Source of the DNA: Bifidobacteriaceae bacterium
GTDB taxonomy: Bacteria; Actinomycetota; Actinomycetes; Actinomycetales; WQXJ01
Direction of reading: 5' to 3'
Length of the DNA stretch: 40,096 nt
NCBI GenBank assembly: GCA_031278075.1
Contig: JAITLE010000039.1
Location: 1-40,096 of the forward strand
The notes under the pieces are model-generated. The model saw only the letters and a list, made by a program, of their open reading frames with translations. It did not search any database and had not been told where the DNA came from. The position numbers were made by a program, and so were the translations under genes. Of this stretch, positions 1-40,096 are shown in pieces. The stretch's first letter is position 1. The number at the start of each line of letters is the position of its first letter.

Positions 1-657
1 GCCGCCGCTGACCCGGGGGTCCAGCTCGGATGGGACTCCGGCGGAGGCCCACGGCTCTTCCCACGCCAAGGCGGCATAGCACTCGTCGCAGGCCAGGACC
101 GCGCCGTGTTCCCGGGCCCATTCGACCCAGGCGCGCAACTCGTCGACGGCGAGCACCCGCCCGGTCGGGTTGGCGGGCGAGTTCAACCAGACCAGCCGCA
201 CGCGACTGGCCACAGCGGCGGGCACCTCCCCGGGTGAGTCGGCTGGGACGGGACTCGCGCTGGCGAGGCGAGCGCCGGCATCGTACGTCGGATAAGCGAT
301 CCGGGGGTGCACCACCGCGTCGTCCGAGCCCAGGCCCAGCAAAGATGGCAGCAAAGCGACCGCCTCCTTGGAGCCGATGCTGGGGAGCACCGCTTCTGCG
401 GGGATGTCCGGCACGCCGCGGACCGCGTTGTAGTGGGCGGCGACCGCCTGGCGGAAATCGCGGACGCCGATGGTCGGCGGGTAGCCGGGAGCGTCCGCGG
501 CCTGCGCCAGCGCGGCCTGGACGACCTGGGGAGTCGGGTCGACGGGTGAGCCGACGGACAAGTCGATCAGGCCCCGGGGATGGGCCGCGGCCTGGCGTTT
601 CAGCGGCTCCAGCAGATCCCACGGGAAGGCCGGGAGTCGGGCGGCGTCGAATCCCAT
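1..657 (-). CDS. dapC: Succinyldiaminopimelate aminotransferase-like PLP enzyme (DapC), truncated by window edge
   Basis: Minus-strand translation from ATG at 657: MGFDAARLPAFPWDLLEPLKRQAAAHPRGLIDLSVGSPVDPTP...IGSKEAVALLP...VHPRIAYPTYDAGARLA...VWLNSPANPTGRVL...CDECYAALAWEE; class I/II aminotransferase motifs; directly downstream of fdxA, a common actinobacterial order. Confidence 0.85.
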   Translation of the reverse strand, partial: MGFDAARLPAFPWDLLEPLKRQAAAHPRGLIDLSVGSPVDPTPQVVQAALAQAADAPGYPPTIGVRDFRQAVAAHYNAVRGVPDIPAEAVLPSIGSKEAVALLPSLLGLGSDDAVVHPRIAYPTYDAGARLASASPVPADSPGEVPAAVASRVRLVWLNSPANPTGRVLAVDELRAWVEWAREHGAVLACDECYAALAWEEPWASAGVPSELDPRVSGG

Positions 658-665
658 CGGCGGTC

Positions 666-983
666 TCAGGCCATGGGCGGCAACGCGGCCACCAGCGGCG
701 GGTCGTAGGGAACCGGGCCGATCCGCGCGGCCCCGCCCGGAGAGCCGATGCTCCTGAAGAAGTCGGCGTTGATCTGGCTGTAAGCCGCCCATTCGGGCGG
801 CAGATCGTCCTGGTAGAAGATCGCGACCGTGGGGCAGACCGGTTCGCAGGCGCCGCAGTCGACACACTCGTCGGGATGGATGTAAAGGGACCGCGCGCCC
901 TCGTAGATGCAGTCGATGGGACATTCGTCGACGCAAGCGCGGTCCTTGACGTCCACGCAGGGTTGGGCGATCACATATGTCAC
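666..983 (-). CDS. fdxA: 7Fe-8S ferredoxin
   Basis: 105 aa, MTYVIAQPCVDVKDRACVDECPIDCIYEGARSLYIHPDECVDCGACEPVCPTVAIFYQDDLP: diagnostic FdxA cysteine pattern. Confidence 0.95.
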   Translation of the reverse strand: MTYVIAQPCVDVKDRACVDECPIDCIYEGARSLYIHPDECVDCGACEPVCPTVAIFYQDDLPPEWAAYSQINADFFRSIGSPGGAARIGPVPYDPPLVAALPPMA

Positions 984-1040
984 AGCGGCAAGCCTACGGT
1001 TCGCTGGCGGAAGGGCGCCAACCGCCTGCGGACCCGGCGC

Positions 1041-1166
1041 GGGCGGCGGGCAGCGGGCAGCGGGCGGCGGGCGGCGGGCGGCGGGCGGCTGGCGGCGGGC
1101 AGCGGGCGGCTGGCGGCGGGCGGCTGGCGGCGGGCGGCTGGCGGCGGGCGGCTGGCGGCGGGCGGG
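1041..1166. repeat. Degenerate heptamer minisatellite (KGGCRGC), 17 units plus partial, with regular GGG runs
   Basis: Read directly: GGGCGGC GGGCAGC GGGCAGC (GGGCGGC)x4 TGGCGGC GGGCAGC GGGCGGC TGGCGGC ... GGGCGGG; between divergent fdxA and hen1. Confidence 0.9.
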
Positions 1167-1296
1167 GCCGACATGACGCCCCGGCCGCCGCCCTCCCGCC
1201 TCGCGTTCGATGACTACCGTCCCCGGGCGCGACTCAGCCCCCCAGGCCGGCCGCTCAGCCGCTCAGCCGCTAAGCCTCGATCCAGGCTAAGCTGAC

Positions 1297-2811
1297 GTGA
1301 TGTTCGTGGAGATCGGCGCGCCCGGAGCCGATCTCAGCCACATCCTCTTCAAGCACCCCGACCATCCCCGCGCCTTCGACCTGCCGGTGGGCCGCGCCTG
1401 GGTGTGGTACCCGCAAGCCGGACCAGCCAGGACGCGCGCCGCGCTGATGGTCGAGACAGACCCGGCCGCCCTGCGCGCTTCCCGCCGGTTCAAGGTCAGC
1501 GGTTTCGAACTCGGGCATCACATCAACGACCGCTCCTACGCCGCGTCCTCGCTGCTCGCAGTCGCGATCGCGCGGGTCTTCAGCTCCGCCCTGCGCGGTC
1601 AGGACCCGGTTGAGCAGCCCGGCCTGGCCGCCCGCGAGCGCCCGCTCGAGATCCGCTTGCCCTCGGTCCGCTCCCGCGGCGGCGCCACGCTGGTCCACGA
1701 ACTGTTCGAGCCCCTCGGCTGGGGGGTCGCCGCCGAACAGTCGCCGCTGGCGGCCCAATCGGTCGATGTCACCCTGACCGGGTCCGCCACGGTGCAGGCC
1801 GCGCTCGCGCACCTGTATGTTCTGCTCCCCGTCCTCGACGGCGCCAAGCACTACTGGGTCGGCCCCCAAGAGGTGGACAAGCTGGTCCGCCACGCCGACC
1901 AGTGGTTGGCCACCCATCCGGCGCGCGCCATGATCATGCGTCGCTACCTCGCCCACCAGGGAGAATACGTCGCCGATGCCGCGGAGCGTCTTATCGCCGG
2001 TGAGGCAGACCACGCCTCGCTCGGCTCCGACCGCTCCCCTGACCGCCACCCCGACCAGACGGCGACCGGCCCCACAAGCAGGCCCGCTGAACCGCTCCAG
2101 CCGCTCAGCGCCACCGACACCCGCCCCGAACCGACCGACGGCGAGGCCTGGGGCGGCGAGGCCACGGGCGGCGACGCCGAACCGGTCGCCACGCAGGGCG
2201 CGGGCGGTGGGTTGGCCGCGGCGCGGCGGGACGCGGTTCTGGCCCGGCTTGGCGCCGCAGGCGCCCGCAGTGTCCTGGACCTCGGGTGCGGCGAGGGCCG
2301 CCTCCTGGCCGATCTGCTGCGCCACCCGCAGTTCACCCGCGTCGCGGGCGCCGACCCTGCCACATCGGCGCTGGCCCGAGCCGACCAACGGCTCGCGCGC
2401 CTGCCCGAGCGGGCCCGGGACCGGCTCACGTTGTTCCAGGCCTCAGCCACCTACCGCGACAGACGCTTCGCGGGTTTCGACGCGATTGTCCTGAGCGAGG
2501 TGGTGGAGCACCTCGACCCGGACCGTCTTGCCGCCCTTGAGGGCGTCGTCTTCGCGGCCGCGCGGCCGCGTCTGGTCCTCGTCACCACACCGAACCGCGA
2601 TTTCAACCCGCTCTACGGCCTGGCCGACGGGGAACCAAGGAATCCCGACCACCGTTTCGAGTGGAATCGGGCTGAATTCACCGCCTGGGCACGTCGAGTC
2701 GCGGCCGGGCACGGCTATCACGTGACCTTTGACGGCATCGGGCAATTGGATCCCGAAAGAGGCGCCCCGACACAGTCGGCCGAATTCCGAAACGACGGTG
2801 AAAATGCCTGA
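1297..2811 (+). CDS. hen1: 3' terminal RNA ribose 2'-O-methyltransferase Hen1 (bacterial, with N-terminal Hen1_N domain)
   Basis: 504 aa; N-term LSHILFKHPDH.., SAM-MTase motif VLDLGCGEGRLLADLL, EVVEHLDPDRL, VTTPNRDFN..DHRFEWNRAEF; overlaps downstream pnkp. Confidence 0.92.
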   Translation: MMFVEIGAPGADLSHILFKHPDHPRAFDLPVGRAWVWYPQAGPARTRAALMVETDPAALRASRRFKVSGFELGHHINDRSYAASSLLAVAIARVFSSALRGQDPVEQPGLAARERPLEIRLPSVRSRGGATLVHELFEPLGWGVAAEQSPLAAQSVDVTLTGSATVQAALAHLYVLLPVLDGAKHYWVGPQEVDKLVRHADQWLATHPARAMIMRRYLAHQGEYVADAAERLIAGEADHASLGSDRSPDRHPDQTATGPTSRPAEPLQPLSATDTRPEPTDGEAWGGEATGGDAEPVATQGAGGGLAAARRDAVLARLGAAGARSVLDLGCGEGRLLADLLRHPQFTRVAGADPATSALARADQRLARLPERARDRLTLFQASATYRDRRFAGFDAIVLSEVVEHLDPDRLAALEGVVFAAARPRLVLVTTPNRDFNPLYGLADGEPRNPDHRFEWNRAEFTAWARRVAAGHGYHVTFDGIGQLDPERGAPTQSAEFRNDGENA

Positions 2812-5431
2812 ACTAGAGATCCCACAAACGTGCCTGGTGTTGCTGGTCGGGGCGTCGGCGGCGGGCAAATCGACATTCGCGGCGCGGCATTTCGACCAAT
2901 TTGAGGTGGTGTCTTCCGACTTTTGTCGCGGCCTTGTGTCCGGCGACCCGCTGGACCAATCCGCCACCGCCGACGCGTTCGAGGCGCTCGAAGGGATAGT
3001 CGGCATCCGGCTGCGTCGGGGCCTGCTGACGGTCGTGGACGCGACGAACGTGCAGGCCGCCGCGCGCAAATCGCTCATCGCGTTGGCGCGCGCGCACGAC
3101 GTGCTGCCGGTCGGGATCGTGCTGGACCTGCCGGAGAGCGTCTGCCTGGCGCGCGACTCAGCGCGGGAGCGGTCGCTCGGCGGGCGGGTGATCGCCCGGC
3201 AGATCGGTGACCTGCGACGGGGCGTCAAGGGCCTCGGGCGGGAGGGGTTGCGGCAGGTGCACACGCTGCGCACCGAGGATGAGGTGGCGACCGCGCGGAT
3301 CGTGCGTGTGCCGCTGCTGAACGACAGGAGGGGCGACGCGGGTCCGTTCGATGTGGTCGGCGACGTCCACGGTTGCCTCGACGAGCTGCTTGAGCTGCTG
3401 GAACGCTTGGGCTACGCGGTCACGCGGGACGAGGCGGAGCGGCCGGTCGACGCGGCGCATCCCGCGGGACGGCGGCTGGTCTTCCTGGGCGACCTGGTGG
3501 ATCGCGGCCCCGACTCTGTCGGCGTGCTCCGGTTGGCGATGGGCATGACCGCGGCCGGGCACGCCATCGCCGTGACCGGCAACCATGAGGCGCGGCTGGT
3601 GCGAGCGCTCGGCCGGGGATCCAAGGTCGAGCCGACGCATGGGCTGGCGGGGACGCTCGCGGCGCTCGCCGAGGCTGGCCCCGAATTCACGGCGCGCGCC
3701 CGGCAATGGGCTTATGACTTGGTGGCGCATCTCGTCTTCGACGGCGGGCGGCTGGTGGTGGCGCACGCGGGATTGAAAGAGGCCTACCACGGCAGGGCTT
3801 CCGGCCGGGTGCGGGCATTCGCCCTTTACGGCGACACGACCGGTGAAAGCGACGAATATGGTCTGCCCGTCCGCCACCCTTGGGCCGAGGAATATCGGGG
3901 CCGCGCCAAGGTCATTTATGGGCACACGCCCGTGCTCGAGACCCGTTGGGTGAACAATACGTTGTGCCTCGACACAGGTTGCGCGTTCGGCGGGAAACTC
4001 AGCGCGCTGCGCTATCCCGAGAACGAGATTGTCCAGGTGGCGGCCCGGCGGGTTTACAGCGAGCCGATCCGGCCGCTCGGGTCGGGGTCGGGGGTGGCGC
4101 CGGCCTCGGGGTTGGCGCGCGCCGGCGATCAGGCGCCTGATGCCGACCCAGCCGCCGCGCACAGCCGTGACGCCGGCGCGGCGCCCGGTGGCTGGGCGTT
4201 GGCCGATGGCGCGGGCGGTTTGCTTGACGCGGGTGATGTGCTCGGGAAACGGGTGATCGAGACCCGGTGGATGGGGCGGGTCTCCGTCCAGGCTGAGCAG
4301 GCGGCGGCCGCTTTCGAGGTGATGAGCCGGTTCAGCGCCGCACCCGACCGGATCGCTTACCTCCCGCCCACAATGGCGCCCGTCGGCGCTTCGCGCCTCG
4401 ACGGCTTCCTGGAACATCCCAGGGAAGCTTTCGCGTATTTCGCCGACTTCGGTGTTGTAGAGGTGATCTGCGAAGAGAAACACATGGGATCGCGGGCGGT
4501 GGCGTGGGTGCGCGCCCCTGGCGCGGTCGGACCAGAGTCGTTGCACACCCGGACTGGACGGCCGTTCTTCGACTCAGAACTCGAGGCCGAGGCGCTCAGC
4601 AGGATTCGCGCCGCGATCGGCGCCGCCGGGCTTTGGGATGAACTCGGCGCCGAATGGCTCTTATTGGACGCGGAGCTGATGCCATGGTCGCTGAAGGCCG
4701 AGGGTTTGCTGGAGGACCAGTATCGCCCGGTCGCGGCGGGCGCCCAGGCGATGTACGGGGCGGCGTTGGAGGCGTTGGCGGACGGAATCGAGCGGGGGCT
4801 CGACCTGACGGAACTCAGGGACCGCACGGCACGGCGGGCAGAGAACGCGGCGGCGTTCGGGCGGGTCCTGGAGCGCTACGCCTGGGAGACCACAGGGCTG
4901 GCGGGTGTGCGTCTCGCGCCGTTCCAAGTCCTCGCCGCGGGCCACGGCGGCGGCGGCGAGCCGCTGTATGCGCGGCCGCACGTTTGGCATCTCGCGATGG
5001 CAGATCGGTTGGCCGCCGCAGATCCAGAGTTCTTCCAGGTCACGCGGCGGATCTTGGTGCGGCCGGGCGATTCCGGGTCCCAGGCGGACGGGGTCGTCTG
5101 GTGGGAGAAACTGACCGCCGCGGGCGGCGAGGGGATGGTCGTCAAACCGGCGGCCGCGCCGGTGCGGCTCGCGAAAGGCCTGGTCCAGCCGGGATTGAAG
5201 GTGCGCGGGCGCGAATACCTGCGGATCACCTACGGCCCGGACTACCTGGACCAGCTGGACTCGCTGAGGAATCGGAGCCTGGGCCGCAAGCGGTCTCTGG
5301 CGCTGCGTGAATACGCGCTCGGGCTGGAGGCGGTCGACCGCCTGGCCGCAGGGGAGCCGCTGTGGCGCCGCCACGAGGCGGTCTGCGCGGTGCTCGCGCT
5401 TGAGTCGGAGCCGGTGGACCCTCGGCTTTGA
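2804..5431 (+). CDS. pnkp: Polynucleotide kinase-phosphatase Pnkp (kinase, phosphatase, ligase-like domains)
   Basis: Kinase P-loop LLVGASAAGKSTFA; metallophosphoesterase FDVVGDVHGCLDEL...FLGDLVDRGPDS...GNHE; C-terminal nucleotidyltransferase/ligase region EKHMGSRAV. ATG at 2804 overlaps hen1 stop by 8 nt. Confidence 0.95.
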   Translation: MPELEIPQTCLVLLVGASAAGKSTFAARHFDQFEVVSSDFCRGLVSGDPLDQSATADAFEALEGIVGIRLRRGLLTVVDATNVQAAARKSLIALARAHDVLPVGIVLDLPESVCLARDSARERSLGGRVIARQIGDLRRGVKGLGREGLRQVHTLRTEDEVATARIVRVPLLNDRRGDAGPFDVVGDVHGCLDELLELLERLGYAVTRDEAERPVDAAHPAGRRLVFLGDLVDRGPDSVGVLRLAMGMTAAGHAIAVTGNHEARLVRALGRGSKVEPTHGLAGTLAALAEAGPEFTARARQWAYDLVAHLVFDGGRLVVAHAGLKEAYHGRASGRVRAFALYGDTTGESDEYGLPVRHPWAEEYRGRAKVIYGHTPVLETRWVNNTLCLDTGCAFGGKLSALRYPENEIVQVAARRVYSEPIRPLGSGSGVAPASGLARAGDQAPDADPAAAHSRDAGAAPGGWALADGAGGLLDAGDVLGKRVIETRWMGRVSVQAEQAAAAFEVMSRFSAAPDRIAYLPPTMAPVGASRLDGFLEHPREAFAYFADFGVVEVICEEKHMGSRAVAWVRAPGAVGPESLHTRTGRPFFDSELEAEALSRIRAAIGAAGLWDELGAEWLLLDAELMPWSLKAEGLLEDQYRPVAAGAQAMYGAALEALADGIERGLDLTELRDRTARRAENAAAFGRVLERYAWETTGLAGVRLAPFQVLAAGHGGGGEPLYARPHVWHLAMADRLAAADPEFFQVTRRILVRPGDSGSQADGVVWWEKLTAAGGEGMVVKPAAAPVRLAKGLVQPGLKVRGREYLRITYGPDYLDQLDSLRNRSLGRKRSLALREYALGLEAVDRLAAGEPLWRRHEAVCAVLALESEPVDPRL

Positions 5432-5634
5432 CGCGAGTCGCCGGGGTTCGCTGCGGGCTCACGGGGCCAGGCAGCCGCGGCCCGTCCTGGCGACGGCGGG
5501 GCGAGAAACAGCCCCGGACGTGCGCCATCTGTCAGCCGTCGCGAGCGCTAAGATGAGTCCCAAACCCCAGGAGATGGCCCACCACAGCGAGCCTGCACGG
5601 CTCCGGCGCCTGCACCCCGACTGACGGAGCCCTC

Positions 5635-7182
5635 ATGACCGACCAGCCCGCCGCTAGCGCGGGCACGCGCTGCGACACGGTGCTGCGCGGTTTCATCAGC
5701 TGGCACCACAATGATCTAGAAGCCATGGGCTGGGGGAAAGCGCCAGTGGAGCTCCTAAAGGAACTCGTGGAGACCCACGTCCGCGAGGATTCGCAAATAT
5801 CCGGCTACACCGGGGTCGATGTCTACCTGGACCTCAAGCAGAACCCCGGGCAGAAATGGACGGACCAGCAAGACAAGGCCGCGCGAGACGCCGACATCTT
5901 TTTCGCGGTGGTCAGCGCCAACTACCCTTACAGTTCCGAATGCCGCAGAGAGATCCTGACCTTTGTCGAAGCCCAGCGTCCAGGCGCCAAAGGATACCTG
6001 ATACCGATCATCGCCGGACCGCCCCCGCGCCGCCCCGACTCCGCCCGCGACTACTTCCAGGAAGACAATCGGACCCGCCCCTTTTTAGCGGAGGCCATCA
6101 AAAAAGCGCTCGAACCGGCGCCCGGCGAGCCCGAAGAGAGTCGGGACGGCCCAGAAACCGGCTGGACCGGACTGCTGGACGAGCTGCGGAAGTTGGTGGA
6201 TGCGGCCGATCCCGTGAAATGTGTCATAGACGAGTTCACTCCTTTGATCATGCCTCCCCCTGGAGCCGACTGGGACGTTTTTTGGGACGCTGTGAAGGGG
6301 AGGATTCTTGCCTGGCATGGTGAATGCGGCCTTGGGGCGGCACAGGCCACCTGGCACACCGAGATAGCAGAATCGTTGTCCGGGCTGGATTTGAGCCGGT
6401 TTCAGCCGTGGGAGACCAACAAAAGGCTCCAGGTGTTGTCGGTCGACTCAAATGGCGCGGTCCAAGTGACAAGCCCAGCAGACGCTCAGCACAAGGACGC
6501 CATACCCTTGGTCTCTTCGCCGTCGGCCAAGGTCTTGGCTGCGGTGAGCGGCCAAACCATCCGCATCTTCACCTGCGGCGACCAACCAGGTCAATGGAAG
6601 AGTGTCACCGTGCCCACGGCCACCACTCGCGCAGCCGAGGCGCGGCTGTTGGCCGTATCCGACGGGACCCCGCCCAGGGTGCTCTTCTCGCAAGACCATC
6701 ACCTGTGCCTTGGCGCCGGGACCGATCCGGCCGCTGAGCCCTGCGTGGTCAAGAGACAGGTGCAAGTGCGCCCGCATACTCAGGCGGTCCTCACGGACGT
6801 GGGCGACGCGCTGATCCACGAAGGCCACATCTACGTGGCTGAGACCCCAAGCGGCTGGGACAGGCCCTCCGCCCCAGTAAGCGCCGCCGTCGCGTCTGAC
6901 GTCATCTGCACGTCCGGCGGAGTCCTTCAGGCCGTGGTCACCGCGACTGACGACAAATGCCGATCACCGGTGGTGATCGCCTTCCGGATCACCGAGCAAG
7001 AAGCGAGAGAGCTCAGCAGGAAGACGTTGGCGTTCACGCCTTCTGACACAAGCAGCCCGAATCAGGGCGTCTCCGCCCGTTGGCTCCGCGGATGCGACAA
7101 CCGCACGCTCATCGTCCGCTGCGAGCGCCCGCAGCAGGTTGTGGCTCTCGAATGGGATGAGGAGAACAACCGATGGCGGTGA
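5635..7182 (+). CDS. TIR-domain protein with C-terminal beta-propeller-like region
   Basis: GFISWHHND...VDVYLDLKQNPGQKWTDQQDKAARDADIFFAVVSANYPYSSECRREILTF: TIR pattern, with a Glu in the CxxE position expected for NADase TIRs. Confidence 0.8.
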   Translation: MTDQPAASAGTRCDTVLRGFISWHHNDLEAMGWGKAPVELLKELVETHVREDSQISGYTGVDVYLDLKQNPGQKWTDQQDKAARDADIFFAVVSANYPYSSECRREILTFVEAQRPGAKGYLIPIIAGPPPRRPDSARDYFQEDNRTRPFLAEAIKKALEPAPGEPEESRDGPETGWTGLLDELRKLVDAADPVKCVIDEFTPLIMPPPGADWDVFWDAVKGRILAWHGECGLGAAQATWHTEIAESLSGLDLSRFQPWETNKRLQVLSVDSNGAVQVTSPADAQHKDAIPLVSSPSAKVLAAVSGQTIRIFTCGDQPGQWKSVTVPTATTRAAEARLLAVSDGTPPRVLFSQDHHLCLGAGTDPAAEPCVVKRQVQVRPHTQAVLTDVGDALIHEGHIYVAETPSGWDRPSAPVSAAVASDVICTSGGVLQAVVTATDDKCRSPVVIAFRITEQEARELSRKTLAFTPSDTSSPNQGVSARWLRGCDNRTLIVRCERPQQVVALEWDEENNRWR

Positions 7183-8534
7183 CCGCAAGGAACGCGCTGC
7201 TGCGTGAAGTGTCCGACGCCTTGGGAGACAGGACCCTGATATGGGCTGGGCTGCGGGGATCTGACGCCGAGTCGTTGGTGGACCTGCCCCAGTACGGCGC
7301 CAACTTCTCCATGATCGACGCCCACCGCAGCCGCCCGCTGGCAGCCAGCGTGGCCTATGAAGAACTCGCCCAGCGCCGCGAGGACATGGACGGGTGGGAC
7401 ATAGCCGAACACCCGGAGGCGCCCGCCACCCTCGCGTTCCGGCGACGTTTGCTGGCGGCCACCGTCACGCCCTGCGCCTTGGCCACCTACCGCGCGTCGC
7501 GTTTCCTGTCCTCCATCTGGTTCGCGCGCCAGGACCGCTGCCTGAATCTCAGCCTTTTCGGCGACGCGCAACGGGCCTTCGAACACAAGCCGTGGGTTGA
7601 GTGGTCTATCGCCCAGGCGGGAGTGCCTGGCTTGGATTGGCGCTACATCGCGGACGAAGAGCAGCTGACCGCGCGCGACTACCTCGCAGACGGGCCGGTC
7701 ATGCTTCGGCGCAGCACTTCGTCTGGGGGATCCGGCTTCACTCTGGCAACCGACGCCCAACAACTGCTTGAGTCCTGGCCGCGGCAGGAAGAAGGCTACG
7801 TCGGGCTTTCCCGCTACCTCCCCGACGCGACGCCGTTGAACGTCGGGGGCGTGGTTTGGCGAGACGCCGTGACAGTCCATCACGCTTCAGTTCAGCTGGT
7901 CGGGCTGGCACAATGCACCACACGAGCCTTCGGTCACTGCGGCAACGACTTCGCCGCCGCCAAGCAGATCCCGGCCCAGGTTCTCGACCAGGTTGAAGCT
8001 GACACTGCGAAGGTGGGGCGTTGGCTGGCCGGACATGGCTATCTCGGGGCATTCGGAGTTGACTACCTGGTCAGCGACGGGATAGCGCGCTTCACCGAAG
8101 TCAATCCGCGCTTCCAGGGCTCGACCAGCGCCTCGTGCCGCCTGTCTGTGGAGACCGGGCTGCCTTGCCTGCTGCTGGAACACGTCGCCGCATTCCTCGG
8201 CCTGCGGCCGAGCCGCCGCCCGCCGCTGCGTCGCCAAGTGACCGAAGCGCCGGATCTGGCCCAGGTGGTGGTCCACTGGACCGGCGCGGAGCCCAAGGCT
8301 CTCGACGACGCCGCGTTGGCGCGGGCGATCCGCCGCGTCGACCCGCTCGCCTTGGCCGATGTGCGACCTCCCACGTCAGTGGAGGTCGCCCCGGGAGCCA
8401 CTGTGGCCCGGTTCGGAACCCGCCGGGCGCTGACGGCTACCGGTCGAGACTTGCCGGACGACTGGCGATCCGCTATCACCAAATGGAACACCCAGATGAA
8501 GGATGTGCGCGATGCCGCCAAGTCAGTCCGCTAG
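7173..8534 (+). CDS. ATP-grasp domain protein
   Basis: 453 aa; DGPVMLRRSTSSGGSGFTL, YLGAFGVDYLVSDGIARFTEVNPRFQGSTSAS typical ATP-grasp motifs; ATG overlaps TIR gene stop. Confidence 0.85.
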   Translation: MAVTARNALLREVSDALGDRTLIWAGLRGSDAESLVDLPQYGANFSMIDAHRSRPLAASVAYEELAQRREDMDGWDIAEHPEAPATLAFRRRLLAATVTPCALATYRASRFLSSIWFARQDRCLNLSLFGDAQRAFEHKPWVEWSIAQAGVPGLDWRYIADEEQLTARDYLADGPVMLRRSTSSGGSGFTLATDAQQLLESWPRQEEGYVGLSRYLPDATPLNVGGVVWRDAVTVHHASVQLVGLAQCTTRAFGHCGNDFAAAKQIPAQVLDQVEADTAKVGRWLAGHGYLGAFGVDYLVSDGIARFTEVNPRFQGSTSASCRLSVETGLPCLLLEHVAAFLGLRPSRRPPLRRQVTEAPDLAQVVVHWTGAEPKALDDAALARAIRRVDPLALADVRPPTSVEVAPGATVARFGTRRALTATGRDLPDDWRSAITKWNTQMKDVRDAAKSVR

Positions 8535-10836
8535 ACGTCCTCACCACGACAAGACCACAGCCCCGCCCGACAGCCACCCCGGTGATTGGGCCGGGCTGCT
8601 GAACGGCCGGGAACTCTGCCAGGTTGTCGCTGGGGCAGCGCCCCTTTCGCGCGCTCAGAGGTGGGTGTGGCCAACCGTGGTGGTGGGCAGCGAATGTCTA
8701 CGGGTCGCGGAGTCAGGGGAAGAGCTCGAAGGTCGCTTGAGCGCCTTGCATCACTTGTTACAAGACCAGCTCAAGAATCCCAACGCATTGGCGCACCCGG
8801 AAATAACCGCTGACTTCTTCCGGCGGCTGGTGAAGGACCGCGTCAACATCGAGATCCAGCAGCACGAACTCGGGACTGACCTGCCAAAAACGGTCGAGTT
8901 TGATCACTGGGTGCTCGCCTTGGCCAGCGCCGCGGCAGGCGTCAACACCGCTTACTTCAGCGATCGGGCCGACGCCCGGGGTGGGGTGGCGCGCTCATCT
9001 GCCGCCACGGTGGGCATCTGCTCGTCTAGCGCTGCCTGGCGGAACGCCGCCCGGGACCTCAAAGCCCTGGAGAACGCCCCCCTGCCCCAAAGCCCAAGTC
9101 ACGAGGCGCGAATGGCTAAAGGCTTGGCTTCCCGCATCCAAGCCGCCATCCTAGACGGCAGCGTGAACTTGGGGGATATCCAATCGCTGACGGAACTGGC
9201 ATGGTCCGAGTTCATAAGCAAACTGTCCGTCTGGCGCGGATATCCGGACTGGGCAGAACTCATCGCCCGCCTCGAGCTGCTCGCCGCCAACTCCGCGAGA
9301 GAGGGCCGGCAGTTCCAGGCTCATCTCGAAAATTCACCGGACATACGTATGGTCAAGGGCACGCTGAAGGACGAGACCGAGCGTTCGGCCAAGAACTGGC
9401 AACAGGTCATCAATGGCTGGCCCGAGGGCTCGAACACTGAATCCGGGAAGAAAGGACCGGCGCAGACCGAACTTTACCAGAATTTGGCCCGTTTGCTCCT
9501 CAGGCAGGCCGAATTGCGCTCCCGGCTAGTCGAACAAGAGAAAAACGCCAGGCAAGGACGCCTGACGGCCTTTCAACAGCGCATCGACCCCGCCGCCGCC
9601 TCGCCCCTTCCCGTTCGCAACGCTCCTGGCGTGCCTGCGGCGCCCAAATTCCCGCCACCTCCTGACAGCACGTCTTCGTTGAAGGGATATCCGCCGCCAG
9701 CGGTCATATACGTCACAACCTTCGATTTGGAGCTGGAGTTCGCGCTGGTCAGTGAGGGGGTCGACAAGTTTGTCATGGTCATGCCCGTCCACATCATCGA
9801 TCGGATCGACGGGCCTGATGCTGAACACGCGACTACTCTGTGGGTGGGCCGTGTGGTGGCCTGCGGAGACGGCCCGGACGCGCCAAGTGAGGAACGCGTC
9901 GAGCGCTTTAGGAGACTCTGCGACGCGAGTTCGGATCAAGACTACTTCTTGTTGTCGACGGTTGAGCAGGTCGGGAGCGGACTTTTGGATGACGGGCAAA
10001 GCCGCGCCAGGGCCGACAAACAGATTGCGCTCCTGAGGCAAGCGCTCGGCATCAGCGATAAGGAGGATGCGACGCCACGGGAGTGCGTCGACGAACTTTA
10101 CTCGCTGCCAATGATTGTCCACCTCATGGGCGCGCCTCTGGTCGCGCCACCGAAACTCGAGGTGGGCCCCCTGCCCAACGCGGGGCCCCCGTTGACGGAC
10201 TTTGGCATGGCAGCCGTCGCCGTGGCGGGCTTGGCGGACGCATGGAGGAGCCGCGTGGAGCAGGTCAAGATAGACGCGAGAGCGGGGCATGGGGCGCCCC
10301 ATTCGCTTGTCCGGGCCGCCAGCATGACCCTGTTGGAAGAGGCCAACGCGATCCGGACGTCGCTCCCGGAGGTCATCCCAGCGGACAGCAGCAGCCGCCG
10401 GCCTCCCCGGAACCTGCCCGGCGCCTTGTGGCACGGTTTGTCGGAGCATTGCTGGCGCTACTGGGCGTTACTCGGCGTCGAGTTGAACGATCCCGTCATC
10501 CGCTACCGCGTGCTCGCCCAGTTCCTGAGCGATGGATTGACTCGACCGCAAGTCGAGGGCTCCGGCTGGCCCAGCCGCACCGGACTCGCCGTCAACCAGG
10601 GCCCTTTGTCCGCCAGAGCCTCTGAGGCTCTGCGCTGGTGCGGTTTCTCGGTGCTGGACGGCCCCGGCGGGTCGGGTCAATCCCGTCTCCTCGTGACGCC
10701 GGATCACCTCGGACACGTCCTGTCGCACCTCGAGGCCACGCTCAATCCCCCTTCCGACCCCGCCCGTCGGCCCTACGTGATTGACCCCGACAGTTGCAAC
10801 TTACCTACCACCGCCCCCGGGAGCACCAATGGCTGA
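8512..10836 (+). CDS. Uncharacterised large protein in the TIR/STAND operon
   Basis: Long ORF overlapping ATP-grasp stop (8534) and nSTAND start (10829); no domain recognised. Confidence 0.7.
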   Translation: MPPSQSARRPHHDKTTAPPDSHPGDWAGLLNGRELCQVVAGAAPLSRAQRWVWPTVVVGSECLRVAESGEELEGRLSALHHLLQDQLKNPNALAHPEITADFFRRLVKDRVNIEIQQHELGTDLPKTVEFDHWVLALASAAAGVNTAYFSDRADARGGVARSSAATVGICSSSAAWRNAARDLKALENAPLPQSPSHEARMAKGLASRIQAAILDGSVNLGDIQSLTELAWSEFISKLSVWRGYPDWAELIARLELLAANSAREGRQFQAHLENSPDIRMVKGTLKDETERSAKNWQQVINGWPEGSNTESGKKGPAQTELYQNLARLLLRQAELRSRLVEQEKNARQGRLTAFQQRIDPAAASPLPVRNAPGVPAAPKFPPPPDSTSSLKGYPPPAVIYVTTFDLELEFALVSEGVDKFVMVMPVHIIDRIDGPDAEHATTLWVGRVVACGDGPDAPSEERVERFRRLCDASSDQDYFLLSTVEQVGSGLLDDGQSRARADKQIALLRQALGISDKEDATPRECVDELYSLPMIVHLMGAPLVAPPKLEVGPLPNAGPPLTDFGMAAVAVAGLADAWRSRVEQVKIDARAGHGAPHSLVRAASMTLLEEANAIRTSLPEVIPADSSSRRPPRNLPGALWHGLSEHCWRYWALLGVELNDPVIRYRVLAQFLSDGLTRPQVEGSGWPSRTGLAVNQGPLSARASEALRWCGFSVLDGPGGSGQSRLLVTPDHLGHVLSHLEATLNPPSDPARRPYVIDPDSCNLPTTAPGSTNG

Positions 10837-13615
10837 GAGTAAACCAGAGGACACGGCCCTGCACCGGTGGCGCCAATCTTTCAGCCAATCCCAACGCCAG
10901 TGTCCCTGGCCCGGGCCGCGGCCGGTGGAACGCAGCACCGCGGCAGGCTTCGCAGACCGGCAAGCCGACGTCGACGCCTTCTTGCACCACATCAGGCAGA
11001 ACCAGTTGTTGGTCTTCCACGGCGAGTCTGGCGCCGGCAAGACCTCGCTGATCAACGTGAAGATAATCGAGGAGTTATGGGGCGAGGATTACGCGCCCAT
11101 GCTGTGCCGCGACTGGTCCGGAGCGACCACACCGGGCGAACGCCCTGACGACAAACTCATTCCGCGCGTCGACAACTTCCTGAGGCACAAGCTCCGAGAG
11201 TCAGGTTGGCTTCACCAAGACTTGGCCACGAAAATCAAGGCGAAAACCCCCCTGGCGCACGCCATCGAGGACGCTTACGGATTCAAAGGCGTCCTGATCC
11301 TTGACCAGTTCGAAGAGGTCCTGCGCTCGGATCCCCGTTTCGCCCGCGCGGCGCTTGGCTGGGTGATCGCCGCCAACGCCAGGTATAACTTCAAAGTGGT
11401 CCTGTCCATGCGATCGGAACAGCTCTATATGGTGAGCGAACGCCTCCGCGACGCGCATCCCTTCACCACCTATTTCCTTAAACTCCAACGCCTCGAGGGC
11501 GAGGAACAAGCCAAGCACATCATCGACGCGCCCGGGCGCGGCTCAGACCAAACGACTTCCCTGATCACAACAGAGGCTGCCAAGTTGCTCGCCAAATGGT
11601 GGGACAAGCCCTCGTCTGATCCCGCAGGCCGCCATGGGGTGTTGGGGCTCCAAGCCGCGCTCTACGTCCTTCATTTCAAGTACAAGGAACTGGACTCCCC
11701 GGTCACCAAGGAAAACCTAAAAAGCCTGGCAAAGGATGCGGGCTCGGCCTTTGACGTCTTCTCCTACTGCCTCGGCGAGCTGATGAACATCCAACTCAGC
11801 TTCGCCAGTCGAGCCGCGCTGGGCCGGCGCCAAGACGGCGTCTCCGCCGAAGACTCCGGCGCCGCTGGCGCGCGCCTGCCCCAGTCGCTCACGCTGGCCA
11901 CCACCAGGGCTGTCGTCAACCTGGTGCCGAGCCTCTCGAGCGGCGACTACAAGATCGAGCGAAGCCTCACAGACTTGTTCGAGTTGGCCTTCGCCCGCTC
12001 GCTCCTGAGCCTCGGGGTGGAAAAGGAGGAGCGCAGGAAAATAGCCGAGGCGATCGCGATGGCGCGGGCCAAACCCTTCGACTATCTTAGCGCGACAACG
12101 ACGGAGCTCGCCAAGACTCTGGAGTTGGGCGAACAAGAGAACGTCGCCTTAGAGCCGGAACCGGACCGTTGGACGGCCACCATTTGCCCGGTCCCGTGGA
12201 GCGCTGACGACAAAGAAGAGCGCGAGCGATCCAACAGCGCCGGCCCGGTCTTCAGTTTCCTGCGCGGACGCGTCTTGACGGAGATGATCCGGAGCTTCTT
12301 GTTCGCCGTCGAATGGCTGGAGGCCGCCACTTTGATTCGCGTCAGCGGACTTTCGGCCGCGCTGGTTCACGACGGATTTGGGCGTCCCTTGACCCGCTGG
12401 TCGGGGGACCACGAGCTCCACAGCCGTCGGGAGGCGGCGCTTTCCCGCACAGCCCTTGATGGAGAGTTCATCTTCTGGGGTGATTCGAGCGACGAAGACC
12501 CGCGGATAATCTGCGACGCGCGCTGGGTCAACTCGGTTGTCAAAGGCACAACCTTCAAGCACGTCGTCTTCTTGAATTGCGACCTGCACGCCACGGCGTT
12601 CATCGGCTGCACTTTTGAGGGAGTGGTGTTCGTGAACTGTCGATTGGACGGCGCGATGCTGAAGGCGTGCGCCATTCGTGGCGGCACGGCCAGCTGGCGC
12701 GAACACCACGGCGCGCCAACCGAGAGGGTTGACTTTCCCAGTTTCCACTTGAGCGCAGCGGCCGACGAGGGCGCCGCCGATCCGTTCGCGAGCTCCGTCG
12801 CAGAGAGCATCGCTGAACTCGCCTGGTACCGCGACTACCGCAGCGCGGACGGGCGGACCGCCTTCGGGCTCCTCTACTCGCCGCAGTCCGGGGTCGCGGC
12901 CGTGCCGCTGGCCAAACTGCCTGAGGACCGTGAGTCGCGGCGGATCGTCCCCGCAGACGGCGGGCTGGTGGTTTGCGGCGGACGGCTCAGCGCCCTGATG
13001 GTCGCGCAATGCGCGTTTCCCCGATTGGAAGAGGGCGACTTCGCGCTGTGCCTGTTAGACGTTGCTGGTAGCTCGCTTGACTTCAACGAGCAGCGCGGCG
13101 GCAGCGTTCTCATCAAAGGCGCCTCGATTCGGGGCCTTGGATACTCCCGTCCGCTGTCGGACATCCTGGCCACCGGGGACGCCGGGGACGCCGGGGCGCA
13201 GGCCGCCGCCGCGACAAGCCAAAACGAGCCCACGGACGAGATCCGGCTCCGCGTCGAGGACTCCGCGCTGTTCGACCTCTTCCTGGGCCCGCGACTGACC
13301 GGCAAAGTGGAGATCGACGGGTGCGCCCTGTTGGGCGCCACACAAGCAAGTGCGGAGCTGACTGTGACGGTCACCAACTCCCGGGTCGGGCAACACAACT
13401 TCCCCCTGAGTGCCGACGAGGACAATCCCGCCAGCGTTCAGCCATTCCAGCCTGAGCCTGGGAGCGATTGGTTCCTCGACGCCTCGACGCAGGCCGTTGT
13501 GTACCGCTCCGAGCCCGGTCGCTACGAGTTCGAGCGCGAGCGCCAGCGCGAGCGCCAGCGCCAGCGCCACCGCGAGCGCGAGACGCGCGCCAAGGAACAA
13601 CCGAGAAAGCGATGA
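10829..13615 (+). CDS. nSTAND-like P-loop NTPase with C-terminal pentapeptide-like repeats and charged tail
   Basis: PWPGPRPVERSTAAGFADRQADVDAFLHHIRQNQLLVFHGESGAGKTSLINVKII...GVLILDQFEEVLRSDPRF; later TTFKHVVFLNCDLHATAFIGCTFEGVVFVNCRLDGAMLKACAI; start ATG at 10829 (ATGGCTGAG). Confidence 0.85.
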   Translation: MAESKPEDTALHRWRQSFSQSQRQCPWPGPRPVERSTAAGFADRQADVDAFLHHIRQNQLLVFHGESGAGKTSLINVKIIEELWGEDYAPMLCRDWSGATTPGERPDDKLIPRVDNFLRHKLRESGWLHQDLATKIKAKTPLAHAIEDAYGFKGVLILDQFEEVLRSDPRFARAALGWVIAANARYNFKVVLSMRSEQLYMVSERLRDAHPFTTYFLKLQRLEGEEQAKHIIDAPGRGSDQTTSLITTEAAKLLAKWWDKPSSDPAGRHGVLGLQAALYVLHFKYKELDSPVTKENLKSLAKDAGSAFDVFSYCLGELMNIQLSFASRAALGRRQDGVSAEDSGAAGARLPQSLTLATTRAVVNLVPSLSSGDYKIERSLTDLFELAFARSLLSLGVEKEERRKIAEAIAMARAKPFDYLSATTTELAKTLELGEQENVALEPEPDRWTATICPVPWSADDKEERERSNSAGPVFSFLRGRVLTEMIRSFLFAVEWLEAATLIRVSGLSAALVHDGFGRPLTRWSGDHELHSRREAALSRTALDGEFIFWGDSSDEDPRIICDARWVNSVVKGTTFKHVVFLNCDLHATAFIGCTFEGVVFVNCRLDGAMLKACAIRGGTASWREHHGAPTERVDFPSFHLSAAADEGAADPFASSVAESIAELAWYRDYRSADGRTAFGLLYSPQSGVAAVPLAKLPEDRESRRIVPADGGLVVCGGRLSALMVAQCAFPRLEEGDFALCLLDVAGSSLDFNEQRGGSVLIKGASIRGLGYSRPLSDILATGDAGDAGAQAAAATSQNEPTDEIRLRVEDSALFDLFLGPRLTGKVEIDGCALLGATQASAELTVTVTNSRVGQHNFPLSADEDNPASVQPFQPEPGSDWFLDASTQAVVYRSEPGRYEFERERQRERQRQRHRERETRAKEQPRKR
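13531..13590 (+). repeat. GAGCGC/CAGCGC hexanucleotide repeat encoding ERERQRERQRQRHRERE tail
   Basis: Direct reading: gagcgcgagcgccagcgcgagcgccagcgccagcgccaccgcgagcgcgag. Confidence 0.85.
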
Positions 13616-14877
13616 TCGGGACCGACCCCCGCAACCCGTTCCTGAGCCGGGTGGCGGCCAGGCTGCGGCGAAGCCGCCCCCCTAATCCCCACAGGCCAAC
13701 ATCCTTGATCGTGGAGCGGTTGCCGTCCGGTCCGCTCACGCGGGTGTGGTTCAACACCGCGGGCTGCCCAGAAGACAAACGCGGCGCCTGCACCATGTGC
13801 AATTACGGCGCCGGCGGTCCCACCACCGGCGATGAGATGGTCGCCCAAGTCGAGGCCGCCATCTCAGGTATAGCCCAACCAGAGGGGACCCTGCTGGTCT
13901 CGCCGTCAGGGAGCTTGTTCGACGCCCGCGAAGTCCCCACCGCCGCGGCCCTCGCGATCCTCCGCCTGGCGGCGGCCTCCGGCTTTGGGGCGATCTTGAC
14001 CGAGACCCGTCCCGAGACCCTGACGGCGTCGCTCGTGGACCAGGCGCTCGAGGCCGTCGCGGGCCGGGCATTCGGAGTCGAGCTAGGCCTCGAGTCTTCC
14101 GATCAGGCGGTGCTCAACCTCTGCGTCAACAAGATCATGCGCTTGGCCGACTGGCGGACCGCGCTCGCGTTGCTTTCCAGCCGGGGAGTTCCCGTCACAG
14201 CCAATGTGTCTCTCGGGACCGCTTTTCTCTCCCCGGCTGAAGCGATCGACGACGCTGTCGCCACGGTCTTATGGGCGCTGCGGCACGGCAGCCGCGACTG
14301 TGCCGTGTTTCCGCTGATAGTTCGGGACTGGACGGTGCTCGCGCACCTCTGGCGCCGCGGCCGCCACGAGCCGCCATCTTTGTGGTCTCTGGTTGAGACG
14401 CTGATCCGGGTCGGACCCGACATCGCTCGGCGCGTCTCGATTTCCTGGTACAAGGATTACGACCAAGAACGCGGCGGCGCCTCCGCCGACATGACAGCGC
14501 TCGCGGTCCCGACCACATGTCCCGACTGCCACGCCGAGGTGGTCAGGCGTCTCGACAGTTACCGCGCCACGGGCGATTTTGAAGTCGTCGCGGGCCTTGA
14601 CGCGTTCACCTGCCCCTGCCATGACTCTTGGCGAGCCAGTTTGGACGGCGCCCAGGCGCCTTGGACACACAGGCTCCCGTCAGCATACGAAGCGCTGGGC
14701 CGAGAGGTCCTCGGCGAGACCTGGTGGGCCGCGCACGGATCAGGCGTCCTGGATTGGTTGGGGGTGGCGCTCGGCGAATCTGGAGCGCAGGCCAGGGGTC
14801 AACCGCCAGTCGGGCCGCCGAGCAACGCGAGCTCCAGGACCGCCATCCGGGTGAACAGCCCCAGATCGGAGTGGTGA
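13612..14877 (+). CDS. Radical SAM protein, Elp3/RaSEA-like cluster motif (Cx7CxxC)
   Basis: VWFNTAGCPEDKRGACTMCNYGAGG; GVELGLESSDQAVLNLCVNK; ATGA overlap with the upstream stop. Confidence 0.85.
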   Translation: MIGTDPRNPFLSRVAARLRRSRPPNPHRPTSLIVERLPSGPLTRVWFNTAGCPEDKRGACTMCNYGAGGPTTGDEMVAQVEAAISGIAQPEGTLLVSPSGSLFDAREVPTAAALAILRLAAASGFGAILTETRPETLTASLVDQALEAVAGRAFGVELGLESSDQAVLNLCVNKIMRLADWRTALALLSSRGVPVTANVSLGTAFLSPAEAIDDAVATVLWALRHGSRDCAVFPLIVRDWTVLAHLWRRGRHEPPSLWSLVETLIRVGPDIARRVSISWYKDYDQERGGASADMTALAVPTTCPDCHAEVVRRLDSYRATGDFEVVAGLDAFTCPCHDSWRASLDGAQAPWTHRLPSAYEALGREVLGETWWAAHGSGVLDWLGVALGESGAQARGQPPVGPPSNASSRTAIRVNSPRSEW

Positions 14878-15701
14878 AAGGCCCTGACCCGAGGATCCGC
14901 GCGAGCTTCGGGGGAGATCTCGTCGATCACAGGCAGCGGCGAGGTCACCACCAACTCCCGCGGCAGCGCCGCCAAACGGTCGGCGGTCAGGGTCAAAGCG
15001 CCACGATCCTCAAGACTGACCGCCCCATGCGGCACACCCGCCATATAGAGGACCGCCGTCTCGCGGGGCAGGTCGCTCCACGACGCTCGCCGCACGATGC
15101 CGTCTGCGCCCGCCGGCCGTCGCCACCCGCGTTCCAGCTCGGGCAGGGTGAGCAGCACAATCAACTCGACGCCGAAACGCGGCAGCAACCGCAGCAAGCT
15201 GGTGACGGCGCGCATCCGCGGGTCGCCGCAAATCGCCACTGTCCGCCCCGCCAAGTCCCCCAGATCGTGCGACAGCGCGAACAGATCCAACAGAGCTTGT
15301 GTCGGGTGCTCGCCATCGGGCCCACGGTCGCCGCCGTTGACGAGCGGCGCCGGACGCTCCGAAGGCAGGTTGGGGCCGGCGAGCGGCTCGCCGAGGCGGG
15401 CGACCACCACGTCGCAGTAGCCCATAACGGTCCGCAGCGTGTCATGGATGCTTTCCGGCCGTGAGATCTCGCTCTCGCGCCGCCTGACCACATCGATGTG
15501 GCGCCCTCCGATCCGGCCGGCGGCGGCCGCGAAGCCGAGACGCGTGCGCAGCGAAGCCTCCAGGAAACACAGCCCCACCAACGGCTGGGAGACCAATGGT
15601 GGGGCCAGGCCGGTTCGGTGCAGTTCAGCCCGCGCCATCACCCATTCGACGTCGGCGTCGGAGAAATCATCAATCGACCGCCAGACTCTGCCGCTGATCA
15701 C
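14799..15701 (-). CDS. Aspartate/ornithine carbamoyltransferase-like protein
   Basis: FLEASLRTRLGFAAAAGRIGG (STRTR-like), GEHPTQALLDLFALSHDLGDLAGRTVAICGDPRMRAVTSLLRLL, SPLPVIDEI...HHSDLGLFTRMAVLELAL; GTG at 15701 overlaps the upstream stop (GTGA). Confidence 0.82.
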   Translation of the reverse strand: MISGRVWRSIDDFSDADVEWVMARAELHRTGLAPPLVSQPLVGLCFLEASLRTRLGFAAAAGRIGGRHIDVVRRRESEISRPESIHDTLRTVMGYCDVVVARLGEPLAGPNLPSERPAPLVNGGDRGPDGEHPTQALLDLFALSHDLGDLAGRTVAICGDPRMRAVTSLLRLLPRFGVELIVLLTLPELERGWRRPAGADGIVRRASWSDLPRETAVLYMAGVPHGAVSLEDRGALTLTADRLAALPRELVVTSPLPVIDEISPEARADPRVRAFHHSDLGLFTRMAVLELALLGGPTGG

Positions 15702-16858
15702 CTGACAAGCACCGGCCCCGGATACAGATAACGCACCGCACCAGCGCTGTCTTGGGCGAAACTCAGGGTGTTGTGCGTGCAGGGCGGGCACGCGGGTCCC
15801 AAGCTGACCCCGTGGCGCCGCGCGATCTCCATGGCACGGGAATACACCTCGGCCAGTTCAGCGAATGTGGGCGGCGGAACGTCTCGTAACGGTGTGGCCG
15901 GATCGGGCCGGAATGGCGAGAGCACAGGCGTCGCGCCTCTTCGCGCCAGTTCTTCGACGCCCGCGAGAGTGTCCTCCACCGGCTCCAAACCGACCATCAG
16001 CATGGATCTGACGCGCCCTGGGCCGAGCCGCGCGACTGCGCGGTCGATGAAGCCCAGGTACAGCCCAAGGCCCTGGTTGAATTTGTGCCGGGCCACTTGT
16101 TTGGCCCGCTCACGCGAATAGACCTCGAGATTGATGGAGAGTTCGTGGACCCCGCCTGCCTCGAGTTCGCCGAGGTCGAACACGCCCCGCAGCGGCACCA
16201 TCATGATGTCGACGTCCACTCCGGGCAAATGCGCGAGCACTCGCCGGAACAACTCGCGGTGGAAACCCACATCCTTGGGTTTGGGCGTCCCCCCGGAAAT
16301 CAGGACGTGACGCGCCGGTTGGGCTTGATCCGCGAGGGCGATGTCGAGCGCTTCAAGACAACCTTCGATCGGTTTCAAAGCATAAGTGCCGATCGGGTCG
16401 TCGTATGGGATGTTGCAGAATTCACAGACCATGGCGCAGCTCCGCAACGGGGACAAGCGGACCCGATCGGCGTGCGTGAAAACAAAATTGTTCAGTGGCC
16501 CGTGTCCACCTGCGCCGCCGTGATAGGCCGCCTGTGGGCAGTAAGCCGCCCGGGATCCCGAACCGCCCGCGTCAACCACAAAGCCACCAGAGTCGGCGTC
16601 AAGTTTGATCACAGCGTCGGATCGGACGAAGTTTGGGTTGTTACGCCGCACCGGGGCGTTGACCCACACGTCATCCTCTAGTCTCAGGATCAACCCACTG
16701 GTCGAAGCGTAATCGGCCGCTGACCACCCAAGTTCCCGGACGGCATCGTCCAATCGCTTGGCCGCGCGCGCGGTGACGGACATGCCTTCTGCGAGCAACC
16801 GCAACTTGAGTTCTTGCGTCGGCGCGAGGTCAGACACGATCGACGTCCGAGTCGCCAT
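15698..16858 (-). CDS. Radical SAM domain protein
   Basis: LRSCAMVCEFCNIPYDDPIGTYALKP (CxxxCxxC), VLISGGTPKPKD, HELSINLEVYSRERAK. Confidence 0.88.
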   Translation of the reverse strand: MATRTSIVSDLAPTQELKLRLLAEGMSVTARAAKRLDDAVRELGWSAADYASTSGLILRLEDDVWVNAPVRRNNPNFVRSDAVIKLDADSGGFVVDAGGSGSRAAYCPQAAYHGGAGGHGPLNNFVFTHADRVRLSPLRSCAMVCEFCNIPYDDPIGTYALKPIEGCLEALDIALADQAQPARHVLISGGTPKPKDVGFHRELFRRVLAHLPGVDVDIMMVPLRGVFDLGELEAGGVHELSINLEVYSRERAKQVARHKFNQGLGLYLGFIDRAVARLGPGRVRSMLMVGLEPVEDTLAGVEELARRGATPVLSPFRPDPATPLRDVPPPTFAELAEVYSRAMEIARRHGVSLGPACPPCTHNTLSFAQDSAGAVRYLYPGPVLVR

Positions 16859-17552
16859 GCCAGACCGCGCGCTCGATTTCGGGGAGCAACGCCGCGTTCA
16901 TGGGCGGCGTCGCGTCGACCCGGCTGTAGCCCAGGGCGAGCGCACCGAACAGGGCGCCTTTCAAGCCGAGCCGGGGGACGATCGCGTCCGATGCGACAGC
17001 GGCGTCCGCCAAGAAGACGCCCGCCAAGCCGAAGGACGTCGCCGCCAGCCACATGTTCTGCACGGCGGCGCCAACGGCGAAAGCGTCCAAACGGATCGCG
17101 AACTGATCCGCGCCTGGCGCCCGCGCGCCAGACGCCGCAGACGAAAAGGGCTCCAACGACTCCACGACGATGACCAGCGGAACGGCGGCGATCACCGCGG
17201 CCGACGCCGCAACCGTGGAGACGTGCCCGGGGTGGGGCTGACCACTGAGCGGGTCCACGGGGACGAATTCCTCACGCCCGGGCGCCGCCATCATCTGCTC
17301 AGAGATCCAGGCGATGAGCCCCGGATCCCGCACCACGTGGAGGCGCCACGGTTGAGCGTTCTTCGCTGACGGCGCAGCGAGGCCCGCCTGGACGATCTGC
17401 CTGACCACCGAGTTGGGCGGCGTTCGCTCGGTGAAGTCCGCGCGCACGGAGCGGCGGCGCATGATCGTGGCGACGGTGCCGTTCTGTTGGCCGGGCGCTG
17501 GAGCCGCGGCGCCTTCGGAGCCCGGCGGCGGTCCCCCGGCGTGGCCCGTCAA
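16830..17552 (-). CDS. Nitroreductase family FMN oxidoreductase
   Basis: IMRRRSVRADFTERTPPNSVVRQIVQAGLAAPSAKNAQPWRLHVVRD...LDAFAVGAAVQNMWLAATSFGLAGVFL; start uncertain (TTG overlapping the TPR-gene stop, or internal). Confidence 0.85.
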   Translation of the reverse strand: MTGHAGGPPPGSEGAAAPAPGQQNGTVATIMRRRSVRADFTERTPPNSVVRQIVQAGLAAPSAKNAQPWRLHVVRDPGLIAWISEQMMAAPGREEFVPVDPLSGQPHPGHVSTVAASAAVIAAVPLVIVVESLEPFSSAASGARAPGADQFAIRLDAFAVGAAVQNMWLAATSFGLAGVFLADAAVASDAIVPRLGLKGALFGALALGYSRVDATPPMNAALLPEIERAVWHGDSDVDRV

Positions 17553-18322
17553 AGCACCTCGTACGGACGGATGGCCTTGGAGCCCAACTCCATGACCTGG
17601 ACATTGGCTGAGGCGCGCTCGGCTAGGTCGCGGTAGCCCAACTCCTGGGACTCGCGACCCAACGCTTTGGTCTGAGCGATAGCCTCTTCCGGTTCGGCGC
17701 CGGACAGGTACAGTGTCGAAGCCAGGCTCAAGCCCACCTTGACCCTGGTCCGGGCAGAGTTCGCGTCAACCGCGAGGGCCGCCTCAAATGATGCACGGGC
17801 GCCGGCCCAGTCGCCGGCCGCTAGGCGGAAAACACCTTGCTTCTCGCGGAGCTGACGCACCATCGACGTCCAAGACGGCGAGCGGCCCGCCAATGTGATT
17901 CCGCTCGGCCCCACCGCCTCTAGCACCGCTATTTCGCCGACGATCGCCTCGCTCGTGGGCGAGGCCACCATAAGGTCGAACGACTCGGCGTCAGACGTGT
18001 CCGCGGCGAAGCGTGACAAGGCCAAGCCGACAAGGAAGAACCCGATCGACTCGGTCCAGCCGATGGCTGCGGCCCGCGCCAGCCAGCGGGTCCGCCAGGT
18101 GGCCAAACCCTCCCAGTCGTGCAGTTGGGCCGCGGCCAATGCGGCCAGGCGACAGGTCTCCGTGTCCTCCGGAGACGGCGGCCGGGCCTGGATCTCGTCG
18201 AAGTGCTCGCTCGCGAGGTTGAGAGCGCGCGCCGCCGCGGGGTCGTCAGGGCGATACCGCATAGCGTCGATTGCCGCTTGGACTGCGCTGAGGAGCGCCA
18301 CTGCGCCAGGGAATGTGGCCAT
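17549..18322 (-). CDS. TPR-like helical repeat protein
   Basis: REKQGVFRLAAGDWAGARASFEAALAVDANSARTRVKVGLSLASTLYLSGAEPEEAIAQTKALGRE. Confidence 0.6.
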   Translation of the reverse strand: MATFPGAVALLSAVQAAIDAMRYRPDDPAAARALNLASEHFDEIQARPPSPEDTETCRLAALAAAQLHDWEGLATWRTRWLARAAAIGWTESIGFFLVGLALSRFAADTSDAESFDLMVASPTSEAIVGEIAVLEAVGPSGITLAGRSPSWTSMVRQLREKQGVFRLAAGDWAGARASFEAALAVDANSARTRVKVGLSLASTLYLSGAEPEEAIAQTKALGRESQELGYRDLAERASANVQVMELGSKAIRPYEVL

Positions 18323-18611
18323 TGCTCGAACCTATACCCGGAGCCGACCGTGGGGCGAGCGGGCGGCGGTGGTCGCCGCGTTGTTCGGCTCAGTGGAGCG
18401 CCTTGGCACTCAGACGATCACCTGGGATCTCGCCATCACCCCTGACGGCAGGGTCTTGTACTCGACAGACCACACTCTTGTCTTGCTGACGCCGCGATGA
18501 GCCAGCCACTCGGCGCCGCGGGATCTGTTGCGCGCCACGCGGGCTTGGGCAAGACTTATGGACTGTGCGCCAGCGGGGGCTGCGCACGAATCCAAACACC
18601 CAGGAGGACCG

Positions 18612-21434
18612 ATGACGGCCGCTGAAGCGCCCGGCGAGCTTGACAAGCCCACCTTGATTATCAGCCCTCACACGGGTAAGAACCCAGTTGACAGCTTTAG
18701 TGGAGTGCCTCGCATTCTTGTGTGCCCGGACAGCGACACGTACAACCGAGAGCTTTCGAGTTCGCAGGCGAACTCGTCCGTGCTGTTAGTCGATCCCGGT
18801 GAGGATGCCGGCGGCGTGATCGGAGACCTGTTCGGCGCCGTGCTGTACTTGAAGCAAACCAAGGCGAAGCCGCCCAAAGGATCGTGGTTGGATAAGGAGC
18901 GGTGTGAGCGGCCCGTGTGCTGGCTCCCGCAGGGGGCGGATCGCGCCAGCCACGGTTTCGAGTTGGCCGAGGCCTGCCGGTTCTCGGGCATACCGCTGAT
19001 CGTCACCCAAGGCGACAAGCCGACCCGCAGGTTCCCGGAGCGCCCGCATTCATCGACCATTCGGTGGGCCTTCAGGGCTAGTTTGGACAAGCCGGGCGCC
19101 GAGGACATCCGGGCGCGCGGGTTCACCACCCTGATCAAGCAAGGGAAGACGCCCCAGAGTTGCCAGACGAACCTCTTGCTGCGCCTGCTGGGCGACAACG
19201 ACTTCCTGCTGCGCCCAGATCACGAGTCGGCTTGCGCCGATCTGCTCGAGCGGAAGGGTTATCCGCTTGCGGCAGCTGAACTGCGCCGCTTGATCGCGTG
19301 GTGGCTGCAACAGCGCATTTGGCACTACAAGAACTATGTGCCCGAGATGGTGCTCCACGACGACGTCCACTCCGCCGCGGTCGACCGCAACGTCGCCAGC
19401 TTCTGCGAACCGTTCCTGGCCCCAGCGGCCGCACCCGAATCGGCGCCGCTGTCAGCGGAGGACGTGTTCGCGCTCGCCGTCACGGCTTGGCTCCACGACA
19501 TAGGCCACGCCTCGATGACGTACGGCCCGGCCGGTGAGCCTCGCCGCGCCTCCAACGCCTTCGACGTCCGCGAATTCCACGGGATCTTTTCAGCCGACCG
19601 CCTGCTGAGCCCTAAAATCGACGATCGGTCGCTCCACGGTTTGGATGACATAGCTAAGACTCTCCATTACCCCCAACTTCTTGGCAAGGTGGCGGCGCTC
19701 AGTGCCCACCATCAGGGCTGGACTTCTTGCGACGCGCAAGGCGTCCAGAACAAGCCTGACCTTTTCGACGACACGCTGCTGCGACCCGATTACAGCGACC
19801 GCGCCGACACATTCCTGGAGAATGGACCTTTCATCTCGTCCTTCGACACCGACGCGATCCAAATGGCACACCTTGCGGACGCCACCGACGAGGACAAACA
19901 GGCCCACATCGAAGCCTTACACAGACTGCTAGCCATCATCCGACTCGCGGACGCGATGGACGTCGGCTTGCATCGAGCCCCTAATACCACCACCCAGGAC
20001 GCTATACGGACCGATCTGTTCGACGAGTTCCTGAACCAACTTTCCGCGGTGAGCCTAGACGAAACTACCGTCAAAGGATTGAAAGCCGTTATCGACGAAG
20101 TCAAAATGGCGTTCCATGCGACCGGCGGAGAACAGAAGGTCACGCCCCAGTCGCTTGTCGAGCACATCAACCCTCGAATCAAAGCGATGCGGGAAAGGGC
20201 GCCTCGTGAACACCAATCCGAAATTAAGAAGGTCGGGAAGTATGCTCCATACCTATTGAAGCAGGTTTACTATTACGCCGAGCAGGAGCGAATCGCGATG
20301 CTGTCGCCAGTCCCCGTGGAGCCGAGTGCGGACAGCAAAGGGGGGCCGACCTATGCCTTGTGCATATACGTCGTGCCGAACACGGCCAAGAACTCCAACG
20401 AGCCAGACGAAGTGGAAGAACTGGCGCAGAGTTTAGCTCTCCGTGAATGGGGCGTAGAACACGTGCGCCAAGGAAAAGCCGAGGCGGCCGACTCAAAAAA
20501 GGGCGCAATATTGACTTACCTCACGGAGGGTCTGGGATTCCGCCTCGACGCGGAGTCCTTGCCAGTGGAGTTGATTGACCCGTCCGTGATGTGTTGGGTC
20601 CGCCTAGAGTCTAAGCAGCCGCCATCCAGGAAGGCTTCCAAACCCACTCCTATCAGCGCCATCCCGAACGGATTCGGCGAATGGACGGTGTTCGACGGGT
20701 CGGAGTATTCGCCTCACATTGAGGTGGCGGGGGCCAGCATTGCCACGGACCTGGCGCGATCGGCCCTGGCGGCGCTGAGCGAAGACGGCAAGCTCCACAC
20801 CCGCCCGGTTCACGGCGGTCCGAGCACCGCCGAAGAGCTCCCCGGGCTCACTTCGCCGGCCCAGTGCCTGGGTTACTGTCAGCAGGACGAGACGCACTTC
20901 GCGCTCGTTCACGAGAAGAACAGCACTGGGCTGACGTTGTATGCGCGCAATTCGAGCGGCGGAGCCTGGGAGCGCGCGCCTGACGCCCTGTTCAAGAGGA
21001 ACGGTCCTAGCGCTTTGCGGGCTTTCCCGGTCCCTGGTCCTTCCGATGCTGATCGAGACCGCTGGGTCTGCTTGACGAAGGACGGCAGGCTGAAGCACTT
21101 CAGTCCAACACTCAAAGGCGCGGACTTCGCTCCTGGCGGGGAGGGCTGGGAAGCGCCGTATATCGACTTCGACGTGGTTGAACACCAGGGTTCGGTCTGG
21201 TGGGCAGCAATCACGAAGAAAGGCCGGATAGTCGTTCTTAGCACCCAGATGAACGAGGCCCCGCCTGCGACTCAACGGGAGCAGCCAGGCAAGCCGAAGA
21301 TCGAGAAGGGCGTCAAGGCGGAGGCGCTGTGGTGGGCGCCGACGCCGGTCGGCGGCCTCACACTGGTGGTTCAATTCGCTGACGGCACGCGCGCGTTCGC
21401 CCTCGCGAATGACGGAACATGGAGGGACAACTGA
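18612..21434 (+). CDS. HD-domain protein with C-terminal beta-propeller-like region
   Basis: VLHDDVHSAAVDRNV...VTAWLHDIGHASMTYG...REFHGIFSADRLLS...VAALSAHHQGW; AGGAGG upstream of ATG 18612; C-term repeats such as WVCLTKDGRLKHFSP and WWAAITKKGRIVVLS. Confidence 0.8.
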   Translation: MTAAEAPGELDKPTLIISPHTGKNPVDSFSGVPRILVCPDSDTYNRELSSSQANSSVLLVDPGEDAGGVIGDLFGAVLYLKQTKAKPPKGSWLDKERCERPVCWLPQGADRASHGFELAEACRFSGIPLIVTQGDKPTRRFPERPHSSTIRWAFRASLDKPGAEDIRARGFTTLIKQGKTPQSCQTNLLLRLLGDNDFLLRPDHESACADLLERKGYPLAAAELRRLIAWWLQQRIWHYKNYVPEMVLHDDVHSAAVDRNVASFCEPFLAPAAAPESAPLSAEDVFALAVTAWLHDIGHASMTYGPAGEPRRASNAFDVREFHGIFSADRLLSPKIDDRSLHGLDDIAKTLHYPQLLGKVAALSAHHQGWTSCDAQGVQNKPDLFDDTLLRPDYSDRADTFLENGPFISSFDTDAIQMAHLADATDEDKQAHIEALHRLLAIIRLADAMDVGLHRAPNTTTQDAIRTDLFDEFLNQLSAVSLDETTVKGLKAVIDEVKMAFHATGGEQKVTPQSLVEHINPRIKAMRERAPREHQSEIKKVGKYAPYLLKQVYYYAEQERIAMLSPVPVEPSADSKGGPTYALCIYVVPNTAKNSNEPDEVEELAQSLALREWGVEHVRQGKAEAADSKKGAILTYLTEGLGFRLDAESLPVELIDPSVMCWVRLESKQPPSRKASKPTPISAIPNGFGEWTVFDGSEYSPHIEVAGASIATDLARSALAALSEDGKLHTRPVHGGPSTAEELPGLTSPAQCLGYCQQDETHFALVHEKNSTGLTLYARNSSGGAWERAPDALFKRNGPSALRAFPVPGPSDADRDRWVCLTKDGRLKHFSPTLKGADFAPGGEGWEAPYIDFDVVEHQGSVWWAAITKKGRIVVLSTQMNEAPPATQREQPGKPKIEKGVKAEALWWAPTPVGGLTLVVQFADGTRAFALANDGTWRDN

Positions 21435-22597
21435 TGGGTCGCGCCGCCATTCTGATCGGGATTGACCAGTATTCGTTCCTGAGCGAGGACCAGCCCGGGC
21501 CTGCCGAAGCGGCGGAGAAGCTCGCAGAGGCTCTAAGGCGCGCCGACCCTGGGGGCTGGGGACCGACGGTGAAAACCGTGCCGGCCGAGTGCGGCCCGGT
21601 GAGCGCTGAGGAGCTCAACGAATCCGTCGCCGATGGGCTGTCGGGTTTGGAAGACAGTGATGAGCTGCTGTTCTATTTCGCCGGGTTCGCCTTCAACAGG
21701 GGACACGACCTGCTCCTGGCGGCTTCAGATCACCGCCCCTATCAGCTATCCGGCAGCGAGTTGCGGCTCTCGTGGCTGCTCGACCAGGTGCGCGCGCGGA
21801 ATTTGAAGAATGCGACCATCATCCTGGACTGCTTCGGCGGAGCGGCAGTCCAGGCGATGAACATCCCACGCGGCACGGTGGTGTTGGCCAACACCCAGGC
21901 CGGTTACGGTTGGCCGAGGCAAGCCCTTTCCAACGCCTTGGCGGCGGGGCTCGACGGGCCCCGGGGAACGAAGAAGGGCCAGGCCCGCGCGTGGGACCAG
22001 TCCGGGCAGGTCACCACCCTGTCCTGGTTCATGAGCGCCATCAGCGCGCTGGCGACCGACGACAACTGGGAGCCGATCGTCCAAGGTTCGCTCAGCGGGG
22101 CGGCGACCGTTGGCTGGGTCGAGATCCTCCAACGCGCCGAGATGCTCCGGTTGCCCAAGTTGTTCCCCCAGCGCGAGGATGGGAGCCACACCGCCACCCT
22201 GTCTCCTGAAATGGAATGGCCACACGGGATCGGCGTCGACCAAATACGGAAGACGCTGAAGTGGGGCGACGACCCGAAGGTGGAAGCCGCCATCGCCGCG
22301 GTCGAAGCCAAAGGCAAGGAGTTCGGGTTCCACAGCCGCCCGCTCGGTTATAGCGCAGAAGACCGCCACGCGCCCGAATTCGAGCCCGAACAGGATATGG
22401 AACTCATCAAGAAGCTCCGCGACGCTGGACTGCTCGAATCGATCGAACCGTATAGCGACCTGTTCTGGTCGTGTCTGTCTCACGGCACGGCGAAGCTCAA
22501 CGACAGCGGCGTCGCGTTGTGGAAAATAGCTGAGGCTGAGGCGAAGCACGAGCAGGCGGCTCCCGCCGATCAGGCCGTCGGCGACGCCTCAGCGTGA
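21434..22597 (+). CDS. Caspase-fold (peptidase C14-like) protein, probably catalytically inactive
   Basis: MGRAAILIGIDQYSF...DELLFYFAGFAFNRGHDLLLAASD...NATIILDCFGGAAVQ; caspase scaffold, but the YFxGH His and DCCxxG Cys positions read F; TGATG overlap with HD gene stop. Confidence 0.7.
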   Translation: MGRAAILIGIDQYSFLSEDQPGPAEAAEKLAEALRRADPGGWGPTVKTVPAECGPVSAEELNESVADGLSGLEDSDELLFYFAGFAFNRGHDLLLAASDHRPYQLSGSELRLSWLLDQVRARNLKNATIILDCFGGAAVQAMNIPRGTVVLANTQAGYGWPRQALSNALAAGLDGPRGTKKGQARAWDQSGQVTTLSWFMSAISALATDDNWEPIVQGSLSGAATVGWVEILQRAEMLRLPKLFPQREDGSHTATLSPEMEWPHGIGVDQIRKTLKWGDDPKVEAAIAAVEAKGKEFGFHSRPLGYSAEDRHAPEFEPEQDMELIKKLRDAGLLESIEPYSDLFWSCLSHGTAKLNDSGVALWKIAEAEAKHEQAAPADQAVGDASA

Positions 22598-23913
22598 AGG
22601 GTGACTTCGAGCCCTTCGTCGATCGCCGCTCGCACGCCGGCGCCGCTCGCCTCCGGCGGGATCTCCCGCAGAGCCTCAGCTAGCTTTCCGCCCAACTCAC
22701 GCTCGATGAAGTACTCGACGTCGCGACCACCCGACTGAAGCGGGGCACGATTCGCGAGGTCGGCGACGGCATCGGGCGCTATCCGATCCAGGAGCAGGCC
22801 GTAGGACTCGACAATCCGCTGCACGGTCAAAACGATCAACTGGGCTGTGACCGCCGGCGAGAGCGGTTTGAAGACGAGAACGCGGCCCAAGCGGCCGACG
22901 ATCTCCGGCGGGTATCCGTGGTCGCGCAGGAACCGGCGGAGCCGCTGATCCGAAGCGTCGGCCAGGGGCTGGACCGCGGCGGCGTCCTTATTGGATGTGA
23001 ACAAGAGGATCGCCTGCCGCGCGTCGATTTCGCGCGCTTGTCCACCGATGCGACCCGCGTCCATCAAGTTCATGATGGAACGCCATAGCTGCGGATGGGC
23101 CTTGTCCATCTCGTCGAGCAGGATCACCGTCTTGGGATTGTTGCGCAAAGCCGACGCGAGATCGTGACCGTCGTCGTAACCGATATATCCCGGAGGCGCG
23201 CCGAACAGGCGCGAGACGCTGTGCCGCTCGCTGAATTCACTCATGTCGAGGCGCTCGTATGACCACTGGGCGCCGCTGGTCTCAGTGAGGTGTTCGGCGA
23301 GTTGCTCCGCCGCGAGTGTCTTGCCCGTCCCGGTCGCCCCGATCAAGAGCGCAGAAGCGGGACGGCGTGGATATGGCTTCGCCAAATGGTGCGCCGCCAA
23401 CTCGACGAGGCCGTTGATCGCGGCGTCCTGCCCCAGCACCTGGGCCGAGAGAACCTGCCCGAGTTCAGCGGGGGTCGGCGCCGGCTTCGATTGGATCTCG
23501 ACCTGCTCCAGTTCGGTCACCTGCTCGACAGGCAAGCGCCGGACCGGTGGGCGCTTCGGGGCAGACCGCCCGGGGCGCGCCTGCCGCCCGGCCGACGCGC
23601 GCGGTTCCCCTCGCGCCTGGCTGGGCGCGCCGAGTTTCTGGCGCAGCCACGCGACGCAATCCCCGAAGGTCTCGAACCGGCGGGTGCCGGTGGCGACCCA
23701 TTCAGCGATCTCAGGGTCCTCAGGACCGGTGAATTCTATCCCGCGGCGAATATGCAACAACGTCTCGTCGCCGCTGGTTTCGATGCCGATGTCGGCGTGA
23801 TCCGGCAGACAGCCGTCCGGCAGCGGGTGACGCGGGTAGACGACGCACGCCTCCCTGGACCGACGTTCGAGGGTGGCGATGGTGTCCCGGCTGGCAGTTG
23901 TGAGATTGGCCAC
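22570..23913 (-). CDS. ClpA/ClpB-like AAA+ ATPase (single AAA module)
   Basis: SALLIGATGTGKTLAAEQLAEHL...LDMSEFSERHSVSRLFGAPPGYIGYDDG...KTVILLDEMDKAHPQLWRSIMNLMDAGRI; GTG start at 23913. Confidence 0.88.
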   Translation of the reverse strand: MANLTTASRDTIATLERRSREACVVYPRHPLPDGCLPDHADIGIETSGDETLLHIRRGIEFTGPEDPEIAEWVATGTRRFETFGDCVAWLRQKLGAPSQARGEPRASAGRQARPGRSAPKRPPVRRLPVEQVTELEQVEIQSKPAPTPAELGQVLSAQVLGQDAAINGLVELAAHHLAKPYPRRPASALLIGATGTGKTLAAEQLAEHLTETSGAQWSYERLDMSEFSERHSVSRLFGAPPGYIGYDDGHDLASALRNNPKTVILLDEMDKAHPQLWRSIMNLMDAGRIGGQAREIDARQAILLFTSNKDAAAVQPLADASDQRLRRFLRDHGYPPEIVGRLGRVLVFKPLSPAVTAQLIVLTVQRIVESYGLLLDRIAPDAVADLANRAPLQSGGRDVEYFIERELGGKLAEALREIPPEASGAGVRAAIDEGLEVTLHAEASPTA

Positions 23914-24033
23914 AATAACTCCTATAACGCTGGGCGCCGAATTGTCCGGCCCCGGGTGGATTTTGGGTTGGCGGCCCCGGGCCGAACAGGGGCTGAAACG
24001 CTCGTCCTGTCCGGCTCGGGGCCCGGTGACGCG

Positions 24034-25743
24034 TCAAGCCGCGAGCCTGATGACTCGTTCCGCGACCGACGCGCGTCTGGCCTCGCCATAGACCCGGGTC
24101 AAGATCCGAGTCTCGGCGAAGGTTCCGATTTGGTCCGTGAGGTCACCGGTCCCGCCGCAGTCCGGGCAGGCTCCGCCGGGCGATCCGGGGCCGTCGGGCG
24201 TGGGCCTGGTCCACAGCGTCTCGTCCATCACGCAGGAACCGTCCCGGACGGCATCGAGCCGCGTGAAAGCCGGCAGCGGACTGTCCGGGTCGAGGCGTGT
24301 CAGATCGAGGTTCCGATCCGCGAGCCGCTCCATCCATCCCCGATACCGGATCGTCGCCGGGTGGTCTGGCTGCGCGAGCGGGTTGAGCGCGTGCAGCAAG
24401 GCCAGGGTCACGACCTGCTTCGACTCGTTGACCCTGTCGGTCGCGAGGATCGGCGTGCCGTCGGAGGTGACGTCGTTGACGTACCGGTCCTGCAGGTAGG
24501 CACGGTAACGGCTGGATTGCGCGCAGCGGATGCAAGCCTCGGTCAGGCCGGGAGCGGCGAAGGCCAGCTCAACGCCGCGGCCTTCCGCATAGACGTTGGC
24601 GGCTAAGGTCGGCACGCCGAAGTGCAGACCGAGACGTTGGACGCGGTCCTGTGCGGCGAAGTTGTCGGTGAACGCGCCCAGCAGCGTCAACGCTGGTATT
24701 GCCGCCGGGCCGGCCGGCAACGGTTCCCGCAGCAGCCGGTGGAAGCCGATGTCGTCGATGGCGTCGTCCTTGGCTTGTACCGTCCACACATGGCAGTTGG
24801 GATTGAGGCGGGTGAGCCGGCGGGCCAGCGCGTCGCATTTGGCGATGCCGATGTCCAGCGGATCGGCGTCTTGGGTGCCGATGTTCTTCGGTTCGACCCT
24901 GTCGGGATCGATCAGCACGAACTGGCCCGTGCCCATCCGCGCCATCTTCTCCAGGTAGCCCGCCGAGCCGCCCACGCCGATGGCGACCACCCGAGTCGAG
25001 GTCATCACTCGCGGGTCGTAGGCGCTGCGCACACGTTCCAGGTACGGGTTGGGGCGGGGACGCTCGTGGAGGTGGTCTGGAGCTAAGACGATCACGGGCG
25101 CGTCGAGGACCGCCACGCCGTCGCCATGCCGGCCCGCGCGCGAGCGACGGTTTCTCCTCCCAGTTCCGGATCGGACGGCCACGAAGCCGTTGATGAGGAA
25201 TTCACTCGCGTCCGGCACGGTCCTGACGATGGGCATGGCCATGCGGTCGAGCTTCGGCACGGCGGCCAGGATGCGTTCAGCGTAAACTCGGTCCCCGCCA
25301 GAAGGGCTGGTGGCGGCGCCGGGGTGGCTGTGGACAAACCCCATGAAATCGATTCCTTGGGGATCCCATTCCTCACGCAGCAAACGATTGATCACTTGGA
25401 CGTCGGGCGTGTAGGTGACGCTGGTCACCGCGGCGCTCCGGTCGAGGTGAACATGCGTGATCAGACCCAGCTTCCGGTTTCCGCCGAGGACGGCGCCGGT
25501 CTCCGCCCGAAGCCGGCCGATGCTCCGGCCGATGGCCTCGTGCACGGGGCGTGTCATCGTGAGACTCATGCGCTCCGAGAGCTGTTCTGGGACGAGACGG
25601 GTGACCCGTCCGGTTGTGACCGACCCTTGTTGGCCGGGGATGAAGTCCGCACCCTCGACGCGTTGCGCCGGTCGGATCCGGCCGCCTTTGAACCACCTGA
25701 TGATTTGGCAATCAGGGTCTCTTGGGCGGGAATGGCTGATCAT
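24034..25743 (-). CDS. JAB/MPN (DUB-like) - ThiF/E1-like adenylyltransferase fusion
   Basis: JAB: TGAVLGG...IDFMGFVHSHPGAATSPSGGDR; E1: VVAIGVGGSAGYLEKMARMGTGQFVLIDPDRVEPKNIGTQ...DIGIAKCDALARRLTRLNPNCHVW; CPDCGG near C-terminus; AGGAGA SD. Confidence 0.88.
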   Translation of the reverse strand: MISHSRPRDPDCQIIRWFKGGRIRPAQRVEGADFIPGQQGSVTTGRVTRLVPEQLSERMSLTMTRPVHEAIGRSIGRLRAETGAVLGGNRKLGLITHVHLDRSAAVTSVTYTPDVQVINRLLREEWDPQGIDFMGFVHSHPGAATSPSGGDRVYAERILAAVPKLDRMAMPIVRTVPDASEFLINGFVAVRSGTGRRNRRSRAGRHGDGVAVLDAPVIVLAPDHLHERPRPNPYLERVRSAYDPRVMTSTRVVAIGVGGSAGYLEKMARMGTGQFVLIDPDRVEPKNIGTQDADPLDIGIAKCDALARRLTRLNPNCHVWTVQAKDDAIDDIGFHRLLREPLPAGPAAIPALTLLGAFTDNFAAQDRVQRLGLHFGVPTLAANVYAEGRGVELAFAAPGLTEACIRCAQSSRYRAYLQDRYVNDVTSDGTPILATDRVNESKQVVTLALLHALNPLAQPDHPATIRYRGWMERLADRNLDLTRLDPDSPLPAFTRLDAVRDGSCVMDETLWTRPTPDGPGSPGGACPDCGGTGDLTDQIGTFAETRILTRVYGEARRASVAERVIRLAA

Positions 25744-25786
25744 AGTTTTCTCCTGTCACATTTGGGATTCGGTGGCGCCCGTCGGT

Positions 25787-26137
25787 CTAGAACCACGGGC
25801 CGGGTCGGGGCCTACCGGGTGGTGGCTCGAACTTCCCGGTGGCGATGTAGTTTTCCGTGCAGTCGGCCCAGAGCGCTGCGACTGCTTGGGCGTCTGAGAG
25901 GGTCTTGATGGTGTTGTCCCAGCAGATGTACGGGCGTGAGCCGATTCCGAAACGGTGGGTTTGGACGCTGCCCGAGGGTCTTCCTCCGTAGCTCGGCGAG
26001 GCGGTGATGTAGATCTTCCAGCCCGACACCGTGTGTTCGAATGTGAACCAGTAGCCGCGCCTGGACGGCCAGGCCTGGTAAAGGCGGTCGTGCCAGGTTC
26101 CGATCTGACGGGCGTATTGCTCAGTTGCAGATGCCAT
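25787..26137 (-). CDS. Small E2/UBC-like protein, paralog 1 (tentative)
   Basis: RRGYWFTFEHTVSGWKIYITASPSYGGRPSGSVQTHRFGIGSRPYICWDNTIKTLSDAQAVAALWADCTENYIATGKF; paralogous to two neighbours; GAGGAG SD. Confidence 0.6.
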   Translation of the reverse strand: MASATEQYARQIGTWHDRLYQAWPSRRGYWFTFEHTVSGWKIYITASPSYGGRPSGSVQTHRFGIGSRPYICWDNTIKTLSDAQAVAALWADCTENYIATGKFEPPPGRPRPGPWF

Positions 26138-26225
26138 TGTGGCGCTCCTCTTGCGGGTTGGCGCGCTGGCGCCGGCCGCTCACGCGAAACCGACGCCAGC
26201 GCCTTGGTGTGGCGGCATGCTGCGG

Positions 26226-26360
26226 TCAGCAGCGATGCGTCCGCCACTTGTAGCTGTCAGCCGCGAACCAGTGCTGACACTTCGGGCACTTGACCACGCC
26301 CCCGTGGAACGTCCCGGCGGGGATCTCCTCCGGACGAACCGGGTTCTTGTCGGCTTTCAT
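26226..26360 (-). CDS. 44-aa zinc-ribbon-like miniprotein (absent from the supplied ORF track)
   Basis: Translated by hand: MKADKNPVRPEEIPAGTFHGGVVKCPKCQHWFAADSYKWRTHRC*; CPKC...HRC metal-ligand pattern; SD AAAGGAACCACTATG. Confidence 0.7.
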   Translation of the reverse strand: MKADKNPVRPEEIPAGTFHGGVVKCPKCQHWFAADSYKWRTHRC

Positions 26361-26424
26361 AGTGGTTCCTTTCTTGTTGGTGTTGATGGTTGGGGCAGCG
26401 GAGGCCTTCGACCTCCATCACCTA

Positions 26425-26442
26425 GCGCGCAAAATGCATCCG
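26425..26442 (-). promoter_or_regulatory. Motif copy C: CGGATGCATTTTGCGCGC, upstream of zinc-ribbon gene
   Basis: Matches motif copies at 30495, 30567 and 37922. Confidence 0.5.
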
Positions 26443-26461
26443 GACTCGGCTGCCGCCTTGG

Positions 26462-27262
26462 TCAGGCCACATATTCGCGGTAGAGGGCGACGCCGTATTG
26501 GACGCCGTTGGCGATGGCGAGCAGCCACGCCGCCGCCCACAGCAGCGCCGGGGCGCTGCCGCTCAGCGCCGTGAAGCCGAGGACCGCGCCCACGCCGGCT
26601 AAGGCCAGCACCAGGCCCGGGCCCCAGGGCTCTTCGGCCGCCAGCACCCCGGCCACCGTGGCGGCCGCGCCAGCGGCCGCCATCCACATGAAGTCCCAAA
26701 AACCGAAGCCGTTGTGCATGCGACAAACCCAGATGAGACCGAAGACCAGCAAAGCGGCGAGGCTGGCGCCCCACCCGACAAACCCCAGATCGCGCCGCCG
26801 GGCGGCCATCGGTCGCGCCGGACCAGCTCGCTCAGCTAGCCCAGCTCGCTCAGCTAGCCCAGCTAGCCCGGCTGGCCCGACTGCCGTGCGGGGCGCGCCG
26901 GTCCCCAACATGGACCGGTCGGTCACCGGCGGCCTCCCTGCGGCAGGCCTGAAGTTCCCTGTGGCGATGTAGTTCTCCGTCGAGTCGGCCCACAACGCCG
27001 CGACTGATTGAGCGGCCGAGACGGTGCGCAGCGGCGTGGTCCAGCAGACATATGGCCTGCCGCCAACACCCAACCGGTGGGTGTCCAAGCCGCCGGACGC
27101 CCTGCCGCGGTAATCCGGCGAATTGTCGATGTAGACGCGCCAGGAACGGTCGATGTACTGGAAAGTGAACGAATAGTCGCGGCGCGTCGGGTGCGCCCGA
27201 TACGAGACACGAATTCGGCCGCGCCGGCGGGCTTCGGCCTCCGGCATGGATCTTTCGGGCAT
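26462..27262 (-). CDS. E2/UBC-like paralog 2 fused to a C-terminal multi-TM region
   Basis: RRDYSFTFQYIDRSWRVYIDNSPDYRGRASGGLDTHRLGVGGRPYVCWTTPLRTVSAAQSVAALWADSTENYIATGNF, then low-complexity linker and hydrophobic helices; start ATG at 27262 after GAGGAGGAGAC. Confidence 0.6.
   Translation of the reverse strand: MPERSMPEAEARRRGRIRVSYRAHPTRRDYSFTFQYIDRSWRVYIDNSPDYRGRASGGLDTHRLGVGGRPYVCWTTPLRTVSAAQSVAALWADSTENYIATGNFRPAAGRPPVTDRSMLGTGAPRTAVGPAGLAGLAERAGLAERAGPARPMAARRRDLGFVGWGASLAALLVFGLIWVCRMHNGFGFWDFMWMAAAGAAATVAGVLAAEEPWGPGLVLALAGVGAVLGFTALSGSAPALLWAAAWLLAIANGVQYGVALYREYVA
26823..26875 (-). repeat. 18-bp tandem repeat encoding GLAERA linker
   Basis: CCAGCTCGCTCAGCTAGC repeated about twice plus a degenerate third copy; encodes GLAGLAERAGLAERAGPA. 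Confidence 0.75.
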
Positions 27263-27273
27263 GTCTCCTCCTC

Positions 27274-27666
27274 TCACAGACTCGGATAGGCGCGGAACCC
27301 GTTGAGGACGGAGCGGTCCACCACCTGCGGCCGTCCCGGCGCAGGCGCGAATTGGCGGCTGTCGCGGAAGTTCTCGACACAGTCCGCCCACATCGCCGCC
27401 ACGGCCTGAGCCTCGGACAGCGTCGGCACTGGTGTGGCGTGGCTGGCCGCCCCGGGTGGGTTGTAGCAGATGAATTGGCGCCCGCCTCCGCCCGCGAGCA
27501 GATGAATGAATCCATTGACGGGCGGCGGGTTATTGACGTACACCCGCCACCCGCCACCTTCGAATTCGAAGGTGAACGAGTAGTCGCGTTTGGTTGGCCA
27601 GGCGCGATACCAGACCTTCCGCAGCACACGGACCTGGCGGGCCTGGGCCTCGGTGATAGATGCCAT
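27274..27666 (-). CDS. Small E2/UBC-like protein, paralog 3 (tentative)
   Basis: KRDYSFTFEFEGGGWRVYVNNPPPVNGFIHLLAGGGGRQFICYNPPG...PTLSEAQAVAAMWADCVENF; AAAGGAGACACCAAATG. Confidence 0.6.
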   Translation of the reverse strand: MASITEAQARQVRVLRKVWYRAWPTKRDYSFTFEFEGGGWRVYVNNPPPVNGFIHLLAGGGGRQFICYNPPGAASHATPVPTLSEAQAVAAMWADCVENFRDSRQFAPAPGRPQVVDRSVLNGFRAYPSL

Positions 27667-27702
27667 TTGGTGTCTCCTTTCTCGTGGTGGTTCGGGACCG
27701 GG

Positions 27703-28134
27703 TCACCCGGTCGGGGCGAAGCGAGCGCGAAGCGCGCCGCCGTTGACGAGGAGTTCCAGCCGGAGGTCTTGGAGCACGTCGGCCACAACCTCTGGGTAGC
27801 CCGGGCGGTTCAGCCTGAGCCACATCTCGGTTCCGAACCTAGACATGACATCCGAGACAGATGAGCCAGGCATGGCCGCTCGCAGCTGTTTGAAATCGGG
27901 CCTGTCGCGATAGTCGGGCATGTGCTTCGAATACCAGGCCTCCATCTCCTGGACGTCGGCGTCCGCCAAGTGCTCGAACTCCTCGAGGAGATCCTCGCTC
28001 AGGCCCTCGCAGAGCTTATTGCCGACCCGTATTTCGAGTTCTTTGTGGATGTGGCCGAGCAGGCTCTGCTGGGCCGCCCAAGGGAGCCCGCCAAGGCCAA
28101 GGTCGGCCAGAAATTCTTGATTCAAATTGATCAT
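27703..28134 (-). CDS. DUF5663-like small helical protein
   Basis: MINLNQEFLADLGLGGLPWAAQQSLLGHIHKELEIRVGNKLCEGLSEDLLEEFEHLADADVQEMEAWYSKHMPDY; recalled DUF5663 pattern. Confidence 0.55.
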   Translation of the reverse strand: MINLNQEFLADLGLGGLPWAAQQSLLGHIHKELEIRVGNKLCEGLSEDLLEEFEHLADADVQEMEAWYSKHMPDYRDRPDFKQLRAAMPGSSVSDVMSRFGTEMWLRLNRPGYPEVVADVLQDLRLELLVNGGALRARFAPTG

Positions 28135-28159
28135 GGCTGTTCTTTCTCTCGTTGTTTGG

Positions 28160-30451
28160 TCAGGCGATCCAGCTGGGCAGGATCGTGTCCGCGGCGAGTT
28201 CACCGGGACCGTGCTGCTTGACGCTGTGCCGCAGTTCGGCGATTCGCCGGTCACGCGCGTCGGCGCGGGCGGCCTTGATGGCCGTGGCGATCGTCTCGCG
28301 GCTGATTGGCGGCAGTTCGCGGTAATCCTTGACCAGCGCGTCGTACGAGGCCCGGCGCACCCGCTCGGCGCGCCACTTCCGCAGTTCCACGTCAGCCAGC
28401 GCCTCGCGATTGCGTTTGAAGAAGTCGAACTCGATTGAGAACGGCTCGGACGGGACGCCATCGCGCGAGATGACAGCCACGCCGGTCAGGTCCCGCATGC
28501 GGGTGAGGTCGTTGACGGGCCAGCCGTTCAGCATGGTGGAGGCCTGGGCTGCGTCCCCAGGGTTGCCGGTCCTCAGCTGGATGTAACTACCAGCGTTAGC
28601 TGACAGCGCGTCTTTGACTTGGAAACGCAACTGGTCGGGACGCTGGTGGCAGGCCAACACCCCGAGGCCGTATTTCCGGGCCTCGTCGAGCAACACCGGC
28701 AACGAGCCGTACTGGAACAGTTGCGCCTCGTCGAGGAACAGCAGGAACGGGTTCTCGCGATCCCGCCGGGTCAGGGTGGCGAAACGAGCCTCGGCCACAA
28801 GCATGCAGCCCAGCAGCTGCGCCGAACGCTCGCCAAGTTCAGCCAGCCCCAGGTTGACGAGGACCACTTTCGAGTTGTCCATGGCATCAGCCAGGTCGAT
28901 GGCGTGCGCCCCGGTGCCCAGGATGCGCGTCAGACCAGCGGAGCCGAGCACTTCCTCGCCTTTGCAGATCAGCCAGGCCCACAGGTCGGCCGCACTGTCA
29001 CCGCTCAGGTTCGCCATCTCCTGGCGGATCTGGTCCGCCAGGATGGTGTCACACGTCTCGAGCGCCTCGACGAGGCTCTTCAGCAGCTCCCGGCTGCCCA
29101 GGATGGAGAACACCGCCACCAGGGAACAGCGGTCCTGGAAGAGCCTTCGGCAACCTCGCGCGACGAGCCCGAAGCAGCGGCGCCACCTGGGCCCGGTGTA
29201 CTCCTCGGAGTCGCGGTCCACGATTATGTTCATGAAGGCCTGCAACCGTGACTCGAATTCGGCGTCGTCGCGACCACGCAGCGGGTTCATGGGCACGAAG
29301 TGTTCCGGGTCGGAGCAGTCGACGTACAGCACGCGGTCCGGGTCGCGCACGTCGCCCATCAGGTCGGCGCAGAGCGCGCCGCTCGGGTCCAACACAAGGC
29401 CACCGCGCCCCGCGTCCATCCACTGCCCCAACAGGGATCGGATGGCCGTGGACTTGCCCGATCCGCTCGACCCGACAATCCGCACATGGCGGCATAGATC
29501 CTTCGGTGACATCCACACCGACTTGCGCCGCCCGTCGGCGTCCACGCACCGGCCCACCCGGAACGCCTCAGCCGGCTTGGCCGGCGCGTCATACGGCGCC
29601 ACCTTTCGGGGAGGCGGCAGCACCTTCATGCCGGGCACAGGCTCGCCCAGCGCGGCGGCGGGCACGTTCCACGCGGCGCAGGCAGCTCCCTTCGGCAGTG
29701 CGAACCCCTTCAGACAGTCGACGGTCGGGTCGCGCAGCAGGACCCGGTCCTTCCCGTCCAGCCTCGCGTGGTCTCTGCGCTGAGACAGCATCTTCGACTC
29801 CGCGAGCGTGCGGGCGGAGGTCTCAGCCAGCGTCACCCGCGTGCGGATAGGCCTGCCGCGATACATTTCCCATTCGACGGTCGGCCCGCCTTGGAAAACG
29901 CCTCGCCAAGCCGAGTCGGACATCTGTTGCTCGATCTCAGAGGCCGGCGAGATCATCATCACCATGGCGGTTTTCAAGACCGAGAGGAATTCCCACATCG
30001 GATCGTTCCGATGGGACGGCACGGCGTTGCGTCCGTGACGGACGTCCCGCTCGGGCCGGTTGTTTCCGAGGATTCCTTCGAAGAGATCGCCTGGCGGCTC
30101 GGTCCGGGCAGGGATCACTTCCACGAGTGGTTCCGGCAGCCGCGGAATCTTGGTCGTGGGCTGCAGGAGCGCGGTGGGCGCGAACGCGTACCGCATGTCC
30201 GCGAGCCAATCGGAGGGGGCCGCGTCGTTGACCCAGCCGTACAACCGGACGCCTCGCTTGACACGCATGAGGGCGCTCACCAGCATCGCGTCATCGGGCC
30301 ATTCTGAGACCACGTTGTAAATGTTCTCCACCGTCCAGCGGGACGCTTTGAAGGGGTCCTTGCTCGGGATGAGGCCGCTGACGCGAAAGCCTCTCCCGAC
30401 GCCCGGTTGCAAGTCGCCTCGAATAGCTTTGAGCGGGAGTTCGTGATTCAT
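28160..30451 (-). CDS. HerA/TraG/VirD4-like ATPase
   Basis: HVRIVGSSGSGKSTAIRSLLGQWMDAGRGGLVLDPSG; NPFLLFLDEAQLFQYGSLPVLLDEARKYGLGVLACHQRPDQL; start ATG 30451. Confidence 0.85.
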   Translation of the reverse strand: MNHELPLKAIRGDLQPGVGRGFRVSGLIPSKDPFKASRWTVENIYNVVSEWPDDAMLVSALMRVKRGVRLYGWVNDAAPSDWLADMRYAFAPTALLQPTTKIPRLPEPLVEVIPARTEPPGDLFEGILGNNRPERDVRHGRNAVPSHRNDPMWEFLSVLKTAMVMMISPASEIEQQMSDSAWRGVFQGGPTVEWEMYRGRPIRTRVTLAETSARTLAESKMLSQRRDHARLDGKDRVLLRDPTVDCLKGFALPKGAACAAWNVPAAALGEPVPGMKVLPPPRKVAPYDAPAKPAEAFRVGRCVDADGRRKSVWMSPKDLCRHVRIVGSSGSGKSTAIRSLLGQWMDAGRGGLVLDPSGALCADLMGDVRDPDRVLYVDCSDPEHFVPMNPLRGRDDAEFESRLQAFMNIIVDRDSEEYTGPRWRRCFGLVARGCRRLFQDRCSLVAVFSILGSRELLKSLVEALETCDTILADQIRQEMANLSGDSAADLWAWLICKGEEVLGSAGLTRILGTGAHAIDLADAMDNSKVVLVNLGLAELGERSAQLLGCMLVAEARFATLTRRDRENPFLLFLDEAQLFQYGSLPVLLDEARKYGLGVLACHQRPDQLRFQVKDALSANAGSYIQLRTGNPGDAAQASTMLNGWPVNDLTRMRDLTGVAVISRDGVPSEPFSIEFDFFKRNREALADVELRKWRAERVRRASYDALVKDYRELPPISRETIATAIKAARADARDRRIAELRHSVKQHGPGELAADTILPSWIA

Positions 30452-30494
30452 CGTCGAGCGGTCCTTTCGTGTTGGGAGTGTGCGTGAACGGACG

Positions 30495-30511
30495 CACGCA
30501 AGAGGCATCCG
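30495..30511 (-). promoter_or_regulatory. Motif copy A: CGGATGCCTCTTGCGTG
   Basis: Upstream of HerA-like gene; runs into an inverted repeat GTGCGT-N6-ACGCAC (30480-30497). Confidence 0.5.
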
Positions 30512-30566
30512 AAGCCCCGGGGCGGGGGCTGAGCGTCCTCGACCGCCCACCCGTTCGTGGTTGTCT

Positions 30567-30583
30567 CACGCAAGACGCATCCG
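30567..30583 (-). promoter_or_regulatory. Motif copy B: CGGATGCGTCTTGCGTG
   Basis: 16/17 identical to copy A, 72 bp away, 13 nt from the RNAP start. Confidence 0.5.
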
Positions 30584-30595
30584 TTAGCATGAAGC

Positions 30596-33500
30596 GTGCC
30601 CAGGACCTCCCCCGCAGGGACCGAGTCGGCCGAACACCCATCTCCACTCACAGGCGCCCAATGCCGCCAACGATTGGCCGATGCCGTCGCCGCCCTGACC
30701 GCTCGGCGGATCGGCCAGGAGGTCAGCGCGGTCGCCGGGGACCTCGAGCCGCCGTATTGGCAGCCAACCGAGTCCTCGTGGGCGTGGTTGGCGCCGGTCG
30801 GCATCACTCTCAGAGCAGCGGGAGACGCGGCGACCGCGCGTCTCGACTGGCCGGTCGCCTGGGATCCCGACCGCGCGGTCGCCTGCCCAGTCGCGCCAGA
30901 CAGGGATCTCGCGTCGCCCGGACGGCACCGCGGCTGGTATATCGGACGAGCGCTAGCAGTCGGCTACGGCGTGCGGCTCCAAGAGGGACTGCATTTCATC
31001 CCGCGTCAAACCGCTCGGGGAGACTGGACGGTCGGCATCGTCCTCGCGCCAAGACTGGGGCCCGAGGTTTTCGGGCCCTTGGACAAGGATCTTCCGGGGA
31101 ACGGCAGGACCACCTGGTGGAGGCTGTCGCAAGCGGTTCTCGGAGAACTACCCGGCCGCTATGTGCCGCCAGACTTAGTCGAGACCATGCTCGCCGGTTT
31201 GGGCCTCAGCGGGCTCATCGAGACCTACGGCCCGGAGGGTCTTAGTCAAGCCCGCGCCGAAGTTGAGGAGGCGCTGCGTCGCAGACGCCAAGAGGTCGCC
31301 GCCAATCCCACATCCGAGCCCGGGCGGACCGCGGCGTCCCGCAACCGGCTGTTCGGCCCCGACGAGGTGATGGCTGAGTTGGTGTGCCGCTGCGTGCGCA
31401 GACTCACAACCAGCACCGCGCGCAACGCTGTCATCCGAAAGCAACTCGACGACATGGCCAGCAAGCTAGGTTCGTATTTGCCGGACGGCACAGCCATCGA
31501 AGGCGGTCACACCGCGGGCGCGATCGCGCTGCGAAATCTTGAGCGAGGCAAGGGCGCCATCGCTTCGGTGATCACCCCAGTCGGGATCGGGACCACGTTG
31601 GCCAGGACCGAGGAATCGGCCAGGACGTGCTTCGTCGGCTTCCGCGGCCTGGGGCGGATCCGCGGCCGCGCCGACCTGCGCGACCTCGACACAGGGTGGC
31701 GCGGCACGCTGTGTCCCGTGCAGACGCCAGAGTCGACGGACACCGGATTGGTCCGATTCACCGCCGTCGGCGCCAGAGCCGACGCGCCACCCAACTCAGA
31801 ATGGGCCGACCTGTCCGCGAGCGCGGCGCTGATCCCGTTCGTCAACCACGACGACCCGGCGCGAGCGTCCATCGGCTCGAAGAACCTGAAACAGGCCGTG
31901 CCCGTCAACGGCTGCGAACCACCGCTGGTGGCGACGGGTTGGGAGAAGATCCTGGGCCTAGCCGAAGGCGTGGCAGCAGCGGTCGCGGACGGCGAGGTGA
32001 CCGAGGTCGGGCCCGATCATGTTGTCGTCCGCACCCAGCGAGGCGTGGAGTCGCGGGTCGCGTTCGGCGCTCCCGCGGCGGCTCGCTCCGGAATCGACAA
32101 CTCCTGGTTCGTCAGCGTAAAAGTCGGGGACGAGGTGCGCAGGGGCCAGATCCTCGCCCACGCGCCCGAGGTGCGCCTGACACCGGAATCCGAAGAAGCC
32201 GAGCTGTGCCTCGGTGTCAACGCCCTGGTGGCGCTCACTCCCTGGCGCGGCCTGAACTACGAGGACGGCATCGTCGTCAGCGAATCGTTCGGCCGCCGGA
32301 TGACATCCACCCATCTGGTGCGCATCGACCAGACGAAAGACCCCGGCGATCCGGTCACCTGGCTGGTCGCCGCGCCACCCGGGCGCGTCGGCCGGGCCGA
32401 CCAAGGGACGCCTGTCACACGAGGCCAAGTGCTGGCGCAGATCGAGCGCGCGGATCGCACGCAAGTGATCTCCCCAATCACCGGCGAGTTGGTCTCCGCC
32501 TTCCTCGACCGGCGGCGCGGCACAGTGGCCGCGATCATCCGCGTGGAACGCCCCCTCGCGGTCGGCGACAAGCTGACCAACCGCCACCAGGGCAAAGGCG
32601 TCGTCAGCGCGATCCTGCCGGACCAAGACATGCCCCGGCTGCCGGACGGAACGCCCATCGAAATGATCCTGAACCCGGTCGGAGTGCTGAGGCGGCTCAA
32701 CATCGGCCAACTCTGGGAGATGCACGTCGGTTTGGAACGGCGACTCACCAAACAGGGCCCCATCAGCGTCGGCCGTGTGGTGGCTGATCCGGACGGCCTG
32801 GCCGCATCGCTCGCGAACCTGGAAGCGCCCGGTGGGCGGATGCGCCTCACCCTGGCCGACGGCTCTCCGATCGGCGGCGAGGCCGGCGTGGCGGTGGGCC
32901 CGCAATACATCATCAAGCTCAACCACCTAGCGTCCGCGAAACTCAGCGCCTGCGGCGCGCAGCCGCCAGTCGCGCCGATCACCGGGCAACCGTCCCAACG
33001 CCGCAGGTTCCACGCCGGGCACGTCGAGGGTGCGGCGCAACGCCTCGGCGAGATGGAGATCTGGGCGCTTGAAGCCGCTGGCGCCACGGCCGTCCTAGCC
33101 GACGCCCTCCAAACCCGGTCCGTCCCGCCTCAATGGGCGCGCGGCCGGCCCCGTGCGTCGCTGCGCAGCGTCCAAGCGCATTTGGCGGTCGCGGGGATCG
33201 ATCTGGTGGCCAACCAAGACGGCCCGCGACCCCTGGCCAACCTCATGGCGAGCGAGATCGAGAGTTTGACGACCCAGTGGCGACAAGAGCCAGAACCCAA
33301 CCTCGAAATGTCCGGCCACCCCGGAACCGCCGAGGCCGAGACTGTTCAATGGAGCATCCCACTGCCGGAGCCGATGCGGCACCCGTGGCGCACGAAGCTC
33401 GTTGAGCCGCCACCCATCAACAGCGTTCCCGTCCTGCCGCAGGCTTATCGCGTGCCCATCGGGCAACGGATCATCGGACTGAACCGCCACTACGAGGAGC

Positions 33501-35254
33501 TGGCGAAAGCGCTCGCCGAACACGCGTCGAAATCCCCGACGGCGTGGGCGCGCGCGCGACGAGCCGTCACAGCGATCATGGGAGAGCCCGGCAAAGCCGC
33601 GTCGGACAGCATCTGGGCCAGACTGGCGGGCAAGCGCGGCCTGCTGCGCCGTCACCTGTTGGGGCAGGCGGTGAGCCGCTCCGGACGGTCGGTCATCGTG
33701 CCGAACCCAGACATCAGTCCGGACCAAGTCGGCCTGCCGCACTCGCTGGCGCAGACCCTGGGAATCGGCGGTCTCGAACTTGACGACGATGTGGTGATCG
33801 TCAACCGCCAGCCATCACTGCACCCGTACAACATGGTCGCGCTACGCGCGATCCTCGTCGACGGCGACGCGATCCACTTGCATCCGCTGCCGCTCGGCGG
33901 CCTGGCGGGAGACTTCGACGGCGACACTGTCGCGGTGCACCGGCCGGCCAGCGCGGCAGCGCGCCGGGAAGCCTGGGCGAAGCTCTCGCCCGCCGCCCGC
34001 CTGCGTTCCTCGGCGAACGGCGCCGTCCTGGCGAAGATGGACCTCGACATAGCCCTCGGCCTCCACCTGGCCACACGCGACGGCCGCGCGCCTTTGCCGA
34101 ACTGGCCGGACGGGATCGGACGGCGTCCCCTGAACGCGCAGAACCTGGCGACAGCTGTGAGCGAACTGGTTTCCGGGGCCGAGGACGAAGCCGCCGCGCT
34201 GCGGGCCCTCGCCGCGCTGGAGCGAGCAGGCCTGCAAGCGGCCGTCGGTTGGAGCGTCGGCGCGGTGGAGCTGCTCGCCACCCGGCGCGAACTGTCCGCC
34301 ACGGGCCAACCGGGGTGGTTGGCCGCCGCGATCGGCGATCCGCGGGCGGCGGCGGCGCTTGGTCCGTTGGCGGACGCCGCGGCCGCTGGCGTCGCCGGTG
34401 GCGAGAAGGCCCTCACCCAGCTGCTCTGGTCCCGCGGCGAGTTGGAAGGGCATGTCACGGGCTGTTATCTGACCGGCTTGACCAGCGACGACTACTTCGC
34501 GGCCGCGCGGCTCGCCCTGGCTGAGTTGGCCCACAAGAAACTGACCACACCCCACGCCGGGGCGCTCACCAAGACGCTCGTGGAGATCGCGGACGCGGTG
34601 ATCATCGCGGAGGAGCGTTGCGGCACGCCCGATTCCGTCCGGTCGCCCCTGACCTGCGGCGCCACGGACGGCCTCTGCCAGGCCTGCTACGGCGCGGACC
34701 CGGCGACCTGCGCGCCGCCCGCTCTTGGGCGCCGCGTGGGGGTGCTCGCCGCCACGCTGATCGGCGAGCGCTCCACACAAGCGGCGATGCGAACCTTTCA
34801 CCACGGCGGCGGGGCCGGCACGGCGGTCGGCAACGTCCTCACCGAGCTGCGCGCGGTGTTCGGGCAGGGCCGCTCCACGGCCGCGTTCAGCGCTGACGGG
34901 TCACCGCTGAGCCTTATGGAATTCCTCAAGGCGCAACCGAATTTGGACGATGCCGTGCAGGTCGCCTCAGCGCTCGAACCAGCAGTCCTGCACGCCGTGA
35001 ACCAGCTGGGGAGCGTCGACCGGGTCCATGTGCAGGTGGTGTTGCGTCAGCTAGTCGACACCTTCCGCCAGCTCGACAGTTTGCGCGAAGGCGCGCCACG
35101 CGGGCAGACGAGCCTCGCGGCGTGCGCCCAGCGGGTGGGACGGTCGCGGTTCGAGGTGGCGACCGCCCGAGGGAACCTGAGCTGGCTGTTCCCAGGGGAC
35201 GCAGAGCGCGTCGGCGGTTTCAGAACCAGGCTCGCGGTCGGGGACCCGCGATGA
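30596..35254 (+). CDS. Single-chain beta-beta' (RpoB-RpoC fused, minimal) DNA-dependent RNA polymerase
   Basis: Beta-like: [112 protein letters not shown]; beta'-like: [112 protein letters not shown]. Confidence 0.95.
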   Translation: [1552 protein letters not shown]

Positions 35255-36150
35255 GCGCGCTCCGGCTCAGGCCGGCGGCCGCCACCAACGTCAAACGCTC
35301 GACCACAGCCACGCCCCACACCAAGGCCTACACCTCCGTCATGCGTCACGCCAGCGCGGGCGCGGAGCGCCACATCACGGCGGGTGTCGAGGATCCATGG
35401 CCCGACTCTCCGGGTTCTGAGTTCGACGACGCGCCATCACCGGACGACCTGCCGGATTGGGACTTCGACGACGAAGACGATCTGGTGGACCCGGATGACG
35501 CGGCCCCGCCCCTTGATCCCACGTGGCTGCCCCACGTGCGGCTGTCGATCTTCACGCGAGGCGGCGGCCTCGCGTGCCGAGTGCACCTCACCCACGCCGC
35601 GGACAAGGAGACCGCTCAGTGGTTGACCGCGATCGCGCGCGCGTGGGCGGAGCTGGGGAACCAGCTGATCACGAATCAGGGCCCAGCCCTGCGCGCGAGT
35701 TCCCCCCTTGACGCTCTGCGCGCCCTCAAACCAATGTCGCAGCAAAGCCTCGAACGCTCGGCCGGGCAGGGCAGCCGCGACCGCCGGGTCCTCATCAGCG
35801 CCCCGTTCGGCCTGGCGCCGCTGTGGTTCTTCTCCAAGGCCATGGCGCCCCGAGGAGTCACCTTCGCCGAGTTGGAGCGGCTGGCAGGCTTCGTGCTGAG
35901 GGAACGCCCCGAGCGCCTCACCGAAGCCATGGTGTCGGACGTTCTGCGCCGTCCTTCGATCAAGCCGGACTCGATCCGCCGTAATCACGCCGCCACCCTG
36001 CTGGCACTGGCACACAAAGCGGACGTGTGGCGACGGCATCGGGCGCTGTGGCCCCTTGACACGCCGGACGAACTGTTGAACGATCTGGGCGTGCGCGGTG
36101 GGCGTTCCGCGGCGCTCGCCACGCTCGCGCTGGTGGGCGCTTTCGACTGA
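35251..36150 (+). CDS. Uncharacterised 299-aa protein with acidic N-terminal region, coupled to RNAP gene
   Basis: ATGA overlap with RNAP stop; PDDLPDWDFDDEDDLVDPDDAAP acidic stretch; no family recognised. Confidence 0.75.
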   Translation: MSALRLRPAAATNVKRSTTATPHTKAYTSVMRHASAGAERHITAGVEDPWPDSPGSEFDDAPSPDDLPDWDFDDEDDLVDPDDAAPPLDPTWLPHVRLSIFTRGGGLACRVHLTHAADKETAQWLTAIARAWAELGNQLITNQGPALRASSPLDALRALKPMSQQSLERSAGQGSRDRRVLISAPFGLAPLWFFSKAMAPRGVTFAELERLAGFVLRERPERLTEAMVSDVLRRPSIKPDSIRRNHAATLLALAHKADVWRRHRALWPLDTPDELLNDLGVRGGRSAALATLALVGAFD

Positions 36151-36163
36151 GAGGAGACCGCGC

Positions 36164-37783
36164 ATGAATCGCTGCCTGATCGTGGGCGCTGTGCCGCAAG
36201 CTGTGGTCAGCTTGGTGGAGCAGCACGGCTACACGGTGAGCCGGGCCAAGCCTGACGACGATGTGCGGACCGACGGCACTCACATGATTGTCCACGTGCC
36301 TAAGGACGCCGCAGGATCCCTAAGCCGGCTGCGGGCATGGCTCGACGAGGCTGAGGAAGCAGGTCTGCGCGTCGGCCTGACCAGCGCGGCGGGGATGTCG
36401 AGCGACGTCTCGCGCCTGCTGTTCCATCTCAGCCCGCATGTGCAGCAGCTGCTCAACGAACAGACAGAAGCGGTCGCCGACGCTGTCGAGAAACTGCTCG
36501 CCAAGGACGCCTATGACGAACACGAGAAGGACGATGACGTGAAGCTGGGTCGGGGTTTCAACTGGACCGACGACCCCGGCGAGTATCGTGCGCAACGCCA
36601 GCTCTCGTTGCGGAGCGAGACGATGGGCACGTTCCTGAAGCAGCTGCGCGACGCCGTCGCGGCGATGCAGGCGCCGTTCCCTGAGGCGGCGCGGAGGTCG
36701 GGCCGCACTCCCCCGTGGGATCCCAGCGGCGCGTTGACGAAGCGCGACAGCCTGCCCACGTCCTCGCCATCCCTGCGCGACGTCTACCGGCTGCACGAGT
36801 CAAAGGCCGCCCGTGGCCTGCTGCGTCCCGGCGGTGCGCGCGATGGCCGACCGGACACTTGGAAGGTCCCGAAACTGCTGGTCAGTGGGGAGTCCGGCGC
36901 GGGCAAGACCCTGGTCGCGGAACTCGTCACCGACGCGATCGCGTACGAACTGAACCAGGCGGCGGAGACTTTCCCGTACCGGATCATCAACTGCCCGGCC
37001 CTGACGGCGGCCAATCTGAACCACGAGCTGTTCGGCGCAGCCGGAGGCATGTTCAGCGACGTGGTAGACCCGGTGGTCGGGTCGCTGGCCCAGGCGGCTT
37101 ACGGCGTCGCCTTCCTTGACGAGATCGGCGACCTGGAACAACCCGCCCAGCGCGGCCTGTTGGTCTATTTCGAGGACGGAATGATCCGTCCCTCTGGGAT
37201 CGAGCCGTTCCCGGGGTTCGTCCGGATCATCGCCGCCACCAACCGGGACATTCCGCTGATGATCAATCGCCAGCAGTTCCGCAACGACCTGTACGCTCGT
37301 TTTGAGCTCCGGATCGAGATCCCGCCCTTGCGGGCCCGGGAGCCCACCGAATTGGAACATTTGATCCACTTCGTGGCCATCAACCCTGCATGTAACTCCG
37401 GCCGTGCTGTGTCTCACATCAGCCGGAACGCCCTCACCAACTTGTCGAAAAGGGAGTACCGGAACGGGAACTTCCGCGAGTTGGAGACTGTTGTCCACAC
37501 GGCGATCGCGAACGCCCGGGAACGTGGCTCCAAGTGCATCCGCACCAGGGACCTGATCGATCCGGAGGAGCCTCGAGCCGTTCTCGACAGCGAGTCAAAT
37601 GTGATCGAGATCTCGACGCCGCTGGCCGGGCCGACGGTCGATGTGGTCGGCGCCAAGGACATTCAGCGTGCCGCCGCCTATGCTCGAGCGCCGGTGCTGC
37701 GCCATGAGGGCACGGGCGTCGAGTACGTCATCACGCCGAACGCGGTGTACCGCCACAAGGGCGGCAATGGCGCCAAACCGTGA
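36164..37783 (+). CDS. bEBP/sigma54-activator-like AAA+ ATPase lacking a GAFTGA loop
   Basis: KLLVSGESGAGKTLVAELVTDAI...INCPALTAANLNHELFGAAGGMFSDVVDPVVGSLAQAAYGVAFLDEIGDLEQPAQRGLLVYFEDGMIRPSG...RIIAATNRDI...RNDLYARFELRIEIPPLRAREPTELEHLI...GNFRELETVVHTAI. Confidence 0.85.
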   Translation: MNRCLIVGAVPQAVVSLVEQHGYTVSRAKPDDDVRTDGTHMIVHVPKDAAGSLSRLRAWLDEAEEAGLRVGLTSAAGMSSDVSRLLFHLSPHVQQLLNEQTEAVADAVEKLLAKDAYDEHEKDDDVKLGRGFNWTDDPGEYRAQRQLSLRSETMGTFLKQLRDAVAAMQAPFPEAARRSGRTPPWDPSGALTKRDSLPTSSPSLRDVYRLHESKAARGLLRPGGARDGRPDTWKVPKLLVSGESGAGKTLVAELVTDAIAYELNQAAETFPYRIINCPALTAANLNHELFGAAGGMFSDVVDPVVGSLAQAAYGVAFLDEIGDLEQPAQRGLLVYFEDGMIRPSGIEPFPGFVRIIAATNRDIPLMINRQQFRNDLYARFELRIEIPPLRAREPTELEHLIHFVAINPACNSGRAVSHISRNALTNLSKREYRNGNFRELETVVHTAIANARERGSKCIRTRDLIDPEEPRAVLDSESNVIEISTPLAGPTVDVVGAKDIQRAAAYARAPVLRHEGTGVEYVITPNAVYRHKGGNGAKP

Positions 37784-37921
37784 GCGAACGGGTCGGCCGC
37801 GCGGCTTGCGCTTAGCCGCGGTCTCCGACTTGAGCAGCCTCCACCGGGGCGGGTTCTTGGGCTAGCCGCTCTCGCCGCTGCGGGCACGCCGCACGGGCCG
37901 CCGAGCGGCCACGCCACGCCC

Positions 37922-37940
37922 CGGATGAACTTTGCGCGCG
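37922..37940 (+). promoter_or_regulatory. Motif copy D: CGGATGAACTTTGCGCGCG, upstream of lipoprotein gene
   Basis: 16/18 match to copy C; oriented toward gene at 38031. Confidence 0.5.
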
Positions 37941-38030
37941 AGTTTGACACGCTCTGGGCCACCCCGACTCCTCAGTCCTGACAGGTCTTTGGCGTGCCCT
38001 TGTGCCCATCCATGCCCGTTAGGAGCAATC

Positions 38031-38915
38031 ATGAAACATCATGTCCGGGTCGCCGCCGCGGCGGCGACCGCCATCATTGCGACCACGTCCGTCACCGGCT
38101 GCGGCGCCATCGACGCAGCGCTCTCAGAAGGATCTCGCGCGGCCGCCGCCGTCTACTCCAAGGATCTCTATCTGGAGCACGCCGACCCCGTCCACGTCGG
38201 ATTCAGTCCCGACCCGAGCGGCTCGTTGTCGCTCACGAAGGGCGACATGCTTTTCGCGGAGTGGATCCAGCAAGAGTTGGCTGACGCGATCGCCAACCGG
38301 CTCCCGCCCGCGCCGCCGGACTACGCCGCCGGCGCCGCAGGCATCCCCGAGATTCACCTGCTTTATCTGCCGGTCGGTGACGCGTCCGGCGAGTGGCGCG
38401 GCGACAAGTCCTCCGTCTCGGTGGTCCTCCCAGGCGTGCCTCGCCTCTTGCCCGAACCACAGCCCGCCACCGAGGACGACGTCCCCGGGCCGAACGGGAA
38501 AGGCGCGGCTTGGCTCGAGGCCAAAGCCGCCTATCTCGCAGCTCACGACGCGGCGGCTCAGGGCGCGGCGACCGCGGCGCAGACCATCGCGAAGTTCCCT
38601 CTCGAGGGCCAAGGATCCGACATCTTCGGGTCCATCATGCGGCTAGCGGAACGCCTCCCCGCCGGGGCGACAATCCTGTGTCTCGGCGACCTGCAAGACA
38701 CCGAGGATTCCGCCGCCACCCGCGATCTCGCCGGCTATGAGGTGATCGCCGTTCAAGCTTGCGTCGGCGACTCCACGGAAGAATGCGCTGACGCGGCGAC
38801 GAATTTCACGGATTTCGTCGAGTCTGCGGGTGGGACGGCTCCGCTGATATCCGGACACGAGGCCGCGCGCCAAATCATTGACAGCATCATTGGCCCGACA
38901 GTTGAAGGAGCGTGA
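38031..38915 (+). CDS. Predicted lipoprotein, unknown function
   Basis: MKHHVRVAAAAATAIIATTSVTGCGAID signal peptide and lipobox; AGGAG SD. Confidence 0.75.
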   Translation: MKHHVRVAAAAATAIIATTSVTGCGAIDAALSEGSRAAAAVYSKDLYLEHADPVHVGFSPDPSGSLSLTKGDMLFAEWIQQELADAIANRLPPAPPDYAAGAAGIPEIHLLYLPVGDASGEWRGDKSSVSVVLPGVPRLLPEPQPATEDDVPGPNGKGAAWLEAKAAYLAAHDAAAQGAATAAQTIAKFPLEGQGSDIFGSIMRLAERLPAGATILCLGDLQDTEDSAATRDLAGYEVIAVQACVGDSTEECADAATNFTDFVESAGGTAPLISGHEAARQIIDSIIGPTVEGA

Positions 38916-38918
38916 ACC

Positions 38919-39197
38919 ATGTTCGATCAGCTCGCCCTGTCGCCGGTTCTCGCGATCGCTCTCGCCGCGGGCGGGACCGCGCTATTGATCGGGGGCCTGG
39001 CGACCGCCGCGCGCGCGGCGGCGAGGTCCTATCGGGCCCGCGCCGCGGCGGCGCGTCAGGAACGCATCGCCCGGTGGCAGGCCGATCCGCGCGGTACGGC
39101 CAGGGCCATCCTCACGCTGGCCCAGCGGCGGCGTGGTCAGTTGGTCGCCCAACGCGACGCTATTCAACCCACACAGAACGGAGCGAATAATGGGTGA
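38919..39197 (+). CDS. Small single-pass membrane protein
   Basis: 92 aa, N-terminal hydrophobic helix SPVLAIALAAGGTALLIGGLATAARAA followed by basic region; overlaps next gene by 8 nt. Confidence 0.65.
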   Translation: MFDQLALSPVLAIALAAGGTALLIGGLATAARAAARSYRARAAAARQERIARWQADPRGTARAILTLAQRRRGQLVAQRDAIQPTQNGANNG

Positions 39198-40096
39198 AGG
39201 AAAACTGGCGCGCGTTCGCGCTATGGCGAGGCGATACGCCGGGGATTTACCACGGCGCGCGGTCCCGGCACAGGTCGTCCTCCTCTGCCTGATTCCGCTG
39301 ACAGTGGTGTTCGTCACGGCCCAGATCGTCTCCGATATCGCGTCTTTCGCCGCGCAGGGCAGAGCTCCCGATGTGGCCAAGTTCCTGGGAATCACGTTGG
39401 CGCTGGGCCTTTTCCTCGTGCCTTTAGCCATTCATTTGGTTGTGCGCGGCACACAAAGTTCGCTGGCGAAAACCATTTGGTTCGCGGTGCTTGCGGCCAC
39501 CGTGACCGGCCTCGTCTGTGTCGCGATGGAGGTGGCGGGCACACGCGGCGAGGCGCAATTCGCGGCTGATATCAAGGCGGCGGCCGACAATGTCGCCTAC
39601 CACCGGGACCGCGGCGAGACGGCACAAGCCGAGGCGGCTGAGACCAGCCTTAACCAATTGCAATCTCAGATGGAGACTGTTATTGGACAAGACCGGGCGG
39701 CGGCCGCGGTGTTTGGCGCGACCGAGGCGGTGCTGGGGTGGTTCGATCTTGAGAGCTTGATGGTGCTCGGACTTGTCGCGCTCCGTCTATACGGCGTTGC
39801 TCTGGAGTCCCGATCAGTGCGCCTGAACGCGAAGATCGCGAAGATCGACGCGGGCGCGCAACGAAGGATCGTCGAAGGCGCCACCGAAGCCGGAGTGCTC
39901 GACCAGCTTCAGGCAGACTTCCAGCCGAACAACGCCCGGGCGCCCGGAGTTGACGCCGGGGGCGGCCCCGGCGACCAGCCCGATCCCGGCGACCAGCCCG
40001 GTCCCGGCGGCGCCCAGGGCGGTCCCGGCAACCCGCCCGATCCCGGCAACCAACCCGGTCCCGGCAACCAGCCCGGTCCCGGCAACCAACCCGGTC
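39190..40096 (+). CDS. Multi-TM membrane protein with G/P/N/Q-rich repeat tail, truncated at window end
   Basis: MGEGKLARVRAMARRYAGDLPRRAVPAQVVLLCLIPLTVVFVTAQIV... open to window end; tail GDQPDPGDQPGPGG..GNQPGPGNQPG. Confidence 0.7.
   Translation, partial: MGEGKLARVRAMARRYAGDLPRRAVPAQVVLLCLIPLTVVFVTAQIVSDIASFAAQGRAPDVAKFLGITLALGLFLVPLAIHLVVRGTQSSLAKTIWFAVLAATVTGLVCVAMEVAGTRGEAQFAADIKAAADNVAYHRDRGETAQAEAAETSLNQLQSQMETVIGQDRAAAAVFGATEAVLGWFDLESLMVLGLVALRLYGVALESRSVRLNAKIAKIDAGAQRRIVEGATEAGVLDQLQADFQPNNARAPGVDAGGGPGDQPDPGDQPGPGGAQGGPGNPPDPGNQPGPGNQPGPGNQPG
39964..40096 (+). repeat. About 18-bp tandem repeats (CCCGGCAACCAGCCCGGT-like) encoding PGNQPG
   Basis: Direct reading, continues past window edge. 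Confidence 0.85.

Follow-up and report, generated by a model that had tools for sequence, protein, structure and literature searches.

The window (the whole stretch of DNA that was analysed, 40,096 nt) carries a gene for a fused, shortened beta-beta' RNA polymerase (RNAP), followed on the same strand by genes for a small protein, here named Y, and for an AAA+ ATPase. The same order of RNAP, Y and ATPase on one strand, with a member of a protein family named X nearby on the opposite strand, is found at all three loci in which the polymerase was detected: the window, in the host genome (G000); L014, in a Propionibacteriaceae metagenome-assembled genome (MAG; G449); and L124, in genome G874. In the two intact loci (window and L014), RNAP and Y share an ATGA that contains the stop codon of the former and the start codon of the latter. 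Coordinates of these genes, of their neighbors, and of the promoter-like sites are given in Table 1.

Table 1 Features of the polymerase locus, ordered by position in the window. Sites and genes are given with the strand on which they are read.
Feature	Position	Strand	Remarks
AAA+ (Cdc48/AAA_2-type) ATPase	22570..23913	-	64% identical in L014 genome
JAB-ThiF (deubiquitinase-E1-like) fusion	24034..25743	-	kept in all three loci
X family, copy 3	25787..26137	-	
Zinc-ribbon-like peptide, 44 aa	26226..26360	-	
Promoter-like site CGGATGCATTTTGCG	26428..26442	-	upstream of zinc-ribbon/X/E1-JAB genes; site also on L014-genome ortholog
X family, copy 2	26462..27262	-	hydrophobic C-terminal segments; L014 ortholog directly adjoins RNAP gene
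X family, copy 1	27274..27666	-	
DUF5663 protein, 143 aa	27703..28134	-	
HerA/TrwB-like DNA-translocase-type ATPase, 763 aa	28160..30451	-	presumed target gene
Promoter-like site CGGATGCCTCTTGCG	30497..30511	-	45 nt upstream of HerA-like gene; site 38 nt upstream of L014-genome ortholog
Second promoter-like site CGGATGCGTCTTGCG	30569..30583	-	upstream of HerA-like gene
Fused minimal beta-beta' RNA polymerase	30596..35254	+	1552 aa; GTG start; TGA stop overlapping next ATG (ATGA)
Y, sigma-54-like factor, 299 aa	35251..36150	+	helix and acidic region, beta hairpin, long helix, TP.G...L.FF motif, C-terminal helices
Sigma-54-activator-type AAA+ ATPase	36164..37783	+	Walker A GESGAGKT, Walker B FLDEIGD, R-finger region
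Promoter-like site CGGATGAACTTTGCG, one mismatch	37922..37936	+	upstream of lipoprotein gene
Predicted lipoprotein (MKHHVRV...TGCG signal)	38031..38915	+	downstream of site 37922

The three X copies stand in tandem (25787-27666; conserved ...RPYICW... and an invariant cysteine) beside the JAB-E1 fusion; a likeness of X to E2 proteins was seen by eye only, was not supported by profiles, and has been dropped. In the L014 genome, the ortholog of the zinc-ribbon peptide (L147:14214-14426) contains a repeated GEEIPAGTFHGG unit ahead of the zinc ribbon; the peptide is possibly a substrate of the JAB/E1 pair. Conflict-type genes occupy positions 5635-22597 (TIR, ATP-grasp, STAND-pentapeptide, radical SAM, nitroreductase, HD-CE, and caspase-like), and STAND, caspase-like, HD, ATP-grasp, and radical-SAM proteins are neighbors common to the window and the L014 genome. 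Genes for a Hen1 methyltransferase and Pnkp RNA repair (1297-5431) lie about 25 kb from the RtcR-related activator described below. Together, the shared neighbors and the presumed target genes (HerA-like ATPase, JAB-E1, X, AAA+, NYN nuclease, and lipoproteins) look like a conflict or defense island; none of the known anti-phage models covers the RNAP or Y.

An earlier note on this DNA had described one chain of 1552 codons at 30596-35254 with beta signatures followed by beta' signatures, and this description holds: the frame is open throughout without internal stop, and the predicted product is a colinear, shortened bacterial beta-beta' RNAP. All motif positions given there are exact, that is GDKLTNRHQGKG from 32564, DFDGD at 33911, and MRTFHHGG at 34787 (part of GERSTQAAMRTFHHGGG), and the zinc site (CGT...C...CQACYG) is present. 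The proposed check against Rpb1/Rpb2 profiles gave Pfam matches above cut-off to Rpb2_6 (4e-35), Rpb1_2 (1.4e-19), and Rpb1_5 (8.1e-13); NCBIfam models of fused rpoBC matched at 2.5e-77, and beta and beta' subunits in PDB at 3.5e-55 and about 2e-42, respectively. Judged by these scores, homology to RNAP is far above chance level.

The features expected of a member of this enzyme family (DFDGD triad, the two beta lysines in GDK...KG, bridge helix/trigger loop) are all present. Alignment with canonical beta and beta' indicates that the active site (GDK..NRHQGKG and DFDGD) is retained together with the bridge helix, the trigger loop, and the second zinc site. The flap consists of a core without tip region, and the coiled coil of the clamp is reduced in length; lost are the N-terminal zinc finger of beta', most of the clamp, the beta' barrel helical insert, and the jaw region. 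The two beta barrel motifs are separated by about 88 residues, which include the shortened flap. Since the alignment shows shortening of the flap tip and of much of the clamp, the usual sigma-70 contacts (flap tip and clamp helices) are inferred to be largely absent or reduced. Active-site motifs are conserved in the RNAP of all three loci, and the trigger loop reads MRTFHHGG in the window, MKAFQGGG in L014, and MKVFHGGG in L124. With these residues intact, the enzyme is apparently catalytically competent, an inference for which no activity data exist. An AlphaFold model of residues 330-1445 was unusable (pLDDT 39.3), and the presence of paired double-psi beta-barrels rests on sequence homology only. 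In the L014 polymerase (L014:9962-15124), but not in the window copy, a YgjP-like zinc metallopeptidase domain (PF01863, 1.7e-15) is inserted close to the C-terminus. In a tree, the fused pair does not group with the actinobacterial RNAPs, but its branch is very long (about 7 changes per site), so that the position is unreliable and no exact origin is claimed.

The view that this is an extra, divergent polymerase and not the housekeeping enzyme is borne out. The host has separate canonical genes on another contig of the same genome (C190), rpoB passing its cut-off with rpoC adjacent, and no full-length match to the fused RNAP was obtained in the nine genomes of the same genus that were searched; the fused RNAP is therefore regarded as an accessory second polymerase. 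A scan of 85,462 species (one genome each) returned one full-length relative, at L014 (54% identity). L124 was found by a profile search with the neighboring ATPase in the family of the L014 MAG. Its RNAP frame (L124:11470-16640) is interrupted at several points, whereas the frames of Y, X, and the E1-like gene are intact. The 20-kb stretch contains 10 Ns, which points to poor sequence, although decay remains possible. At the thresholds used, no further members turned up in samples from the phylum (397 genomes, the sole match being the window's own genome), the order (396 genomes), and the order to which G874 belongs (397 genomes), and the system is thus considered rare. Searches of plasmid and phage records and IMG/VR gave no full-length relatives; where there were matches at all, they were to housekeeping RNAPs or to split RNAPs of phages.

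The third gene of the operon is predicted to encode an NtrC/RtcR-type, sigma-54-activator-type AAA+ ATPase. Its product matches PF00158 (Sigma54_activat) at 9.2e-28 with 97.5 bits against a cut-off of 20.2, and the best PADLOC model is an RtcR-type activator (5e-39). The GAFTGA loop is replaced at the same place of the alignment by GMFSDV in the window and GMFNDI in L014. No helix-turn-helix (HTH) family of Pfam or NCBIfam was matched that would represent a C-terminal Fis-type HTH; such a domain is also missing from some known sigma-54 activators.

Y resembled the DNA-binding half of sigma-54 by eye before formal tests were made. With one or two Y sequences, the comparison with RpoN was not significant (two-sequence profile, P 0.06). 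The third Y sequence was found later and served as an independent test: the three-member profile aligned with a profile of 7 RpoN sequences (hhalign) at a score of 41.8 (P 2.4e-5), in the register that had been proposed beforehand, and the controls reached 22.5 (best of 1000 column shuffles) and 12.8 (reversed profile). It should be kept in mind that statistical support for the link appears only once this third sequence is added. Searched against 177,635 PDB sequences, the Y profile had a single match at E<=10, RpoN 5ui5 (E 0.17), which spans the long helix and the TP.G...L..F motif of Y in the same register as the RpoN profile comparison. No Pfam domain, RpoN included, was recognized in Y even at E<=10, and Y is named sigma-54-like, not RpoN, because of this failed test. 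The homology seen in profile comparison concerns the C-terminal half of RpoN. Most of the RpoN core-binding domain is missing, as 299 aa leave no room for it, and the helix and acidic stretch resembling region I were seen by eye only, so that Y does not qualify by sigma-54 region I or a full core-binding domain. An AlphaFold model of Y was unusable. Three weak fragments found in a search for Y relatives in 394 genomes of the class had no shared neighbors and were taken as chance. As far as profiles can tell, homology of Y to sigma-54 is strongly supported, and the Y family looks like a minimal, divergent sigma-54. Sigma-54 has been reported missing from Actinobacteria (PMC3162934); the Pfam RpoN DNA-binding domain was found neither in G000 nor in G449 (G874 was outside this search).

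A repeated element upstream of the HerA-like gene was noticed first and generalized to YGGATGCnnnYTGCG. The resulting directional motif, YGGATGCnnnYTGCGT, occurs at 15 sites over the three loci, mostly 38-95 nt ahead of a start codon and directed at the gene; the T after TGCG, which was outside the search pattern, is present in 13/15. The motif is non-palindromic and has a constant orientation with respect to genes. Its arrangement, GG-N9-GC with TTGC/CTGC, corresponds to the -24/-12 element of sigma-54 minus one base; it does not meet GG-N10-GC and is otherwise similar. Exact matches in the whole genome fall within the RNAP region in 3/4 (G000), 5/5 (G449), and 6/7 (G874) cases; four other genomes had 0, 2, 1, and 0 matches, and the reversed pattern 0 to 4 per genome. 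Such clustering would be expected with probabilities of at most about 1e-5 under a uniform model, the region sizes for G449 and G874 having been chosen after the matches were seen. A gap of three bases gave 14 matches, versus 3 for eight other gap lengths combined. Orthologous genes carry the motif in different genomes: the HerA-like and zinc-ribbon genes in the window and the L014 genome, and the NYN-domain gene in the L014 genome and L124 (G874). The sites are conserved while their flanks are free to vary. One match (G000:C214) does not precede a clear gene and was treated as chance. In none of the three loci does a motif point towards the RNAP operon. A possible host-type leaderless promoter could be formed by TTGTCT-N18-TAGCAT (30561-30590), just before the GTG at 30596; this is an inference, and a consensus scan did not flag the element.

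With a probability that we put at roughly 0.7, the operon is a self-contained sigma-54-type transcription apparatus (core, sigma, activator, and promoters) for local genes, its activity being untested. The fused chain would be the core polymerase; Y would place it on YGGATGC-N3-YTGCGT promoters, with the GG/GC element bound in the closed state; and the AAA+ ATPase would act as a dedicated activator, opening the promoter complex by ATP hydrolysis upon a signal that is unidentified. Targets would lie in the same accessory locus, namely the HerA-like ATPase, the zinc-ribbon/X/JAB-E1 cluster, the NYN nuclease, and lipoproteins. The first molecules of the operon's own products would probably be made by the host polymerase, since the operon carries no motif site in its own direction. 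The purpose would be expression independent of the host polymerase, for example during phage attack or for a mobile element. Established from the sequences are the RNAP homology, the gene order with its overlaps, the sigma-54-activator-type AAA+ domain, and the motif with its clustering; recruitment of the fused RNAP to the motif by Y, the need for the ATPase and ATP, and the host-independent purpose are inferred without activity, binding, or transcription data, and that purpose is the weakest step of the proposal. The mostly missing core-binding domain of Y, the altered GAFTGA loop, and the spacing of 9 instead of 10 were counted against it, as were the lack of any Pfam match to Y, the dependence of the RpoN link on the third Y sequence, the broken RNAP frame in L124, and the possibility that another regulator reads the motif. 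A broader formulation is also considered probable, with slightly less assurance: an orthogonal sigma-54-type system that has a one-chain core, a sigma, an AAA+ activator, and promoters of its own, forms an accessory cassette in actinobacteria otherwise without sigma-54, and serves for expressing ubiquitin-like-conjugation and nucleic-acid-handling genes independently of the host polymerase.

Other readings of the locus were weighed. The fused RNAP may use a sigma-70-type factor of the host, or none, with Y an unrelated accessory protein; the motif, which by itself does not identify its reader, could then be the site of another local regulator. Y has no recognized Pfam domain and the AAA+ protein no GAFTGA, which leaves room for this reading, but we think it unlikely: the parts of the enzyme that sigma-70 would contact are inferred to be reduced, RpoN is the only PDB match of Y and the profile score is far above the shuffles, an ATPase of the sigma-54-activator type is encoded next to Y, and the non-palindromic motif has a fixed direction to genes and a -24/-12-like layout. 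The chances are somewhat poorer still that Y, the ATPase, and the motif serve the host RNAP and that the fused enzyme is otherwise employed (RNA-templated synthesis, priming, abortive or signaling RNA). Co-conservation of the three genes, with the RNAP first and joined to Y by the ATGA overlap, speaks against such a division of tasks, as does the loss from Y of most of the domain that binds a normal core; it remains on the list as sigma-54 systems are generally known to use the host core otherwise, and as there are no data on activity or template of the fused RNAP. That the gene is an ordinary accessory or phage-derived relic, decaying and without present transcription function, is very improbable in spite of its rarity (only the window's own genome among 397 of the phylum) and the broken frame in L124, given frames that are open over their full length in two genomes (54% identity), active-site motifs conserved in all three loci, promoter sites conserved between free flanks, and no relative in the phage and viral collections searched.

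The sigma-54-type apparatus is the preferred reading; it appears to give an accessory locus a transcription machine of its own. Most of the interest lies in the co-encoded sigma-54-like protein, AAA+ activator, and promoter motif, which are absent from the earlier note. If it is correct, the system would reveal which portions of RNAP and sigma-54 are sufficient for promoter opening driven by ATP, provide a small reconstitutable model of the sigma-54 mechanism, bear on the evolution of sigma-54 and of two-barrel polymerases, and be of use for orthogonal expression; the bacterium would gain a means of expressing the accessory locus when the host polymerase is occupied, blocked, or shut off. Single-chain RNAPs (YonO, NCgl1702-like, and the crAss-like fusion) and sigma-54 systems are already known separately; in the open-licence literature, no description was found of an accessory RNAP that has a sigma-54-like factor, an activator, and a class of promoters to itself.

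Among known systems, bacterial RNAP, including the rpoB-rpoC fusions of Helicobacter and Wolbachia (PRK09603/PRK14844), shares with the window RNAP the beta-then-beta' colinearity, active-site motifs, bridge helix, trigger loop, and second zinc site. The fusion models are about 2800-2900 aa long, compared with 1552 aa; the flap tip, beta' N-terminal zinc finger, most of the clamp, the beta' barrel helical insert, and the jaw of bacterial beta/beta' are shortened or lost in the window enzyme, which unlike the Helicobacter and Wolbachia fusions is an extra and not a housekeeping RNAP. YonO and NCgl1702-like RNAPs have in common with it a single chain with two barrels and an accessory setting. 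YonO transcribes the late genes of its prophage, its promoter sequence and possible extra factors having been left open (PMC5467207), and shares few residues with cellular RNAP, whereas the window protein is clearly bacterial-like with strong matches to cellular profiles. The NCgl1702/YonO class has no flap (SBHM) insert in the beta barrel (PMC7824862); the window RNAP keeps this insert in shortened form and in this respect falls outside the class. The kinship with the Corynebacterium NCgl1702 type that had been suggested earlier is accordingly unsupported, the window protein keeping both the shortened flap and full bacterial beta/beta' colinearity; this comparison was based on features from the literature and did not include the NCgl1702 sequence itself. 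In crAss-like phages, a fused beta-beta' RNAP occurs outside the housekeeping enzyme (PMC7481178), but it is too divergent for cellular profiles, unlike the window RNAP. The phage loci Carin-5, YerA41, and Arash have split or other RNAP layouts and no gene order in common with the window locus; in Salmonella phage Arash (L113:4264-8841), a chain of 1525 aa comprises beta and N-terminal beta' and ends soon after DYDGD.

To our knowledge, sigma-54 transcription is known only as that of an alternative factor on the housekeeping polymerase. Common to sigma-54 (RpoN) with its bEBPs (PspF, NtrC, RtcR) and to the window system are the AAA+ activator domain above Pfam cut-off, the sigma-54-like DNA-binding half, and a -24/-12-type promoter; the window system differs from them in its putative own core polymerase, truncated sigma, GMFSDV for GAFTGA, and GG-N9-GC, and it sits in actinobacteria, which are reported to be without sigma-54.
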